This document shows positions 1-64,000 of a DNA stretch of 64,000 nt, piece by piece; the first letter of the stretch is position 1; each line of letters starts with the position of its first letter. The DNA lies in the NCBI RefSeq assembly GCF_020034655.1, contig NZ_JAIQDJ010000005.1:1-64000 (forward strand), in the 5' to 3' direction. The notes under the pieces were generated by a model, which had not been told where the DNA came from, did no database searches, and was given only the letters and a program-made list of their open reading frames with translations. The position numbers were made by a program, and so were the translations under genes. This DNA comes from Thermomonas beijingensis. GTDB lineage: Bacteria > Pseudomonadota > Gammaproteobacteria > Xanthomonadales > Xanthomonadaceae.

Positions 1-102
1 GCGGTGCTCCTGCACCATGCGAACAGCGCGCTCGCGAACTTCAGGGGAATACTTGTTTGATTTGTTCATGGCTCCATCTTCTCAGAGGTTGGAGCCTCCT
101 CA
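1..102 (-). mobile_element. IS3-family insertion sequence, left end with start of orfA (runs off the window)
   Basis: Read on the minus strand, an ATG at position 69 opens a frame beginning MNKSNKYSPEVRERAVRMVQ, the typical N-terminus of the helix-turn-helix OrfA of IS3-family transposases. Upstream of it (positions 70-102) is an inverted-repeat-like end starting TGAGGAGGCTCCAAC; IS3-family ends begin with TG, so I place the tip at 102. The rest of the element lies outside the window. The element interrupts the hrgA-like gene that follows. Family assignment is firm, the exact tip is inferred. Confidence 0.75.
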
Positions 103-635
103 AAACCCGGGGCGATTCAAAGCGCTCATCGAACAAGCGTGGGCCAAACGGCAACCGTTGGCTATACCCGGACGTGGTCGGGATGGAGGATTTGGGCGCG
201 GATTGGCACCAGGAGGTGCGGGACTGCGTGAACCAGTATTCAGACAAGCGGACAAAGCTGTGGTCATTCGAGGCCAAGTTGCTGATCAACCGGTCGAACG
301 TGCGCGAGTGCTTTTTCCAGGCAGTTTCCAACTCGTCGTGGGCGAACTTCGGCTATCTGGTCGCAGCGGAGATCGAGGGCCAGGACACGCTCAAGGAACT
401 GCGAATGCTATTCGCTGCGCACGGCATCGGCCTGATCAAACTGGATGCGGACAACCCGGCAGAAAGTCAGGTCTTGATTCCGGCCCGTGAAAGGGATGAG
501 ATCGATTGGGATATGGCCAATCGACTGGCCACGGAGAATAGGGATTTCCTGGAGTATGTGAAGCTAGTGAAACAGTTCTATCAAACCGGCGAAGCACGGC
601 TTGCCGATTGGGATGTGCCCAAGACAGAAGACTGA
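103..635 (+). pseudogene. HrgA-like (COG2958) protein, 5' part removed by the IS element
   Basis: The reading frame that ends at 635 encodes a protein piece with WLYPDVVGMEDL, then WSFEAKLLINRSNVRECFFQ and ANFGYLVAAEI. This pattern (a plant-like WLHPDLVG motif followed by FELK/NR..VRE.FFQAVSNSSWAN) is that of the C-terminal part of HrgA/COG2958 proteins, often found near restriction-modification genes. The N-terminal winged-helix part expected in the family is absent: the frame runs straight into the IS3-family end at 102. An ATG at 57 lies inside the IS and is unlikely to be a natural start. The function of the family is not established; here it is most likely a dead remnant of the island inserted at tRNA-Phe. 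Confidence 0.6.
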
Positions 636-638
636 TGC

Positions 639-893
639 CTATTCGAGATGGCCGATGATGTCGAGGCGTTCATCGCCACGCTGAAATGAGCCCAGCCAAG
701 CACCCGGTGAATCGTGGTGGGCGCAAGTCATCAATAGAGTGAAGCCATCGCATCCGAGTGCTTTGGCGTTGGCGAAGTCGGTGGTGTCGAACTTTGCCTC
801 GCGCACCAGTGTCGTCGATATCGACTTCATTGCAGACTCGAACAGGTCGAGCAAGTAGTCTTGCAAATTTGCGCTGATGTTGCGGGAGGTCAC
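639..893 (-). CDS. Hypothetical small protein or remnant
   Basis: An 84-residue frame on the minus strand lies between the hrgA remnant and the integrase remnant, tail to tail with the former (3-base gap). It contains TTDFANAKALGCDGFTLLMTC and AHHDSPGAWLG. I do not recognise the family. The frame is not a simple shadow of another gene because nothing convincing is coded on the plus strand here, but the region is degraded island DNA, so it may equally be a fragment without function. Confidence 0.25.
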   Translation of the reverse strand: MTSRNISANLQDYLLDLFESAMKSISTTLVREAKFDTTDFANAKALGCDGFTLLMTCAHHDSPGAWLGSFQRGDERLDIIGHLE

Positions 894-997
894 TGCTCAT
901 CGTGAAAGAGCTGATGGGCCACAGCTCGATCAAGCAGACCGAGCGTTACGCCCATCTCGCGCCGTTGCAGGCGCACCAGGAAATCCTGCGGCTCTAG
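893..997 (+). pseudogene. Tyrosine-type site-specific integrase, C-terminal remnant
   Basis: The frame ending at the TAG of 995-997 encodes LLIVKELMGHSSIKQTERY followed by AHLAP. This is the box II end of phage/island integrases: LGH-like turn with the second catalytic His, then the nucleophilic Tyr in the RYAHLAP motif. Nothing upstream in the same frame continues the catalytic domain (the Arg box is missing), so only about 30 residues survive. It points toward the 3' end of tRNA-Phe 140 bases downstream, the usual arrangement for an island integrated into a tRNA gene. Confidence 0.65.
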
Positions 998-1139
998 AGC
1001 CGCTCGTCGCCTTTCAGGAGGAGGCACTTGACCAGCCACACAGAATCAGCACAATGACCGTCCGGCCTGCGCTGTGGTGTCGACAATGATGTCGGCACGT
1101 AAGTCTTTGATTTAGCTCGCTTGGCTGTGCCACCAAGGA

Positions 1140-1215
1140 TGGTGGCTCGGGACGGAATCGAACCGCCGACACGGGGATTTTCAATCCCCTGCTCTACCAA
1201 CTGAGCTACCGAGCC
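1140..1215 (-). tRNA. tRNA-Phe (anticodon GAA)
   Basis: Read on the minus strand, the 76-base gene starts GGCTCGGTAGCTCAGTTGGT, has the anticodon stem GGGGA/TCCCC enclosing the loop TTGAAAA (anticodon GAA), a T arm with GGTTCGATTCC, an acceptor stem GGCTCGG/CCGAGCC, discriminator A and an encoded CCA. All arms pair fully. The gene's 3' end faces the island remnants at 1-1000, consistent with use of this tRNA as an integration target. Confidence 0.97.
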
Positions 1216-1232
1216 ATCGGTGTGAGCCGCGC

Positions 1233-1261
1233 ATGATACGGGGTGAATGCCGTTTCGGCAA
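1233..1261 (-). promoter_or_regulatory. sigma70 promoter of tRNA-Phe
   Basis: On the minus strand TTGCCG (1261-1256) is followed after exactly 17 bases by TATCAT (1238-1233). The tRNA begins 17 bases further on. Between the -10 and the gene lies a GC-rich discriminator (GCGCGGC), as in stable-RNA promoters under stringent control. Confidence 0.7.
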
Positions 1262-1364
1262 GCGGCCTGCGCAGTGAATTGCGCCGAATTTGGGCTGCCT
1301 GGCTAAGCCGGCGTTGGGCTTGGGGGGCGGATGATGTGGGCGTTGCCAAACAAGGAGGTGTGTC

Positions 1365-1799
1365 ATGAAATCGCTGATTGTCTCGGGTTTGGTTTCGGTC
1401 CTGGTTGCGTTGGGGCTGGCCGGTTGTGCCGGCAATCGACTGAGTGATACCGATCGGCTGGCGTTATATCAGGCGCATGCCGGTGCGCCGGTGAAGCAGA
1501 TCCGCTACATGGAACCGATCGGTTGGGATCGCATCGACGACCAGCATCTGGTGTTGCAGATGCGCCCGCAGGAAAGTTGGTTGTTGCGGCTGATGGCCCC
1601 TTGTTTGAACACGGGAAGTGGATCGCCATTTCTGGGCGTATCGTCCTTCAACGGAATGACGCTGACCCGGTTCGACAAAGTCGTGGTGCCGGGTGGCCAC
1701 ATCAGCTGCATGATCGATGAGATTCGCCCGCTGGATGTGAAGGCGCTACGTGCAGCCGAAACCATGCTGCGTGAGAAGCCTCACGCTTCCGGCACATAA
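1365..1799 (+). CDS. DUF6491-type outer-membrane lipoprotein
   Basis: A 144-residue protein with a short basic N-terminus, a hydrophobic stretch (residues 4-20) and the lipobox LAGC (Cys21), so it should be lipid-anchored after signal peptidase II cleavage. The mature part has [18 protein letters not shown] and a paired Cys-containing region ([18 protein letters not shown]), matching the DUF6491 family that is common in Xanthomonadaceae. The ATG is preceded by AAGGAGG. Role unknown. Its 3' end overlaps the 3' end of the convergent yggX by 19 bases, so the two coding regions share sequence on opposite strands. Family call is from memory of the pattern; lipoprotein nature is seen directly. Confidence 0.8.
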
Positions 1800-2050
1800 C
1801 CCGGCGGTTTGCCCGCATCGCCCTCAAACAAGTATTTCACCATCTGCGCCTCAAGAAAGGCACGGTGTTCTGGGTTCATCGGTGAGATGCGGTTTTCGTT
1901 GATCAGCATGGTCTGGTGCGCCAGCCAGCGTTGCCAGGCGGGTTTGCCCACCTGCTCGAACACGCGCTTGCCGGCCGCGCCTGGCCACGGCGGAAAGTCC
2001 AGGCCGTCGGTGTCGATGTTGTCCACCACGCAGTGCACTTTGCGGGTCAT
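1781..2050 (-). CDS. yggX: YggX family Fe(II)-trafficking / oxidative-damage protection protein
   Basis: An 89-residue cytoplasmic protein with [20 protein letters not shown] at the N-terminus (the conserved Cys at residue 7), then the helical part [17 protein letters not shown] and [13 protein letters not shown]. Length and sequence fit YggX, which helps protect iron-sulfur clusters from oxidants. It follows mutY with a 4-base ATGA overlap; mutY-yggX is also an operon in Escherichia coli, and MutY itself carries a 4Fe-4S cluster. The last codons overlap the convergent lipoprotein gene. Confidence 0.95.
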
Positions 2051-3096
2051 TGTGTTTGCTCCAGTAGTTTGCGCACGGGGGCGGGTAGCCCCAGCGTGTG
2101 AAGGTCAGCGCGATGGATCCAGCGCAGATCTGCATTATCGCCCACCGCGCAGCGCAGGCCGTTGACGGTGATCAGCTGCGGTTGGATACGCAGGCGGTAG
2201 TGGGAAAACCCGTGGATCAGGACGGGTAGTGCGCGGGCAGCACCGAAATCGCCGTCGATATGGCGTTGAAACCACACTTGCGCAGTTTCGTTATTTGCAT
2301 GTTCCGGCAGCGACCACAGCGCGGCCCAAATGCCTGCCGGTGGACGCCGTTGCAGCAGCACGCGGCCTTGTCCATCATCCAGAATCAGCATGTGCGCGTC
2401 ACGCTGTGGCAGGGTTTTGCCGGGTTTGGGCGTGGGCAATGCGTTGCTGCGGCCATCGCGCCATGCAACGCACAGCATTTGCAGTGGGCACTGCGGGCAG
2501 GCGGGATTGTGGCGGGTGCACAAGGTGGCACCGAAATCCATTTGCGCTTGCGTCCAATCGGCCTGTCGCGCATCCGGCAGCAGTGATTCGGCCAGCGTCC
2601 ACAACTGTTTTTCGATGGCCGGTGTGCCCGGCCAGCCTTCGATCCCGAACACCCGGCACAGCACGCGTTTGACATTGCCATCCAGAATTGGCGCCGGCGT
2701 ATTCCATGCCTGCGACAAGATCGCACCGGCGGTGCTGCGGCCAATGCCGGGTAGTGCGATGAGTGCGGCAAGCTCGTGCGGCAGATCACCGTTGTGATGT
2801 TCCACGCACAGTTTTGCCGCCGCGTGCAGGTTGCGTGCACGTGCGTAGTAGCCCAGCCCCGACCACAATGCCAACACCTTGTCCTGCCGAGCATTGGCCA
2901 GTGCGGGCAGGTTGGGCAGGGCATCGACGAAGCGCTGGAAATAAGCGGTAACCACGCTCACCTGCGTCTGTTGCAACATGATTTCGCTGAGCCAGACGCG
3001 GTACGGCGTGCGTGGATGTTGCCACGGCAAATCATGGCGACCGTACTGGTCAAACCACGCCAGCAGGCGGGTGGAAATGTCCTGGTTTGGAATCAT
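2047..3096 (-). CDS. mutY: A/G-specific adenine DNA glycosylase MutY
   Basis: A 349-residue protein that removes adenine mispaired with 8-oxoguanine. Visible features in order: catalytic Glu38 in [10 protein letters not shown]; the helix-hairpin-helix [13 protein letters not shown]; the catalytic Asp in [10 protein letters not shown]; the 4Fe-4S loop with spacing C-x6-C-x2-C-x5-C ([17 protein letters not shown]); and a C-terminal NUDIX-like domain from about residue 230 ([20 protein letters not shown]) that reads 8-oxoG. The ATG at 3096 (MIPNQD) is chosen because it overlaps the stop of the AsmA-like gene by 4 bases and gives the normal family length; an open frame extends further upstream but lacks homology. 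Part of ftsY-asmA-like-mutY-yggX. Confidence 0.96.
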
Positions 3097-4349
3097 GGTG
3101 AATGACTGATGTCCACTTCCACACCTTCCAGCACTGCGCCGCCGATATCGATACGCGGGGTGCTGAGCGTGCCGGTCAGTGGCGGCAGCGGTGAGCCGGT
3201 GTTGCCGGCATTCACCCAAGTCACAACGGCGGGTAGACGCAACTGCGCATCGAAGGTAGTGGCATCGCGACGTAGCGAAAGTGAGAGTGCATCGGTCAAC
3301 CCCAGTGCACCGCGATAATCCAGCACGAACGGCAAGGCCGAGTGCGATGCCGATAGTGGCGCGGGCAGGGCGGGCCATTGCTGCGGCCATTGCGCCAGTT
3401 GCCCCTGCAGATGCAGGCGCAGGGTTTGCCCCAAGGTAAGGCTGCCGCGTGCTTGCGTGTTGGGGATTGGGCCGGCGCCGTGCAATACAAGTGTTGCCGG
3501 CACAAACCGCCAGCTGGCGCTATTGAAGGCCATTGGCCCGAACAGGCCTAGCCGGAATGGACGCTGGGTGCTGCCATTTTCGTAGCGCCCAGCAAGCCCG
3601 AGTTTGGCCGGTTGCAGCAAGGCCGAGTCCTTGCCGATGCGCAGTGGGCCGGCGAGAAAAATCTGCAGCGGCACGCGCCATTGCGCATCGGCCAGTGTCA
3701 TGTGCCCGGCCCCGGCGATCCCGGCGCGCTGACCCTCCAGCAGGCGCTGCGGGGTTTGCAGACTGATCGCCAAATCCACGGGCAGACGCAGTGATGCCGC
3801 CCGGTAGCGGCCCTGTACATGCATGCGCAGCAGTTGCGTGGGGTGCAGGCTGGGGATGTGGATGGCGAGTTGGTCGATTTGCCAATCGTCATTGACGATG
3901 CGGGCATCGCGCAGTTGCACGCCGTGGGTGATGACTGGGATGCGGGTTTCCGACGGTGGTCGCGTGGCCAGCCAGCGTTGCAATGCCGGCAGGTTCAGTA
4001 CGGGGGCATCCAGGGCGATGCGTTCGATGCGAAGGTCAGCGCCCATGCTGCGTAGTGTGCGCCACGGCAATGCGATGAAGACACGCTGGGCTCGCAGCAG
4101 TGCAGTGGGGTCATTGGGGCGCTGTGCCACGACACCGCGCAATTCCAAGCGTGGTGTATCACGCACACTGTAGTGAATGGATTGCGCGTGGAGTTCCAGA
4201 TGCAGGGCTTGGCCCGCCTGCCGCAGCAGCAAGCGGCCTGCTCGCTCGGGTTGCAGCAACCACAGCGCCAGCAAGCAGGCGATGGCCAGAAACAGCGCCA
4301 GCCGTCGCAGCCGCCGCATGCGCGGAGGGGGTGCGACGGCCGGATTCAT
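3093..4349 (-). CDS. AsmA-like inner-membrane-anchored protein of unknown function
   Basis: A 418-residue protein with an Arg-rich start (RMRRLRRLALF), one membrane segment (about residues 14-32), and then a long beta-rich periplasmic part with repeated motifs of alternating hydrophobic residues such as LELRGVVAQ and GRYRAASLRLPVDLAIS. This architecture resembles the AsmA/TamB group thought to work in envelope lipid transport or assembly. I did not recognise a specific named family. It overlaps ftsY upstream and mutY downstream by 4 bases each, so its translation is coupled to both; no functional link is obvious. Confidence is high that it is a gene, low for function. Confidence 0.7.
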   Translation of the reverse strand: MNPAVAPPPRMRRLRRLALFLAIACLLALWLLQPERAGRLLLRQAGQALHLELHAQSIHYSVRDTPRLELRGVVAQRPNDPTALLRAQRVFIALPWRTLRSMGADLRIERIALDAPVLNLPALQRWLATRPPSETRIPVITHGVQLRDARIVNDDWQIDQLAIHIPSLHPTQLLRMHVQGRYRAASLRLPVDLAISLQTPQRLLEGQRAGIAGAGHMTLADAQWRVPLQIFLAGPLRIGKDSALLQPAKLGLAGRYENGSTQRPFRLGLFGPMAFNSASWRFVPATLVLHGAGPIPNTQARGSLTLGQTLRLHLQGQLAQWPQQWPALPAPLSASHSALPFVLDYRGALGLTDALSLSLRRDATTFDAQLRLPAVVTWVNAGNTGSPLPPLTGTLSTPRIDIGGAVLEGVEVDISHSP

Positions 4350-5449
4350 CCGCCGCCCAGTGCTTCGGGCAGCAGTGCATCCACGAAGGCTTCGGCATCA
4401 AATATGCGTAAATCTTCCGGGCGTTCACCAATGCCGGCATAGCGAATCGGGATGCCGAATTCCCGCGCCAATGCGAACACCACGCCGCCCTTGGCGGTGC
4501 CGTCGAGTTTGGTGACCACAAGGCCGGTCACCGGGATTTTTTCGTTGAACTTGCGCACTTGGTTGAGTGCGTTCTGGCCGGTGGTGCCGTCGATCACCAT
4601 CAATACTTCATGCGGCGCTTCTGCATCGAGTTTGCGCAGCACACGCGCCACTTTGGCCAGTTCTTCCATCAGCCCGCCCTGGGTGTGCAGGCGACCAGCG
4701 GTATCGGCGATCAAGACTTCGGTGCCGCGCGACCTGGCTGCTTGCAGTGCATCGAATGCCACCGATGCGGCATCGGCATTCTGGCCTTGCGCAACCACCG
4801 CCACGCCATTGCGTTCGCCCCAGGCTTGCAATTGCGCAACGGCAGCCGCACGGAAGGTGTCGCCAGCGGCCAGCATCAGGCTGCGGCCTTCATCCTTGTA
4901 GCGGCGTGCCAATTTGCCAATCGTGGTGGTTTTGCCAACCCCGTTGACGCCGATGGTGAGCAGGACGAAAGGTTTTTTCGACGCATCAATCTGCAAGGGA
5001 ATGGCCACCGGCCGCAGCAGCGCGATCAAATCCATGCGCAATGCGTGTAGGAGCGCATTGGCATCGGTAAATTCGCGCCCTTTCATGCGTTTGCGCAGGG
5101 ATTCCACCAATTGCGTACTGGCGGTCACGCCTACATCGGCGGTGAGCAGCGCGGTTTCGATTTCATCCAGCAACGCGTCGTCCAGTTTCGGGTTGCGCGA
5201 AAACAGACCGCTGAAGCTGCGTGCAAAGGCGCTACCGCGCAGGCGTTCGCGCCAGCTTGGCTTGCCTGCGGGCGCGGCGAGAGTGGCAGCGGGCAGGTGC
5301 ACGGATGCAGGTTCGGGCGCGGGGTCAGGCAGCGCCGCAGGCGCAGCATCGACAGGGGGGTCAAGGGCGACCACGGCAGCGGGGGGCTGGGCCGCGTCCG
5401 GCGTGGGCGTTTGCGCGTCGGGTTGCTTGCGGCGGAACCAGCTGACCAT
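4346..5449 (-). CDS. ftsY: Signal recognition particle receptor FtsY
   Basis: A 367-residue GTPase that docks SRP-ribosome complexes at the inner membrane. An Ala/Pro/Asp-rich A-domain (about residues 1-65) precedes the N domain (helical, about 70-150) and the G domain: G1 GVNGVGKTTTIGKLARRY, G3 DTAGR, G4 TKLDGTAKGG, and a C-terminal amphipathic end. Its partner ffh is at 56.4 kb. It heads a four-gene overlapping cluster (ftsY, AsmA-like, mutY, yggX) and is divergent from rsmD with a 59-base gap, so promoters for both must sit in or near that gap. The acidic A domain is short compared with the enterobacterial protein. Confidence 0.96.
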   Translation of the reverse strand: MVSWFRRKQPDAQTPTPDAAQPPAAVVALDPPVDAAPAALPDPAPEPASVHLPAATLAAPAGKPSWRERLRGSAFARSFSGLFSRNPKLDDALLDEIETALLTADVGVTASTQLVESLRKRMKGREFTDANALLHALRMDLIALLRPVAIPLQIDASKKPFVLLTIGVNGVGKTTTIGKLARRYKDEGRSLMLAAGDTFRAAAVAQLQAWGERNGVAVVAQGQNADAASVAFDALQAARSRGTEVLIADTAGRLHTQGGLMEELAKVARVLRKLDAEAPHEVLMVIDGTTGQNALNQVRKFNEKIPVTGLVVTKLDGTAKGGVVFALAREFGIPIRYAGIGERPEDLRIFDAEAFVDALLPEALGGG

Positions 5450-5508
5450 GAAGCCGTCGAATATCGGAAAATGGCGGCCATGGTAGCACCGAGCCCCCCG
5501 AGTCCTTG

Positions 5509-6629
<1,121 letters not shown>

Positions 6630-6678
6630 CAGGTGCATGGCCTCGCGTTTTTTGTTGCTGTCTCTGCAGGGGAACCCC

Positions 6679-7167
6679 ATGAACATGTTGATCCGTTTGC
6701 TTGTTGTCGCTTGTCTTGTGTTGCCATTTGCCGCATGCAAGAAGGCGGAAGCGCCGAAGGTTGAAGCGCAAGCCGCCATTCCGTTGCCTACCAGCAGCGA
6801 ACAAAAAGATTGGAAACCCTATCTGGAATACAAGCTCACCCCGCATATGGGTGGCATTACCAGCTCGCCGTTTGTGTACTTTCTGCCCAAGAGTGATGTC
6901 GAAGATTTTGCCGGCAAGTATCAGCGCCAGTTGGAAAAGCTGGAGGGTGATCTGGGGCGCGGCATTATCGAAGGCAATATGTTGGTGTTTGCTTCGCCTG
7001 ACTCCGAGAAAGAGGTGGAAATGATCGAAGCTGCGTTCAAATCGGTTCCGGCTGGCAGCATGAAAGGCGTGAAGGTGATTTTCATCGGTACCGGCGTCCT
7101 GGGTGAGCGGGTCAAGGCTGCGGTAGAGCCGGCCGGCGTCAACTACATCTTCGAAGAAGCCAAGTGA
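6679..7167 (+). CDS. Putative lipoprotein, function unknown
   Basis: A 162-residue protein with a signal sequence (MNMLIRLLVVACLVLPFAAC) that ends in a lipobox with Cys20, followed by KKAEAPK, a flexible linker typical of lipid-anchored proteins. The mature part (from about residue 45) has WKPYLEYKLTPHMGGITSSP and a second half DSEKEVEMIEAAFKSVPAG plus KVIFIGTGVLGERVKAAVEP. I do not recognise the family; it looks like a small globular periplasmic domain. The ATG at 6679 is preferred over upstream starts because GCAGGGGAA precedes it and the signal peptide begins there. It follows coaD by 49 bases. Confidence 0.75.
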   Translation: MNMLIRLLVVACLVLPFAACKKAEAPKVEAQAAIPLPTSSEQKDWKPYLEYKLTPHMGGITSSPFVYFLPKSDVEDFAGKYQRQLEKLEGDLGRGIIEGNMLVFASPDSEKEVEMIEAAFKSVPAGSMKGVKVIFIGTGVLGERVKAAVEPAGVNYIFEEAK

Positions 7168-7176
7168 GTCTTGCTT

Positions 7177-7202
7177 GCGTGGCCGCCACAATGCGGCCAC
7201 GC
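7177..7202 (+). terminator. Hairpin after the lipoprotein gene, possible terminator
   Basis: A perfect 10-base stem GCGTGGCCGC / GCGGCCACGC with a 6-base loop starts 9 bases after the stop codon. No T-tract follows, so it may stabilise the 3' end rather than terminate. Confidence 0.45.
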
Positions 7203-7261
7203 AGTTGCGTATTGGTCATTCCTGCGCAGTGGGCTTGTGCGGGAACTGGCGGATTGCCGCG

Positions 7262-7522
7262 ATGTCGCTGAAAATCAACGAACTGTGCATAAATTGTGAT
7301 GTGTGCGAGCCGGTTTGCCCGAACAAGGCAATCTCCATGGGGCCAGACATCTACGTGATCGAAGCGGATCTTTGCACTGAGTGCGTGGGCCATTTCGACG
7401 AACCACAATGTGTCTCGGTATGTCCAGTTGAATGTATCGACCCTGATCCCGATCATCCGGAATCGCAGGAACAGCTGTTAGCCAAACTGGCGCAGCTGCA
7501 GGCTGAGGGAGCTGCACCATGA
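7262..7522 (+). CDS. YfhL-family 2[4Fe-4S] ferredoxin
   Basis: An 86-residue ferredoxin with CINCDVCEPVCPNKAI as the first cluster motif (Cys9, 12, 15, 19) and a second with the longer insert CTECVGHFDEPQCVSVCPVEC, the feature of the YfhL/Alvin group of low-potential ferredoxins. It acts as a cytoplasmic electron carrier; partners are not known from context. The start at 7262 gives the conserved MSLKINELC. Its stop overlaps the ggt start by 4 bases. In other Xanthomonadaceae a ferredoxin of this kind also sits near coaD. Confidence 0.94.
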   Translation: MSLKINELCINCDVCEPVCPNKAISMGPDIYVIEADLCTECVGHFDEPQCVSVCPVECIDPDPDHPESQEQLLAKLAQLQAEGAAP

Positions 7523-9240
7523 AGAAAATTGCGTCTATTTGCCTGCTGTCATTGGTGCCGATGCTTGCGCTGGCGCAGTCCAATCCAGTGCCCGCACATC
7601 CGCCCGGTGCAGCTATCGCATCAGCACATGCACTGGCCACGCAAGCGGGCATCGATGTCATCAAGCAAGGTGGCAATGCATTTGATGCGGCAGTGGCGGT
7701 ATCGGCCACGTTGTCGGTGGTCGAGCCGATTAGCTCGGGGCTGGGCGGCGGTGGTTTGTGGTTATTGCACGATGCCAAATCCGGGCGCGATGTGTTTGTG
7801 GATGGTCGTGAAACTTCACCAGCAGCAGCCACGCCGGACAAGTTCCTCGACAAGAATGGCAACCTGGATCCCAATCGTGCGCAAACCGGGCCGTGGTCGG
7901 CGGGGATTCCAGGCTTGCCGGCCATGCTGGTGCATGTGGCTGAAAAATACGGCAAATTGCCGCTGGAAAAATCACTGGCCCCGGCAATCGGCATCGCCCG
8001 CAACGGGTTTCCGGTGTATGCACGGATGGCCGGTGGCTATCAGGTCAAGCGTGCAGAAATGGATCGCTATCCCGGCACGCGAGCGGTTTTTTCGCCAGCA
8101 GGCAAACCCATTAAACTAGGCGATATTTTCCGCCAGCCGGATCTTGCCAAAACGTTGGAGCGCTTAGGCAAACAAGGCTTTGACGGGTTTTACCGTGGCC
8201 CGGTGGCCAGCAAGCTGGTCGCTGGCGTCAATGCACAAGGCGGTCAGTGGAGTTTGAACGAGTTGGCCAGCTATCGGGTGAAAGAACGCGACCCGATCCG
8301 CTTCCGCTACCACGAGTGGGATGTCACCACTGCACCGCCGGTGTCATCCGGTGGCATCGCCTTGGCCGAGATGCTGCAAATTTTGGCACCCTATGACTTG
8401 AAGGCACTGCCCGAAGCAGAGCGCGTGCATTTGGTGGTGGAGTCGATGCGGCGTGCGTATCGCGACCGCACTTTCTATCTGGGTGATCCGGATTTCGTGA
8501 AAGTGCCACAAAAATTGCTCACCAGTACCGACTACGCCGCCGGTCTGCGCGCCACCATCCATCCGGACAAAGCCACCCCCAGCAATTTGCTATCGGGTGC
8601 GCCGACACCGCTGGAAGACGAAGAAACCACGCATTTTTCGATTATCGATGCCGATGGCAACCGGGTAGCGGCCACCCAAACCGTCAACCTGCTGTATGGC
8701 TCGGGTCTGATCCCGCCCGGTACTGGCGTGCTGCTGAACGATGAAATGGATGATTTTGCGCTCAAGCCCGGCACTCCCAATGCATTCGGGGTGATGGGTT
8801 ATGAAGCCAACGCTCCCAAGCCCGGCAAGCGCATGCTTAGCTCGATGACGCCCACCTTCATGGAGTCGAAAGACACAGTAGCCGTGCTGGGGACACCCGG
8901 CGGCAGCCGCATCATTACCATGGTGCTGTTGGGTATTCTGGGCTACGACCAAGGCCTGAATGCGCAGCAAGTTGCTGCATTGCCGCGCTATCACCACCAA
9001 TGGTTGCCGGATGCGATTGATGCCGAGCCCAACGCCATTTCCGCAGCGGCGGCCAAGCAGCTGCAAGCCATGGGGCATACGGTTGAGCTGCCGCCCGATG
9101 CGGCCGAAGGCGGGCGCGGCTCCAGCCATGTCTGGGGCAATCTGCAAACCGTGGAATGGGATCGTCGCAGCAATACATTGCAAGGCGGCAGTGATCCGCG
9201 GGCCCCGGAAGGCAAGGCCATGGTATTGCCGCAGCCGTAA
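7519..9240 (+). CDS. ggt: Gamma-glutamyltransferase (glutathione hydrolase)
   Basis: A 573-residue N-terminal-nucleophile hydrolase that cleaves the gamma-glutamyl bond of glutathione in the periplasm. There is a signal peptide ([20 protein letters not shown]), the large-subunit core with [13 protein letters not shown] and DGRETSP, and the autoprocessing site at Thr370 in [10 protein letters not shown], which becomes the nucleophile of the small subunit. Downstream SSMTPTF and [13 protein letters not shown] belong to the substrate site. Length matches the family. Translation is coupled to the ferredoxin gene (ATGA overlap); the reason for that pairing is not obvious. Confidence 0.96.
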
Positions 9241-9263
9241 GGCCTGCGGCGTACACTTGCGCC

Positions 9264-10151
9264 ATGAAACTTTGGTCTGTTCTCGGTAATTCGCAAAAGC
9301 TCGATGGTGGCGCGATGTTCGGCAACGCGCCGCGTGCACTGTGGGAACGCTGGGTGGCAGTGGATGCGCAAAACCGCATTGATCTAGCCTGCCGCGCATT
9401 GCTGGCCTCACCACTGAATGGCAAAACGGTGTTGTTTGAAACCGGCATCGGCGCGTTTTTCCCGCCGCAATTGCGTGAACGCTATGGGGTACTGGAAACC
9501 CGGCACGTATTGCTCGAATCATTGGTGCAGGCTGGTTTCCAGCATGAGGATATCGACGTGGTGGTGCTTTCGCACCTGCATTTCGATCACGCCGGTGGCC
9601 TGCTGGCGCCGTGGGTGGACGGGCGCGCACCCGAATTGCTGTTTCCCAACGCCACCTTCGTGATTGGTAAAGCACATTGGCAGCGCGCACTGCATCCGCA
9701 CCCACGCGATCGTGCCAGCTTCATTCCGGAATTGCCGGCGTTGTTGCAAGCCAGTGGCCGGTTGGAGTTGGTGGACGGTGATTATTCGCAGGCGCTGGGT
9801 CAAGCAGTGCGCTTCCATCACAGTGATGGGCATACCCCCGGGCTGATGTTGGCCGAGATTGCGGGTGCCCAACGTGATGACGGCGTGGCGCAGGGCGGCG
9901 TGGTGTTCTGCGCCGATTTGATCCCCGGCCGGCCGTGGGTGCACGTGCCGATCACGATGGGCTACGACCGCTGTGCGGAAACCTTGATCGACGAGAAACG
10001 CGCATTCTTGCAGGACATGCAGGCGCGCAATGTGCAGTTGTTTTTCACCCACGATGCCGCTTGTGCGATGGCGCAAGTGGTGTGCGATGACAAAGGGCGG
10101 TTTGCCGCCGCACACGAGCAGGCGGAGTTGCTGGGGTGGGAGCTGGGGTGA
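9264..10151 (+). CDS. Metallo-beta-lactamase-fold hydrolase
   Basis: A 295-residue MBL-fold protein with the metal motif H104-x-H106-x-D108-H109 in [11 protein letters not shown], a second-site His in [10 protein letters not shown] and a late His in FFTHDAA. There is no signal peptide, so it is probably cytoplasmic. The substrate cannot be read from the sequence; relatives include lactonases and thioesterases. It starts 23 bases after ggt and could share its transcript. It ends 45 bases before the convergent symporter gene. Confidence 0.85.
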
Positions 10152-10196
10152 AAACAAACAGGTGAAACCGAACGATTCGCCTGCTCACGAATCAGC

Positions 10197-11435
10197 TCAG
10201 CCTGGGTCTAGAACATCCTCACTGCGCGCCGCCACCACCGCCGTCGCGGTCATGTCGCCTGTCACGTTGCCGACCGTGGCCAGCACGTCGGGGATGGCGT
10301 CCACCGCCATCAGTACCGGCAACGCAGCGATCGGTAGGCCCATCGCGGAGGTGATGGGCAGGTTGGTGGCCAGGAAGATGGCTTGGCCGGGCAGGCCCAC
10401 CGAGCCCATGCTGACCAGCACGCTGAGCGCCACGCCGGTGGCCAATTGCGCGGGGCTGAGGTGAACACCGAGTGCCCATGCAATGAAGCAGGCGGTGGCG
10501 ATGTATTGGATGGGAGAGGTGATGCGAAACAGCGATACCGCCATCGGCAGGACCAACCCGGAAATACGCGCCGGGATGCCAAGCCGGTTTTGCGCGCTGT
10601 CCAGCATCGCCGGCAGGGTGGCCAGTGACGATTGCGTACTGGCGGCCACTGCTTGCACCGGCACCAAGCCACCCATGAAGTGACTGAAGTTGCGTTTTCC
10701 AACGGTGACGGCCACGGCGATCAGCAGCACCACGGCCAGTACATACAGCGCGCACTCCAGCACGATGTAGATACCCAGCGCCTGCAACATGCCAAGGCCT
10801 GCGCGTGCGGTTAGCGCCAGTACCAGCGCGAAGATCCCCACCGGTGCGGCCCACAGCACCCAGTGCACGATCACGATCATGGCGTCACTGATCGCTTTGA
10901 GCAGGCCCACCACCTGTGCGCGTGGGGCAGCCTCCAGCTTGGTCAGGGCGAAGCCGAAAAACAGCGCAAACGTCACCAGTGGCAGCATTGCAGACGCGGC
11001 CGCCGCCGCAATTGCATTGCTGGGCACGATGGCGGTGAGTGCGTTGGCCCAGCCGCCTGCCGGCGCGGTGATGGCGTCGGCGTGGCCGCGCAATGCGGCG
11101 GCAACGGCGGGATCTGGTTGCAGCATCGACAGTGCCAACGGAGCCAACAGCGCGGCCATCGCGGCGGCGGCGGTGAGCAGGATTACAAAGCTGGCAATGG
11201 CGTGCTTGGCCACACGACCGGAATGCGCGGCATCGCTGGCTTGATTGATGCCTACCACTACCAGCGCAAAGACCAGAGGCACCACGGTCATCTGCAGCGC
11301 GTTGAGCCACAACTTGCCGAATGGCTCAACAATCGCGGCAATCTGCAAGCCCGTGTCCGGTGCTTGCCACGCCAGCACGATGCCAAGGGCAATGCCGGCA
11401 ATCAGGCCGGTCAGGACGCGTGCGGTTTGGCTCAC
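10197..11435 (-). CDS. Dicarboxylate/amino acid:cation symporter (DAACS family)
   Basis: A 412-residue membrane protein with about eight hydrophobic segments and the re-entrant-loop motif AASTQSSLATLP (compare the Ser-rich SSSAATLP loop of glutamate transporters) and GIPARISGLVLPMAVSL. The family imports acidic or neutral amino acids or C4-dicarboxylates with Na+ or H+. The GTG at 11435 is taken as start because it overlaps the stop of the L,D-transpeptidase gene (GTGA) and begins right at the first membrane segment. As last gene of the minus-strand arm of the putative muropeptide locus it could import the amino acids set free outside (inference). Confidence 0.85.
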   Translation of the reverse strand: MSQTARVLTGLIAGIALGIVLAWQAPDTGLQIAAIVEPFGKLWLNALQMTVVPLVFALVVVGINQASDAAHSGRVAKHAIASFVILLTAAAAMAALLAPLALSMLQPDPAVAAALRGHADAITAPAGGWANALTAIVPSNAIAAAAASAMLPLVTFALFFGFALTKLEAAPRAQVVGLLKAISDAMIVIVHWVLWAAPVGIFALVLALTARAGLGMLQALGIYIVLECALYVLAVVLLIAVAVTVGKRNFSHFMGGLVPVQAVAASTQSSLATLPAMLDSAQNRLGIPARISGLVLPMAVSLFRITSPIQYIATACFIAWALGVHLSPAQLATGVALSVLVSMGSVGLPGQAIFLATNLPITSAMGLPIAALPVLMAVDAIPDVLATVGNVTGDMTATAVVAARSEDVLDPG

Positions 11436-12202
11436 AGGGCTACCTCGGGCAGGTTCCAGTCGTGTTTCAGCGCGGTGTACTGTGTATTTGGCAGCAGCAC
11501 GAACACGGGTTTGCGGCGCGCATCCAGCCACGCCAGCAGCGCGTCCATGCTGGCCGGTGCCATTGCGGTGCAGCCGGCGGTGGTTTCACCGGGGGCTTTC
11601 CATAAGTGGGCGAAAATGCAGCTGCCGCCTTGCTTTGCTACGCCACCTTCGTTGTGTTCGATCACGAAGCCTTCGCGATAGCGCTGGTCGCCATCGGCAT
11701 GCAGATCGCGCCGCATCGGCTCGCTGGATTCATCCAGATGCGGAGCTTTCACCAGACTGCGGTCGATGATCCGGTTGTAGTAGTTCGATGCCGGCACGTC
11801 GATGCACCAGTCATTGGTGGTCATCGCTTGATAGGGCAGGCCAGTGGTTGCGGTGGCGGCATAGCCAAACGCGGTACCGATGGCGAACACGCCGGCCGGC
11901 GCTTTGCCATCGCCTTCCTGCTTGATCGGGCCATCGCGGCGTTGCGCATTCAAACCGATACCCCACGCGCTGCCGGTGCGGCCCAGCATGACCGGCACCG
12001 CATCGCCCACTTGCACCCAATGGCCGTGGTTGCGATCGAAGCGGCGCAGCTGGCCACCGGTTGCATTCCAGTCGGTAGCGGTTACCAATACGAGTTGCTG
12101 GGCATTGGCCCAGCGGTTTGCATTGGAAACGGCGGGGAAGTGCGTGCAGGCGGCGAGTGACAGTGCAAGCAGCGCCGAGGCAGTGCGGTGGATTGGCATC
12201 AT
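11432..12202 (-). CDS. L,D-transpeptidase-fold (YkuD, COG3786 type) lipoprotein or exported protein
   Basis: A 256-residue protein with an N-terminal hydrophobic segment ending in LSLAAC, a likely lipobox. The catalytic domain shows the YkuD signature in the COG3786 form: His in CIFAHLWKAPG and nucleophile Cys in TTAGCTAM. Such enzymes form or cut L,D-bonds at diaminopimelate in peptidoglycan. ATG codons at 12202 and 12199 both fit. The gene lies between the symporter and the RpiR-type regulator, and an inverted repeat (12221-12266) separates it from the regulator, so it may have partly separate expression. Confidence 0.85.
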   Translation of the reverse strand: MMPIHRTASALLALSLAACTHFPAVSNANRWANAQQLVLVTATDWNATGGQLRRFDRNHGHWVQVGDAVPVMLGRTGSAWGIGLNAQRRDGPIKQEGDGKAPAGVFAIGTAFGYAATATTGLPYQAMTTNDWCIDVPASNYYNRIIDRSLVKAPHLDESSEPMRRDLHADGDQRYREGFVIEHNEGGVAKQGGSCIFAHLWKAPGETTAGCTAMAPASMDALLAWLDARRKPVFVLLPNTQYTALKHDWNLPEVAL

Positions 12203-12220
12203 TGGGCTACCAGGCAGCAG

Positions 12221-12266
12221 AAGGGGACGGAGGCTATCAAGCACACTTGATTGCCTCCGTCCCCTT
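12221..12266. repeat. REP-like inverted repeat at the end of the RpiR gene
   Basis: AAGGGGACGGAGGC (12221-12234) is repeated in perfect inversion as GCCTCCGTCCCCTT (12253-12266). The 18-base centre pairs further (TCAA/TTGA). Sequences built on GGGGACGGAGG are met as dispersed palindromes around RAYT (REP-associated transposase) genes in this bacterial family (from memory). The stop codon and last codons of the regulator gene lie inside it, and it can also act as a transcription terminator between regulator and L,D-transpeptidase genes. No second copy was seen in the window. Confidence 0.7.
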
Positions 12267-13094
12267 TTGGCGTTCTAGGGTTTCTTGCAGACGCGCGCGG
12301 CGCGCGGCATCGGTTTCGTACAGACGGATGAACAGCCGATCCAGTAGATGCTGCAGCGCCGAGTGATACAGCAGGCGTTCGATTTGCGGGCGCTCGTCGT
12401 GCGCGGCCACTAGCAGCGTCTGGTCAGCCAGTGCGCGCAAGGCGTTGGCGCTGTGGCGGGTCACCGTAATCACTTTGCCGCGTTGCGCGCGCATGTGTTG
12501 TGCCAGTTGGCACAGTGCCGGTTGCAGGCCGTGTTCGGAAAACGCCAGCAGCACATCGTTTGGTTTTGCCGCGGACAGGCTGGCGGTCATGTGTGCGGCA
12601 TCGAAATTGTGCACAGTCAGAATGCCCAGCTGCGCAAGCCGGAGCGCCAGCGCGCGCGCGTGCAGGTCATCTTCGCCCATGCCGACGATAAATACGGTGC
12701 CGGCGTGGCCCAGTGTCTCCGCCACGGCGGTGAGCGTGCCGGGTGGGTTGATCAAGCGGGTAGCTTCTTCAGCCTCGGATTTGCGCAGCCACAAGTCATA
12801 GCCTTGCGCAGCCACTGCCGGTGTGCCCTCCGGCAGCAGTGGTGTGCCGCCGTTGCTGTCGGCGCGGATCACTGCTTCGCTGATGGCCAGTTTGAGATCG
12901 GGGTAGCCCTTGAAGCCCAGTTTCTGGCAGAACTTGACCACGCTGGATTGGCTGATGCCCAGCGCATTGGCCAACTGCTGCGAGCTGTAGTCGCGCAGCA
13001 GGTGGGCGTTTTCCAAAATGAAATCGGCGATGCGGCGCTCGATCGCCGACATGCGATCGCGCTCGGAACGCAGAATGACCAGCGCCGTGCTCAT
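12237..13094 (-). CDS. RpiR/MurR-family transcriptional regulator with SIS domain
   Basis: A 285-residue regulator. Residues 1-77 are the RpiR helix-turn-helix domain (MSAIERRIADFILENAHLL, then LGISQSSVVKFCQKLGFKGY); about 130-255 is the SIS sugar-phosphate-binding domain (VFIVGMGEDDLHARALALRL). In E. coli MurR of this family responds to MurNAc-6-phosphate. Position in a cluster with a murein-peptide epimerase and NlpC/P60 peptidase suggests local control by a peptidoglycan-derived ligand (inference). The C-terminal tail KGTEAIKCA is coded by the REP-like palindrome, so the native end has probably been replaced. Translation is coupled to the epimerase through three tiny overlapping frames (13095-13138). 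Confidence 0.9.
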   Translation of the reverse strand: MSTALVILRSERDRMSAIERRIADFILENAHLLRDYSSQQLANALGISQSSVVKFCQKLGFKGYPDLKLAISEAVIRADSNGGTPLLPEGTPAVAAQGYDLWLRKSEAEEATRLINPPGTLTAVAETLGHAGTVFIVGMGEDDLHARALALRLAQLGILTVHNFDAAHMTASLSAAKPNDVLLAFSEHGLQPALCQLAQHMRAQRGKVITVTRHSANALRALADQTLLVAAHDERPQIERLLYHSALQHLLDRLFIRLYETDAARRARLQETLERQKGTEAIKCA

Positions 13095-13136
13095 GCGCGA
13101 AGTTTCATGCGAGCAGCCTCATGTGCGCACCCTCAT
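13095..13136 (-). repeat. Three tandem 14-base repeats forming a chain of 5-codon frames
   Basis: On the minus strand ATG codons lie at 13136, 13122, 13108 and 13094, exactly 14 bases apart. The units are ATGAGGGTGCGCAC, ATGAGGCTGCTCGC and ATGAAACTTCGCGC. The epimerase stop overlaps the first ATG as ATGA; each unit then gives a 5-codon frame (MRVRT, MRLLA, MKLRA) whose TGA overlaps the next ATG, the last being the start of the regulator. This keeps a terminating-reinitiating ribosome on track over the 38 bases between the genes. Confidence 0.8.
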
Positions 13137-14239
13137 GCGGCTAGGTTGTTGGCGGGCATCAAGCCGTCGATATGGCGAATCCCCAGCCCCGGAGCATTGG
13201 TCACACTGATCTCCGATTCGTTGAATAGCACACCGCTGGTCACCGGATCGTATTGGCTCAACGAGGGGCCATCCAGATCCACCTTGCTGATCACGTCGGA
13301 CTTGGCTACCGCCAAATGCACGGCGGCGGCAACACCAATACTGGATTCCAGCATGCAGCCAATCATGCAGTCCATGCCGTACAAGCTGCAAATATCGGCA
13401 ATTTTGATGGCATTGGAAATGCCACCGGTTTTCATCAGCTTGATGTTGACGATATCAGCGGCACGCATGCGAATCAGTTCCACCACTTCGCGGGGGCCGA
13501 ACACGCTTTCATCGGCCATCACGGGTGTATGCACGCGTTCGGTGACATAGCGCAAGCCGGCCAAGTCGTGCGCCTTGACCGGTTGTTCGACCAGTTCGAG
13601 CTTCACGCCTGCATCTTCCAGGGTTTGCAGCGCATACACCGCCTGCTTCGCCGTCCAGCCTTGATTGGCATCCAGTCGCAGCAGGGCACGGCCTTCCACG
13701 GCGGCGTGGATGGCTTTGGTGCGTTCGATATCCAAGCCGATGTCTTTGCCCACCTTGATTTTCAGCGACTCAAAACCACGCTCCACCGCTGCCAGTGAAT
13801 CCGCCACCATCTTGTCGATGTAGTCCACGCTGATGGTGATGTCGGTGGTAATGGCCGGCTCGCCACCGCCCAGCAATTGGTACAGCGGCGCGCCGTACAG
13901 CTGCCCCCACAAGTCATACAGCGCAATCTCCACCGCCGCTTTGGCGCTGGTGTTTTTCTCCATCGAAGACTGCACCAGTGCGGTCAGATGGTTGAGGTTG
14001 GCGATGTCTTGGCCAATCAATCGCGGGGCAATGTAATGACGCACTGCTTCGACGATGGAGCCGTGGGTGTCGCCAGTGATGACGGCAGTCGCAGGGGCAC
14101 TGCCATAGCCAACATGGCCATCGTTGGTGTGCACCATCACCACCACGTCTTCGACTTGATCGACCACGCGCAACGCGGTTTTGAAAGGGGTTTTCAGCGG
14201 CACGCGCAGCATGCCAAAACGGATGTCGGTGATCTTCAT
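13133..14239 (-). CDS. L-Ala-D/L-Glu epimerase (enolase superfamily dipeptide epimerase)
   Basis: A 368-residue enolase-superfamily enzyme of the muconate-lactonizing subgroup. The first acid/base Lys pair is in SLKIKVGKD; metal ligands are Asp in LRLDANQGW, Glu in LELVEQPV and Asp in VMADESVFG; the second Lys is in NIKLMKTGG. The two-Lys arrangement is that of 1,1-proton-transfer epimerases such as YcjG/YkfB, which turn L-Ala-D-Glu from murein into L-Ala-L-Glu. Start at 14239 (MKITDI) follows the NlpC/P60 gene by 10 bases and drops an unrelated N-terminal stretch. Neighbouring NlpC/P60 peptidase makes just this dipeptide, which supports the substrate call. Confidence 0.9.
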   Translation of the reverse strand: MKITDIRFGMLRVPLKTPFKTALRVVDQVEDVVVMVHTNDGHVGYGSAPATAVITGDTHGSIVEAVRHYIAPRLIGQDIANLNHLTALVQSSMEKNTSAKAAVEIALYDLWGQLYGAPLYQLLGGGEPAITTDITISVDYIDKMVADSLAAVERGFESLKIKVGKDIGLDIERTKAIHAAVEGRALLRLDANQGWTAKQAVYALQTLEDAGVKLELVEQPVKAHDLAGLRYVTERVHTPVMADESVFGPREVVELIRMRAADIVNIKLMKTGGISNAIKIADICSLYGMDCMIGCMLESSIGVAAAVHLAVAKSDVISKVDLDGPSLSQYDPVTSGVLFNESEISVTNAPGLGIRHIDGLMPANNLAA

Positions 14240-14249
14240 GGCATGGCCT

Positions 14250-15683
14250 TCATTGGAGTTTGCCCACCCGCACGATATTGGTGATGCGATCCACGTAGTC
14301 GGTGTCCTTGTCGAAACGCAGTGGCAGGAGCGGGGTGACGGATACGCCATTCAGATGCATGCTGTGCAGTGTGCCATCCCTGTCAAGATAGCTGCCGCCG
14401 TTGGTGTCATGAATGACATACGGGGCACCATTGATGCGACCCAAAAACAGCATCACGTGACCGGGGATGTAAATCAGATCGCCGACGTCTAGCGTGGCGA
14501 CTGCGGCCATGCGCTGCTGGCGGGGGGTGCGGGCATCAAAATGGATGCGCGAAAATACCGGACTGACCGCTTGCGCACTGGTATTGCGCGGCATCAGCAC
14601 GCCCATGCTGCGATACACATCGGACACAAAGCCGCTGCAATCGCGACCGTTGTAGCTATGCCCCCAGCCGTAGCGTTCACCGAGGAATTTGAAGGCTTGG
14701 CGAATCACATTGGCACGGGTGAGGGGCAGCGCAGCGGGGCTGCTATCGGTGTTTTTCTGCAGTAGCGCGGGCGCGAAGGCAAGCCGGCCGTCGTCGTTGC
14801 GCATGGGCAAGTCGAGGATCCACGACGTGTATGGATGCTGGCCGTTGACTGGCTTGTTGACGGCAACGTCCGCCAACGGAATACGCGTGCCCATGTCCAA
14901 TTGCAGCTCGGACAGGTGCGGTTGCTCACGCGTGAACAGCGTGCGCGGCTTGGCCCCGGTGATGATGCGAAATGGCGCGCGGGTGGCATAACCCAGCACG
15001 GCATCACGCCCACCTTCGGCAATTGCGCTGGCCTCCACCCACGCCGCGTAGCGCTGACTGAGCACAAATAGCCACTGGCCATCGGCGCTGGATTGGGTGA
15101 TGACCACGGCGTCGCCGGGGAACAGCGCGCTTTCCTGGAAACGGTCGATATCGGTATCCCCTTGGCTGGAAAATACCCGCAAGGTGGTCGGGAATGTGCG
15201 CAGTGCAGTGCGGCGCACGGCCATGCCATAGCGGGTGGCTTGATTGGCCGGGATTGCAGGCAGAGCGCGATTGGCGACGATGGCATCCAGTGTTGCCTGA
15301 GGGATCGATTTTCCGGTGTCATCCCAGAGTGGCTTGGTTGGAGCCGATGCTGATTCCTCGATCCAGGTGCGCACTTGCGCACCCGTCAAGCTGGCCGGAA
15401 GCGCAGCCAGATCGTGCATGGAAGGATCGTCATGCAATAGTCGCGCATTACGCGCTTCGATCTGTTGCGGCGTCAGTAGCAACTGTGCGGGCTGCTGGGT
15501 GCGTGCCAGCCAGAACGCGGGGGTCAGCTGTGCGTCTTGTATCCCGATCACTCCGCTGGCAGGCAGTTGCAGCGGGCTTGTCGATGGCGTGCGAGCAGCT
15601 GCCGGAACGGTGGCAAGCAACAACGTTGCCACCAGCAGGTGCCGGTGCCAGGACGGGTGGAGCGAGGTGCGGAGGGGAGCCAT
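14250..15683 (-). CDS. Exported NlpC/P60 peptidase with SH3 domains (gamma-D-glutamyl-diamino acid endopeptidase type)
   Basis: A 477-residue protein with a signal peptide (HRHLLVATLLLATVPAAA), an N-terminal NLPC_P60 stabilising region (TWIEESASAPTKPLWDD), two SH3-like domains (about residues 150-320) and the catalytic domain: Cys in YNGRDCSGFVSDVYRSMG, His in YIPGHVMLFLG and the third polar residue in HDTNG. Enzymes of this build (for example YkfC) split D-Glu from diaminopimelate in murein peptides, releasing L-Ala-D-Glu. The ATG at 15683 is preceded by GAGGGGAG region on the minus strand. First gene of the minus arm, read from the shared promoter region at 15684-15930. Confidence 0.9.
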   Translation of the reverse strand: MAPLRTSLHPSWHRHLLVATLLLATVPAAARTPSTSPLQLPASGVIGIQDAQLTPAFWLARTQQPAQLLLTPQQIEARNARLLHDDPSMHDLAALPASLTGAQVRTWIEESASAPTKPLWDDTGKSIPQATLDAIVANRALPAIPANQATRYGMAVRRTALRTFPTTLRVFSSQGDTDIDRFQESALFPGDAVVITQSSADGQWLFVLSQRYAAWVEASAIAEGGRDAVLGYATRAPFRIITGAKPRTLFTREQPHLSELQLDMGTRIPLADVAVNKPVNGQHPYTSWILDLPMRNDDGRLAFAPALLQKNTDSSPAALPLTRANVIRQAFKFLGERYGWGHSYNGRDCSGFVSDVYRSMGVLMPRNTSAQAVSPVFSRIHFDARTPRQQRMAAVATLDVGDLIYIPGHVMLFLGRINGAPYVIHDTNGGSYLDRDGTLHSMHLNGVSVTPLLPLRFDKDTDYVDRITNIVRVGKLQ

Positions 15684-15784
15684 GCCAATCCTTTGCGGGT
15701 AAGCCGTACAAGTGTGTGCTGCTGTCTGTGCATTGGGCAACGCGTTGCCTAGTGTGCAGGAAGTGATGCTTTTGGAATACATGA

Positions 15785-15805
15785 TTCAAGTATTTTATAC
15801 TTAAA
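15785..15805. promoter_or_regulatory. Palindrome in divergent promoter region, candidate RpiR/MurR operator
   Basis: The 247-base gap between the NlpC/P60 gene and the TonB receptor is AT-rich in its middle and holds AAGTAT-TTT-ATACTT (15788-15802), a perfect 6-base inverted repeat; flanking bases extend it to about 9-base arms with one mismatch. Ten bases on, TTGACA (15816-15821) followed after 17 bases by TTACAC could be the promoter of the plus arm. RpiR-type proteins bind short inverted repeats, so this is the best operator candidate; binding is inferred. Confidence 0.5.
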
Positions 15806-15930
15806 GAATAAATTATTGACAAGTGGATCGGCGTGGTGTTACACCTGTCATGCATCGCAGTGTCGATGGGGACTTTGGTCTGGATGCTGCTGTCGTTCAC
15901 ACATATATCGGACACGATCGGGGAAACGTC

Positions 15931-18930
15931 ATGAGCAATGACCGTATTTTGCGTAAATCCATTTTGAGCATCGCTATGGGGCTGTGCATTGCCTCGCTGG
16001 CATCGGTACCTGCGCTGGCACAAACCGCAACTGGCGGTGTAGCGGGGCGTGCGAATGCTGGTGACACCATCACTGTCACCAGCGCCACCACTGGACAAAG
16101 CCGTACAACAACGGTCAACAAGGACGGCACGTACCGCATCGGCCAGTTACCGCCGGGCAGTTACACGCTGGCAACAGGCAAGGGTAATCCCATCGCGTTT
16201 GCGGTTGACTTGGGCAACACCACCACGGTCAATCTGAAATCCGAAGGCAGTCCGACCAACCTGGAGGCCGTGCAGGTGATCGGTAGTGGCGTGGTCAATC
16301 GCGTGGACGTGCACAGCACGGAAACCGCCACCGTTATCGACCGTCAAGAATTGGCGCGGTTGCCTGTGGATCAAAGCATGGGTGCGGTAGCGTTGCTTGC
16401 ACCGGGTGTCATCAAGGGTAATTCGTCGTTCGGTGGTATTTCATTTGGCGGCTCATCGGTGGCCGAAAATCAAATCTATGTCAACGGCTTGAATGTCACG
16501 GATTTTTACCGCCGGCAGGGCAATTCCAGTGCGCCGTTTGCGTTCTTTGATCAATTTCAGGTCAAGACCGGTGGCTATTCGGTGGAATTCGGGCGCAGTA
16601 CCGGTGGTGTGGTCAATGCTTCAGTACGCGCCGGTGGCAATGAATTTCATGGTGGCGCGGAACTGACCTTCGAGCCGGCAGCCTTCAGTGCTGCCACCGA
16701 TGATCATGTGTTCACCCATCCCACCGCACCCACGACCTATGTGCGGGGCAGTCGTGACAAGTCCAGCTTGACCAAGACCAATATTTGGGCATCTGGGCCC
16801 ATTGTGAAAGATCGCCTGTTCTTCTTTGCGATGTACGAAAACCAGGACTATCGTGCTGGCAATACCGACAACACCGGCTCCGATTGGACGCGCACCAAAT
16901 CGAATAATGGCTTTTGGGGTACGCGGTTGGATTGGAATATCACCGACAATCATGTGCTGTCGCTGATGGCCTTCTCCGACAAGGCGGATTCTGCTGCTTC
17001 GGCTTATGCTTACGACTGGTCAAGCGAAAGGATTGGTGCCTACGGCGGTGACACCATGAATGAGACCGGCGGCAAGAACTGGACGTTGACCTATACCGGT
17101 CATTTCGGTGAAAACTTCGTTGCCAAAGCGATGTATGGCGAAAACGACCGCAATGCGTTTACCCATTCAGTGCTGGATATCGACTGCAATCCGATTTCAG
17201 TCGATGGCAGTTATGCAGGGGCCGGTGCATTGGTAGGCAAGACCGTAGGTTGTCACCCGACCGGTGATTCCGTGACCAAGATGGACAACACCCGCAAAAT
17301 CGGCCGTTTGGATTTTGAGTGGGCATTGGGCAACCATCTGCTGCGGTTTGGCCTGGACCAAGAGAAGCTGACCACGCAGCAAAGCTCGTATTACCCTGGT
17401 CCTGGCGGTGATGCGTTGTTGGCAATGACGCTTGCTGCCGGCACTGAAATCGTGGATGGTTCCGGCGTGTTTTTGTCTCAAAATACCGACATCATTCGCA
17501 AACGGCATCGCGTACTTGGCGGGGCATTTGAAACCGTCAATAATGCCTACTACATCGAAGACAACTGGAATATCACCGATAGCTTCTTGCTCAATCTTGG
17601 TGTGCGGATCGACAATTTCAAGAACAAGACTGCGGCGGGCGATGCCTTCATCAACATCAAGAACTTGGTGGCCCCGCGTGGCGGTTTCAGCTGGGACATG
17701 AAGGGCGACGGCACCACCAAGTTGTACGGCAATTTGGGGCGTTATTACCTGCCGGTAACCAATATCATCAGTACGTCATTTGCCGGCGGGTTGGTGGATG
17801 AGTACAGCTTCTTCCAGCTCAATGGTTGGCAACAGGCCACCAATCCTGAAACCGGTGCCACCTACATGGCACCCATTATCGGCGCGCAAATTGGCCCTAC
17901 CGACAAAAGCATGAACACCGGTGGGGATGACCTGCGAGGTATCTTCCCGAAGGACTTGAAGGCGGTTTATCAAGACGAGGCGATTTTCGGCTACGAGCGC
18001 GCCATCAATGAGGCGTGGTCGTGGGGTGTGAATGCCACCTATCGTCGAATGAACCGCACCATCGAAGATACCCGCATTACGCATTCCAACTGCCCGAGTG
18101 GTTTCAATTGGCCGATCATCAACCCTGGCGAGAAAAACACACTGTGGTGCGATGACATCGGCAATGGCCAAGGCGGTTGGGTGGAGCTGGATACCAGTGT
18201 CGATGGGTACAAAAAGACCAACGGTGAAATCATCGGTTACAAAAAGCCCAAGCGCGAATACAAGGCGTTGGAGTTCCAGCTGGATCGTGCCTGGGATGGC
18301 AAGTGGTCGTTCAATGCCAGCTATCTGTGGTCAAAATCGACCGGAAACTTTGAAGGTCCGGTGAATTCAGATACCGGCTACAACGACACTGGCATGGTGC
18401 AGTACTACGATCATCCGGCGGTGAACGAACGCTATGGGGTGCTGTTCAATGATCACCGTCATCAGGTGAAGTTGCGCGGCAGCTACAAGTTGAACGACAT
18501 GTGGTCATTTGGCTCCACGTTGACCGTACTGTCGGGCGGGCCGATTACCGCTTATGGCACCTACTGGCCGGGGGACAACCGTGCGGCGGGCTCATCGGGT
18601 GAATTCAGCGGCGGTGGTTCCGGTTGGATCTGCGTAGCCAACTGCAAGCAAGCGTACAACCTGCGGCAGTACGAGTACACCGGGCTGGGTGCATTCGGCC
18701 GGATGCCGTGGACCTTTGACTGGGGTGCAAGCGTGACCTGGACCATGCCGGTGCCGGACGTGGACTTGAAGGTGCGCCTGTCGGTGTACAACCTGCTGAA
18801 CAAGCAAACCACGGTGCGTGTGCGGACCCGTTACGAGGTCACTCCCGGCGTCTATCGTGAAACCTTTGGTGAAGGCTCCAATTGGGCGGCGCCACGTTCC
18901 GCACAGTTGGTGCTGACCTACAACTTCTGA
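15931..18930 (+). CDS. Oar-like TonB-dependent outer-membrane receptor with carboxypeptidase-regulatory-like domain
   Basis: A 999-residue outer-membrane receptor. A signal peptide (cleavage near ALAQ, residue 30) leads to a carboxypeptidase-regulatory-like Ig fold (about 31-105, ITVTSATTGQSRTTTVNKDG), the plug (QVIGSGVVNRVDVHSTET to about 230) and a large beta-barrel ending in Phe (LVLTYNF). Such receptors take up peptides or complex organic ligands with TonB energy. The ATG at 15931 has GGGGAAAC before it and starts the signal peptide; an earlier in-frame ATG at 15823 does not. First gene of the plus arm, so the likely cargo is a murein-derived peptide (inference from neighbours only). A terminator follows. 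Confidence 0.9.
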   Translation: MSNDRILRKSILSIAMGLCIASLASVPALAQTATGGVAGRANAGDTITVTSATTGQSRTTTVNKDGTYRIGQLPPGSYTLATGKGNPIAFAVDLGNTTTVNLKSEGSPTNLEAVQVIGSGVVNRVDVHSTETATVIDRQELARLPVDQSMGAVALLAPGVIKGNSSFGGISFGGSSVAENQIYVNGLNVTDFYRRQGNSSAPFAFFDQFQVKTGGYSVEFGRSTGGVVNASVRAGGNEFHGGAELTFEPAAFSAATDDHVFTHPTAPTTYVRGSRDKSSLTKTNIWASGPIVKDRLFFFAMYENQDYRAGNTDNTGSDWTRTKSNNGFWGTRLDWNITDNHVLSLMAFSDKADSAASAYAYDWSSERIGAYGGDTMNETGGKNWTLTYTGHFGENFVAKAMYGENDRNAFTHSVLDIDCNPISVDGSYAGAGALVGKTVGCHPTGDSVTKMDNTRKIGRLDFEWALGNHLLRFGLDQEKLTTQQSSYYPGPGGDALLAMTLAAGTEIVDGSGVFLSQNTDIIRKRHRVLGGAFETVNNAYYIEDNWNITDSFLLNLGVRIDNFKNKTAAGDAFINIKNLVAPRGGFSWDMKGDGTTKLYGNLGRYYLPVTNIISTSFAGGLVDEYSFFQLNGWQQATNPETGATYMAPIIGAQIGPTDKSMNTGGDDLRGIFPKDLKAVYQDEAIFGYERAINEAWSWGVNATYRRMNRTIEDTRITHSNCPSGFNWPIINPGEKNTLWCDDIGNGQGGWVELDTSVDGYKKTNGEIIGYKKPKREYKALEFQLDRAWDGKWSFNASYLWSKSTGNFEGPVNSDTGYNDTGMVQYYDHPAVNERYGVLFNDHRHQVKLRGSYKLNDMWSFGSTLTVLSGGPITAYGTYWPGDNRAAGSSGEFSGGGSGWICVANCKQAYNLRQYEYTGLGAFGRMPWTFDWGASVTWTMPVPDVDLKVRLSVYNLLNKQTTVRVRTRYEVTPGVYRETFGEGSNWAAPRSAQLVLTYNF

Positions 18931-18972
18931 TTGCGGTAACCCGTAGTCACGGCAGTGTGTGGTTCCCCTGGG

Positions 18973-19003
18973 GGCGGCCCTTCGCCGGGCCGCCATTTTT
19001 TTT
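18973..19003 (+). terminator. Rho-independent terminator after the TonB receptor
   Basis: GGCGGCCC (18973-18980), loop TTCGCC, GGGCCGCC (18987-18994), then A and eight T. It lies 42 bases after the receptor stop and just 12 bases before the decarboxylase start, so it should lower expression of the downstream enzymes relative to the receptor. Confidence 0.85.
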
Positions 19004-19015
19004 GAGGTTTGAAAA

Positions 19016-20284
19016 ATGCAGGATGTGACTTCGTGCTGGAGCACCGGGGTGTTTGCCGGTGTGGATTTGGAACAGCTGGCCCTGCGTGAAGGCACGCCCT
19101 TGTATGTGTACTCCGCGCCGGCGATTCGCAGCCGTATGCGCGCCTTGCACGATGCCTTGCAGGGGTTGAACGCGGGCATTCGCTATGCCGTCAAAGCCAA
19201 TGGCACGCTGGCCGTGTTGCAGTTGTTGGCGGAGCAGGGCGCGGGTGCCGATATCGTGTCTGCAGGCGAATTACAGCGTGCCCTGCGGGCAGGCATTGCC
19301 GCGTGCGACATCGTGTTTTCCGGTGTCGGCAAGACCGATGCAGAAATCGGCATGGCGCTGGCTGCGGGTGTGGGCCGCTTCAATCTGGAATCGCGTGCAG
19401 AGCTTGATGCGGTTCAGCGGATTGCCGCTGCACGCGGTTGCATGGCCACTGCTTCGGTGCGCATCAATCCCGACGTGGACGCGCAAACCCACGCCAAGAT
19501 TTCCACCGGTAAAGCCGAGAACAAATTCGGGGTTGCGATCAGTGAAGCGCGTGCGTGGTTCGATGCGCACACAACATGGCCCAACGTGCAGCTGGATGGC
19601 TTGCATATGCATATTGGGTCGCAACTGCTCAGCCTTGCGCCGGTGGCAGAGGCCGTTCAGCGGATGGCCACGTTCTGGCAGCAATTGGTGGTTGCAGGGC
19701 ACAGCATTGCAAGTCTGGATGTGGGTGGTGGCTTGGGTGTGCGCTATCGCGAGGGCGAACATGCGCCCGCAGCGCGGGACTACGCCGACATTTTGCGCAC
19801 CGCATTTGCCGGCTTTGATGGTCGAATCCTGGTGGAGCCAGGTCGCTGGCTAGTGGCCGAGGCGGGCGTGCTGTTGTCGCGCGTGGTGTTGGTAAAACAG
19901 GGCGAGGCGCGCCGGTTCTTGGTGCTGGATGCGGCGATGAACGATCTGTTGCGCCCCAGCTTGTACGAGGCATGGCATGACATCGTGCGTATTGGTGACG
20001 ATGCTGGCCGTGAATCCTTGGCCTATGACGTGGTGGGGCCGGTGTGTGAAACCGGCGACACCTTCGCGATGGATCGGACATTGCCGCGCTGCGCTGCCGG
20101 CGAGTTGGTCGCGATATTGGGCACCGGTGCGTATGCGTCGTCGATGGGGTCGACCTACAATTCGCGCCCATTGCCTGCGGAAGTACTGGTGGACGGAGGC
20201 CGCTATGCGCTGGTTCGTCGACGCCAGACATTCGATGCGATGATTGCCGACGAGCAACCCGCTAGCGTTTGGAACAGCCCATGA
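19016..20284 (+). CDS. lysA: Diaminopimelate decarboxylase-type PLP enzyme
   Basis: A 422-residue fold-type III PLP enzyme. The PLP Lys is K60 in RYAVKANGT; phosphate and substrate residues are in HMHIGSQLL, DVGGGLGVRY, EPGRWLVAEAG and the Cys-containing GPVCETGDTFA (Cys344, from the partner subunit in the dimer), then AYASSMGSTYNSRP. These are LysA signatures; meso-diaminopimelate would give L-lysine and CO2. In Xanthomonadaceae the biosynthetic enzyme is often fused to aspartokinase, so this stand-alone copy beside murein-peptide genes may be catabolic (inference). It overlaps the next gene by 4 bases. Confidence 0.88.
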   Translation: MQDVTSCWSTGVFAGVDLEQLALREGTPLYVYSAPAIRSRMRALHDALQGLNAGIRYAVKANGTLAVLQLLAEQGAGADIVSAGELQRALRAGIAACDIVFSGVGKTDAEIGMALAAGVGRFNLESRAELDAVQRIAAARGCMATASVRINPDVDAQTHAKISTGKAENKFGVAISEARAWFDAHTTWPNVQLDGLHMHIGSQLLSLAPVAEAVQRMATFWQQLVVAGHSIASLDVGGGLGVRYREGEHAPAARDYADILRTAFAGFDGRILVEPGRWLVAEAGVLLSRVVLVKQGEARRFLVLDAAMNDLLRPSLYEAWHDIVRIGDDAGRESLAYDVVGPVCETGDTFAMDRTLPRCAAGELVAILGTGAYASSMGSTYNSRPLPAEVLVDGGRYALVRRRQTFDAMIADEQPASVWNSP

Positions 20285-21891
20285 AGCCGTCTACAGCCAC
20301 GATGTGCCTAGCCCTGTTGCTGCTGATTGGCGCGGCGCAAGCGCCGGCTCAAGTGCCGTCACAAGCCAGCGTAGTCGGCATCGCGAGCAGTCCTGCGCCA
20401 ACGGCAGAGATGATCGACGCCATGGTACGCGCCACTATCCGGCGTTATCAGTTGCCGGGAATTGCAGTGGGCGTGATCGAGGATGGCCGGCTGGTATTCG
20501 CACGTGGCTATGGCGAAACCGTGCACGGCAGTGGCGACCCCATCACGCGGCACACCTTGTTCAAGATTGCCAGCAACAGCAAGGCGATGACCGCCGCGCT
20601 GTTGGCACGCTTGGTGCAACAGGGCAAATTGCAATGGAATGACCCGGTGGTGAAGTATTTGCCAGAGTTCGCCATGCACGATGCGTGGGTCACCGCGCAT
20701 ATGACCGTGAATGATCTGCTGGTGCATAACAGTGGCCTGCCCGAAGGTGGCGGCGATTTGATGCTGTGGCCCGAGCCCAACGCATTTACCCGTGACGACA
20801 TCGTGCATGGCTTGCGTTATATCAAGCCTGCTTACGGGTTTCGTGCCGGCTATGCCTACGATAATTTGTTGTACGTGGTGGCTGGCAAAGTCGCGGAAGC
20901 TGCTGGCGGCGCAACCTATGAAGCGTTAATCCAGCGCGAGTTATTTGAACCGCTCGGACTGCACGATTGCAAGGTGGGTGCATTTGTCTTGCGCGAGGCC
21001 GGCAGCGTGGCGCAGCCGCACGGCCGTGATGGCGACAAGATCGTACCCACGCGTCCAGACCCGGCGCAGGTGCCGGCCATTGCGTCGGCACCTGCGGGCG
21101 GCGTTCGTTGCAGCTTGGACGATATGTTGGTGTGGGCGAATAATTTTCTTGCCCCCACGCCTGCGCAACTGCAATGGCTGTCACCTGTGCAGCGCGCTGA
21201 ATTGTGGGAGGCACGCACACCCATGCCCATTTCCCGGCAACGTCGGCAGTGGGACAACACCCATTACTACGCCTATGCCTATGGCTTCCGGCTGGCCGAT
21301 GTGGACGGGCAATGGACGGTGTCGCATACCGGTACCTTGGGCGGCATGTATTCGATGATGATGCTATTGCCCGATCGTAAATCCGGCTTCGTGTTCATGA
21401 TCAATGGCGATGGCGGCAACGCACGCACCGTGCTGGGCACGGCATTGCTGAAATTATTTACCGCTCCGGCAACTTCACTCGGCGTGGATGGTTATGCCAA
21501 TGCCTTGGCCAAGCCCGCAATCAGCACGCCCGCCACAGCGCACGCGCCGCTGCCTGATCTCCGCAAGCGCACTGCCGTGCGGCCTGCTGCAATGCGCAAT
21601 TGGCTTGGGGTTTGGCGTGATCCGTGGTTTGGCGACGTGCGGATCTGTGGCGTAGGCCAGCACGTGGAATGGCGCTCTGCGAAGTCAGAGAAAATGCACG
21701 GTCAAATCACCCAGCTGGATAGCCGCATGTTGCTGGTGTGGCAGGATGAGGCGGTGGATGAAAACGCGTGGCTTGACTTCACTGGCAATGGCCAGTCACG
21801 CCGGTTACGCATGGCCAAATTTGACCCGCATGGGGATTTTTCATCCGACTATGAAGACCTCGATTTCCAACGCGTGGGCGATTGTGACTAA
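20281..21891 (+). CDS. Exported serine hydrolase, beta-lactamase/S12 family, with C-terminal DUF3471-like domain
   Basis: A 536-residue protein with a signal peptide (MKPSTATMCLALLLLIGAAQ, cleavage near APAQ). The penicillin-binding fold shows S98-x-x-K101 in IASNSKAMT, the Tyr motif Y193-D-N195 and a HTG triad (SHTGTLGG). After about residue 400 comes an extra domain (RNWLGVWRDPWFGDVRICG) like DUF3471. S12 enzymes include D-aminopeptidases and D,D-carboxypeptidases, so trimming of D-amino acids from murein peptides is plausible. Start at 20281 overlaps the lysA-type gene stop (ATGA). Confidence 0.85.
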   Translation: MKPSTATMCLALLLLIGAAQAPAQVPSQASVVGIASSPAPTAEMIDAMVRATIRRYQLPGIAVGVIEDGRLVFARGYGETVHGSGDPITRHTLFKIASNSKAMTAALLARLVQQGKLQWNDPVVKYLPEFAMHDAWVTAHMTVNDLLVHNSGLPEGGGDLMLWPEPNAFTRDDIVHGLRYIKPAYGFRAGYAYDNLLYVVAGKVAEAAGGATYEALIQRELFEPLGLHDCKVGAFVLREAGSVAQPHGRDGDKIVPTRPDPAQVPAIASAPAGGVRCSLDDMLVWANNFLAPTPAQLQWLSPVQRAELWEARTPMPISRQRRQWDNTHYYAYAYGFRLADVDGQWTVSHTGTLGGMYSMMMLLPDRKSGFVFMINGDGGNARTVLGTALLKLFTAPATSLGVDGYANALAKPAISTPATAHAPLPDLRKRTAVRPAAMRNWLGVWRDPWFGDVRICGVGQHVEWRSAKSEKMHGQITQLDSRMLLVWQDEAVDENAWLDFTGNGQSRRLRMAKFDPHGDFSSDYEDLDFQRVGDCD

Positions 21892-22987
21892 CCGATGGCG
21901 CTGTGCGCGTGGGCTGTTGCCGCTGTGCCTGGTGTGGGTCGTGATGATCCCTGTGGCAGCATCGGCGGCAGAGCGTCCTTCCTCCCGGCAGCCTGTCATG
22001 CCCAATGCCGCAATTGATCAACTCTTGCATGACTATCAAGGTGATGTGCCAGGCGCTTCGCTGTTGGTGTTGCAAGATGGCGTACCGCTGGTGGCGCGTG
22101 GCATGGGCAAATCCGATCTGGAAACTGGCACGGCGGCCGGCCCGCAGACCAACTACCGCCTTGCATCGGTGAGCAAACAGTTCACCGCCGCTGCCATTTT
22201 GCTGCTGCTGCAAGATGGCAAGCTGACCTTGGACGATCCCGCGCGCAGATGGTTACCCTTGCTGCCGCCGGAAACCGGGGCCATCACCCTGCGCCATCTG
22301 CTGACCCACACCTCGGGTCTGATTGATTATGAAGACCTGATGGTAGAGCCGTACACCGGTCAGATCCACGATGCCGGGGTGCTGGCCCTGCTGGCGCAGG
22401 AACATCGTTTGTATTTTGCGCCGGGTACCGCATATCGCTACAGCAATAGCGCCTACGCACTGCTGTCGCTGATTGTGGAACGTGCCAGTGGCATGGACTA
22501 TCCCGGCTTTCTGCAAGCGCGGATTTTTCAGCCATTGGGGATGACGCATACGCTGGCTTTTGTGGACGGCGCTGCAGCAGTGCCGCAGCGGGCCTTTGGC
22601 TATAGCTGGGCAGATGGCCATTGGCAACGCACCGATCAAAGCTCAACCAGTGCAGTGCTGGGGGATGGCGGGATCTACTCCAACATCGACGACCTGGCCA
22701 AATGGGATGCCGCCCTGTACGACGACCGCCTGTTGACCAGCGCTTCGCGTGCACTGGCGTTTGGTCCGCACGCGGAAGTCACTGGTGAAGGCTACCAGGC
22801 CCGCTATGGGTTTGGTTGGCGCATGACCGGGGACACCCAGTGGCATTCCGGCGAAACCATTGGCTTTCGCAATGTCATCGTGCGCTGGCCAGCGCGGCAT
22901 CTGAGTGTGGTCTTGCTGACCAATCGCAACGATTCGGAACCCTACAAAACCGCACTGGCGATCGGCGCACTGTTCCAGCAACCGTAA
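21851..22987 (+). CDS. Second exported serine hydrolase, beta-lactamase/S12 family
   Basis: A 378-residue protein (from the ATG at 21851) with S106-V-S-K109 as active site, Y197-S-N199 as Tyr motif and LLTHTSGLIDYE between them; HSGETIGFRN replaces the KTG-type triad as H-S-G. It has no C-terminal extra domain, unlike its upstream neighbour, and the two share only fold motifs, so they are not a recent duplication. A GTG at 21884 gives a shorter, cleaner signal peptide (RGLLPLCLVWVVMIPVAASA) and an 8-base overlap with the previous gene; it may be the true start. Last gene of the plus arm of the locus. Confidence 0.83.
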   Translation: MKTSISNAWAIVTNRWRCARGLLPLCLVWVVMIPVAASAAERPSSRQPVMPNAAIDQLLHDYQGDVPGASLLVLQDGVPLVARGMGKSDLETGTAAGPQTNYRLASVSKQFTAAAILLLLQDGKLTLDDPARRWLPLLPPETGAITLRHLLTHTSGLIDYEDLMVEPYTGQIHDAGVLALLAQEHRLYFAPGTAYRYSNSAYALLSLIVERASGMDYPGFLQARIFQPLGMTHTLAFVDGAAAVPQRAFGYSWADGHWQRTDQSSTSAVLGDGGIYSNIDDLAKWDAALYDDRLLTSASRALAFGPHAEVTGEGYQARYGFGWRMTGDTQWHSGETIGFRNVIVRWPARHLSVVLLTNRNDSEPYKTALAIGALFQQP

Positions 22988-23062
22988 ATTTCGACCTCGC
23001 AGTCGCGGAAATTGCGACACGCGCCGTCTAAGATGCAGCCTTCTTCTAATGCTGACGCCACG

Positions 23063-24451
23063 ATGGCCAAACCTCCCGGCAAACCCCGTACGGCCTACGT
23101 GTGCACCGAGTGCGGTGCCGATTACGCCAAATGGCAGGGCCAGTGCGAGGCCTGCGGGGCATGGAATACCTTGTCTGAAATCGCGCTGGAAACCGCAGCG
23201 CAAGCCAAGTCACCGGCCGCGCGCCGCAGCGGTTGGGCGGGCAAAGTGGATGCGCCGAAGATCACGCCCTTGGCCGAGGTGCGCACCGACGAGCAAGCGC
23301 GGGCATCGACCGGCATCAGTGAGTTTGACCGCGTACTGGGCGGTGGCTTGGCCGAGGGCGCAGTGGTGCTGGTGGGTGGGGATCCGGGCATCGGCAAATC
23401 CACTTTGTTGCTGCAAACACTGGCCAAAATGGCCGGCAGCTTGCCGGGGTTGTATGTGACAGGCGAAGAGTCGCTGGCGCAAGTGGCGGGCCGTGCGCAG
23501 CGGCTGGGCTTGCCATTGGCAGGCTTGCATGGCTTGGCCGAAACCTGCGTGGAGCGCATTCTGGAACACGCCATCGTCGCCAAGCCGCGCCTGCTGATTG
23601 CCGATTCCATCCAAACCTTGTGGACGGACACCTTGAGCGCAGCACCAGGGTCGGTGAGCCAGGTACGCGAAGCCGCGGCGCGCTTGGTGCGTTATGCCAA
23701 AGAAACCGGCACGGCCGTATTTCTGGTCGGGCACGTGACAAAAGAGGGCGGTATCGCCGGGCCGCGTGTGCTGGAGCACATGGTGGATGCGGTGCTGTAT
23801 TTCGAAGGTGATTCCGGCAGTCGTTTTCGTGTGCTGCGTGCATTCAAAAATCGCTTTGGCGCCGTCAATGAGCTGGGTGTGTTTGCGATGTCCGATGCCG
23901 GCCTGCGTGAAGTGGCCAATCCTTCCGCGATATTTTTATCCGGCAGCGGCCGCCCGCAACCGGGCAGTTGCGTGATGGTGACCCGCGAAGGTACGCGCCC
24001 GTTGCTGGTGGAAGTGCAAGCCTTGGTGGACGCATCGCCGTTGTCCAACCCGCGCCGCGTGGTAGTGGGCCTGGAAGGCAACCGGCTGGCCATGCTGCTG
24101 GCGGTGTTGCATCGCCACGGCGGGGTGATGGTGGGCGATCAAGACGTGTTCGTGAATGTGGTGGGCGGTATCCGCGTGCAAGAAACCGCCGCCGACTTGC
24201 CGGTGCTGTTGGCGGTGCTCTCGTCACTGCGCAATGCTCCATTGCCCGACAAAACCATCGCGTTTGGCGAAGTGGGCCTGAGTGGTGAAATCCGTCCGGT
24301 GCCAAACGGCGAAGAACGCCTGAAAGAAGCTGCTACTCACGGCTTCAAACGCGCCATCGTGCCCAAGGCCAACGCACCGAAAGCCGGCAGCTACAAAGGA
24401 ATGGAAGTGATCGCGGTGGAGCGATTGGCCGACGCGCTGGAGCAAGCGTGA
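23063..24451 (+). CDS. radA: DNA repair protein RadA
   Basis: A 462-residue RecA-like helicase that helps branch migration in recombination. Order: zinc finger CTECGADYAKWQGQCEACG (residues 12-30), Walker A GGDPGIGKSTLL, the RadA-specific KNRFG motif in RAFKNRFGAVNELG, and a Lon-like C-terminal domain ending with EVIAVERLADALEQA. Start ATG at 23063 begins MAKPPGKPRTAYVC; earlier in-frame ATG codons lie in the non-conserved leader. Its stop overlaps the GTG start of the DUF817 gene. Confidence 0.97.
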   Translation: MAKPPGKPRTAYVCTECGADYAKWQGQCEACGAWNTLSEIALETAAQAKSPAARRSGWAGKVDAPKITPLAEVRTDEQARASTGISEFDRVLGGGLAEGAVVLVGGDPGIGKSTLLLQTLAKMAGSLPGLYVTGEESLAQVAGRAQRLGLPLAGLHGLAETCVERILEHAIVAKPRLLIADSIQTLWTDTLSAAPGSVSQVREAAARLVRYAKETGTAVFLVGHVTKEGGIAGPRVLEHMVDAVLYFEGDSGSRFRVLRAFKNRFGAVNELGVFAMSDAGLREVANPSAIFLSGSGRPQPGSCVMVTREGTRPLLVEVQALVDASPLSNPRRVVVGLEGNRLAMLLAVLHRHGGVMVGDQDVFVNVVGGIRVQETAADLPVLLAVLSSLRNAPLPDKTIAFGEVGLSGEIRPVPNGEERLKEAATHGFKRAIVPKANAPKAGSYKGMEVIAVERLADALEQA

Positions 24452-25332
24452 GCGCGAGTGCGCAGGCCAGGCGGCTGCAGGGTATGGGCGCGTACTTGCA
24501 TGCGTTGGATGCGCGATTGATGGACAACGTGCCGCCGCGTTGGGCGATAGGGTTGCCATCGGCCGTACGTGAGCTTGCATGGTTTGGCATCAAGGAAGCG
24601 CGTGCGTGCCTGTTTGCCGGTTTGTTCTTCGCCGCCGTGTTTGCGATGCCGCGTGCAGGGTTGTTTGGCATCCCGCGCTACGACCTGCTGTTGGTGTATG
24701 CACTCGTCGTGCAGCTATGGATGCTGCGTGCGCAACTGGAAACCCGGGATGAGTTTCGCGCTATCTGCTTGTTCCACGCGGTAGGCTTTTGTCTGGAGGT
24801 GTTCAAGACCGCGATGGGCTCGTGGAGCTATCCGGATGCTGCCTACACCAAATTGTTTGGTGTGCCGTTGTTTTCCGGCTTCATGTATGCCTCGGTGGGC
24901 AGCTACATCATCCAGGCATGGCGGCTGTTTGACCTGCGCATCCGCCATCACCCGCCGTATTGGATGGCGGTTGCCGCCGCGCTTGCCATTTATCTCAATT
25001 TCTTCACCCATCACTGGCTGGGTGATTACCGCTGGTACATCGCGGCGCTGGTATTGGGCCTGTATGCGCGCACCAGCGTGCTGTTCCGGCCGCTGGATCA
25101 TGTGCGCAAAATGCCGTTGCTGCTGGCGTTCGTGCTGATCGGTTTTTTCCTGTGGCTGGCCGAAAACATCAGCACGTTCTACGGTATCTGGAGCTACCCC
25201 AACCAGATGGGCGCGTGGTCGCGCGTGCATTGGGGCAAGTGGAGTTCATGGTCGCTGCTGGTGATCATGACCTTCACGATTGTGGCTGGCCTGAAACACG
25301 TCAAAGCCAGCATCCACGTGCCGCCGGAATGA
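24448..25332 (+). CDS. DUF817 integral membrane protein
   Basis: A 294-residue protein with about eight membrane segments. The DUF817 landmarks are visible: ETRDEFRAICLFHAVGF, GSWSYPDAAY, PLFSGFMYASVGSYIIQAWRLFDL, WLGDYRWYIA and ENISTFYGIWSYPNQ. The GTG start at 24448 overlaps the radA stop (GTGA). Function of the family is unknown; location after radA gives no hint. It ends two bases from the end of the convergent efflux gene. Confidence 0.88.
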   Translation: MSASAQARRLQGMGAYLHALDARLMDNVPPRWAIGLPSAVRELAWFGIKEARACLFAGLFFAAVFAMPRAGLFGIPRYDLLLVYALVVQLWMLRAQLETRDEFRAICLFHAVGFCLEVFKTAMGSWSYPDAAYTKLFGVPLFSGFMYASVGSYIIQAWRLFDLRIRHHPPYWMAVAAALAIYLNFFTHHWLGDYRWYIAALVLGLYARTSVLFRPLDHVRKMPLLLAFVLIGFFLWLAENISTFYGIWSYPNQMGAWSRVHWGKWSSWSLLVIMTFTIVAGLKHVKASIHVPPE

Positions 25333-25334
25333 GG

Positions 25335-26930
25335 TTAATGCCCGCCCGCAGCAGCCCCGCCGATCTTGGCGGCAAACGGCGGCTTGGCCAACCATACGAA
25401 GGCGATCACGACGAGGAAGATGATGCCGAGCAGGTGGAAGATTTCGTTGAAGCCGATTTGTGCGGCCTGGTTGGAGATCATTCTTTCCAGCACCGCCGCG
25501 CTGCGTTGCATATCGCCGCCGCCGTATTGCACCAAGTGTTGCATCGCGGCCGGATCCAGCCTGGACACACTCTCGGTTATGTGCGCATGGTGGAATGCAC
25601 CGCGCTCGCTCCAGGCATAGGTGGTGAGCGAAGCCGCAAAACTGCCGCCGAGTGTGCGCAAGAACGTCATCAAGCCGGAGCCTGCCGAAATTTCATGCGG
25701 GGCCAAATCCGATAGCAGAATTTGCAGCACCGGCATGAAGAACAGCGCCACGCCCAGCCCTTGGAACAATTGCACGGCGGCGATGGTGTGGAAGTCCACC
25801 TCCAGATTGAAGCCGGAACGCAGGAAACTGGTCATCGACATTGCCACGAAGGCAACACTGGCCAGGATGCGCAGATCGAATCGATTGGCATATTTGCCCA
25901 CCAGTGGGGTTAGCAGAACCGGCAAAATACCGATCGGTGCGGTGGCAAACCCGGCCCAGATCGCGGTGTAGCCAAGATTGCGTTGCAACCACAATGGCAC
26001 CAGAATGCCGACGCTGAAAAATGCGCCATAGGCCACCACCATCGCGGCGGTGCCTGCCGCAAAATTGCGATGGCGGAACAGGCGCAAATTGACGATGGGG
26101 TCTTTGTCGGTCAGCTCCCAGATCACGAACACCGCAAGCGAAATCGCTGCCACGATAGTCAGTATCACTATCGTGTGCGAGGCAAACCAGTCCTCGTCAT
26201 TGCCCAAATCCAGCAGGATCTGCAGCGCGCCCACGCCCAGTACCAACGTGGCCAGGCCGATGTAGTCCATCTTCGGCTTTTCGAGTTTTTCCGGGCGGCC
26301 TTTCAGCTGTCTGCCCACCACGGTACTGGCAAAAATCCCGATCGGAATGTTGATGAAGAAAATCCATTCCCAACTGTAGTTGTCGGTGATCCAGCCACCC
26401 AAAATGGGCCCGGCAATGGGGGCAACCACGGTCACCATTGCCAGAATTGCAATGGCTTGGCCGCGCTTGGCGGGTGGGTAGATGGAGAGCAACAAGGCTT
26501 GGGTGACGGGATACATCGGCCCAGCCAACAAACCTTGCAAGGCGCGCGCCGTCACCAACAACCCCATCGAATGCGCCAGTCCGCACAGGCATGAGGCAAA
26601 CACAAAGCCCAGCGTGGACCACATGAATAACTTGCGTTCACCAAACCGACGCGCCAGCCAGCCGGTCAATGGCAGCGCAATCGCGGTGCTGACCGCGAAC
26701 GAGGTGATCACCCAGGTGGCTTGGTTGGCACTGCCGCCCAAATTGCCGGAAATGGTGGGCAACGACACATTGGCGATGGTGGTGTCCAGCACCTGCATGA
26801 AGCTGGCCAGCGCCAGCCCCAGTGTGGTCAGCGGCACATTGGGCGGGCGGAAATCCGCAAGACTCGGGGTCCGGGTTTCCGGGCCGGGGGGCAGCCCGGC
26901 CGCTTCTTCTTGTTCGGCAAGGGTGGTCAT
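25335..26930 (-). CDS. emrB: DHA2-family multidrug efflux permease (EmrB type)
   Basis: A 531-residue major-facilitator protein with 14 predicted membrane segments. It has the DHA2 motif at the start (FMQVLDTTIANVSLPTISGNLG), motif A on the cytoplasmic loop (GWLARRFGERKLF) and motif C in VVAPIAGPILGGWITDN followed by WIFFINIPIG. It would export drugs or hydrophobic acids with proton uptake, working with the membrane-fusion protein and outer-membrane channel encoded just upstream. Third structural gene of marR-omf-emrA-emrB. Confidence 0.93.
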   Translation of the reverse strand: MTTLAEQEEAAGLPPGPETRTPSLADFRPPNVPLTTLGLALASFMQVLDTTIANVSLPTISGNLGGSANQATWVITSFAVSTAIALPLTGWLARRFGERKLFMWSTLGFVFASCLCGLAHSMGLLVTARALQGLLAGPMYPVTQALLLSIYPPAKRGQAIAILAMVTVVAPIAGPILGGWITDNYSWEWIFFINIPIGIFASTVVGRQLKGRPEKLEKPKMDYIGLATLVLGVGALQILLDLGNDEDWFASHTIVILTIVAAISLAVFVIWELTDKDPIVNLRLFRHRNFAAGTAAMVVAYGAFFSVGILVPLWLQRNLGYTAIWAGFATAPIGILPVLLTPLVGKYANRFDLRILASVAFVAMSMTSFLRSGFNLEVDFHTIAAVQLFQGLGVALFFMPVLQILLSDLAPHEISAGSGLMTFLRTLGGSFAASLTTYAWSERGAFHHAHITESVSRLDPAAMQHLVQYGGGDMQRSAAVLERMISNQAAQIGFNEIFHLLGIIFLVVIAFVWLAKPPFAAKIGGAAAGGH

Positions 26931-26942
26931 GCGCGTGCCGGA

Positions 26943-28163
26943 TCAGTTCTTGTGGCCCGGCAGGTTTTTTTCGACGATCGCGGTGATCATCGCGTCGGCG
27001 TCGTGCAATTGCTTGGCATAGGCCTCGGTGGCCAGCACCGGCTGGGTGGCGGCTGCGGCTGGCAGTACCGGCAACGACTGGTCGTGCACATTGACCTTGA
27101 CCGCCATGCTCATCCCCAGCCGCAGTGGATGCTCACGCAGTTGCCGGGGATCCAGGGTGATGCGCACCGGGACGCGCTGCACGATCTTGATCCAGTTGCC
27201 GCTGGCGTTTTGCGCCGGAAGCAGTGCAAACGCGCTGCCGGTGCCCAATCCAAGGCTTGCCACCTTGCCATTGAACGCCACCGTGTCGCCGTACATGTCG
27301 GCAGTCAGCTTGACCGGTTGGCCAAGTCGCAAATTGTGCAGCTGGGTTTCCTTGAAATTGGCATCCACCCACACCTGTTGCAGCGGGATGATGGCCATCA
27401 ACGTGGCGCCCGGTTGCACGCGCTGGCCCAGCTGCACGCTGCGCTTGGCCACATAGCCATCCACCGGCGCCACAATCGCAGCGCGTTGCTCATTCAGATA
27501 GGCCTGCCGCAGTTGTGCTGCTGCCGCTTGCACTTGTGGCTGATCGCTGACGGTGGTGGCATCGACCAACGCATGGGTGCGCGCCAATTGTCCACGCGAG
27601 CCGGCCAGTGCCGCCTCCATCGCTTTGAGCTGGGTTTGTGCGTGTGCCAGTTCTTCGGCCGAAACTGCACCGCTGGCCACCAACCCGCTGCGGCGTGCCA
27701 CGTCCGCACGTGCTTGGCTCAGAGCCACTTCACGTGCGGCGATATCGGCCTGCGCGGAATCCACACTGCTATACAGCCCACGCACTTGCCGCACGGTGGC
27801 TGCAAGGTTGGCTTGCGCCTGTTCCAGCGCCACCTTGGCATCGTTGGGGTCCAGTTGCACCAGCACTTGGCCGGCGCTCACCCGCATGCCGTCATCGGCA
27901 TTGATGGCTACCACCGTGCCCATCGTCTGCGGGGTGATGCTGACCACGTTGCCCTGCACGTAAGCATCGTCGGTGTCCTGCTGCCAACGCGCCACCAGCA
28001 GATAGTAGGCGGTCCAGGAGATACCGGCGAGCAAGGTAATCACCAGCAGGATCAGCAAGGCGCGGCGGCGTTTGCCGTTGCCGGCGGGCGGCAGCGCACT
28101 ATGCGATGCCGGTAGTGGTGCGGGCTGGCCGGCGGAGGTATTGGGCGTGGTTTCAGTGGTCAT
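26943..28163 (-). CDS. emrA: EmrA-type periplasmic adaptor (membrane fusion) protein
   Basis: A 406-residue protein with one N-terminal membrane segment (ALLILLVITLLAGISWTAYY), a first half of the biotinyl-lipoyl domain (DAYVQGNVVSITPQTMGTVV), a long alpha-helical hairpin (about residues 100-230, coiled coil) and the second lipoyl half with IVAPVDGYVAKRSVQLGQRV, then the beta-barrel. This is the HlyD/EmrA layout. ATG at 28163 (MTTETTPN) has the usual distance to the upstream gene; the first 40 residues are Pro/Ala-rich and cytoplasmic. Confidence 0.93.
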   Translation of the reverse strand: MTTETTPNTSAGQPAPLPASHSALPPAGNGKRRRALLILLVITLLAGISWTAYYLLVARWQQDTDDAYVQGNVVSITPQTMGTVVAINADDGMRVSAGQVLVQLDPNDAKVALEQAQANLAATVRQVRGLYSSVDSAQADIAAREVALSQARADVARRSGLVASGAVSAEELAHAQTQLKAMEAALAGSRGQLARTHALVDATTVSDQPQVQAAAAQLRQAYLNEQRAAIVAPVDGYVAKRSVQLGQRVQPGATLMAIIPLQQVWVDANFKETQLHNLRLGQPVKLTADMYGDTVAFNGKVASLGLGTGSAFALLPAQNASGNWIKIVQRVPVRITLDPRQLREHPLRLGMSMAVKVNVHDQSLPVLPAAAATQPVLATEAYAKQLHDADAMITAIVEKNLPGHKN

Positions 28164-28170
28164 GAGGGGG

Positions 28171-29625
28171 TCACTTGGAAGCCGTGGTGTTCTGGGCATT
28201 GGCGCTGGAGTTGACGGCAACGCCGCCGCCCAGTGCTTGATCGAGGTCGATGCTGGCTGCACGCCGTGCGGCGGTGAGTGCGGCCAATTGCTGGTCCAGC
28301 TGCAGCAAGGATTTTTGTGCGTTCAACACATCCAGTTGCGATGCCAGGCCGGCGTGCTGACGTTGTTGCACTTGCCGGTAAGCGCTATTGGCGGCGGTCT
28401 GTGCCTGGCGGGTACTGGCCAGCTGAGTGTCCAGTGCGTGCGCGGTTTGCACCGCATCGGCCACTTCCCGCATGGCGGCCAACAAGGTCTGGTTGTAGCT
28501 GGCCACCGCGATGTCGTGATCGGCTTGGCTGGCGCGTAATTGGCTGCGCAATTGGCCGCCTTCGAAAATCGGCAGACTCAGGGCCGGGCCGCCGTTGAGC
28601 AGCAGGGATTTGTTGCCAAACAGATCACCCAAGTTGCCCGCGGCCAATCCTGCTAGCGCACTGAGATTGAGGCTGGGATAAAACGCGGCTTTGCTGGCAT
28701 CGATGCCGTGCTGCGCGGCTTCCACCCGCCAACGTGCCGCCACGATATCGGCACGCCGTGCCAACAGATCGCTGGATAGGGTGTCAGGCACCATGAGCTT
28801 GGGCTGCGCCAGCTGCGGCGGGGTGATGGCAAGGCCGCGATCCGGACCGGCGCCTAGCAGCAGCGCCAGCGCGTTGCGCAATTGTTCGATCTGGTGCTGC
28901 GCGGCTTGCTGTTGTTGACTGGCGAGCGCGGCTTGGCTTTGGTGTTGCGCCAGCCCGATGCCATTGTCCAGCCCCGCCTTGACCCGTTGCCGGTCGAGTA
29001 CCAGCAACCCATCGGCGCGGGTGATTTCGGCTTGTGCAAGTGCTGCCTGGTCGAATGCTTGCGCCAGCGCAACGTAGGTGCGGGCGATGTTGGCCGCCAA
29101 GCTCAGCCGCGCTGCATGTGCATCCACTTCTAGCGCGTGCGCATTGCCGACTGCCGCCTGCCACTTGGCTTTGTCCTGCCCCCACACATCGGGGTTGTAC
29201 TTCAGGCTCAGCATCAACAGATTGGCGACCTTGAACGAGCCACCGATGTCGTTGCCGGCCAAGGTTTCCGGCAACTGCATGCCGAGCACCTGCGCGCTGG
29301 CCCCCACCGACGGCTTGCGTGCGGCCTCGGCAATGCCGGCCTGCGCCTGCGCCTTGCGCGCACGCGCATCGGCCACGTCCAGGCTGGGCGCGTTGGCCAG
29401 TGCTTCATCCATCAGCGCATCCAGTTGCGGGTCGGCAAACGCTTGCCACCAACGCTCGCTGGGCCAAGCGGCTGCCGATAGCGGCGCGCCTGCAAGCGAA
29501 CGAGCAACCGGGACGCTGGCAGCATCGCGCAGCGTGGTCTGGGTGACCAGCCCGTTGCTGCTGGCGCAACCGGCCAACAACAGCGTGCCGCCCAGGGCGA
29601 TGATGAGAGGGGTCATTCGAAACAT
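28171..29625 (-). CDS. NodT/OprM-type outer-membrane efflux lipoprotein
   Basis: A 484-residue TolC-like channel subunit. The signal ends in the lipobox LAGC (Cys19), so the N-terminus is lipid-anchored. Two repeats of the outer-membrane-factor fold can be seen (for example WWQAFADPQLDALMDEALAN near the start and AALLAGLAAGNLGDLFG in the middle), each with long heptad-like helices rich in Ala, Gln and Leu. With emrA and emrB it forms a complete three-part pump. Starts 4 bases after marR. Confidence 0.93.
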   Translation of the reverse strand: MFRMTPLIIALGGTLLLAGCASSNGLVTQTTLRDAASVPVARSLAGAPLSAAAWPSERWWQAFADPQLDALMDEALANAPSLDVADARARKAQAQAGIAEAARKPSVGASAQVLGMQLPETLAGNDIGGSFKVANLLMLSLKYNPDVWGQDKAKWQAAVGNAHALEVDAHAARLSLAANIARTYVALAQAFDQAALAQAEITRADGLLVLDRQRVKAGLDNGIGLAQHQSQAALASQQQQAAQHQIEQLRNALALLLGAGPDRGLAITPPQLAQPKLMVPDTLSSDLLARRADIVAARWRVEAAQHGIDASKAAFYPSLNLSALAGLAAGNLGDLFGNKSLLLNGGPALSLPIFEGGQLRSQLRASQADHDIAVASYNQTLLAAMREVADAVQTAHALDTQLASTRQAQTAANSAYRQVQQRQHAGLASQLDVLNAQKSLLQLDQQLAALTAARRAASIDLDQALGGGVAVNSSANAQNTTASK

Positions 29626-29629
29626 GGAG

Positions 29630-30088
29630 TCAATCCTGGGACAGCAAGTTGTCGCGGGCCTGCTCCAGCAGGCGGGTCAGTTGGGCACGGGTAGCATCGT
29701 CCATGCCTTGCAGCGCGCGTTCACGCACGCGCCGGCCGCATTGGTCCACATCGCGCCAAAGTTGGCGGCCGGCATCGGTGAGATGGATGTGCAAGGCGCG
29801 GCGATCGTTGGTGTCAGCCACTCGCTCCACCAGCTCGCGCGCTTCCAATTTATCCAGCAGGCGGGTCATCGCGCCGGGGTTGAGATCGGCAGTACGGGCC
29901 AAGTCGGTGACCCCGGCAGTGCCTACCGCCAAGGTCTTGATCACGATGTACTGGCTGAACGTCAGCGCATGTCCGGCCAAGGCCAATTCGCGCTCCATGC
30001 GCGCCCACATGGCGTCGCGCACTTGCCGGAACAACAAACCCAGGGTGGAGCCGCTGCAGGCCTCGGGGGGGAAGATTGGCGTGTTCAT
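29630..30088 (-). CDS. MarR-family regulator of the efflux operon
   Basis: A 152-residue winged-helix regulator: dimerisation helix LGLLFRQVRDAMWARMERE, helix-turn-helix GVTDLARTADLNPGAMTRLLDKL, and wing with Asp-Arg in VADTNDRRALHIHLTDAG. It is the first gene of the marR-omf-emrA-emrB operon and a fitting palindrome lies 31 bases upstream, so autorepression of the pump with release by a small aromatic compound is likely. ATG at 30088 (MNTPIF) is preferred to an upstream ATG inside the operator side of the leader. Confidence 0.9.
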   Translation of the reverse strand: MNTPIFPPEACSGSTLGLLFRQVRDAMWARMERELALAGHALTFSQYIVIKTLAVGTAGVTDLARTADLNPGAMTRLLDKLEARELVERVADTNDRRALHIHLTDAGRQLWRDVDQCGRRVRERALQGMDDATRAQLTRLLEQARDNLLSQD

Positions 30089-30118
30089 GGCGCGGCATAA
30101 TGCCCGCCTGCGCAATAG

Positions 30119-30139
30119 TTGTCAATGCAAACATTGCAA
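30119..30139. promoter_or_regulatory. Candidate MarR operator
   Basis: TTGTCAATGCAAACATTGCAA reads nearly the same on both strands: CAATG-CAAA-CATTG at its core and TTG/CAA at the ends. Size (about 20 bases) and the TTG...CAA ends are those of MarR/EmrR sites, and it lies just upstream of the marR start. Confidence 0.6.
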
Positions 30140-30153
30140 TGGCAAGTGTATGT

Positions 30154-30948
30154 TCAGCCAGTGCGGTGCAACACCAGTTCCAGCACGAATTTGCTGCCGA
30201 AAAATGCCAATACCAGCAGCGCCATGGCGGTCAGTGTCCAGCGCACCGCGATCGCACCACGCCAGCCATAGCGCCAGCGTCCCAGCAGCAACACGCCAAA
30301 CGCGAGCCATGACAGCAGACTGAGCACGGTTTTATGCACAAGGTGCTGGGCCAGCAGGTTGTCCACAAACAGCACGCCGGTCAGCAACGTGGCTGTCAGC
30401 AGCGTAAACCCCACGACAATGGTGCGAAACAGCAAGGTTTCCAGCGCGGTCAGTGGGGGCAGGGCGCGCAGCCACAGATGAAATTCGCGGCGGCGCAGGG
30501 CGCGTTCCTGGAGCCACAAGAACATGGCCAGCAAGGCTGCCAGTGCCAGCGTGGCGTAGGCCAGCAGGGCCAGCCATGCGTGCAACAGCAAGCGCCAATC
30601 CAATGGTTCCGGTTGCTTGGTGTGGCCATACATGCCATAGCCCACCAGCAGGGCAGCGGCCAGTGGAAAGACCACGACTCCAAGTGCGCGCATGCGCCCG
30701 CCAATGCCCGCAAAGGTGGTCATGGCGGCCATTCCCAGCCCCACCAGCGATAGTGCGGCAAAAAAATGCAGGTCGGTATTGCCGGAATGCCGCCAGCCCA
30801 ACCAATGGAAGACGGCATGCAGCACTACGGCAGTGCTGGCCGCCAGCAGCCAGCCGCGCGAGAGGGTGCGCTCCGGGCGCTGTACGCCCATCGCCAGCCA
30901 AACGGTGGCGATCAGATACAGCAGTGTGCTGGCAACAAGAATGCTCAT
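30154..30948 (-). CDS. ypjD: YpjD/CcsA-like inner-membrane protein (cytochrome c assembly fold)
   Basis: A 264-residue membrane protein with about eight hydrophobic segments, a His in a conserved position of the haem-handling fold (LLLHAWLALLAYATLALAALLA) and a late LVHKTVLSLLSWLAFGVLLL. It matches the CcsA/YpjD branch of cytochrome c assembly proteins, though the WWD haem loop of true CcsA is not evident and the role of YpjD is unclear. In many gammaproteobacteria ypjD is the divergent neighbour of ffh; here ffh is 25 kb away, the nitrate/molybdenum block lying between. Confidence 0.85.
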   Translation of the reverse strand: MSILVASTLLYLIATVWLAMGVQRPERTLSRGWLLAASTAVVLHAVFHWLGWRHSGNTDLHFFAALSLVGLGMAAMTTFAGIGGRMRALGVVVFPLAAALLVGYGMYGHTKQPEPLDWRLLLHAWLALLAYATLALAALLAMFLWLQERALRRREFHLWLRALPPLTALETLLFRTIVVGFTLLTATLLTGVLFVDNLLAQHLVHKTVLSLLSWLAFGVLLLGRWRYGWRGAIAVRWTLTAMALLVLAFFGSKFVLELVLHRTG

Positions 30949-31031
30949 TTGCGAAGTGTCGCACAGCGGTGCTTGTCAGCACCGTGGCGAGCGGTGCTAT
31001 GCTGGATACAGGCCAAGCTTTCGGGGGTTTC

Positions 31032-31364
31032 ATGCAGACCATGCACGCAGCGTATTTGCCCGAGCGCAGCCCGCTCTGGAAGGTGTTTTGGCTGTATGGC
31101 GTGATACCCAGCAGCGCGTTGTGGCTGGCGGTGTACTGGCTGGTTAATCACCACCAATTGCCGGGTGCCACTCTTGGCATGCTGGTGTTCCTGCTCGCCT
31201 ACACTGCCTGGATCGTGGCGGCGGTGTGGAAAGTTGCACCCAGTGCCAAGGATCCGCGGTATGGGGTGATGGCGCAGGCGTTGACTGTGGGTTGGGCAAT
31301 CAACACCGTATTGATTGCCTTCTTCGTCGGCTTGCAGACGTTGCGACTGCTACTGGTCGGCTGA
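31032..31364 (+). CDS. Small inner-membrane protein, function unknown
   Basis: A 110-residue protein with three hydrophobic segments (FWLYGVIPSSALWLAVYWLV, ATLGMLVFLLAYTAWIVAAV and INTVLIAFFVGLQTLRLLL). The start at 31032 is supported by the upstream TTTCGGGGG stretch and by the fact that the preceding in-frame codons overlap ypjD. A possible promoter with TATGCT lies in the 83-base gap to ypjD. I do not recognise the family. It is convergent with the next gene (5-base gap). Confidence 0.65.
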   Translation: MQTMHAAYLPERSPLWKVFWLYGVIPSSALWLAVYWLVNHHQLPGATLGMLVFLLAYTAWIVAAVWKVAPSAKDPRYGVMAQALTVGWAINTVLIAFFVGLQTLRLLLVG

Positions 31365-31369
31365 CGCTC

Positions 31370-31774
31370 TCAACCAAACTGCAACACGGCACCATTGCGG
31401 TCAAACGTGGCAAATTGCGCCACTTGGCCATTATTGATGGCGTTCACCATGAAGCGCAGTGGTTGTGCCGCTTCGTCGGCGCTGGGTGCAATCCCGGCGC
31501 GGCCTGCCAGGCTGCCCACAAAGACCATGTCCCATGCTTGACCGGTGGTTGCGGATTCGGCCACCAGGGCGGCAAAACTTTCAATGTCTGCAGGGGCTTT
31601 GTCCACGCACAAACTGGGCGTGAGCGTGCCACCTTCGCGATTTTCGAAACGCTCGCGCTGCTGGGCGCTGGCGTTCTCCGGCAATTCCACTTTGGCGAAC
31701 ACAAACAGCAAGCGTTGCGGCTCTGGCTGCCGGTGGGCGGCGTCAAGAAGATCCTGGAAACTGGCAAGGCTCAT
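31370..31774 (-). CDS. Conserved protein (often labelled ribonucleotide reductase subunit alpha)
   Basis: A 134-residue soluble protein starting MSLASFQDLLDAAHRQPEPQ, then RLLFVFAKVELPENASAQQR, GGTLTPSLCVDKAPADIESF and a C-terminal FATFDRNGAVLQFG. Proteins with this pattern are widespread in proteobacteria and carry the misleading database label ribonucleotide reductase subunit alpha; the sequence has no reductase motifs. Function unknown. The ATG at 31774 begins the conserved part; the longer frame upstream enters the moaA promoter region and is not conserved. Confidence 0.75.
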   Translation of the reverse strand: MSLASFQDLLDAAHRQPEPQRLLFVFAKVELPENASAQQRERFENREGGTLTPSLCVDKAPADIESFAALVAESATTGQAWDMVFVGSLAGRAGIAPSADEAAQPLRFMVNAINNGQVAQFATFDRNGAVLQFG

Positions 31775-31866
31775 GGTGATACATCCGGATGGGGCAGCGA
31801 TGGGGGCGCAGCTTACACGCCCATGCTGCCCCGGGCAGCAGCCCAAACGGCTGGAATGGGTGAATA

Positions 31867-31880
31867 TTGATCGCAATCAA
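31867..31880 (+). promoter_or_regulatory. FNR/Anr/Dnr box upstream of moaA
   Basis: TTGATCGCAATCAA is a perfect match to the FNR consensus TTGATNNNNATCAA. TACTCT at 31903-31908 sits where the -10 would be if the box is centred at -41.5. The transcript would start near 31915 and leave an untranslated leader of about 160 bases before moaA (32077) in the 302-base gap 31775-32076; I recognise no known molybdenum-cofactor riboswitch in it. Confidence 0.85.
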
Positions 31881-32076
31881 GCGCAAGCACCCGAACTGCG
31901 GCTACTCTAGCCAACGTCAGGACGCGCCTTGTGCGCGAACTCCAAGCCCGGCCGCCTACGTTCGTTGCATGGCATTGAATACGGCAACCGGGCCGCGGCA
32001 TTGATCGATGTGGTCAGCGCTGCCGGGTCGGCACCGGAAACGGTTCGGCCTCCCGTATTTGGACTGGAGCGTTGAG

Positions 32077-33057
32077 ATGGCAACCCTTGTGGACGGCTTT
32101 GGCCGCACATTTCCTTATTTGCGGCTGTCGTTGACCGAGGCCTGCAATTACCGTTGCAGCTATTGCCTGCCGGACGGCTATCAGGCCGATGGCCGCCCCA
32201 CGTTTTTGAGCTTGGACGAAATCACGCGGCTGGTGCGCGGCTTTGCGGCGGTGGGCATGCGCAAGATCCGCCTGACCGGTGGCGAGCCCAGTTTGCGCAA
32301 GGACTTGCCATCGATCATTGCCGCTGTCTCGGCCACACCCGGGGTGCAGAAAATTGCGCTGACCACCAATGGCTGTTTGTTGCCCAGGCATGTGGGCATC
32401 TGGCGCGACGCGGGTCTCACCGCGCTCAATGTCAGTTTGGATAGTTTGAACCCGGCACGCTTTGCCACCATCACCGGCCACGACCGCTTTGCGGAGGTCA
32501 CCGAAGGTGTGGAGATGGCGCTGGGGCTGGGCTTTGCTGCGGTCAAGCTCAACGCGGTGTTGCTGCGCGGTTTGAATGACGATGAATTGCCGGCGTGGTA
32601 TGACTACCTGCGCGAGCGCAACATCGCCATTCGTTTCATCGAACTGATGCGCACTGGCGACAACCAAGCGTATTTCGAGCGCCACCACTACCGCGCCGAA
32701 GCATTGGAGCAGCAGTTGGTCGATGCCGGTTGGACGCAGCAAGCGCGTGCGCCCGATGCAGGCCCGGCGCGGGAATATGCACATCCGGACTATCGCGGCC
32801 GGATTGGCATCATCGCGCCGTATTCGAAGGATTTCTGCGCTGGCTGCAACCGCCTGCGTGTCACCGCGCGTGGCGATTTGCGGCTGTGTCTATTCGGGGA
32901 TTTTGGCATCCCGCTGCGGCCCTTGCTGCAATCGGATGCTGACTTGGATGCGCTCACTGCACGCATCGCCACCCAGCTGGGCTTGAAGGCTGCCGGTCAC
33001 GGCCTGCATCAAGGCAATACCGGCATCACTCCGCATTTGGCTTCGATTGGCGGTTAA
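32077..33057 (+). CDS. moaA: GTP 3',8-cyclase MoaA
   Basis: A 326-residue radical SAM enzyme for the first step of molybdenum cofactor synthesis. The N-terminal cluster is the CxxxCxxC of EACNYRCSYCLPDG, SAM-binding GGEP is in RLTGGEPSLRKDL, and the second cluster is in FCAGCNRLRVTARGDLRLCLF; the protein ends with the required GG (LASIGG). ATG at 32077 has GGAGCG in front. It opens a run of six molybdenum-cofactor genes and lies behind an FNR box, so the cofactor is made when oxygen is low. Confidence 0.96.
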   Translation: MATLVDGFGRTFPYLRLSLTEACNYRCSYCLPDGYQADGRPTFLSLDEITRLVRGFAAVGMRKIRLTGGEPSLRKDLPSIIAAVSATPGVQKIALTTNGCLLPRHVGIWRDAGLTALNVSLDSLNPARFATITGHDRFAEVTEGVEMALGLGFAAVKLNAVLLRGLNDDELPAWYDYLRERNIAIRFIELMRTGDNQAYFERHHYRAEALEQQLVDAGWTQQARAPDAGPAREYAHPDYRGRIGIIAPYSKDFCAGCNRLRVTARGDLRLCLFGDFGIPLRPLLQSDADLDALTARIATQLGLKAAGHGLHQGNTGITPHLASIGG

Positions 33058-33062
33058 TCAAG

Positions 33063-34061
33063 ATGACAACGCAACGTGACGCGGCTTTTTACATGGCCGA
33101 TATCCGCAGCAAACGGCCCACCCGCCGGCGTGCAGTGGCGGTGGGCGAGTTTTTGCCGGGGCCGGAGGCGTTTGCCACCGTGATCGAGCGCCGCCTGCCC
33201 AAAGGCGATGCACTGGTGATGGCGGAAATCGCCGGCCTGCAAGGGGCCAAAATGGCCTCGATGCTGATGCCGCTATGCCATCCGATTTCGCTGGAGCTGG
33301 TGCGGGTGCGCTGCGTGCCGGTGCCGGAGCGACACGCCATCCGCGTGTATTGCGAATGCGCGCTGGAAGCCCGTACCGGCGTGGAGATGGAGGCGTTGGC
33401 CGGCGTCAACGCGGCCCTGCTGACCCTTTACGATCTGACCAAACCCGTTGAGCCGGCACTTGCTATCAGCGGCATCCGTCTGTTGTTCAAAGAGGGCGGC
33501 AAGAAGGGGTTGTGGGTGCATCCAGACGGCATGGATGAGGACGAGCGCGGGCATTACCAGCCGCGTGACCTGGCCCGTCTCGACGGCGTGCCCTGTGCCG
33601 TCATCACCCTCAGTGACCGTGCCAGTGCCGGTGAATACGAGGATCGTTCCGGCCCGGTGCTGGTGGCGGGCTTGCGCAAGCTCGGTGCGGATGTGGATGA
33701 CATCGAAGTGCTGCCCGACGGGATCGACCCGCTGGCCGAACGCTTGCGCACGCTGTCGCAACAAGGTGTGCGGCTGTGTGTCTGCACCGGCGGTACCGGC
33801 CTTGGGCCACGCGATGTGACGCCGGAAGCATTGCGCCTGGTGGCCGACCGCAGCGTGCACGGGCTGGCCGAAATGATTCGCAGCGAAAGTGCAAAACACA
33901 CGCCCTTGGCATGGCTGAGCCGTGCCGAGGTGGTGCAACTTGGCGCGATGTTGGTGTTCGCCTTGCCGGGCAGCCCGCGTGCCGCGCAGCAGTGCATGGA
34001 CATACTGGCGCCCTTGCTGGGGCATGCACTGGCCATGCTCGATGGACGGCCGCACGCATGA
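33063..34061 (+). CDS. moaCB: Fused MoaC-MoaB molybdenum cofactor biosynthesis protein
   Basis: A 332-residue fusion. The first part (about residues 1-155) is MoaC, cyclic pyranopterin monophosphate synthase, with MLMPLCHPISLELV and ARTGVEMEALAGVNAALLTLYDL; the second (about 178-328) is MoaB/Mog, with ITLSDRASAGEYEDRSGP, VCTGGTGLGPRDVTPEAL and LPGSPRAAQQCM, which adenylates molybdopterin. A linker DEDERGHYQPRDLARLDG joins them. Such MoaCB fusions are known in other proteobacteria. Starts 5 bases after moaA and overlaps moeA by 4 bases. Confidence 0.95.
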   Translation: MTTQRDAAFYMADIRSKRPTRRRAVAVGEFLPGPEAFATVIERRLPKGDALVMAEIAGLQGAKMASMLMPLCHPISLELVRVRCVPVPERHAIRVYCECALEARTGVEMEALAGVNAALLTLYDLTKPVEPALAISGIRLLFKEGGKKGLWVHPDGMDEDERGHYQPRDLARLDGVPCAVITLSDRASAGEYEDRSGPVLVAGLRKLGADVDDIEVLPDGIDPLAERLRTLSQQGVRLCVCTGGTGLGPRDVTPEALRLVADRSVHGLAEMIRSESAKHTPLAWLSRAEVVQLGAMLVFALPGSPRAAQQCMDILAPLLGHALAMLDGRPHA

Positions 34062-35314
34062 TCGGGTTCGACGAGGCGCTGGCGTTGATTCAGCGCGAAG
34101 TGGCGGTGCTGCCGGCGCGCACCTGCGCCGCACCCGACGCGGTGGGGTTGGTCTTGGCCAGCGATGTGTGCAGTGGTGAAGATCTGCCGCCATTCGATAA
34201 CTCCGCGATGGATGGCTTCGCGCTGCGGATTGGCAGTGAACCGCTGGCAGTGGGCGCAGAGTTGGATGTGGCCGGCGCGCAGGCAGCCGGCGATACCCAC
34301 GCGATCGCCACGTCAGGTGCATGGGAAATCATGACCGGTGCGCGCCTGCCCGACGGCTTGGATGCGGTGATTCCGGTGGAGCAAGTGGAGGTGCTGGTGC
34401 GCGACGGCGCTGACCGCCCGCTGCGGATTCGCACCACGGCGGTGGTGGAGCCCGGCCAGCATGTGCGTTTGCGCGGCGAAGATGTGCGTACTGGCGCATG
34501 CATCCTGAAGGCTGGGACCCGGATTGAAGCCCCGCAATTGATGCTGTTGGCGGCCTTGGGTGTGGCGCAGGTGCGGGTGCGGCCGGCGCCACGGGTGGCG
34601 CTGCTGACCACCGGCCGCGAACTGGTGGATGACCCCACCCGGACGCTGGCTTCGGGTGAAATCCGCAATAGCAATGGCCCGTATCTGGCCCAGCGCGTGC
34701 GCGATGCCGGCGCGCAATTGGTGTTGCGGGAAACCGTCAGTGACGATGCCGATGCGTTTCTGGCAGCGCTGCAACGTGCGCTGGCGGCGGGGGCCGAGGT
34801 GGTGTTGAGCACCGGCGCGGTGTCGATGGGGCGCTATGACTTCGTGCCCGATGCTTTGCGCAGGATCGGGGCTTGCCTGCATTTCCACAAAGTGCGGATT
34901 CGCCCCGGCAAACCCTTGTTGTTTGCCAGCTTGCCCGGCGGGCAGCTGTATTTCGGCCTGCCCGGCAACCCGGTGTCCAGCGCGGTGGGGCTGCGCTTTT
35001 TTGTGGAGCCTGCGCTGCGGGTTTTGTTGGGCTTGGCACCAGAGCGTGCGCTGCGGGTGCCATTGGCGGCGGCATTCAATAAGCGCGCAGCACTGCGCTT
35101 TCATCTGAAAGGTGGACTGGAACTTGACCAGCACGGGCAGTTGCAGGCGCGCGTGCTGCCGGGGCAGGAATCGTTCCGGATCGCGCCGATGGCGCAGGCC
35201 AATTGCTGGATCGTGCTGCCAGACACGGCAGCATCACCCGCTGCCGGCGCAATGGTCGATGTGTATGGCTTGGGGCATTGGCTGCCCCCGCAACTGGATG
35301 AGGTGATGACGTGA
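34058..35314 (+). CDS. moeA: Molybdopterin molybdenumtransferase MoeA
   Basis: A 418-residue enzyme that inserts molybdate into adenylated molybdopterin. Visible: the PPFDNSAMDGFAL signature near residue 45, MTGARLPDGLDAVIPVEQVE, the MoaB-like domain with LLTTGRELVD and STGAVSMGRYDFV, RPGKPLLFASLPGGQLYFGLPGNPVSS, and a C-terminal beta-barrel. It works after the MoaB half encoded upstream; with moaCB and moaD it is linked by 4-base overlaps on both sides (ATGA, GTGA). Confidence 0.95.
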   Translation: MIGFDEALALIQREVAVLPARTCAAPDAVGLVLASDVCSGEDLPPFDNSAMDGFALRIGSEPLAVGAELDVAGAQAAGDTHAIATSGAWEIMTGARLPDGLDAVIPVEQVEVLVRDGADRPLRIRTTAVVEPGQHVRLRGEDVRTGACILKAGTRIEAPQLMLLAALGVAQVRVRPAPRVALLTTGRELVDDPTRTLASGEIRNSNGPYLAQRVRDAGAQLVLRETVSDDADAFLAALQRALAAGAEVVLSTGAVSMGRYDFVPDALRRIGACLHFHKVRIRPGKPLLFASLPGGQLYFGLPGNPVSSAVGLRFFVEPALRVLLGLAPERALRVPLAAAFNKRAALRFHLKGGLELDQHGQLQARVLPGQESFRIAPMAQANCWIVLPDTAASPAAGAMVDVYGLGHWLPPQLDEVMT

Positions 35315-35571
35315 AGGTCGAGTTGAGCCTGTTTGGTGCATTTCGGCAGTACCAGCCATCGGCGCAATTGACGCTGGAATTGGCCGATGGTGCTTGCGTG
35401 GCGGATCTGCGCGATGCCGTGGACGCCCATGGCAAGGCGCATTGGCCGGCTTTTCAATCGGCGCTGCTGGCACGTTCGGCATTTGCCAGCGACACCCGTG
35501 TGCTGCGCGATGGCGAGGTACTTCCCACCGACGGCAAGATGGCGGTGCTGCCGCCAGTGAGTGGGGGTTGA
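35311..35571 (+). CDS. moaD: Molybdopterin synthase sulfur carrier subunit MoaD
   Basis: An 86-residue beta-grasp (ubiquitin-like) protein that ends in the diglycine needed for thiocarboxylation (VLPPVSGG). GTG start at 35311 overlaps the moeA stop (GTGA). It donates sulfur in the MoaE-MoaD complex; moaE follows after 2 bases. Confidence 0.93.
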   Translation: MKVELSLFGAFRQYQPSAQLTLELADGACVADLRDAVDAHGKAHWPAFQSALLARSAFASDTRVLRDGEVLPTDGKMAVLPPVSGG

Positions 35572-35573
35572 GG

Positions 35574-36098
35574 ATGCCGCAGCATCGGACTGAAGTGATG
35601 GATCTTGCCGATGGCAAGCTGGACCCGGCTGCGGCATTGGCGTTTGTATCCGACCCCAAGTTTGGCGGCATTACGATGTTCGTCGGCCGCGTGCGCGATT
35701 TGAACCACGGCCGCCACGTCACGGGCATCAGCTACGACATGTTCGTGCCGCTGGCGCTCAATGGCTTCGCCGAGATCGCTGCCCGCGCCGAGGCTGACTT
35801 CGGCGGCAAGCTCAAGCTCTACATCGGCCATGCCAAAGGGCGCTTGGGGATCGGTGACCTGGCCATGGTGGTGGCCGCCGGCACCCCGCATCGGGATGAA
35901 GCCTTTCGCGCCTGTCGGCAGGTCGTGGAGGCGGTCAAGCACACCAGCCCGATCTGGAAGCAGGAGCACTACATCGACGGTGACAGCGTGTGGAGCGAGG
36001 GCTGTTCGTTGTGCGAGCACACTCCCGCCGATGCGGAGGCCGGGCATTCGCATACCCATACCCATGGCCAGTCCCACGCGCACGGCAGCCTGCCATGA
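35574..36098 (+). CDS. moaE: Molybdopterin synthase catalytic subunit MoaE with His-rich tail
   Basis: A 174-residue protein. The catalytic domain has ITMFVGRVRDLNHGRHVTGI, YIGHAKGRLGIGDLAMVVAA and the Lys pair region VVEAVKHTSPIWKQEHYIDG that holds the sulfur-transfer site. After about residue 150 the normal protein would end; here the tail EAGHSHTHTHGQSHAHG adds six histidines, a possible metal-binding stretch not needed for synthase activity. It overlaps the next gene by 4 bases. Confidence 0.93.
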   Translation: MPQHRTEVMDLADGKLDPAAALAFVSDPKFGGITMFVGRVRDLNHGRHVTGISYDMFVPLALNGFAEIAARAEADFGGKLKLYIGHAKGRLGIGDLAMVVAAGTPHRDEAFRACRQVVEAVKHTSPIWKQEHYIDGDSVWSEGCSLCEHTPADAEAGHSHTHTHGQSHAHGSLP

Positions 36099-36460
36099 AA
36101 GTACAGTTGCAGGAACAAACCCTGCGGCTACGGCTGGATGAGGCCGAATTGGCCGCGCTGCAAGCCGGGCAGGAGGTGGGCAACCGCACCCGTTTGGTGC
36201 CGGGGGCAGCATTGTGCGTGCAGGTGCGCTTGACCCGGGACGAGGCGGCGGCTCTGGTGGGTAAGCCCGGCCACGTCACGTTTTTTCTCCCGCAGACACA
36301 GCTGGATCTTTATGTGCTGCGCCTGCCATGCCGCGAGGGGCTGTGCTTTTCGCTGCCGGTGGGGGGTGAGGATAGGCTGGATATCGAGTTTGCGGTGGAC
36401 GTGCGCGATAGCGTGCGCCAGCGCGGCGTAGTCAAGCGAGTTTCCCCGCGCAGCGGTTGA
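36095..36460 (+). CDS. Conserved protein following moaE (DUF7009-like), function unknown
   Basis: A 121-residue soluble protein starting MKVQLQEQTLRLRLDEAELA, with a central GHVTFFLPQTQLDLYVLRLP and a C-terminal DIEFAVDVRDSVRQRG. The opening MK.....LRLRL...E...L is that of DUF7009-type proteins (tentative, from memory). It is translationally coupled to moaE (ATGA) and is the last gene before the FNR boxes of narK, so a role beside molybdenum-cofactor synthesis is likely but not shown. Confidence 0.65.
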   Translation: MKVQLQEQTLRLRLDEAELAALQAGQEVGNRTRLVPGAALCVQVRLTRDEAAALVGKPGHVTFFLPQTQLDLYVLRLPCREGLCFSLPVGGEDRLDIEFAVDVRDSVRQRGVVKRVSPRSG

Positions 36461-36470
36461 CCTGTGTCAA
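36457..36470 (+). promoter_or_regulatory. FNR/Dnr box 1 upstream of narK1
   Basis: TTGACCTGTGTCAA is a perfect palindrome with the TTGAC/GTCAA arms typical of Dnr/Anr-type sites. It overlaps the end of the preceding gene's stop codon. Its centre is exactly 40 bases (nearly four helix turns) upstream of box 2. Confidence 0.8.
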
Positions 36471-36496
36471 GCAGGGAGTAAGGTAGCCGACGTGAT

Positions 36497-36510
36497 TTGA
36501 CTCCGATCAA
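36497..36510 (+). promoter_or_regulatory. FNR/Dnr box 2 upstream of narK1
   Basis: TTGACTCCGATCAA matches TTGAN6TCAA in both arms. Counting 41.5 bases from its centre puts a transcription start near 36545, with a weak GTATCT at the -10 position; narK1 begins at 36616. This promoter should drive narK1-narGHJI. Confidence 0.8.
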
Positions 36511-36615
36511 ACCGGGGGGGGCCTATGCAGGGCAGTATCTGGCGCATGGTGAAGGTAGCGCGGCCCCAGCGGGGCGCGACCGCAACCGCCGGATTCCCAA
36601 CCTGCAGGTGCTTCC

Positions 36616-38022
36616 ATGAGTGCGCAAATGGCTGAACGGCCTGTCCGCGTCGGTTCCGTGATTCAGGAGTGGCATCCCGAGGATGCTGCGTTCTGGGCGC
36701 GGACCGGCAACCGGATCGCCAATCGCAACCTCGCTATCTCCATCCCGGCACTGTTGCTGGCGTTTGCCATCTGGCAGATGTTTTCGGCGGTGACCATCAG
36801 CCTGCCGAAGGTGGGCTTCACGTTTGATACCAATGAGTTGTTCTGGCTGGCGGCGTTGCCCGCGTTGTCCGGCGCCACCTTGCGCATTTTCTATTCGTTT
36901 GTGGTGCCCATGTTCGGTGGTCGCCGCTGGACCGCAATTGCCACCGCTTCGCTATTGATTCCAGCGATCTGGCTGGGCGTTGCGGTGCAAGACGCCAGCA
37001 CCCCGTACTGGCACTTCGTCGCGATTGCCATTTTGTGTGGCTTCGGTGGCGGCAATTTCGCCTCGTCGATGTCCAATATCTCGTTCTTCTATCCCAAGGC
37101 CAAGCAAGGCTTTGCACTGGGAATGAATGCGGGGCTGGGCAATCTGGGCGTGTCGGCTACCCAGTTCGTGATTCCGCTGGTCATCACGATGGCACTGTTC
37201 GGCGGGGTCGTCGGTGGCCCGCAGCTGACCGCCGAAGGCAAGCAACTGTTCCTGCAAAACGCGGGGTTTGTATGGGTGCCGTTTCTGCTGATCTGCGCGG
37301 TGGCCGCATGGTTTGGCATGCATGATCTGGCGGCGGCGCGTTCCTCGTTTGCCGAGCAGGCGGTGATCTTCAAGCGCAAGCACAACTGGCTGATGTGCTG
37401 GCTGTATATCGGCACCTTTGGGTCGTTCATCGGCTTCTCGGCGGGCTTCCCGATGCTGATCAAAACCCAGTTCCCGGATGTCAACCCGATGACCTATGCC
37501 TTCCTGGGCCCGCTGGTGGGTGCACTGATGCGCTCGGTGGGGGGGTGGTTGTCGGACAAGTTGGGCGGCGCGCTGCTGACCTTCTGGGTGTTCGCGCTGA
37601 TGATTGTTGGCGTGTTCTGCGTGCTGCATTTCCTGCCGCAGCATGGTCAGGGCGGCAATTTCTACGGCTTCCTCGGCAGCTTCATGGGCTTGTTCGTGTT
37701 GTCGGGGATTGGCAATGCATCCACCTTCCGCATGATCCCGGTGATCTTTCGCACCCTGCATGCGCGCTGGTCGGTCAATGAGGATGCCGAAGGCAAGGTG
37801 GCTGCCACCCGCCAAGCGGGCATTGAATCGGCGGCAGTGATCGGATTCAGTTCGGCCATTGGTGCGTACGGTGGCTTCTTCATCCCGAAAAGCTACGGCT
37901 CCTCCATCGCGTGGACCGGTGGCCCGGAAATGGCGCTGTACGGCTTCGTGGTGTTTTACGCCACCTGCCTTGCGGTGACGTGGTGGTGGTACTTCCGTCG
38001 TGGTGCCGAAACACCATGCTGA
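36616..38022 (+). CDS. narK: Nitrate/nitrite transporter NarK1
   Basis: A 468-residue major-facilitator protein with about 12 membrane segments. The NNP signatures are LPALSGATLRIFYSFVVPMF, a Gly-rich GFGGGNFASSMSNISFFYPK, KQGFALGMNAGLGNLGVSATQ and, in the second half, GPLVGALMRSVGGWLSDKLGG. The N-terminal 35 residues are cytoplasmic. It differs clearly from NarK2 at 45.8 kb; NarK1-type proteins are thought to be nitrate/proton symporters. First gene of the nar transcript behind two FNR boxes. Confidence 0.95.
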   Translation: MSAQMAERPVRVGSVIQEWHPEDAAFWARTGNRIANRNLAISIPALLLAFAIWQMFSAVTISLPKVGFTFDTNELFWLAALPALSGATLRIFYSFVVPMFGGRRWTAIATASLLIPAIWLGVAVQDASTPYWHFVAIAILCGFGGGNFASSMSNISFFYPKAKQGFALGMNAGLGNLGVSATQFVIPLVITMALFGGVVGGPQLTAEGKQLFLQNAGFVWVPFLLICAVAAWFGMHDLAAARSSFAEQAVIFKRKHNWLMCWLYIGTFGSFIGFSAGFPMLIKTQFPDVNPMTYAFLGPLVGALMRSVGGWLSDKLGGALLTFWVFALMIVGVFCVLHFLPQHGQGGNFYGFLGSFMGLFVLSGIGNASTFRMIPVIFRTLHARWSVNEDAEGKVAATRQAGIESAAVIGFSSAIGAYGGFFIPKSYGSSIAWTGGPEMALYGFVVFYATCLAVTWWWYFRRGAETPC

Positions 38023-38054
38023 GACGCTGTGCCAAGTCGTCGCATCAAGACGCT

Positions 38055-38159
38055 ATGCTGAAGCTGGACAACCACAACGCGGCAGCCGGTGCTGCCGCCT
38101 TCAAAGAAAAAATGCGTGCGCGCAACCTGCGTTCACCTGCCAAGAGGATGTTCTCATGA
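38055..38159 (+). CDS. Small 34-residue frame overlapping the narG start
   Basis: An ATG at 38055 opens a frame (MLKLDNHNAAAGAAAFKEKM then RARNLRSPAKRMFS) whose TGA overlaps the narG ATG as ATGA. It fills most of the 133-base gap between narK1 and narG and contains the narG ribosome-binding site. It has an Ala-rich helix and a basic tail. No homologue is known to me; it may be a leader that couples translation into narG, or chance. Confidence 0.3.
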   Translation: MLKLDNHNAAAGAAAFKEKMRARNLRSPAKRMFS

Positions 38160-41100
38160 GTTATTTCCTTGACCGTTTGCAGTTCTTCAAACGCAACCCG
38201 GAAGAGTTTGCCGACGGCCACGGTGTCACCAAAACCGAAAGCCGCGAATGGGAAAATTCCTATCGTGCGCGTTGGCAGTACGACAAGATCGTGCGTTCTA
38301 CCCATGGGGTGAACTGCACCGGCTCCTGCAGCTGGAAGATTTATGTCAAGAACGGTTTGGTGACATGGGAAACCCAGCAAACCGACTATCCGCGCACGCG
38401 CCCGGATCTGCCCAACCACGAGCCACGTGGCTGCCCGCGGGGTGCCAGTTATTCCTGGTATCTGTACAGCGCCAACCGCGTGAAGTACCCGCTGGTGCGC
38501 GGCGCGCTGCTGAAGCTGTGGCGCGAGGCGCGCAAGGCCAAGGCGCCGGTGGATGCGTGGGCCAGCATTGTTGAAGACAGCGACAAAGCCAAAAGCTACA
38601 AGACCCGCCGCGGCATGGGCGGGTTTGCGCGTGTGCATTGGGATGAAGTCAACGAAATCATTTCGGCGGCCAACCTTTACACCGTGAAGAAATACGGCCC
38701 CGACCGCGTGATCGGTTTCTCGCCGATCCCGGCGATGTCGATGATTTCCTACGCCTCCGGTGCGCGTTATCTCTCGCTGCTGGGCGGTGTTTGCCTGAGT
38801 TTCTACGACTGGTACTGTGATTTGCCGCCGTCCAGCCCGCAGGTGTGGGGCGAGCAGACCGACGTACCGGAATCGGCCGACTGGTACAACAGCCGCTACA
38901 TCATCGCGTGGGGCAGCAACGTGCCGCAGACGCGCACGCCGGACGCGCACTTCTTCACCGAGGCGCGCTACAACGGCACAAAGACGGTGGCGATCACGCC
39001 CGACTATTCGGAAGTGGCCAAGCTCACCGACCATTGGCTGCATCCCAAGCAGGGCACCGACGCCGCGCTGGCGTTCGCGTTCGGTCATGTGATCCTGAAA
39101 GAGTTCCACGTCGACAAGGCCACGGACTACTTCGTTGATTACTGCCGCAAGACCACCGACATGCCGATGCTGGTGCGTTTGGAAAAGCGCGCCGATGGCC
39201 GTCTGGTGCCGGACCGCTTCTTGCGCGCCTCCGATCTTGGCGGGTTGGGCGAAGCCAACAACCCCGAGTGGAAGACCTTGGCCATTGATGAAACCAACGG
39301 CCAGATCACCATTCCGAGCGGTTCCATCGGTTTCCGTTGGGGCGAGAAGGGCAAGTGGAACATCGAAGAAAAAGACAGCGCCGGCCGCGACACCCGCTTG
39401 CTGCTGTCGCTGAAAGACAATCATGACGGCATTGAAGCCGCCAGCTTCCCGTACTTCGGCGGGATCGAGCACGGCAAATGGACGGCTTCCAAATTCGACG
39501 ACATCTTGGAGCGCAACATCCCGGTCAAGCGCTTGCAGTTGGCCGATGGCAAGGAATGGATGGTCGCCACCGTCTATGACCTGCTGCTGGCGCAGTACGG
39601 CGTGGATCGCGGCTTCGGTGGCGGCAATGTAGCCACCAGCTTCGATGACAACGTGCCCGGCACCCCGGCATGGCAGGAAAAGATCACCGGCGTGCCGCGC
39701 CATGACGTGATCGAAATCGCCCGCGAATTCGCCAATACCGCCGCCAAGACCCACGGCCGCAGCATGATCATCGTCGGCGCGGCGATGAACCATTGGTTCC
39801 ACAACGACATGAACTACCGCGGCCTCATCAACATGCTGATGATGTGCGGTTGCGTGGGCCAAACCGGCGGTGGTTGGGCGCATTACGTGGGCCAGGAAAA
39901 GTTGCGCCCGCAAACCGGCTGGCAGCCGATTGCGTTCGGTCTGGATTGGAGCAAGCCGCCGCGCCAGATGAACGGAACCTCGTTCTTCTACTTCATGTCC
40001 GACCAGTGGCGCTACGAAAAGGTCGAGATGAAGGAACTGCTCTCGCCCTTGGCAGACCCGGCCAAGTTCAGCGGCAGCCAGGCCGACTTCAACATGCAGG
40101 CGATCCGCATGGGCTGGTTGCCCAGCGCGCCGCAGCTCAACCGCAATCCGCTCAGTATTGCCAAAGCGGCCGAAGCCGCAGGCAGTACGCCGGCCGACTA
40201 CGTGGTCAGTCAGCTCAAGAGTGGGGCGATGGATTTTGCTTACGCTGACCCGGACGCACCGGAGAACTTCCCGCGCAACATGTTCATCTGGCGCTCGAAC
40301 TTGCTGGGCAGCTCCGGCAAGGGTCACGAGTACATGCTGCGCCACTTGCTGGGTACCCGGCATGGCTTGCAAGGCAAGGATCTGGGCGAACGTGGTGCGG
40401 AAAAACCGCAGGAAATCAAATGGCGCGATGAAGCGCCGGAAGGCAAGCTCGACCTGCTGGTGACGCTGGATTTCCGCATGTGCACCACTGCCCTGTATTC
40501 GGACATCGTGCTGCCTACCGCAACGTGGTACGAAAAGAACGACCTCAACACCTCGGACATGCATCCGTTCATTCACCCGCTGTCGAAGGCGGTGGATCCG
40601 GCGTGGGAGGCACGCAGCGACTGGGATATCTTCAAGGGCATCGCCAAGGCGGTGAGCGCAATGGCGCCGGGCGTGCTGGGTGTAGAGAAAGACGTGGTGC
40701 TGGTGCCCACCCTGCACGATACCCCCGGCGAGCTGGCGATGCCGCTGGGCGTCACCAACTGGAAGAAGGGCGAGTGCGAGCCGATTCCGGGCAAGACCAT
40801 GCCGACGATTGCGGTGGTCGAGCGCGACTATCCAAACCTGTACAAGAAGTTCACCTCGCTGGGCCCGCTGCTGGACAAGCAGGGCAATGGCGGCAAGGGC
40901 ATCAATTGGGATACCAAGGATGAAGTGCATTTCCTGGGTGACCTCAACCATCGCGTGCGCGAAGAAGGCATCAGCCAAGGCCGCCCGAACATCCAGACCG
41001 CGATTGATGCCGCCGAATGCGTGTTGCATCTGGCACCGGAAACCAATGGCCATGTGGCCGTCAAGGCGTGGGAGGCACTGGGTGAATTCACCGGCCGTGA

Positions 41101-41899
41101 CCACACCCATCTGGCGGTGGGCAAGGAGCATGAAGCCATCCGCTTCCGCGATATCCAGGCGCAGCCGCGCAAGATCATTTCTTCGCCCACCTGGTCCGGT
41201 TTGGAAGACGAACACGTCAGCTACAACGCCGGCTACACCAATGTGCATGAAATGATTCCATGGCGCACGGTGACGGGGCGCCAACAGTTCTACATGGATC
41301 ACGAGTGGATGCTGGCGTTCGGCGAAGGCTTCATGCAGTACCGTCCACCGGTGGATACCAAGACGATTGCCCCGCTGCACAACATGCGTGGCAACGGCAA
41401 CAAGGAAATCGTGCTGAACTGGATCACCCCGCACCAGAAGTGGGGCATCCACAGCACCTATTCCGATAACCTGATCATGCAAACGCTCTCGCGTGGTGGC
41501 CCGATCGTGTGGTTGTCTGAGGACGATGCGCGGGAAGCGGGGATTGAAGACAACGACTGGATTGAACTGTTCAACGTCAACGGTGCAATTGCCGCACGTG
41601 CGGTGGTCAGCCAGCGCGTGATGAACGGCATGGCGATGATGTACCACGCGCAAGAACGCATCATCAACACACCCGGCAGCGAAATCAGTGGCACGCGTGG
41701 CGGTATCCATAACTCTGTCACCCGCATTGTGCTCAAGCCCACCCACATGATCGGCAGCTATGCCCAGTTCGCCTATGGCTTCAACTACTACGGCACTGTG
41801 GGCAGCAACCGTGACGAATTCGTGATCGTGCGCAAGATGAATAAAGTGGATTGGTTGGATGGCGAAGCAGTGCCTGCCAACGCTCAGGAGGTGGTGTGA
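38156..41899 (+). CDS. narG: Respiratory nitrate reductase alpha subunit NarG
   Basis: A 1247-residue molybdenum enzyme that reduces nitrate to nitrite at the cytoplasmic face of the inner membrane. The FS0 4Fe-4S ligands are H50, C54, C58 and C93 (STHGVNCTGSCSW, RGCPRGASYS), the Mo ligand region is FYDWYCDLPPSSPQVWGEQT, and the bis-MGD binding core runs through GSNVPQTRTPDAHFF, CGCVGQTGGGWAHYVGQEK and RGNGNKEIVLNWITPHQKW. Length equals that of E. coli NarG. No Tat signal beyond the family's remnant. Preceded by AAGAGG; narH begins at the stop (TGATG). Confidence 0.98.
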   Translation: MSYFLDRLQFFKRNPEEFADGHGVTKTESREWENSYRARWQYDKIVRSTHGVNCTGSCSWKIYVKNGLVTWETQQTDYPRTRPDLPNHEPRGCPRGASYSWYLYSANRVKYPLVRGALLKLWREARKAKAPVDAWASIVEDSDKAKSYKTRRGMGGFARVHWDEVNEIISAANLYTVKKYGPDRVIGFSPIPAMSMISYASGARYLSLLGGVCLSFYDWYCDLPPSSPQVWGEQTDVPESADWYNSRYIIAWGSNVPQTRTPDAHFFTEARYNGTKTVAITPDYSEVAKLTDHWLHPKQGTDAALAFAFGHVILKEFHVDKATDYFVDYCRKTTDMPMLVRLEKRADGRLVPDRFLRASDLGGLGEANNPEWKTLAIDETNGQITIPSGSIGFRWGEKGKWNIEEKDSAGRDTRLLLSLKDNHDGIEAASFPYFGGIEHGKWTASKFDDILERNIPVKRLQLADGKEWMVATVYDLLLAQYGVDRGFGGGNVATSFDDNVPGTPAWQEKITGVPRHDVIEIAREFANTAAKTHGRSMIIVGAAMNHWFHNDMNYRGLINMLMMCGCVGQTGGGWAHYVGQEKLRPQTGWQPIAFGLDWSKPPRQMNGTSFFYFMSDQWRYEKVEMKELLSPLADPAKFSGSQADFNMQAIRMGWLPSAPQLNRNPLSIAKAAEAAGSTPADYVVSQLKSGAMDFAYADPDAPENFPRNMFIWRSNLLGSSGKGHEYMLRHLLGTRHGLQGKDLGERGAEKPQEIKWRDEAPEGKLDLLVTLDFRMCTTALYSDIVLPTATWYEKNDLNTSDMHPFIHPLSKAVDPAWEARSDWDIFKGIAKAVSAMAPGVLGVEKDVVLVPTLHDTPGELAMPLGVTNWKKGECEPIPGKTMPTIAVVERDYPNLYKKFTSLGPLLDKQGNGGKGINWDTKDEVHFLGDLNHRVREEGISQGRPNIQTAIDAAECVLHLAPETNGHVAVKAWEALGEFTGRDHTHLAVGKEHEAIRFRDIQAQPRKIISSPTWSGLEDEHVSYNAGYTNVHEMIPWRTVTGRQQFYMDHEWMLAFGEGFMQYRPPVDTKTIAPLHNMRGNGNKEIVLNWITPHQKWGIHSTYSDNLIMQTLSRGGPIVWLSEDDAREAGIEDNDWIELFNVNGAIAARAVVSQRVMNGMAMMYHAQERIINTPGSEISGTRGGIHNSVTRIVLKPTHMIGSYAQFAYGFNYYGTVGSNRDEFVIVRKMNKVDWLDGEAVPANAQEVV

Positions 41900-43443
41900 T
41901 GAAAGTACGCGCACAGATCGCAATGGTGCTGAACCTGGACAAGTGCATCGGCTGCCACACCTGTTCGATCACCTGCAAAAACGTGTGGACATCACGCGAA
42001 GGTGTGGAATACGCCTGGTTCAACAATGTGGAAACCAAGCCCGGCGTGGGCTATCCCAAGGAATGGGAAAACCAGGACAAGTGGAACGGCGGCTGGGTGC
42101 GGACCCGTGCCGGCAAGCTGGTGCCCAAAGCCGGTGGCCGGTTCCGCATGCTGTCGAAGATTTTCGCCAACCCGGACCTGCCGCAGATCGACGACTACTA
42201 CGAACCGTTTGATTTCGATTACCAGCACCTGCACGAAGCGCCGGACAGCAAGCACCAACCCACCGCACGCCCGCGTTCGCTGATTTCCGGCCAGCGCATG
42301 CAGAAGATTCATTGGGGCCCGAACTGGGAAGAAATCCTCGGCACCGAATTCGCCAAGCGCAGCAAGGACAAGAACTTCGAGGGCGTGCAGAAAGAGATCT
42401 ACGGCGCATTTGAAAAGACCTTCATGATGTACCTGCCGCGCCTGTGCGAGCACTGCCTGAACCCGGCTTGCGTGTCTGCATGCCCGTCGGGCGCGATCTA
42501 CAAGCGCGAAGAAGACGGCATCGTGTTGATCGACCAGGACAAGTGCCGCGGTTGGCGCATGTGTGTGTCGGCCTGCCCGTACAAGAAGATCTACTACAAC
42601 TGGAAGTCGGGTAAATCCGAGAAGTGCATCTTCTGCTACCCGCGCATTGAAATGGGCGAGCCCACCGTGTGCTCGGAAACCTGCGTGGGCCGCATCCGCT
42701 ACCTCGGCGTGCTGCTGTACGATGCCGACCGCATCCAGGAAGCGGCCTCGGTGCCGGCCGAGAAAGACCTGTATCAGGCGCATCTGGACATCTTCCTCGA
42801 TCCCAACGATCCCAAGGTCATCGAGGCCGCACGCAAGGAAGGCATCCCCGATAGCTGGCTGGAAGCTGCCGTGCATTCGCCCACCTACAAGCTGGCGATT
42901 GATTGGAAGCTCGCGCTGCCGCTGCATCCGGAATATCGCACCTTGCCGATGGTCTGGTACGTGCCGCCGCTGTCGCCGATCCAGTCTGCCGCCGAACGTG
43001 GCCGGGTGGGCATGAATGGTGAGTTGCCGGATATCGGCTCGCTGCGTATCCCCGTGCGTTATCTGGCCAACCTGCTTACCGCCGGTGATGAAGCGCCGGT
43101 GATCCGTGCACTGGAACGGTTGATGGCGATGCGCGCATGGCGCCGCGCCAAGAACGTGGACGGCGTGGAAGACCTGGCCGTGCTCAAGCAAGCCGGGCTG
43201 ACCGTGGCGCAGGCCGAGGACATGTATCGCTATCTGGCGATTGCCAATTACGAAGACCGCTTCGTGATTCCCACCGCGCATCGCGAATATGCCAACGACA
43301 CCTTCGGCGAGCGCGGCGGTTGCGGCTTCACCTTCGGCAATGGCTGCAGTGGCGATTCGCCAGCAGACCTGTTCGGTCAGCGCAAGACCACCACGTATGC
43401 CGTGCATCCGAACCGGACGGAAAAGTTCGAGGTGGCTGAATGA
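41899..43443 (+). CDS. narH: Respiratory nitrate reductase beta subunit NarH
   Basis: A 514-residue iron-sulfur subunit carrying electrons from NarI to NarG. Four cluster groups are visible: CIGCHTCSITCKNVW, CEHCLNPACVSACPSGAIYK, CRGWRMCVSACPYKKIYYNW and CIFCYPRIEMGEPTVCSETC. In the third group Trp replaces a Cys (CRGWRMC), which is normal in NarH and yields the 3Fe-4S cluster. Its start overlaps the narG stop by one base and its stop overlaps narJ by four. Confidence 0.98.
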   Translation: MKVRAQIAMVLNLDKCIGCHTCSITCKNVWTSREGVEYAWFNNVETKPGVGYPKEWENQDKWNGGWVRTRAGKLVPKAGGRFRMLSKIFANPDLPQIDDYYEPFDFDYQHLHEAPDSKHQPTARPRSLISGQRMQKIHWGPNWEEILGTEFAKRSKDKNFEGVQKEIYGAFEKTFMMYLPRLCEHCLNPACVSACPSGAIYKREEDGIVLIDQDKCRGWRMCVSACPYKKIYYNWKSGKSEKCIFCYPRIEMGEPTVCSETCVGRIRYLGVLLYDADRIQEAASVPAEKDLYQAHLDIFLDPNDPKVIEAARKEGIPDSWLEAAVHSPTYKLAIDWKLALPLHPEYRTLPMVWYVPPLSPIQSAAERGRVGMNGELPDIGSLRIPVRYLANLLTAGDEAPVIRALERLMAMRAWRRAKNVDGVEDLAVLKQAGLTVAQAEDMYRYLAIANYEDRFVIPTAHREYANDTFGERGGCGFTFGNGCSGDSPADLFGQRKTTTYAVHPNRTEKFEVAE

Positions 43444-44129
43444 GTTTGCTCAAGCTCGTCGGCGTGCTGCTGGACTACCCGCAGGATGCGCTGTGGCAAC
43501 ACGGCGATGAACTGCTGGCAGCAGTCGATGCCACTGGCTTGCCAGCAGTGCGGCGGATGCAGTTGGAGACGTTTGTTCGCGAGTTGCTGAAATCGGAGGC
43601 GCTGGAAGCCCAGGATCGTTGGCTGCAAACCTTCGATCGTGGGCGGGCAATGAGCCTGCTGCTGTTTGAACACATCCACGGCGAATCCCGTGACCGTGGG
43701 CAAGCGATGGTGGATCTGATCGAAGCCTATCGCAAGAATGGCTACGAGCTGGCTGCCAAGGAACTGCCGGACTACCTGCCGTTGGTGCTCGAATATCTCA
43801 GTCAACGGCCACAAGAAGAAGCCCGTGATTGGCTGCATCATGTCAGCCATATCGTCGGGTTGCTGGCTGCACGTGCAGGTGAACGCCAAAGCCCTTACAC
43901 GCTGTTGCTCGAAATCTTGGTGGAGTACGCCGAAGGCAAACTCGACTTGGGCAGCTTGCGGCAACGTGCCAGCCAGGAACCCCGCGACGACACGCCGGAA
44001 GTGATGGACCAAGTTTGGGAAGAGGAAGCGGTGCGCTTTGGCACCGAAGCCCCCACCGATGATTGCAAGCCCAACAGCCGCCCCGCATACCGCACAACCA
44101 ATGCCGCAACCCAACAGGTGCAGCCATGA
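43440..44129 (+). CDS. narJ: Nitrate reductase assembly chaperone NarJ
   Basis: A 229-residue helical protein with LLDYPQDALWQHGDELLAAV, LLLFEHIHGESRDRGQAMVDL and NGYELAAKELPDYLPLVLEYL, the NarJ/TorD core. It holds NarG-NarH for cofactor insertion and is not part of the final enzyme. The C-terminal 30 residues are polar and variable. Coupled to narH and narI by 4-base overlaps. Confidence 0.95.
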   Translation: MSLLKLVGVLLDYPQDALWQHGDELLAAVDATGLPAVRRMQLETFVRELLKSEALEAQDRWLQTFDRGRAMSLLLFEHIHGESRDRGQAMVDLIEAYRKNGYELAAKELPDYLPLVLEYLSQRPQEEARDWLHHVSHIVGLLAARAGERQSPYTLLLEILVEYAEGKLDLGSLRQRASQEPRDDTPEVMDQVWEEEAVRFGTEAPTDDCKPNSRPAYRTTNAATQQVQP

Positions 44130-44830
44130 ATTATCTGAATCAATTCTGTTTCCAGATTTATCCCTATATCGCGCTTGCCGTGTTCTTCATCGGTAGTTGG
44201 GTGCGTTTTGACAAGTCGATGTATACCTGGCGCACCGGCTCCAGCCAAATGCTTTCCGACAAGGGCATGCGCATTGGCAGCAACCTGTTCCATCTCGGCA
44301 TTCTTGCCATTTTGGGTGGCCATTTGGTGGGCCTGCTGACCCCGCACGCGCTGTATGAAAGCGTCATCACCGCGCCGCAAAAACAAGTGCTGGCGATGGT
44401 GGCCGGTGGCGTGTTTGGCGCGGTCTGTCTGGTGGGGATCAGCATCCTCACCGTGCGTCGCCTGTTCAACCCCCGGGTGAAGGCCACCGGCACCACCGGT
44501 GACACCGTGATCTTGCTGCTGCTGTTCGCGCAGTTGTTGCTGGGTCTGTACACCATCGTGCAATCCACCCATCACATGGATGGTGGCGTGATGATGGCGC
44601 TGGCCGATTGGGCGCAGCACATCGTCACCTTCCGCTTTGGTGCAGCCGACTACGTGGGCGATGTGCACTGGGTCTATAAGGCGCATATCTTCCTGGGCAT
44701 GACCTTGTTCCTGGTGGCACCGTTCACCCGTCTGGTGCATGTGTGGAGCATCCCGGTCAGCTATTTCTGGCGTCCCTACCAAGTGGTGCGCCGCCGTCAG
44801 CCCGGCCTGCGCTACGGCCCGAGGGCGTAG
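44126..44830 (+). CDS. narI: Respiratory nitrate reductase gamma subunit NarI (cytochrome b)
   Basis: A 234-residue membrane protein with five hydrophobic segments that oxidises quinol and passes electrons to NarH. Haem ligands are in NLFHLGILAILGGHLVGLL (two His) and VYKAHIFLGMTLFLVAPFTR followed by LVHVWSIP (two His). Length is slightly above the E. coli protein. The parvulin gene follows after 2 bases. Confidence 0.96.
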   Translation: MNYLNQFCFQIYPYIALAVFFIGSWVRFDKSMYTWRTGSSQMLSDKGMRIGSNLFHLGILAILGGHLVGLLTPHALYESVITAPQKQVLAMVAGGVFGAVCLVGISILTVRRLFNPRVKATGTTGDTVILLLLFAQLLLGLYTIVQSTHHMDGGVMMALADWAQHIVTFRFGAADYVGDVHWVYKAHIFLGMTLFLVAPFTRLVHVWSIPVSYFWRPYQVVRRRQPGLRYGPRA

Positions 44831-44832
44831 TC

Positions 44833-45741
44833 ATGAGTGAAAGCAAGCTTGGTAGGCGCGAGCTGCCCATCACCGTCATCGACAGTGGCAAGTCGGTGGC
44901 GGAAGAAGCCCACAGCCATGCCCATGACCACAACGACGAAGGCCCGCGCTCGCTGGGGCAGGCCGCGCCAAGTTTCCTGTTTGTGGGTGACACCGCCATC
45001 AGCGAGGCCGACATTGCCCGCGAAATGCAGTTTCATCGCGCCATGACTCCGGAAAAATCGCGCGCCGACGCTGCACGTGCGTTGGTGGTGCGTGAGTTGC
45101 TGCGCCGCGAAGTGGAACGTCTGGGCCTACAGGGCGATGTGCAAGATGCAGGCAGCGAGGCAATGGAAGAAGCCTGCACCCGCTTGCTGCTGGAGCGCGA
45201 AGTCGAAAACCGCGTGCCTACACTGGAAGATTGCCAACGCTATTACGCGCAAAACCCGGAGCGTTTCCATGCACCCGACCGCATTCGCGTGCGGCATATC
45301 CTGCTGGGCGCGGCGGTGGATGATGTCAGTGGCCGTTTCAATGCGCGTGAGCAAGCAGAAAAACTCATCACGGAATTGAAGCTGCAGCCGCATTTGTTCA
45401 CCGACTTCGCGCTACGCCATTCCGATTGCCCTTCCAAAGACGACGGTGGCGAGCTGGGTTGGCTGGAACGTGGCCAGGCAACCCCGGAATTTGATCGCCA
45501 AGTCTTTCGTTTGCGTGAGGGGTTGGCGGCATTTCCGGTGGAGTCGCGCTGGGGCTACCACGTCGTTTGCGTGGATGCTGTCGAAAGCGGCGAAGAACTT
45601 GCGTTCGATCAAGTCCGGCAGCGGATTTCCGACTATCTTGAATTGCAGGTTCGGCAACGCGAACTCCAGCAATACCTGCAGGGCTTGCAGGAACGCTACG
45701 AGGTACGCGGGCTGGACGCCATCGAGGCTGGCGCGGCCTGA
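44833..45741 (+). CDS. Nar-associated parvulin-type peptidyl-prolyl isomerase
   Basis: A 302-residue protein without signal peptide. The N-terminal 50 residues are disordered and His-rich (EEAHSHAHDHNDEG); about 55-150 is helical (AREMQFHRAMTPEKSRADAA), like the NifM/SurA N-domain; about 155-260 is the parvulin domain (IRVRHILLGAAVDDVSGRF, HSDCPSKDDGGELGWLERGQ, FPVESRWGYHVVCVDA). Parvulins right after narI are common in beta- and gammaproteobacterial nar operons and probably help the enzyme fold. It is coexpressed with narGHJI. Confidence 0.9.
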   Translation: MSESKLGRRELPITVIDSGKSVAEEAHSHAHDHNDEGPRSLGQAAPSFLFVGDTAISEADIAREMQFHRAMTPEKSRADAARALVVRELLRREVERLGLQGDVQDAGSEAMEEACTRLLLEREVENRVPTLEDCQRYYAQNPERFHAPDRIRVRHILLGAAVDDVSGRFNAREQAEKLITELKLQPHLFTDFALRHSDCPSKDDGGELGWLERGQATPEFDRQVFRLREGLAAFPVESRWGYHVVCVDAVESGEELAFDQVRQRISDYLELQVRQRELQQYLQGLQERYEVRGLDAIEAGAA

Positions 45742-45798
45742 TTGCAGCAGGACGCGCCGCCGGCAACAGGTTTCTTAACCACCACCGGAAGCACGTCC

Positions 45799-47118
45799 AT
45801 GCAGGACTTTTCTCAAATCAGCACTGCCCGCCAGCAGCGGGCGCTATGGCTGAGCACCATTGCCTTTACCACCTGCTTTGCAGTGTGGATGATTTTTTCC
45901 ATCATCGGCATCCAGATCAAAAAAGATCTGGGGTTGAATGACACCGAGTTCGGGTTGTTGATCGCCACGCCCGTGCTCAGCGGATCAATGCTGCGCATTT
46001 TCCTTGGGGTGTGGGCCGACCAATTGGGCGGCCGCAAAGTGCTCACTGCGGTGATGCTGGCCGGTGCTGCAGCCACCTGGATGCTGACCCACGCCCAGAC
46101 TTATCCGCAATTCTTGATCGCCGCATTGGGCGTGGGGATTGCCGGCAGCTCGTTCTCGGTCGGCGTGGCCTATGTGTCGAAGTGGTTCCCGCCGGAAAAG
46201 CAGGGCACCGCACTGGGTATTTTTGGCGCCGGCAATATTGGTTCAGCGGTGACCAAACTGTTGGCCCCCATGGTGATGGTGGCCGCGGGCTGGACGATGG
46301 TGGCCAAGGTGTGGGCGGTGGGTTTGGCGGTGATGGCCATTTTGTATTTCCTGTTCACGCAGGAAGACCCGTCGCTGGAGCAGCGTCGCAAGGCCGGTGT
46401 CAAGCCGATGCCGTTTGCAGAACAAATGGCACCACTGAAGAATCTGCAAGTGTGGCGCTTCGCGCTGTATTACTTCTTCGTGTTCGGCGGCTTCGTCGCG
46501 CTGGCGCTGTGGCTGCCGCGCTACCTGATCGGGGCCTACGGCATGGACGTGAAGACCGCCGGCGTGCTGGCCGCCTGCTATTCGATCCCGGCCAGCCTGT
46601 TCCGCGTGGTCGGCGGCTGGCTGTCGGACAAGTGGGGCGCGCGCCGGGTGATGTACTGGACGTTCGGCGTGTCGGTGATCTGCTGCTTCCTGCTGGCCTA
46701 TCCGGACACGCAGTACGTGGTGAAGGGCATCCACGGCGACATCGTGTTCCACCTCGCCATCGGCATCGTGCCGTTCACCGTGCTGGTGTTCGTGCTCGGC
46801 TTCTTCATGTCGCTGGGCAAGGCGGCGGTCTATAAGCACATCCCCGTGTATTATCCGCAGTACGTCGGCGCGGTCGGCGGCGTGGTCGGGATGATCGGTG
46901 GGCTGGGCGGCTTCGTCCTGCCGATTGCCTTCGGTGCGCTCAATGATTTCACCGGCGTCTGGACGAGCTGCTTCATGCTGCTGTTCGTGGTCGTGGCCAG
47001 CGCACTGGCGTGGATGCATTTCGCCATCCGCCGCATGGAGCGCCGCCGCTTCCCGCAGATCGACCGAGAAACCGACCTGCCGGAAATCATCGACGCGCAG
47101 CGGGCCGCGCGCGGATGA
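45799..47118 (+). CDS. narK2: Nitrate/nitrite transporter NarK2
   Basis: A 439-residue major-facilitator protein with 12 membrane segments and NNP motifs GIAGSSFSVGVAYVSKWFPP, KQGTALGIFGAGNIGSAVTK and GGWLSDKWGARRVMY. It belongs to the NarK2 group (nitrate/nitrite antiport). In many relatives narK1 and narK2 are adjacent or fused; here narK2 comes after the parvulin. ATG at 45799 is preferred; no FNR box of its own was found. Oddity: before about 46440 codon use is like the neighbours, after it almost every third base is G or C, so the gene seems built from two sources while the frame stays open. Confidence 0.94.
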   Translation: MQDFSQISTARQQRALWLSTIAFTTCFAVWMIFSIIGIQIKKDLGLNDTEFGLLIATPVLSGSMLRIFLGVWADQLGGRKVLTAVMLAGAAATWMLTHAQTYPQFLIAALGVGIAGSSFSVGVAYVSKWFPPEKQGTALGIFGAGNIGSAVTKLLAPMVMVAAGWTMVAKVWAVGLAVMAILYFLFTQEDPSLEQRRKAGVKPMPFAEQMAPLKNLQVWRFALYYFFVFGGFVALALWLPRYLIGAYGMDVKTAGVLAACYSIPASLFRVVGGWLSDKWGARRVMYWTFGVSVICCFLLAYPDTQYVVKGIHGDIVFHLAIGIVPFTVLVFVLGFFMSLGKAAVYKHIPVYYPQYVGAVGGVVGMIGGLGGFVLPIAFGALNDFTGVWTSCFMLLFVVVASALAWMHFAIRRMERRRFPQIDRETDLPEIIDAQRAARG

Positions 47119-47223
47119 GCCGGAAGTGCGACAGAGCCAGCGCTACTGCGCACCGCGGGAATGAGCGGTTTCGGAGGCGTGAGTGGGTTGGTCGTCACCG
47201 TGGGGCAACACGGCGGGGATGGA

Positions 47224-48141
47224 GTGAAAGAATATTTCGAGCTTCAATGCAGAATGGTCGGCCGCAGGTTCAGGGATGCGGGACTTGCGCCGTTGCTTGC
47301 CTGTGTCGTCCTGGGGCTGGCCTTTGTCGGCTTCTCGATAGTCTTGTTCCGAAAGACGGAATTTGCGGAATACGTTTACGTTTGTTCCGTCTTGATGCTC
47401 GTCGGCAGGCTGTCGGAGAGCCGAAGGTCGGAATTCCTGGAAATCTGCTTCGGCGACGCGGGACTGCGAAAGGTCAGGGTTGTGGAAAACCTGGTTTGTT
47501 CGTCGCCTTTCATTGTTTTCCTGCTTTGCAGGCAGTTCTTCCTTATGGTGGTCGTGCTGCTGGTGGCGGTGGTCATCCTGGCGTTGGTCAGGTTCCGTGC
47601 AAGGCTGGATTTCGTCATCTGGACGCCGTTCTCGAAAAAGCCTTTCGAATTTTCGACGGGATTCAGGAACACCTTCTACCTAATCCTGATGGCGTATGCG
47701 CTGGCGTTCGTTGCCGTTTCTGCAGGCAATTTCAATCTGGGCGTGTTCGCGATGCTGCTGGTCTTTGCCATTGTGTCGAGCTATTACACGAAGCTGGAAA
47801 ACGAGTATTACGTCTGGACATATGGCGTCAATGCCAGAGGATTCCTGCTTGGCAAGATGAAGATGGCGATGCTTTTTTCGTCTTCCCTTGCCCTGCCGGT
47901 GGCGCTGCTGCTGACTGTTTTCTTCCATCGGGATATCGGCATGATCTCCCTTTTCTTCCTGGCGGGTCTGGCGTTCCTGGTTTGCGTGATCGTCAGTAAG
48001 TATTCTGCCTATCCCAATGAAATGAACATCGCGCAGGGCATCCCCTTGGGTCTCTGCCTCTGGTTTCCGCCGCTGCTGCTTGTCCTGGTGCCTTGTCTTT
48101 TCTGGAAGTCCGAAAAACGCCTTGGCGGTCTGTTGAAATGA
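47224..48141 (+). CDS. Putative ABC-transporter membrane subunit, family not recognised
   Basis: A 305-residue membrane protein with about eight hydrophobic segments (for example FIVFLLCRQFFLMVVVLLVA, LAFVAVSAGNFNLGVFAMLL, PVALLLTVFFHRDIGMISLF). The GTG at 47224 is chosen because GGGGATGGA precedes it; an ATG at 47161 is possible. It overlaps the ATPase gene by 4 bases, so the two form one exporter. Codon use is unlike the surroundings: AGG for Arg is frequent, as in MVGRRFRDAG and RLSESRRSEF. The architecture recalls ABC-2 type permeases known from Bacteroidetes. Substrate unknown. Confidence 0.7.
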   Translation: MKEYFELQCRMVGRRFRDAGLAPLLACVVLGLAFVGFSIVLFRKTEFAEYVYVCSVLMLVGRLSESRRSEFLEICFGDAGLRKVRVVENLVCSSPFIVFLLCRQFFLMVVVLLVAVVILALVRFRARLDFVIWTPFSKKPFEFSTGFRNTFYLILMAYALAFVAVSAGNFNLGVFAMLLVFAIVSSYYTKLENEYYVWTYGVNARGFLLGKMKMAMLFSSSLALPVALLLTVFFHRDIGMISLFFLAGLAFLVCVIVSKYSAYPNEMNIAQGIPLGLCLWFPPLLLVLVPCLFWKSEKRLGGLLK

Positions 48142-48818
48142 TAGCGATCAAGGGGCTGTCGAAGAGGTATGGGGCAAATGAAGTCCTGAAGAGCATCGAC
48201 GTGCAGTTCGACAAGGGTAGGGTGTACGGCATTGTCGGGGAAAACGGTGCGGGAAAGACAACCCTGTTCAGGTGCGTCGCGGGTCTGGAAAACCACGGTG
48301 GCGAGATAAGTTCGAGCCTTGAGCCGCTGAAGAACCACCTTGGGCTGCTGCTTGCCGAGCCTTACTTTTTCCCGAAGATCACGGGGGAGGAATATGTCCG
48401 ACTGCTGTGCAACGCAAGGGGCAGGAAGGTGGATGGCATTGACGGCAGGAATGTGTTTGACCTGCCCTTGGGCAAGTACGCCTCTGCCTATTCAACGGGG
48501 ATGAAAAAGAAGCTGGCGCTGACGGCAATTCTTCTGCAAGGCAACGAATATTTCGTGCTTGACGAGCCGTTCAACGGGGTGGACATACAGGGCAACATCG
48601 TCATTACGGAAATCATCCGTAATTTGAAAGAGCTGGGCAAGACCGTTCTGATCTCATCCCATATCTTCTCGACCTTGAGCGATACCTGCGATGAAATCCA
48701 TCTGCTGAGCGGCGGACGTTTCATTAGGTCAGTTCGGCAGGCGGACTTTCCGGTGCTGGAAGCTGAAATGAAGCAGGCGGCAATCGGCAGCAGGATCGAG
48801 GCGCTGGGACTGACATGA
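48138..48818 (+). CDS. ABC transporter ATP-binding protein
   Basis: A 226-residue ATPase with Walker A GENGAGKTTLF, a Q-loop region LGLLLAEPYFFPKITGEEY, signature YSTGMKKKLALTAILLQ (a divergent LSGGQ), Walker B YFVLDEPFNGVD and the switch His in LISSHIF. It is of the ABC-2 exporter type, not the molybdate importer type. Starts inside the stop of the permease gene, ends with an ATGA overlap on the modE frame. AGG-rich codon use again suggests foreign origin; it separates narK2 from modE. Confidence 0.88.
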   Translation: MIAIKGLSKRYGANEVLKSIDVQFDKGRVYGIVGENGAGKTTLFRCVAGLENHGGEISSSLEPLKNHLGLLLAEPYFFPKITGEEYVRLLCNARGRKVDGIDGRNVFDLPLGKYASAYSTGMKKKLALTAILLQGNEYFVLDEPFNGVDIQGNIVITEIIRNLKELGKTVLISSHIFSTLSDTCDEIHLLSGGRFIRSVRQADFPVLEAEMKQAAIGSRIEALGLT

Positions 48819-49669
48819 CGGGCGGCGGCTTGTACGCTGCCATGTCCTCCACGCTTTTTCTTCCGCACGCCATGCCGACCGCTTCCCTCGAACCGTTGAT
48901 CGACCTGCGCGGCGCGGGCACCAGCCTGACCCCGCAGCGCGCGAAGCTGCTGCACGCGCTGGATGCGCACGGCTCGATCAGCGCCGCCGCGCGCGCAGTC
49001 GGCATGAGCTACAAGGGTGCGTGGGACGCCATCGCCGCGCTCAATGCGTTCGTCGGCGAACCGCTGGTCAGCGCGGAAACCGGCGGCAGCGGCGGCGGTG
49101 GCGCGCGGCTGACCGAGACGGGCCGGCGCGTGCTGGCCTTCCATCAGGCGCTGACCGCGCTGCAACAGCGGCTGCTGGCGGGGCAGGGCGAGCCCGCCAG
49201 CGCCGGCGACCTCGACCAACTGCTCAAGAGGCTGGGAAATCTCATGCTCCGAACCAGCGCGCGCAACCAGTACGAAGGCACCGTGCAGGCGATCCAGCGC
49301 GGCGCGGTGAACAGCGAGGTGATCCTCGATCTCGACGGCGGCGACAAGCTGGTCGCCATCATCACCAACCGCAGCGTCGATGACCTCGGCCTGCGCGAAG
49401 GCGGCAGCGCGATCGCGCTGGTCAAGTCCTCGTTCGTGGTGCTGGGCGATCCCGGCGTGCGCACCAGCGCGCGCAACGCGCTGGCCGGCACCGTGTTGTC
49501 CTGTCGGGAAGGCGCGGTGAACGCCGAAGTGGAATTGCAGTTGGCCGGCGGCCGGCGGCTGGTCGCCACCGTCACCAACGAAAGCGCGAGGGAACTCGGC
49601 ATCCGCGAGGGCGTGCCGATGCTGGCGCTGGTCAAGTCCTCGCACGTGATCCTGGCGGTGGCGGTGTAA
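48815..49669 (+). CDS. modE: Molybdate-responsive regulator ModE
   Basis: A 284-residue regulator. The winged-helix DNA-binding part has LTPQRAKLLHALDAHGSISA, AARAVGMSYKGAWDAIAAL and GGARLTETGRRVL; two TOBE/Mop repeats that bind molybdate follow (TSARNQYEGTVQAIQRGAVN near 145 and TSARNALAGTVLSCREGAVN near 220). The ATG at 48815 overlaps the ATPase stop; starts at 48842 (MSSTLF) or 48872 (MPTASLEPLIDLRG) would be closer to the usual length. A ModE box lies at 52440-52467. Codon use is strongly GC-ending, unlike the ABC pair just before it. Confidence 0.93.
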   Translation: MTGGGLYAAMSSTLFLPHAMPTASLEPLIDLRGAGTSLTPQRAKLLHALDAHGSISAAARAVGMSYKGAWDAIAALNAFVGEPLVSAETGGSGGGGARLTETGRRVLAFHQALTALQQRLLAGQGEPASAGDLDQLLKRLGNLMLRTSARNQYEGTVQAIQRGAVNSEVILDLDGGDKLVAIITNRSVDDLGLREGGSAIALVKSSFVVLGDPGVRTSARNALAGTVLSCREGAVNAEVELQLAGGRRLVATVTNESARELGIREGVPMLALVKSSHVILAVAV

Positions 49670-49672
49670 GCA

Positions 49673-49699
49673 CTCCCGCCGGCACGTGTCCGGTGGGAG
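49673..49699. terminator. Hairpin between convergent modE and TonB-receptor genes
   Basis: CTCCCGCCGG (49673-49682), 7-base loop, CCGGTGGGAG (49690-49699): ten pairs including one G-T. It lies in the 40-base gap between the two converging stops; no T-run, so termination strength is uncertain. Confidence 0.5.
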
Positions 49700-49709
49700 C
49701 GATGCGGCA

Positions 49710-51739
49710 TCAGAACCGGTAGCTGACGTTGGCGAACCAGGTGCGCCCCGGCATCGGATAGCCCTCGGCCAGTTCGTACCACTTGTCGCCGAGATTGCGC
49801 CCGCCGGCTTCGATGTCGAGGCCGTCCAGCGGCGACCACACCAGCTTCGCGCCGAAGCTGGCGTAGCCGTCCAGGCGCAGGAAGCCGCCCTGGTTGCCGG
49901 GGCCTGCGTAGGTGACGATGCGGCCCTGTTCCGCTTCGGCCGTCGCCAGCGCCTTCCACTGCGGCGAGAACGTCCACTGCGCATGCGCGAACAGGCGCTG
50001 GCGCGGGCTGTTGGTCAGCAGCACGGCGGGATTGCCGAGATTGTCGCGATCCAGCCACGTATAGGCCGCGCCGACTTCGCCGCGTTCGGCGAAGCGCTGT
50101 TGCAGCGACAGTTCAACGCCGCGGTTGCGCGCCTTGCCGATGTTCTGCGCCTGGTTGCAGACGGTGCTGCCGCACTGGTTGGAGGCGACGATGGCGTCCT
50201 GGATCAGATCGTCGATGCGGCTCTGGAACAGCGATGCTTCCACCTGCGCGTCGCTCCACGGTTGCCCGCGCCAGCCCAGCTCGAAGTGACGCGCGGTTTC
50301 CGGTTTCAGGTCGGGATTGGGCAGGGCCGCGCCCATGCGCGCGGAGTAGCGATCCTTGATGGTGGGGAAGCGGGTTTTGTGCGAGACGCTGGCGAACAAC
50401 TGGCCGTGTTCGCCGAAATCGCGCTGCAGTTCGATCAGCGCGTTGTTGGCGCTGGTCTTGCCGGTCGGCCAGTAATAGACCTCTTTCGCGTCGCGTTGCT
50501 CGTGGCTCGCGCCCAGCCGCAGGGTGTAGTCGCCGCCCAGCGTGATGGTGTCCTCCAGCGCCAGCGAAGTGGTGACGTCGCGGTAGTCCTTGGTCGGCGA
50601 TTTCGGATTGGTGTCCTGGTGGCGGTCGTCCTTGTAGTGCAGCGCCAGATGCAGATCGTGATTGGCGATCGCCTGCGTGGACAGTTCGACGCTGACGCCG
50701 CGCGTCTTGTCCGAATAGACGCTGGGGAAGCTGGTATTGAGCAACTGGGTGGCGTAAGTGCCGTCGGCATAGGCTTCCAGCCCGTTGCCATAGTGGTCTT
50801 CATAGGCGCGCAGCTTCAGGCCGCTGCTCTCGCCAAGGCCAATGTTGCCGATGAAGTACAGGCTTTCCTTGTCCCACCACGGCCAGCGCCAATAGCGGAT
50901 GCCGCCGCTGGCGCGGCCGGTATAGACCGGGTTGCCCTTCTCGCCGTCCTGCTTCACGTAGCCGATGGCGAACTCGCTGCGCTCGCCGGGCGCATAGCCG
51001 AGTTTGATCGAGGCGCGGCGGTCGCTGCGATAGGCGTTTTCGCGTTCGTCGCCGGTATCGGTGGGCTTGGCCTTGTAGTCCTTGAAACCGTCCGGCAGCG
51101 GGAAGCTGTCGGCGTCCAGCCACGACCAGCCCGCTTGCAGATACCAGTCGCCCCGGCGCATGCCGAGATTGGCCGCCGCCTTGCGCTCGCCGCGACTGCC
51201 CGCACCAAGGCGCACGTCGCCTTCCAGCGGTTGGGTGGGTTTGCGCGAGACCAGATTGATCGCACCACCCAAGGTGTTGGGGCCGTACAGCAGCGAAGCC
51301 GCGCCCTTGGCGACGTGGATTTCGCCAAGGCCGAAGGTGGTGAAGCGGTCGAAGTCGATATAGCCATCGTAGGGGACGTATTGCGGGATGCCATCCAGAA
51401 ATACCGGCACTTGGCGCGGGTCAAAGCCGCGCACGTACACCATCGCCTCGTTGCGGCTGTTATGCGTCAGCGCCACGCCGGGGGCAGTGGCAATGGCGCC
51501 TCGCCCACGGTTTCACGGTTGAGCTGGTCGAGTTGCTCGCGGGTGATGGCGGATTCGCCCGCTGGTGGCTGGTCAGACTTTTTACCTTGTACCACCACCG
51601 TGCCAAGCTCGAATGTGTTGCCTTTTTGGGCGATGCCATCCTCGGCATGTGCACTGGTGCAGCAGGCAAGAGCAAGCAATACGGTAGCTGTAAGTGGACG
51701 ACGGTGCAGGGGGCCTGGGCTGGAGAATGTCATTTTCAT
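49710..51739 (-). pseudogene. TonB-dependent outer-membrane receptor, frameshifted near its N-terminus
   Basis: The start at 51739 gives a signal peptide (TATVLLALACCTSAHA) and the beginning of a receptor (FELGTVVVQGKKS, AITREQLDQLNRETVGEA). At about 51505 the frame is lost: the expected continuation ATAPGVALTHNSRNEAMVYV is read in another frame, from where 588 residues of plug and barrel run intact to a terminal Phe (GRTWFANVSYRF). One base too few or two too many explain it. The plug has FLDGIPQYVPYDGYIDFDRF and LLYGPNTLGGAINLVSRKP. Codon use switches near the same point. Neighbours modE and modABC suggest a metal-oxyanion or siderophore cargo, unproven. Confidence 0.8.
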
Positions 51740-51887
51740 AGGGAATGAATTTTTATTAGGGAAAGGTGCTGATGCGCCGGTCAGGTGCGGAATTGGGGGT
51801 GCAATAGACTTGCCGCTGCACTTAGCGCACAGCGATGTGTGAATACCTAACCGGGAAAAGTGCGGCACGTCCGTGTGCCACATAGGT

Positions 51888-52430
51888 TTATTTCATCCGC
51901 AACACTTCAATCGAGATGAGGTTGCGCACATGGCGCGGGCCGGTTTTGGTGTCTTGCCCGGAGATCAACAACAGCTGGCCTTCACGCACACCCAGCGGTT
52001 TGCCATCTTTTTCCCATGCCACCAGCACGTCCTTGCCAATCGCGGTGTTGTAGAGCTCGTTCCAGGAGAAGGTGACCACGTAGCCATCGGTAGCGCGTGC
52101 CACCACCACCATGCGGCGGCCATCCTTGTGGCCATCCAGATTCAGACCTACGGCGTCCAATACGTCGGTCAGCCGCGCACCGCGAAAATTATTGACCTTG
52201 CCGACAGTGGCTCCAGACGCGCAGATCACATCCATTGGGCCGCTGTTGCGCGCAGTGAGTTTTTTGAGTGCCGCCACATCAAACGATTGCGGGGCTTTGA
52301 CCGCACCACTGATACGCACATCGATACTGGGCTTGACGTTGGCCATGGGGACGGGGTTGTCGGCATAGGCAACGTGCAGGGCAGGGGTGGTCAGTAGCAG
52401 TGCAGCGAGTACGAGGGGGCGAAGCTTCAT
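51888..52430 (-). CDS. Periplasmic molybdopterin-dependent oxidoreductase-fold protein
   Basis: A 180-residue protein with a signal peptide (PLVLAALLLTTPALHVAYA). The mature part is a compact version of the sulfite-oxidase/YedY molybdopterin domain: DVRISGAVKAPQSFDVAALK, MDVICASGATVGKVNNFRGA with the Cys where the Mo ligand is expected, LTDVLDAVGLNL, and YVVTFSWNELYN, ending with LISIEVLRM. It is far shorter than true sulfite oxidases, so cofactor binding is uncertain; it might carry or sense Mo species. An FNR box, a -10 and a ModE box lie in its promoter, so it is under double control. Confidence 0.8.
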   Translation of the reverse strand: MKLRPLVLAALLLTTPALHVAYADNPVPMANVKPSIDVRISGAVKAPQSFDVAALKKLTARNSGPMDVICASGATVGKVNNFRGARLTDVLDAVGLNLDGHKDGRRMVVVARATDGYVVTFSWNELYNTAIGKDVLVAWEKDGKPLGVREGQLLLISGQDTKTGPRHVRNLISIEVLRMK

Positions 52431-52439
52431 GGCAATACC

Positions 52440-52467
52440 TTCGATATGTGGATATGTATATAGCGAT
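52440..52467 (-). promoter_or_regulatory. ModE box in front of the small Mo-oxidoreductase gene
   Basis: The known E. coli site is two 11-base halves ATCGNTATATA and its complement separated by 6 bases. Here TATATAGCGAT (52457-52467) fits one half completely; TTCGATATGTG (52440-52450) fits the other at 7 of 11; the spacing is 6. The box covers the predicted transcription start (about 52465), a place for repression. Confidence 0.7.
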
Positions 52468-52499
52468 TGGCAGCATAACTAACCCATGCCCGGGCGGGT

Positions 52500-52513
52500 T
52501 TGATTTGAGTCAA
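52500..52513 (-). promoter_or_regulatory. FNR/Dnr box of the small Mo-oxidoreductase gene
   Basis: TTGATTTGAGTCAA, with TATGCT (52477-52472, minus strand) just where the -10 of a class II FNR promoter should be. The start would be near 52465, 35 bases before the ATG at 52430. Confidence 0.8.
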
Positions 52514-52517
52514 CTCT

Positions 52518-53570
52518 TTACGCTGGCGTGTCGCGCCACTGCCGATGCAGTGCCCGCAACTGCCCGGTAAACAGCAATGCCCATGCGCACAGGCCGATGC
52601 CGAAGATCACGTGCGGCAGCAGGCCAAGGAAATGCAGTTCCATGGCTTCCATCATGCGCAAGGTACTGACTGCGTACATGCCCAGCGGGAACACCGCGCC
52701 CCAGTACATCGGGTCGTAGGTGAATGGGAAGTGGCGTACACCGTGCCGCCAAATCGCCAGGACAATCAGCATTGGAATCCACCAGGTGCCGGTGGCCCAA
52801 TAGAATACGGTGAAGCCTTTCAGGAACGGCAGCATCGAGTTCAGGAATGGCGCGTGCGGGGTGTTGAGAATCAGCAGTGAGCCGGCCAGTGTGGAAATGG
52901 CCATCGCGCCCATGTTGATCCAGTACGGTGGTGACAAATCGGCGGGAGAAAACGCAAAAAACGTGTAGCGATAGAAGATCAGCGACATCATCCAGATGTA
53001 CAGCATGCCGCCCCACAGCCACATCGACAGTGCGAAGAAATTGAGCTCCATCCGCAGCGGTTGATCCACGTGTTGTGAAATCAGCGCCGCAATTACCGCC
53101 ATCGATTGGGTGGCCACCACCGCCAGCAGCCAGCCACCATTGATGCCACGCGCAAGCTCAGGCTTGTCTTGCTTGACCGTGAGCACGGTAAAGATGGTGT
53201 AGGTGAACAGCACCCAAGCCAGCAGGCCAATACCCCCCAGCAGCGCGGCCAGTGGCAGATTGCCGCCAATCAGCAGGCTTTGGCTGGCAAGGATCGAACA
53301 GGCCGCGACGAAGGTGAAAAACCCCGGTGCGTTGAGATGGTTGAATAGATCATCGCGCACGCGCTTGGGGTGCCAGTACAGGTGCATCAACGCCAGCACA
53401 CCGATGACCACGAACAAGCACCAATTCAGCCAGAACAGACCGATGGCAAGGTGCGGCAGGCCCATCAGATGTGCTGCAAGTGACAGGATGCCGGTGGCCA
53501 TCACCATGCTGAAATAGCCGGGCGAGAGGGTTTCGGTAGAGGTGCGGACGTGGCGCAGCAGGCGTGGCAT
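52518..53570 (-). CDS. TDT-family (TehA/SLAC1-like) membrane transporter
   Basis: A 350-residue protein with ten hydrophobic segments: SPGYFSMVMATGILSLAAHL at the start, FFTFVAACSILASQSLLIGG, and later YWATGTWWIPMLIVLAIWRH and YDPMYWGAVFPLGMYAVSTL. This is the tellurite-resistance/dicarboxylate transporter fold, whose members conduct anions (malate, chloride, sulfite, nitrate in plant SLAC1). ATG at 53570 (MPRLLRH) has GGAAG in front; an ATG at 53594 is possible. An FNR box sits 69 bases upstream, so the gene belongs to the anaerobic set; substrate unknown, an anion such as nitrite is a fair guess. Confidence 0.85.
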   Translation of the reverse strand: MPRLLRHVRTSTETLSPGYFSMVMATGILSLAAHLMGLPHLAIGLFWLNWCLFVVIGVLALMHLYWHPKRVRDDLFNHLNAPGFFTFVAACSILASQSLLIGGNLPLAALLGGIGLLAWVLFTYTIFTVLTVKQDKPELARGINGGWLLAVVATQSMAVIAALISQHVDQPLRMELNFFALSMWLWGGMLYIWMMSLIFYRYTFFAFSPADLSPPYWINMGAMAISTLAGSLLILNTPHAPFLNSMLPFLKGFTVFYWATGTWWIPMLIVLAIWRHGVRHFPFTYDPMYWGAVFPLGMYAVSTLRMMEAMELHFLGLLPHVIFGIGLCAWALLFTGQLRALHRQWRDTPA

Positions 53571-53632
53571 CGGCGCACTTCCTTTTTCAAACAAACCGCA
53601 TCCGAGACTAATCAGCGCAGGCTTGCATGCAC

Positions 53633-53646
53633 TTGATCGAAATCAA
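53633..53646 (-). promoter_or_regulatory. FNR box upstream of the TDT transporter
   Basis: TTGATCGAAATCAA, a perfect FNR consensus in the gap between modC and the transporter. On the minus strand TAGTCT (53610-53605) occupies the expected -10; a start near 53598 precedes the ATG at 53570. Confidence 0.85.
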
Positions 53647-53656
53647 CTGCGAGCCA

Positions 53657-54730
53657 TTACACCAGCAGGGCCACTGCCTTGATTTGCACCCACAGCGCCA
53701 TGCCGGGTTGCAATTGAAGGCGTTCCAGGGAGCGATGCGAAATCCGCGCCAGCAGCGGCGTGCCGTTGGCCAGCAAGCGCACCTGTACTTGTCCGCCGGG
53801 CAGTGCATCCAAGGTTTCCAAAGTGGCGGGCAACAGGTTCAGCAGGCTGGAATCATCGTGATGGTGCAGCGCCAGGCTCACATCGCGGGCTTGGATGCGT
53901 ATCCGCAGGGGTGTGCCGGGTGGATGCGCGGGGCCGTGTGCGTATAGCGTGCCGGCGCGGGTGTGCAGGGCCAGCAGGCCGTGAGCATCACGGTCGATGA
54001 CCTGTGCGTCCAGCACCACGCCGGCATCGTCACGCAGCGCCAGCGGCAAGTCATTGCGATTGAGCAGCTCCAGTGCAGGGCCGGCGCTGGTGATGTGGCC
54101 GGCTTCCATCAACACCAAATAATCGGCCAGCCGCGCCACTTCTTCCACCGCATGGGTGACATACAAGATGGGGATGCCGGCATCGCGGCGCACGGTTTCC
54201 AGAAACGGCAGGATCTCGCTGCGGCGCTGCGCATCCAGCGCGCTCAACGGCTCATCCAGCAACAAGACTTTGGGCGCCGTGACCAGCGCACGCGCCAGCG
54301 CCACGCGCTGCCGTTCACCGCCCGAGAGCGAATGTGGGCGACGTGCCAGTAGCGGTGTGAGTTGCAGGCGCTCGATCCATTGCGCAAGCAGCGCGGTGCT
54401 GGCACCCGCGCGCTTCCAGCCATAGCGCAAATTGCCTTCCACGTTGAGGTGAGGAAGCAGGGCGCTGTGCTGGAACACCATGCCCACTGCGCGGCGGTGC
54501 GCGGGCAAGCGAAATTGCGGAGCCTGCCAGAGTTCGCCAGCAATTTGCACCCCCCCACTGGCCGCCGGCTCCAACCCGGCGATGGCTCGCAGCAAGGTGC
54601 TTTTGCCGCAACCGGAGGGGCCAAACACCACTGTGGTGCCTTGCACGGGCAGGCGCAGGTCGGCGTGCAGTTGGAACGCGCTGCGTGCCAGCCGCAGGGA
54701 AATTTCCAGCGTGTTTGCAAGTTCAGCCAT
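53657..54730 (-). CDS. modC: Molybdate ABC transporter ATP-binding protein ModC
   Basis: A 357-residue ATPase. Walker A is FGPSGCGKSTLLRAI, the Q-loop VGMVFQHSALLPHLNVEGNL, signature SLSGGERQRVALARAL, Walker B VLLLDEPLSALD, switch ILYVTHAVEEV; the C-terminal third holds the TOBE (Mop) domain (RIRIQARDVSLALHHHDDSS) that binds molybdate in regulation. It overlaps modB by 8 bases. The FNR box just downstream belongs to the next gene. Confidence 0.95.
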   Translation of the reverse strand: MAELANTLEISLRLARSAFQLHADLRLPVQGTTVVFGPSGCGKSTLLRAIAGLEPAASGGVQIAGELWQAPQFRLPAHRRAVGMVFQHSALLPHLNVEGNLRYGWKRAGASTALLAQWIERLQLTPLLARRPHSLSGGERQRVALARALVTAPKVLLLDEPLSALDAQRRSEILPFLETVRRDAGIPILYVTHAVEEVARLADYLVLMEAGHITSAGPALELLNRNDLPLALRDDAGVVLDAQVIDRDAHGLLALHTRAGTLYAHGPAHPPGTPLRIRIQARDVSLALHHHDDSSLLNLLPATLETLDALPGGQVQVRLLANGTPLLARISHRSLERLQLQPGMALWVQIKAVALLV

Positions 54731-55409
54731 GCAACACCGCCGTGCGTCGGCCCAACCACTGCATCACCAGCAGCAGCGCAAACGAAAAGGCCAACAAGCA
54801 GGCTGCCAGCACATGCGCGTCGGCATACGCCATTGCTTCCACTTGGTCATACAGCAATACCGAGAGCACGCGGGTCTGGCCTTCGATATTGCCGCCTACC
54901 ATCAACACCACGCCAAATTCGCCCACCGTATGCGCAAAGCCGAGCAGGCTGGCGGTGAGCAGCGAGGGCCGCGACAGTGGCAATACGACGCTGCAAAACC
55001 GATCCAGCGGGCCGGCGCGCAAACTGGCGGCAGCGTCCAGGGTATCCGTTGCAATTGCGGCAAAACCGGCTTGCAGTGGATGCACCACAAATGGCATCGA
55101 ATACAGCACCGAGGCCAGCAGCAGGCCGCTGAAGGTGAATGCCAGACTGCCCAGTCCCAGTGATTGGGTCAGCTGCCCAATCGGGCCGGCAGGTGCCAGC
55201 CCGATCAACAGATAAAACCCCAGCACGGTCGGTGGCAGCACCATCGGCAATGCCACCACCGCGCCCACCGGCGCACGCCAGAATGAGCGACTACGCGCCA
55301 GCCACCACGCCAGCGGCATGCCCACGATCAGCAGAATCAGCGTGGTGAATCCCGCCAGTTTCAGGGTCACCCAGAGCGCGGCGATCCAGGCGGGGGTGTC
55401 GACTTGCAT
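54723..55409 (-). CDS. modB: Molybdate ABC transporter permease ModB
   Basis: A 228-residue membrane protein with five to six segments and the ABC-permease coupling loop around LDAAASLRAGPLDRFCSVVL. VALPMVLPPTVLGFYLL and GEFGVVLMVGGNIEGQTRVL are ModB landmarks. It lies 6 bases after modA and overlaps modC, as usual for modABC. Confidence 0.95.
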   Translation of the reverse strand: MQVDTPAWIAALWVTLKLAGFTTLILLIVGMPLAWWLARSRSFWRAPVGAVVALPMVLPPTVLGFYLLIGLAPAGPIGQLTQSLGLGSLAFTFSGLLLASVLYSMPFVVHPLQAGFAAIATDTLDAAASLRAGPLDRFCSVVLPLSRPSLLTASLLGFAHTVGEFGVVLMVGGNIEGQTRVLSVLLYDQVEAMAYADAHVLAACLLAFSFALLLVMQWLGRRTAVLHG

Positions 55410-55415
55410 GGGTGA

Positions 55416-56309
55416 TCAGTCGTAACCCAGCGCGTGGATTTGTTTTTGCGCGGCCGGGCTTTGCAGGTATTTCATAAAGCCGCGTGCCGCTGGATTTTTG
55501 TAGCCATGCTGGAGCAACACTGCGCTTTGCACGATGGGCGAATGCCAGCTGGCTGGCACATCCCAGCCCGAACCGGGCTTGCCCTGCTTGCCTGCCTGCA
55601 AAACCAGCGAGCGCGGCAACAGGCCCAGTGGTGCAGCACCGCTGATCACAAACTGGGTCGCCTGGCCCACGTTTTCACCCAATACCAGCTTGGGCTCCAG
55701 TTCCACCCAGCGGCGTACGTAGTTCAGGCTTTCGCGGGCGGCTTCGCCATAGGGTGCCAACGCTGGGTTGGCGATGGCCAAACGTTCGATATGACCTTTG
55801 CGCAGCAATGCCTCGCCATCGGTCACGGCGTCGCGATCACGGCTCCACAGCACCAGCCGACCGATGGCGTAGTCGTACACGGTGTTGCCATCGGCCATGC
55901 CTTCATCGGCCAAGCGTCGTGGTGTGGCGGCATCGGCCGACAGCAATACGTCGAACGGTGCGCCGTTGTGAATCTGTGCGTACAGCTTGCCGGTGGAGGC
56001 GGCGCTGACTTCGATGCGATGCCCTGTCTGCTTGGAATACGCACGGCCCAGTTGGCGCGCGGCATCGGCAAAATTGGCGGCCACCGCCAAGCGTGCGATG
56101 GGCGGCGGCGGTGGCAGTTTGGGCTTGCTGGTGAGCGGCACGGCAGCGGTCGTTGGCGCAGTCGTAGCAGGCCTTGCCACCATCGGCTTGGCGGCGGGCG
56201 CCGCTTGTGGCTTGGCTGGCGGGCTGGCCTGTGGGACGGCAGCCAGCGTTGTGCACGGCAGCGCCAAGGCTGCCGAAATCAACCATCCCAGAATCCATCC
56301 ACGCTTCAT
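55416..56309 (-). CDS. modA: Molybdate-binding periplasmic protein ModA with Pro/Ala-rich N-terminal spacer
   Basis: A 297-residue solute-binding protein. After the signal peptide (MKRGWILGWLISAALALPCT, cleavage near TLAA) comes an unusual low-complexity stretch of about 45 residues rich in Pro, Ala and Lys (for example ASPPAKPQAAPAAKP, SKPKLPPPPP). The ModA domain starts at IARLAVAANFADAARQLGRA and has SAASTGKLYAQI, APFDVLLSADAATPRRL, GENVGQATQFVISGAAPLGL. The open frame continues upstream only as antisense of ffh. An alternative ATG lies at 56318. First gene of modABC; no ModE box was seen in its upstream gap. Confidence 0.92.
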   Translation of the reverse strand: MKRGWILGWLISAALALPCTTLAAVPQASPPAKPQAAPAAKPMVARPATTAPTTAAVPLTSKPKLPPPPPIARLAVAANFADAARQLGRAYSKQTGHRIEVSAASTGKLYAQIHNGAPFDVLLSADAATPRRLADEGMADGNTVYDYAIGRLVLWSRDRDAVTDGEALLRKGHIERLAIANPALAPYGEAARESLNYVRRWVELEPKLVLGENVGQATQFVISGAAPLGLLPRSLVLQAGKQGKPGSGWDVPASWHSPIVQSAVLLQHGYKNPAARGFMKYLQSPAAQKQIHALGYD

Positions 56310-56381
56310 GTTCAGCATCCGGTTGCGACGTTGCGTGAAGTCTATCCGGTTGCTTCGATGCCGGTACTGGTGAGGCCCGGC

Positions 56382-56387
56382 TATAAT
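56382..56387 (+). promoter_or_regulatory. -10 element of the ffh promoter
   Basis: A perfect TATAAT lies 31 bases before the GTG start of ffh, in the 108-base gap to the divergent modA. No good -35 at 16-18 bases was found (TGCCGG at best). Confidence 0.6.
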
Positions 56388-56417
56388 CCCCGATTCGTCA
56401 ATTTTTGGTGCGCCCGC

Positions 56418-57785
56418 GTGTTTGAATCCCTGACCCAGCGCCTGTCCGGCACGATTGAACGCCTGCGTGGCCGTGGCCGCCTGAGCGAATCCAATATCAG
56501 CGAGGCCGTGCGCGAGGTGCGCATCGCCTTGCTGGAAGCCGATGTGGCACTGCCGGTGGTGCAAGCCTTGATCCAGCGCATCAAGGTGCGTGCGGTGGGG
56601 CAGGAAGTGCTGCGCTCGCTGTCGCCGGGCCAGGTGCTGGTCAAGATCGTGCGCGACGAATTGGCCATGGTGATGGGCGCGCAGGCATCCGACCTGAACC
56701 TCAATGTGCCGGCCCCTGCGGTGATTTTGATGGCCGGCTTGCAAGGTGCGGGCAAGACCACCACGGTGGCCAAGCTGGCCAAGCACCTGAAGGAAAAACG
56801 CAAGAAGAAAGTGATGGTGGTGTCCGCCGACGTCTACCGTCCGGCCGCGATCGAGCAATTGCAGACGCTGGCCGGTCAGGTGGGGGCGATTTTCTTCCCC
56901 TCCGATGCCTCGCAAAAGCCCGAGGCCATCGTCAAAGCCGCGATAGATGAGGCGCGCAAGACGTTTGCCGATGTACTGATTGTGGATACCGCCGGTCGCA
57001 CCAGCATTGACGCTGCGATGATGGCCGAGATCAAAGCCCTGCACGCCGCAGTGAACCCGGTCGAAACCTTGTTCGTGGTCGATTCGATGACCGGCCAAGA
57101 TGCGGCTGTGACGGCCAAGCATTTTGGTGAAGCACTGCCGCTGACCGGCGTAGTGCTGACCAAGACCGATGGCGATGCACGCGGCGGCGCGGCACTCTCG
57201 GTGCGCTACATCACCGGCAAGCCGATCAAATTTGTCGGCGTGGGCGAGAAGCCCGACGGCCTGGACGTGTTCCATCCCGAGCGCGCCGCCGGCCGCATCC
57301 TCGACATGGGCGACGTGCTGTCGCTGGTCGAACAGGTGGAATCGCAGGTCGATCAAGACAAAGCCAAAAAACTGGCCGAGAAAGTGGCCAAGGGCAAAAA
57401 GTTTGACCTCAACGACATGCGCGACCAGCTTGAACAAATGCAGAACATGGGTGGCTTGTCTGGCTTGATGGACAAACTGCCGGGCATGGGTCAGGTGCCG
57501 GAGTCGGTCAAGCAGCAAGTGACCGGCAAGGAAGTGCCGCGCATGATCGCCATCATCAATTCGATGACCAAAAAAGAACGCCGCAACCCGGATCTACTCA
57601 ACGGCTCGCGGCGCGCGCGGGTGGCACGCGGCAGCGGCCTCACCCCGGCCGACGTCAACAAAGTGCTCAAGCAATACCAGCAGATGGAGAAAATGATGGG
57701 CAAGCTGGGCCGTGGCGGCATGAAGGGCATGATGCGTGGCCTGTCCGGCATGATGGGTGGGCGTGGCGGTATGCCGATGCGCTGA
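56418..57785 (+). CDS. ffh: Signal recognition particle protein Ffh (SRP54)
   Basis: A 455-residue GTPase, the protein part of SRP. N domain (VFESLTQRLSGTIERLRGRG), G domain with MAGLQGAGKTTTVAKLAKHL, VSADVYRPAAIEQL, DTAGR, TKTDGDARGGAALS, and a Met-rich M domain that binds 4.5S RNA and signal peptides, ending GGMKGMMRGLSGMMGGRGG. The GTG at 56418 is chosen because it starts the conserved N-terminus. Normally next to ypjD, which here is 25 kb upstream. Confidence 0.97.
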   Translation: MFESLTQRLSGTIERLRGRGRLSESNISEAVREVRIALLEADVALPVVQALIQRIKVRAVGQEVLRSLSPGQVLVKIVRDELAMVMGAQASDLNLNVPAPAVILMAGLQGAGKTTTVAKLAKHLKEKRKKKVMVVSADVYRPAAIEQLQTLAGQVGAIFFPSDASQKPEAIVKAAIDEARKTFADVLIVDTAGRTSIDAAMMAEIKALHAAVNPVETLFVVDSMTGQDAAVTAKHFGEALPLTGVVLTKTDGDARGGAALSVRYITGKPIKFVGVGEKPDGLDVFHPERAAGRILDMGDVLSLVEQVESQVDQDKAKKLAEKVAKGKKFDLNDMRDQLEQMQNMGGLSGLMDKLPGMGQVPESVKQQVTGKEVPRMIAIINSMTKKERRNPDLLNGSRRARVARGSGLTPADVNKVLKQYQQMEKMMGKLGRGGMKGMMRGLSGMMGGRGGMPMR

Positions 57786-57822
57786 TTTGGCGTAATGTTG
57801 CATCAACGTCGGAAGGTGTTCG

Positions 57823-58293
57823 ATGCAGCAGCGTCTTGATTATCAGCATGCCTCGCCAGAGGCTTTCAAAGCCATGCTGCAGCTGGAGAGGCAGGTCCAT
57901 CTAAGCGGCCTGGAAGCGTCGCTGCTCGAATTGGTCAAATCCCGCGCCTCGCAGCTCAATGGCTGCGCCTGGTGCCTGGACATGCACAGCAAGGATGCGC
58001 GGGCGCAGGGTGAAACCGAGCAGCGCGTGTACCTGCTGCCGGTCTGGCGCGATGCGCCCTGCTATACCGAGCGCGAGCGCGCGGCGCTGGCCTGGACCGA
58101 AGCGGTTACCGCGATAGCCGGTCCGCATGGCGTGGACGATGACGTCTATGGTGCGGCGCGCCGTCATTTCGATGAAAAATCGCTGGTGGACCTGACCCTG
58201 GCCATCATCGCCATCAATGGCTGGAATCGGCTGAATGTTGCATTTCGCACCCCGGTTGGCGATTACGTCAGCCCGCACTCGATAACGGGTTGA
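57823..58293 (+). CDS. Carboxymuconolactone decarboxylase / AhpD-like protein
   Basis: A 156-residue all-helical protein with the redox motif C48-x-x-C51 and H55 in LNGCAWCLDMHSKDARAQGE, as in AhpD-type peroxide-reducing partners, and AWTEAVTAIAGPHGVDDDVY, WNRLNVAFRTPVGDY typical of the CMD family. The intact Cys pair favours a redox rather than decarboxylase role. Starts 37 bases after ffh; not part of the usual ffh-rpsP block. Confidence 0.88.
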   Translation: MQQRLDYQHASPEAFKAMLQLERQVHLSGLEASLLELVKSRASQLNGCAWCLDMHSKDARAQGETEQRVYLLPVWRDAPCYTERERAALAWTEAVTAIAGPHGVDDDVYGAARRHFDEKSLVDLTLAIIAINGWNRLNVAFRTPVGDYVSPHSITG

Positions 58294-58295
58294 GC

Positions 58296-59681
58296 ATGAG
58301 CAATGACATTCGCGTCAATACCGAGGTGGTGCGCGGATTCATTGTGTACTCGCGTATCGTGGGTTGGTTGCTGGTAGCGGTATCGCTGATCGTGCTGCTG
58401 GCGTGGGTGAGTGCTGTGGCGCCCTTGCAGATGTTTGCGCTCCCGGCTACCAGCATGCGTGCCGGCGCGGCCTTGGCTGGCGTGCTTGCCGGTGGCGCAT
58501 TGCTGTTGTCGCACAGATGGCCATGGAGCAGCTTCCTGCTGTCCTTGCTGCTGACCCTGCTTGCGGGGTGCGAGCTGCTGGAATTTGCATCGGGTGCCAA
58601 GGTGATTTGTCTGCCTGATCTGGGGGGGCTGCTTCCACACTGGCCGAACAGGCCGCCCGGGAAAATGCTGGAACTGACGGCAGTGGCATTCACGCTGCTG
58701 GGGCTGGTGGGGATGGCGGTCGCGTCAAGGCAGGTGATTTGGCTGCGTGAGGCCTGCGCGCTTGCGGTCATCGCCATCACCATGGCGTCGATTGCCGCGT
58801 TCGGGCTTGTGCTGGCAGGGACAGCATTCAACCTGCCGCTCAGGATGCCGATCGTGACGGCGTCGCTGTTGCTGTTGCTGACGCTAGCGTGGATGGCATC
58901 GGTGCCATCCACCGGCTTGACGCGTATCGTGGTGGCCGACAGCCCGGGCGGTGCATTCGCACGTCGGCTGATCCTGCCTGCGTTGCTGCTGCCAAGCCTG
59001 CTGACCTTCCTGTTCGAGATGGTACAGGCGTGGCTGGGTGTGTCCGAAGCGCAGGCGCTTTCGCTGGCTGCGGTGGTGACCGGTGGCGTGGTCGCCGCCG
59101 CAATCCTGTGGGTGGCTTATCTGCTGGATCGCAGCGAGCGCCAGCGGCGTACCGTGCTTGCGTTGCGCACCGATGCCAACACCGACGGGCTGACCGGGCT
59201 GGCCAACCGGCGCGCGTTCGACGCGGGATTGGCGCAGGCGCTTCGGGAGAATGAGGATGTCGCGCTGCTGATCCTTGATCTCGACCACTTCAAAAGCTTC
59301 AACGATGATTTTGGCCATCAGGCAGGGGACGATGCATTGCGGGAGGCCGGGCGCCTGCTGCATGCGGAGCTGCGTCCGGGCGATCTGGCTGCACGCTATG
59401 GTGGCGAGGAATTCGCGGTTGTCCTGGTGCGGAGCGACGCAGAGCGCGTGGCGCAAGTGGGGCGGCGCATCCTGGCCGCGTTCCATGCCAGGCAGTGGCC
59501 CAACCGACCGGTGAGGGTGAGCATCGGTGCAGCGCTTGCGGTATCGGGCGAGGCGCCCGCCGGGCTGATCTCCCGGGCCGATGCGGCGCTCTATCGTAGC
59601 AAGCAGGAAGGGCGCGACCGTCTCACGATGGCGGCTGATGCGCCGGCGGAGGCGAAAGCGCCGCCCCTGGGGCATGCCTGA
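58296..59681 (+). CDS. Membrane-bound diguanylate cyclase (GGDEF)
   Basis: A 461-residue protein. About eight membrane segments fill residues 15-285 (for example GWLLVAVSLIVLLAWVSAVA, AAAILWVAYLLDRSERQRR at the end), followed by a GGDEF domain from about 300: TDGLTGLANRRAFD, ILDLDHFKSFNDDFGHQAGD and the active site G369-G-E-E-F373. R360-P-G-D363 sits five residues before it, the product-inhibition I-site, so this is an active, feedback-controlled c-di-GMP synthase. The sensory input is the membrane part; signal unknown. Lies between ffh and rpsP, an inserted position. Confidence 0.92.
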   Translation: MSNDIRVNTEVVRGFIVYSRIVGWLLVAVSLIVLLAWVSAVAPLQMFALPATSMRAGAALAGVLAGGALLLSHRWPWSSFLLSLLLTLLAGCELLEFASGAKVICLPDLGGLLPHWPNRPPGKMLELTAVAFTLLGLVGMAVASRQVIWLREACALAVIAITMASIAAFGLVLAGTAFNLPLRMPIVTASLLLLLTLAWMASVPSTGLTRIVVADSPGGAFARRLILPALLLPSLLTFLFEMVQAWLGVSEAQALSLAAVVTGGVVAAAILWVAYLLDRSERQRRTVLALRTDANTDGLTGLANRRAFDAGLAQALRENEDVALLILDLDHFKSFNDDFGHQAGDDALREAGRLLHAELRPGDLAARYGGEEFAVVLVRSDAERVAQVGRRILAAFHARQWPNRPVRVSIGAALAVSGEAPAGLISRADAALYRSKQEGRDRLTMAADAPAEAKAPPLGHA

Positions 59682-59728
59682 CGGCCAGCGTGTGCCCCGC
59701 GCCTTGGAAGATCATGATGCTCAAGTGC

Positions 59729-59757
59729 TTGGCTGCGCCTTGAAAAAACGCTAAACT
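59729..59757 (+). promoter_or_regulatory. Promoter of rpsP-rimM-trmD
   Basis: TTGGCT (59729-59734), 17 bases, TAAACT (59752-59757); rpsP begins at 59808. The gap 59682-59807 holds nothing else that I recognise. Confidence 0.55.
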
Positions 59758-59807
59758 TGTCGGCTTACCCGGCCATCCCGGCCGCTGGGCAACACCGAGA
59801 AACTGCA

Positions 59808-60056
59808 ATGGTCAAGATTCGCCTTACCCGTGGCGGCGCCAAGAAGCGTCCTTTCTACCACATCATCGTCACCGATGGCCGCAGCGCCCGTGATGGCCGC
59901 AACATCGAGCGCGTGGGTTTCTACAACCCGGTGGCGCAGGGTGCGGAAAAGCGCGTTGAGCTCAACCTCGATCGCGTCAAGCATTGGCTGGACAACGGCG
60001 CGCAGCTGACCGACAAGGTGGCTGATTTGTACAAGACCGCCGTCAAGGCTGCCTGA
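59808..60056 (+). CDS. rpsP: 30S ribosomal protein S16
   Basis: An 82-residue protein starting [20 protein letters not shown], with [14 protein letters not shown] and a C-terminal helix; full length for bS16. First gene of the rpsP-rimM-trmD operon. Confidence 0.98.
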
Positions 60057-60069
60057 TTCACCTTACATG

Positions 60070-60087
60070 GCGCCTGTTCGCAGGCGC
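60070..60087 (+). promoter_or_regulatory. Hairpin in the rpsP-rimM gap
   Basis: GCGCCTG-TTCG-CAGGCGC, a 7-base stem with a stable UUCG loop and no T-run. It could lower readthrough or protect the rpsP message, in line with the much greater need for S16 than for RimM and TrmD. Confidence 0.5.
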
Positions 60088-60107
60088 TGTGACAGCGAGA
60101 GTCCTCC

Positions 60108-60629
60108 ATGAACGCACCGGACAGCTCCCAGCGGATGATTGCCGTGGGTCGCCTGCATGGTGCGTTTGGCGTGCGTGGCGAGGTCAAGCTGGAAAGCTTC
60201 ACCGAACCCGAAAAAGCCATTGCCCGCTATCAGCCGTGGACGCTGCGTGATGCGCGCGGTAACCAGCAGGTATGCGAAGGCGTGAAAGTGCGCGAAGGCG
60301 GCAAAGGACTGGTGGCAACCTTGCCGGGGGTCGATGATCGCGACGCCGCCGATGCGCTGCGTGGCGTCGATGTCTGGGTGCCCCGTTCGGCATTGCCACC
60401 GCCGCCGCCCGGCGAGTATTACTGGGTCGATTTGGAGGGGCTGCGCGTGGTCAATGCCGATGGCGCAGACTTTGGCCGCGTGTCGCATATCTTCAATAAT
60501 GGTGCCAACGATGTGCTGGTGGCGCAGGGCGAGCGCGAGCGCATGATTCCGTTTGTGCTGCCTACGTACATCGTCTCGGTGGATTTCGATGCCGGCGTTG
60601 TCACGGTGGATTGGGACGCGGATTTTTGA
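60108..60629 (+). CDS. rimM: Ribosome maturation factor RimM
   Basis: A 173-residue protein: N-terminal beta-barrel with [20 protein letters not shown] and C-terminal PRC-barrel ([40 protein letters not shown]). It helps mature the 30S head around S19. Six bases before trmD. Confidence 0.97.
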
Positions 60630-60634
60630 GCGTC

Positions 60635-61417
60635 ATGCGCTTCGACATCCTCAGCCTGTTTCCCGAATTCGTCGAACAAATCAGCGCGCACGGCGTAGTG
60701 GGGCGTGCGGGTGAGCGCGGGTTGTTGTCGGTGCATGGCTGGAATCCACGCGATTACGCCGAAGGCAACTACCGCCGCGTGGACGACCGCCCGTTTGGTG
60801 GCGGCCCCGGCATGGTGATGTTGATCGAACCTTTGCGCGCCGCGTTGGCGGCGATGCGCGCTGCCGATCCCGCGCCAGTGCGTGTGATTTACCTCAGCCC
60901 GCAGGGCCGGCCGTTGACCCAAGCCAAGGTGCGGCAATTGGCGTTCATGCCGCGCATTGCACTGCTGTGCGGGCGCTACGAGGGCGTGGATGAACGCCTG
61001 TTGCAAGCCGAAGTGGATGAAGAAATTTCGATTGGCGATTACGTGCTGTCCGGCGGCGAGTTGGCGGCGGCGGTGCTGATTGATGCGGTGGCGCGCCTGC
61101 AGGAAGGCGCGCTGAACGATGCCGAATCGGCCGTGCAAGACAGCTTTGAAGGCGATGGCCTGCTGGACTGCCCACATTACACGCGGCCGGTGGAACACGC
61201 GCTAGGCAGCGTGCCCGAGGTGTTGTTATCGGGAAATCACGCGGCCATTGCCTATTGGCGAAGGCAACAATCGCTCGGCCGCACCTGGCTTCGCCGGCCG
61301 GAGTTGTTGAACGAAGCGGAACTGTCCAAAGGCGATCGCGCCTTGCTGGACGACTTTCGCAGCCGATGGTTGCAGGCGGTGGATGAGCCGGACGACGACG
61401 GCCCAGACACGGTTTAA
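60635..61417 (+). CDS. trmD: tRNA (guanine(37)-N(1))-methyltransferase TrmD
   Basis: A 260-residue SPOUT methyltransferase with [34 protein letters not shown], the knotted SAM site [13 protein letters not shown] and [14 protein letters not shown], and [20 protein letters not shown]. It makes m1G37, which prevents frameshifting. ATG at 60635 is just after the rimM stop. Confidence 0.97.
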
Positions 61418-61445
61418 GGCCAACCTGCAATAGTGCGCCAAGTAT

Positions 61446-61475
61446 TTGCCGCAAAACGGAAAACCCAGCTATAAT
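61446..61475 (+). promoter_or_regulatory. Promoter of rplS
   Basis: TTGCCG (61446-61451), 18 bases, TATAAT (61470-61475). It implies a leader of about 130 bases before rplS, with separate transcription of L19 in addition to readthrough from trmD. Confidence 0.65.
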
Positions 61476-61543
61476 ACGCGGCTGGGCCAATCGCCCGTGT
61501 TGTACCGATGTCTGCTTTATCAGTGCCATGACGCGGGTCCACG

Positions 61544-61582
61544 TGCACTCGCGCAACAACGACTCCAACAGGCGCGTGCACA
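61544..61582 (+). promoter_or_regulatory. Hairpin in the rplS leader
   Basis: GTGCAC and GCGC (61544-61555, two bulged bases between) pair with GCGC-GTGCAC (61573-61582) around a 17-base loop. It lies between the rplS promoter and start codon (61614) and might be a binding site for feedback by L19; not a known family that I recognise. Confidence 0.4.
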
Positions 61583-61613
61583 AGCACGCAATACACATCA
61601 ATAGGTTGATCCC

Positions 61614-62021
61614 ATGAACAAGCCCTCGATCCATACCCTGCTGCAAGATTTCGAATCCGCCCAAGCGACCCGCAAGATGCCCGATTTCGGCCCCGGTGAC
61701 ACCGTGGTGGTCAACGTGAAAGTGAAAGAAGGCAACCGTGAGCGGGTGCAGGCTTACGAAGGCGTGGTGATCGGCAAGAAGAACGCTGGCCTGAACTCCG
61801 CGTTCACCGTGCGCAAGATCTCGCATGGCTTTGGCGTCGAGCGCGTATTCCAGACCCACAGTGCCACCATCGACTCGGTGGAAGTCAAGCGTCGTGGCGC
61901 GGTGCGCGCCAGTAAGCTGTACTACTTGCGTGGTTTGGAAGGCAAGAAGGCCCGCATCAAGGAAGACTTGGCTGGCAATGCCAAGGCGCGCGCCAAGGCG
62001 GCTGCCGCGGCTGTCGAGTAA
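61614..62021 (+). CDS. rplS: 50S ribosomal protein L19
   Basis: A 135-residue protein with [40 protein letters not shown] and [20 protein letters not shown], the bL19 core, plus an Ala/Lys-rich C-terminal tail of about 20 residues that is longer than in E. coli. Placed after trmD as in most bacteria. Confidence 0.98.
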
Positions 62022-62045
62022 TCCAGCGCTTCGCGTGATGCACAG

Positions 62046-62070
62046 CGGCCACCTTCGGGTGGCCGTTTGC
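62046..62070 (+). terminator. Terminator-like hairpin after rplS
   Basis: CGGCCACC-TTCG-GGTGGCCG (62046-62065), 8-base GC-rich stem with a TTCG loop, then TTTGC. It lies 24 bases after the rplS stop and 25 bases before the S4-domain gene. Confidence 0.7.
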
Positions 62071-62094
62071 GTTGGAATCTCCGGGAATTTGCAG

Positions 62095-62499
62095 ATGACA
62101 TTGGTGGATGACAGCGGTAGCGTTCGTCTTGATTTGTGGCTCTGGGCCGCGCGTTTTTTCAAGACCCGCGCATTGGCCAAGCACGCGATTGAAACCGGCA
62201 AGGTGGAGGTGGGAGGGCAGCGCGCCAAACCTGCGCGTGGCGTGCGGGTGGGGGATGCGCTGCGCGTGCAACGCATGGAAGAGGTTTTCGAACTCGACGT
62301 GCTCATGTTGTCGGTGGTACGTGGCCCGGCGGCTATTGCGCAGACGCTGTATCGCGAATCCGAAGCCTCACGTGCGGCGCGTGAACTCGCCCGCGCCCAG
62401 CGCGCCGCCGAGCGTGCCGGCTACCATCCACCCGAGACCAAGCCCGACAAGCGCGCACGTCGCTTGATTCGGGCGCTGGGGGATATCGACGCGCTGTAG
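62095..62499 (+). CDS. hslR: S4-domain RNA-binding protein, Hsp15 (HslR) type
   Basis: A 134-residue protein: S4 domain VRLDLWLWAARFFKTRALAK and HAIETGKVEVGGQRAKPARG near the N-terminus, then a basic helical tail (SRAARELARAQRAAERAGYH, PDKRARRLIRAL). Hsp15 binds stalled 50S subunits that carry nascent chains. ATG at 62095 is preceded by AATTTGCAG. Confidence 0.9.
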   Translation: MTLVDDSGSVRLDLWLWAARFFKTRALAKHAIETGKVEVGGQRAKPARGVRVGDALRVQRMEEVFELDVLMLSVVRGPAAIAQTLYRESEASRAARELARAQRAAERAGYHPPETKPDKRARRLIRALGDIDAL

Positions 62500-62542
62500 G
62501 CTAAGGTAGCGCCTGTCCACTGCCGCCGTTTCCGCCACGTCC

Positions 62543-63256
62543 ATGTCCACACGCGCCACTCGTTTGTTGAAATTGCTGGATGCATTGCGCCAGCGTCGGC
62601 AGCCGGTATCGGGTGTGCAACTGGCGGAGACGTTTGGCGTCAGCCTGCGCACCCTGTATCGCGACATCGACACCTTGCGCGGACAGGGCGCGGACATTGC
62701 CGGCGACCCCGGTATTGGCTACCAATTGCGCCCCGGCTTTCTGCTGCCACCGATGATGTTTTCGGAAGAAGAACTCGAGGCGATGGTGCTGGGCACGCGC
62801 TGGGTGGCGTCGCATGCCGACCCGGAGCTGGCGACGGCGGCACGCGGCGCAATGGACCGCATCCTTGGCATCCTGCCGGAGGGCCTGCGCTTGCAGGTGG
62901 AAACCGGTGGCTTGTTCGCGCCGGATTGGCGCCCTTCGGCCCCGGAGCCTTGGTTGCCGACGCTGCGCCGCGCCATCCGTGGCCAGCGAGCCCTGCATCT
63001 GGCCTATGCCGATGCTGGCAAACGGGTCTCGCAGCGTACGATCTGGCCGTTTGCGATGGCTTTCCTCGATGATCGCCGCTTGCTGGCCGCGTGGTGCGAA
63101 CTGCGCGGGGAGTTTCGCCATTTTCGCGCTGATCGCGTGCTGGGGCTGGAAGATGCCGGGCGCGGCTACCCGGAGACACGGCATGGTCTGCTGCGGCGCT
63201 GGCGCGTGCAGGAGCAGCTGCGCCAGCGTGACCGCGTCACTGCTGACAGAAATTGA
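62543..63256 (+). CDS. YafY-type helix-turn-helix / WYL-domain regulator
   Basis: A 237-residue regulator. Residues 1-60 form the HTH_11 domain (RLLKLLDALRQRRQPVSGVQ, VSLRTLYRDIDTLRGQGA); a WYL-like domain follows (about 130-215, LHLAYADAGKRVSQRTIWPF, WCELRGEFRHFRADRVLGLE), probably a ligand or nucleic-acid sensor. It lies 53 bases before the glutathione transferase gene; regulators of this type often control an adjacent small enzyme gene. Confidence 0.88.
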   Translation: MSTRATRLLKLLDALRQRRQPVSGVQLAETFGVSLRTLYRDIDTLRGQGADIAGDPGIGYQLRPGFLLPPMMFSEEELEAMVLGTRWVASHADPELATAARGAMDRILGILPEGLRLQVETGGLFAPDWRPSAPEPWLPTLRRAIRGQRALHLAYADAGKRVSQRTIWPFAMAFLDDRRLLAAWCELRGEFRHFRADRVLGLEDAGRGYPETRHGLLRRWRVQEQLRQRDRVTADRN

Positions 63257-63309
63257 CAGCAGGGCCGGCGCACACTGCGGGCTCACCCCGACCCGATCAA
63301 GGAGCCTTC

Positions 63310-63948
63310 ATGAGCACGCAATTGCGCTTCTACACCCACCCGATGTCGCGCGCCCGGATTACCCGCTGGATGCTGGAAGAAACCGGCCTGCCTTACGAAG
63401 AGGTTGTGCTGGAGTACGGCACCACGATGAAGGCGCCCGAGTTCCTTGCCATCAATCCGATGGGCAAGGTGCCGGCGCTGTTGCACAACGGCGTGGCAAT
63501 CACCGAGAACGCCGCCATCTGTCTGCATCTGGCCGATCTGGTGCCGGAGCTGGGCCTGCTGCCACCGCCGGGCACGCCAGAGCGTGGCGCTTGCTACCGT
63601 TGGATGCTGTTCGCCAGCCCGCTGGAGTTCTTCATTACCGCACGCCGCCACGGCAGCATCGCACCGTCGATGGAGTCTGGTTACGGCAACGAGGCTGACC
63701 TGCTGCGCACGCTGGAAGGCGCAGTGGCGGGCAAGCGCTTTCTGGTGGGCGACCGCTTCACCGTGGCCGACCTCTACCTGTCCGCCTTCATCGGCTACTA
63801 CATCCAGATTGGTGAGCTGGAGCCCAGGCCGGTGTTTCAGGACTATGCAATGGCACATTCGCAGCGACCAGCCTGTCAGCGTGCGACTGCGCACGATGAA
63901 GGCTTGCTCAAGCCGAAAGCGGAGCCGTCGGTAAACGCGGCGCATTAA
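63310..63948 (+). CDS. Glutathione S-transferase family protein
   Basis: A 212-residue protein with a thioredoxin-like N-domain (LRFYTHPMSRARITRWMLEE, INPMGKVPALLHNGVAITEN with the cis-Pro and the glutathione-binding Glu-Asn) and a helical C-domain (LVGDRFTVADLYLSAFIGYY). The likely catalytic residue is the Ser of HPMSRA. Substrate unknown. GGAGCC precedes the ATG. The remaining 52 bases of the window hold nothing recognisable. Confidence 0.93.
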   Translation: MSTQLRFYTHPMSRARITRWMLEETGLPYEEVVLEYGTTMKAPEFLAINPMGKVPALLHNGVAITENAAICLHLADLVPELGLLPPPGTPERGACYRWMLFASPLEFFITARRHGSIAPSMESGYGNEADLLRTLEGAVAGKRFLVGDRFTVADLYLSAFIGYYIQIGELEPRPVFQDYAMAHSQRPACQRATAHDEGLLKPKAEPSVNAAH

Positions 63949-64000
63949 TCCTGCCGCTTCGACAAAATTGCTGCAGTTTCCGCAGCGATATCCTCGATAC

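Follow-up and report, generated by a model that had tools for sequence, protein, structure and literature searches.

The 64,000-nucleotide stretch of Thermomonas beijingensis DNA analysed here (the window) contains nine genes arranged divergently around a shared promoter region (Table 1). All nine were confirmed at the coordinates, and in the families, that the earlier note had assigned. Several of the open reading frames (ORFs) look over-extended; probable starts of the NlpC/P60, epimerase, YkuD, symporter and receptor genes were set by eye, with signal peptides and homologues as guides (5′ ends in Table 1), which gives a shared upstream region of about 247 bases. Two of the ‘many 4-base overlaps’ described previously were upheld: YkuD/symporter (GTGA), with the probable GTG start of the symporter lying within the overlap with the YkuD stop, and LysA/S12a (ATGA). 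S12a and S12b overlap by 8 bases, and the remaining junctions are gaps. Pfam detected no muramic-sugar gene among the nine. A nearby GGT gene (7519–9240) was left out of the set because its matches were confined to 3 of 80 related loci (L043, L045 and L047), at a distance of 15.5–17.5 kb.

Table 1 Features of the divergent locus in the window.
Feature	Position	Strand	Basis
SDF-family symporter	10197..11435	-	PF00375, 257 bits
YkuD-fold protein, probable lipoprotein	11432..12202	-	PF03734 below cut-off; structure model
MurR/RpiR-type regulator, HTH_6 + SIS	12237..13094	-	PF01418 81.7 bits, PF01380 49.1 bits
Dipeptide epimerase, enolase superfamily	13133..14239	-	PF02746/PF13378
NlpC/P60 endopeptidase + SH3	14250..15683	-	PF00877, PF12913
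Shared divergent promoter region	15684..15930	none	between probable NlpC and receptor starts
Box B, inverted repeat, GAATCATGTATTC	15775..15787	-	pattern GAATCANNTATTC
Box A, GTCAATAATTTATTCTT	15804..15820	-	13-base core GTCAATAANTTAT
TonB-dependent outer-membrane receptor	15931..18930	+	Plug PF07715, OMP_b-brl_4 PF25183
Stand-alone LysA, diaminopimelate decarboxylase	19016..20284	+	TIGR01048
S12 serine hydrolase a, export predicted	20281..21891	+	PF00144, 216.4 bits
S12 serine hydrolase b, export predicted	21884..22987	+	PF00144, 224.9 bits

The nine-gene locus is real and conserved, and a chance neighbourhood is dismissed because the arrangement recurs in 80 named loci and its genes tend to occur together in a sample of 149 genomes of the family. 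Core gene order was repeated in the 80 loci; these were the closest among 418 in epimerase sequence and are therefore not an independent sample. ORFs in relatives came from a rough GC-frame caller, and locus counts rest on tblastn instead. Among the 66 fully flanked loci, the epimerase, NlpC/P60 enzyme and RpiR regulator were each found in all 66, the YkuD protein in 65, the receptor in 62 (no match in 4), the symporter in 59 and LysA in 49; these are matches anywhere in the locus, where receptors can cross-match and an accessory match may fall outside the operon. S12a (31/66) and S12b (23/66), which can likewise cross-match and may lie beyond the 10-kb flank, were rarer than the peptide enzymes. 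Additional genes in relatives lend weight to the peptidoglycan-peptide theme: a transglutaminase-like gene was matched in 63/66 loci, and at least one of an M19 dipeptidase, a VanX-type M15 dipeptidase and an Amidase_2 gene also in 63/66. DUF819 is another frequent partner of the locus in relatives. None of the M19, VanX, amidase, transglutaminase-like, DUF819 and FAD oxidase genes that accompany relatives’ loci is present in the window, and M19 and DUF819 proteins of the organism’s own genome were not equated with the locus types because identity is only 33–34% and 30%, respectively.

The epimerase (E up to 1e-40) was present in 90 of the 149 family genomes; the NlpC/P60 enzyme (E up to 1e-20) was present in 98, including all 90 epimerase-positives (Fisher p 8.5e-32, kinship not corrected). 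No epimerase match was found in 59 of the 149, and 8 of the 98 NlpC-positive genomes were epimerase-negative. The earlier note had made its reading depend on the neighbours being conserved together in relatives, and they are. At E 1e-20, NlpC matches occurred in 7 of 369 class genomes, four from the same family (own included) and three weak (73–80 bits), with none in G512, the sole genome marked as same order; this scarcity outside the family is a soft negative because at most four candidates per genome were scored and only a single same-order genome was available.

The epimerase has as its best solved relative the L-Ala-D/L-Glu epimerase of Bacillus subtilis (1jpm/1tkk, 338 bits), and the motifs KTALR, LKIKV, LDAN, EQPV, ADES, NIKLMK and DLDGP are invariant in 77/77 aligned sequences. 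Alignment with 1jpm places Arg24, Asp321-x-Asp323 and Lys162/Lys268 (B. subtilis numbers) in the window protein, the first two of which we take to be the specificity residues of L-Ala-D/L-Glu epimerases. Lys162/Lys268 of this enzyme are covered in an excerpt of PMC5808125. Scores fell under the NCBIfam equivalog cut-offs (NF041118, 250.1 of 500 bits; NF011708, 112.2 of 343 bits). From its residues, the substrate of the window epimerase is likely to be L-Ala-D/L-Glu.

A structure model of the NlpC/P60 protein matches DvLysin over 405 residues and PnpA over 400; as in those enzymes, a c-clip, two SH3b domains and an NlpC/P60 domain form a single fold with a Cys-His-His/Asn site. The key residue, Asn400 in the window, is Asn in 77 of 80 aligned sequences and Asp in the other 3, its equivalence being judged by how far apart the Asp and Arg lie (237 to 255 in a ykfABC-type enzyme versus 381 to 399 in the window). 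An Asn following the conserved Arg is common to the window enzyme and DvLysin. The protein had been likened to YkfC; judged by modelled fold and this one key residue, it is of the DvLysin/PnpA type instead. Its predicted activity, outside the cytoplasm, is cleavage of gamma-D-Glu-diamino acid bonds; PnpA cuts gamma-D-Glu-mDAP according to the excerpt of PMC7860986. Signal sequences were recognized by eye in both the NlpC/P60 and YkuD proteins; with the two S12 proteins, export is predicted for four hydrolases in all, each from a family of cell-wall enzymes.

The window LysA passed the curated cut-off (TIGR01048, 459.2 versus 297.9 bits), scored 376.7 bits against solved 3vab and belongs to an alignment in which CETGD is kept in 57 and YNSRP in 58 of 59 sequences. 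That score would suit plain lysine biosynthesis, with the enzyme making lysine from the cell’s own diaminopimelate. The earlier note had called for a search for a second, aspartokinase-fused lysA and would have considered the window gene biosynthetic had it been the only one. The search found a separate 871-aa ORF in the same genome with AA_kinase, ACT and DAP-decarboxylase domains, a LysC-LysA fusion, so the genome encodes another diaminopimelate decarboxylase besides the window lysA. A fusion-type match was present in all 20 genomes tried from the 80 named. Stand-alone lysA occurred in 20 of the 149 family genomes, all 20 epimerase-positive, and in 0 of the 59 epimerase-negatives; in 18 of the 20 it lay <8 kb from the epimerase on a common contig, and the other two, G041 and G114, are fragmented assemblies. 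With a fusion enzyme at hand and no stand-alone lysA ever seen without the epimerase, a biosynthetic role is very improbable. Nor is LysA the fixed pathway part it had been taken for: it was not found in 17/66 fully flanked loci and 70/90 epimerase-positive genomes, and is an accessory member of the locus.

The YkuD protein scored under the PF03734 cut-off (21.9 versus 23.4 bits), but its structure model shows a YkuD fold complete with the catalytic His and Cys and most resembles Pgp2 and Csd6. It is probably a lipoprotein and likely an L,D-carboxypeptidase. Among the best 25 of 47 named NCBIfam profiles for S12a, and the best 25 of 46 for S12b, none reached its own cut-off; the top named profile of S12b was D-aminopeptidase (108.4 of 443 bits needed). 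Both S12 proteins distantly resemble class C beta-lactamases, a likeness that would fit a response to cell-wall stress or beta-lactams in which the regulator senses wall fragments. Such a response has no place for the receptor, epimerase or LysA, no beta-lactamase cut-off was reached among the best 25 profiles for each S12 protein, and the S12 genes are, within the 10-kb flank, less constant than the peptide enzymes; we give it hardly any credence.

A glutamate-type role for the symporter is not supported. In an alignment with GltPh-type chains it carries Ala at the position of GltPh Arg397, the residue that binds the acidic side chain, and Ala stood there in all 12 patterns listed (56/65 aligned sequences). 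This replacement makes a neutral amino acid a likelier cargo than glutamate, and a role as importer of L-Ala-D-Glu or glutamate was not favoured for the same reason. The N-terminal part of the receptor is CarboxypepD_reg-like, with PF13620 just under cut-off, and no related sequence was found among solved structures. The RpiR protein exceeded both Pfam cut-offs (HTH_6, 81.7 versus 28.3 bits; SIS, 49.1 versus 25 bits). Its SIS loops read GMGEDD and FSEHGLQ, versus more serine-rich loops in the solved relatives 4ivn and 8tx9; Ser is absent from the first loop in 80/80 aligned sequences, and one Ser is kept in the second among the 12 commonest patterns listed (62/80). With most loop serines missing, a phosphosugar-type signal for the SIS domain is not borne out.

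The shared promoter region holds two conserved boxes. The core of box A, GTCAATAANTTAT, was present in 78 of 79 loci with NlpC and nowhere else in the same loci; in the own genome it is the sole exact site, with two further sites at 2 mismatches. The exact core occurred in 68 of the 149 family genomes, 67 of them NlpC-positive, and was absent from 31 of the 98 NlpC-positive genomes. Off-locus matches in the family scan were seen in G003 (C21), G068 and G124 (C22), and a match in G117 lay about 5.7 kb from NlpC. A TTGACA overlapping box A may serve the receptor arm as its -35 element. Box B, in its five-spacer pattern GAATCANNTATTC, was found in 34/79 loci and 0 times elsewhere in them, and is a candidate operator of the regulator; a version with six spacer bases gave 0 sites in the region and 8 elsewhere, so the five-spacer form is better. 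The stretch GTGTARCAYG occurred in 70/79 loci and 0 times elsewhere in them, its exact form being absent from the window. Another inverted repeat, AAGTATTTTATACTT at 15788-15802, was dropped as operator in favour of boxes A and B because it is not conserved in relatives.

We propose that the locus serves TonB-linked utilization of peptidoglycan peptides, turning external muropeptides into alanine, glutamate and lysine (probability roughly 0.68). We infer the following substrates and direction of flow. Stem peptides or small muropeptides would enter the periplasm through the receptor. There the YkuD lipoprotein and S12 enzymes would likely trim terminal D-amino acids, and cleavage of the gamma-D-Glu-meso-diaminopimelate bond is predicted for the NlpC/P60 enzyme. 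Both L-Ala-D-Glu and diaminopimelate would then pass the inner membrane by some carrier. In the cytoplasm the epimerase would convert L-Ala-D-Glu to L-Ala-L-Glu, to be split by ordinary dipeptidases, and LysA would convert diaminopimelate to lysine. The symporter would likely recover freed neutral amino acids such as alanine, and the RpiR protein would likely act on the conserved boxes between the two arms to control both. The peptidoglycan-peptide theme and the divergent gene set of the earlier note stand; its description of the pathway as complete does not, as the set includes no proven inner-membrane importer of L-Ala-D-Glu or diaminopimelate and M19, VanX-type and amidase genes are missing from the window.

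The same enzymes could instead recycle the cell’s own wall, recovering stem peptides lost in growth, with the receptor pulling back what leaks out. Enzyme types match known recycling of the peptide part, and the NlpC/P60 and YkuD proteins carry by-eye signal sequences; however, AmpG-type and Mpl genes over cut-off already lie elsewhere in the genome, 59/149 family genomes have no epimerase match, and an outer-membrane receptor sits within the locus in 62/66. We consider own-wall recycling rather unlikely. General scavenging of D-amino acids and dipeptides, for example from proteins or antibiotic peptides and with no special cell-wall link, would account for the broad families involved (S12, M19 and SDF) and for the weak specific NCBIfam names of the S12 pair. 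Against it, the epimerase motifs, the gamma-D-Glu-mDAP endopeptidase fold and the diaminopimelate decarboxylase converge on one stem peptide, and relatives add VanX-type and Amidase_2 genes, which leaves scavenging improbable.

YkfA belongs to family S66, and Pfam matched neither a YkfA (S66) L,D-carboxypeptidase nor a dpp ABC importer among the nine genes. The utilization locus is nonetheless best read as a putative Gram-negative counterpart of ykfABC. As given in the excerpt of PMC2954226, ykfABCD adjoins dppB-E in B. subtilis and ykfBC occurs in B. cereus. Those sets resemble the window in having an L-Ala-D/L-Glu epimerase adjacent to a gamma-D-Glu-diamino acid endopeptidase of the NlpC/P60 family, and in including an L,D-carboxypeptidase function (YkfA there, the YkuD-fold protein by prediction here). 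They differ in using an ABC importer where the window has a TonB receptor; the window has another NlpC subtype and a non-homologous candidate carboxypeptidase, and it alone has LysA, S12 enzymes and an RpiR regulator. E. coli AmpG-Mpl recycling with MpaA and YcjG (same excerpt) has the bonds and epimerase reaction in common with the locus, but its endopeptidase is unrelated to the window NlpC/P60 enzyme, it has no receptor, and the AmpG-type and Mpl genes of our organism lie off-locus. DvLysin, PnpA and EcgA are four-domain NlpC/P60 endopeptidases, like the window protein by model, but are presented in the excerpt of PMC7860986 as single enzymes of wall remodelling or attack, whereas the window gene keeps company with those for an epimerase and a receptor. 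TonB-fed N-acetylglucosamine clusters, such as that of Caulobacter (CCNA_00452-00458; excerpt of PMC13046382), also have a receptor adjoining the catabolic enzymes and regulator of a single wall-derived compound; they deal with the sugar half, using a PTS permease and probably a GntR regulator, whereas the window locus would deal with the peptide half. The excerpt of PMC3551730 mentions muropeptides only as plant elicitors, and none of the matches listed from the open-licence literature describes this locus.

A wider interpretation can be offered tentatively, as something we think may well not hold in full: that Xanthomonadales possess a dedicated TonB-fed, RpiR-controlled machine for peptidoglycan peptides, in which a second LysA has passed from a biosynthetic into a catabolic role, the SIS domain has lost its phosphosugar loops and responds to an amino acid or peptide instead, and DUF819 acts as a new carrier of wall peptides across the inner membrane. 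If so, a function would be predicted for a catabolic LysA, for a YkuD lipoprotein family, for a TonB receptor family and for DUF819, and RpiR would gain a predicted target with a signal other than sugar phosphate. Many soil, water and plant bacteria of the order, lytic genera such as Lysobacter among them, would then use the peptide part of others’ walls by a regulated route.

The nine genes of the locus lie in two divergent arms on contig 5 of the source genome (2.79 Mb, 60 contigs, completeness given as 100), and we interpret them as a locus for using the peptides of peptidoglycan. From the centre outwards, the minus arm encodes an NlpC/P60 endopeptidase with SH3 (NlpC), the epimerase, an RpiR regulator, a YkuD-like protein and an SDF symporter; the plus arm encodes, in order, a TonB receptor, LysA and two S12 serine hydrolases (S12a and S12b). 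Several open reading frames start over-early as listed, the shared upstream region spans ~247 bases, and genes overlap by 4 bases at two junctions and by 8 bases at one. Judging signal peptides and lipobox by eye, NlpC, the YkuD protein, S12a, S12b and the receptor look exported, and the epimerase, LysA and the regulator do not.

Features of the window, of relatives' loci (L) and of family genomes (G; C, contig)
Feature	Position	Remark
Divergent locus	10197-22987	nine genes
Box A	15804-15820	in shared promoter region 15684-15930
Box B	15775-15787	in the same region
Gamma-glutamyltransferase (GGT)	7519-9240	flank beyond symporter side
MBL-fold gene	9264-10151	flank, just past symporter; fold by eye
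radA-like gene	23012-24451	flank past S12b end; by eye
tRNA-Phe(gaa) gene	1140-1215	minus strand
Moco (molybdenum/tungsten) riboswitch match	31928-32085	60.1 bits
DUF819 membrane protein	L012:7398-8552	between NlpC gene and other arm; 57 further loci
Transglutaminase-like protein	L018:5631-7199	adjoins promoter on receptor arm; 71 further loci
Second epimerase-like gene	L043, L045, ~17.4-19.5 kb	32% identical; near GGT-like gene, downstream of locus
Split epimerase	G081 C7:105558-106657	same genus; spread over two frames that overlap, from a frameshift or an assembly error
Two epimerase copies	G057 C4:15229-16332 and 37713-38801	83% and 79% identity to the copy in the window; ~21 kb apart
NlpC homologue	G037 C1:2202063-2203505	internal TAG; no epimerase match in that genome

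Using the epimerase alone as anchor, we compared the best 80 of 418 matches, from genera including Thermomonas, Pseudoxanthomonas, Luteimonas, Lysobacter, Rhodanobacter, Dyella, Luteibacter, Frateuria and Xanthomonas. Fourteen of these loci end early at a contig edge and the others are bounded by a 10-kb flank (66 with full flanks); family labels come from Pfam on representatives. In nearly all 80, the genes for NlpC, epimerase, RpiR, YkuD and symporter follow one another in this order and the second arm points away from them, and 63 of the 66 fully flanked loci carry at least one of M19, VanX-type and Amidase_2 genes. GGT was rejected as a conserved neighbour, with matches in only three of the 80 loci (L043, L045 and L047). 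The transglutaminase-like and DUF819 genes of relatives were not found in the window.

Gene families in the named loci
Family	All 80 loci	66 fully flanked
Epimerase	80	66
RpiR	80	66
NlpC	79	66
YkuD	76	65
Receptor	72	62
Transglutaminase-like	72	63
Symporter	70	59
LysA	58	49
DUF819	58	50
M19	52	47
FAD oxidase	41	37
S12a	36	31
S12b	26	23
VanX-type	21	18
Amidase_2	6	6

A second sample, independent of the 80-locus choice, comprised 149 genomes drawn from the family. Epimerase matches (E up to 1e-40) occurred in 90 and NlpC matches (E up to 1e-20) in 98, including all 90 epimerase-positive genomes and eight without epimerase. Two genomes of the window's genus (G051 and G107) had neither match in this search. 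The G037 NlpC homologue looks like a decaying remnant.

Against TIGR01048 (cut-off 297.9 bits) the window LysA reaches 459.2 bits, and its motifs are kept in aligned relatives. Scoring up to 12 candidates per genome, with 460 bits as the minimum, we found stand-alone LysA in 20 of the 149 genomes, 20/20 epimerase-positive, and in 0/59 epimerase-negative genomes (Fisher p 2.7e-5, kinship ignored). Match coordinates place it no more than 8 kb away from the epimerase in 18 of the 20; in G041 and G114, both fragmented assemblies, the two genes are on separate contigs. LysA is thus an accessory but faithful partner of the locus: absent from 70/90 epimerase-positive genomes, yet never seen without the epimerase in this sample.

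The earlier note would have taken this lysA as biosynthetic were it the genome's only diaminopimelate decarboxylase. An 871-aa frame with AA_kinase, ACT and decarboxylase domains, by its domain content a LysC-LysA fusion, is encoded elsewhere in the genome, so that argument fails. Fusion-type matches were found in all 20 named genomes searched via their loci (20 of the 80), 16 of which also carry stand-alone LysA. Across the family, 19 of the 20 genomes with stand-alone LysA have a second LysA match, at least 16 of these, among matches listed, in a frame no shorter than 883 aa, as expected of a fusion; the exception, G114, is 85% complete. From the linkage we infer catabolic flow through LysA.

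Of the 79 loci with NlpC, 78 carry the box A core, GTCAATAANTTAT, in the promoter region, and none has it at any other position; a stricter form, present in 66 loci, is absent from the rest of the 1.586 Mb of all 80. Box B, GAATCANNTATTC, occurs in 34/79. The source genome holds the box A core once, inside the exact longer box, plus two sites at two mismatches. Exact cores were found in 68/149 family genomes, 67 of them NlpC-positive (reversed control, one match), and not in 31 of the 98 NlpC-positive genomes. Because TTGACA overlaps box A, part of this conservation may be plain promoter. Adjacency makes the RpiR regulator the likely binder of box A. Its SIS loops, GMGEDD and FSEHGLQ, align with serine-richer stretches in solved relatives, which makes the usual phosphosugar signal doubtful.

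On the transport side, no solved structure is related in sequence to the TonB receptor. In alignment with GltPh-type proteins, the symporter has Ala at the Arg397 position, as do all 12 listed patterns (56/65 sequences), which speaks for a neutral amino acid as substrate and against glutamate. DUF819 is a candidate carrier in relatives for wall peptides such as L-Ala-D-Glu and for diaminopimelate; the source genome's own DUF819, encoded elsewhere, is only 30% identical to theirs.

AmpG-type and Mpl genes score over cut-off in the source genome, which therefore has central genes of the standard recycling route in addition to the locus. PMC2954226 already records epimerase-NlpC pairing in Bacillus, Listeria, Acidobacterium, Solibacter, Bacteroides and Gramella; among the open-licence papers listed, none describes the locus itself. 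We read the locus as a Gram-negative counterpart of ykfABC that has a TonB receptor. Relative to the known pairing, the new elements here are its association with TonB and with LysA, the box that the loci share, and an occurrence in genera that amount to two families within the order.
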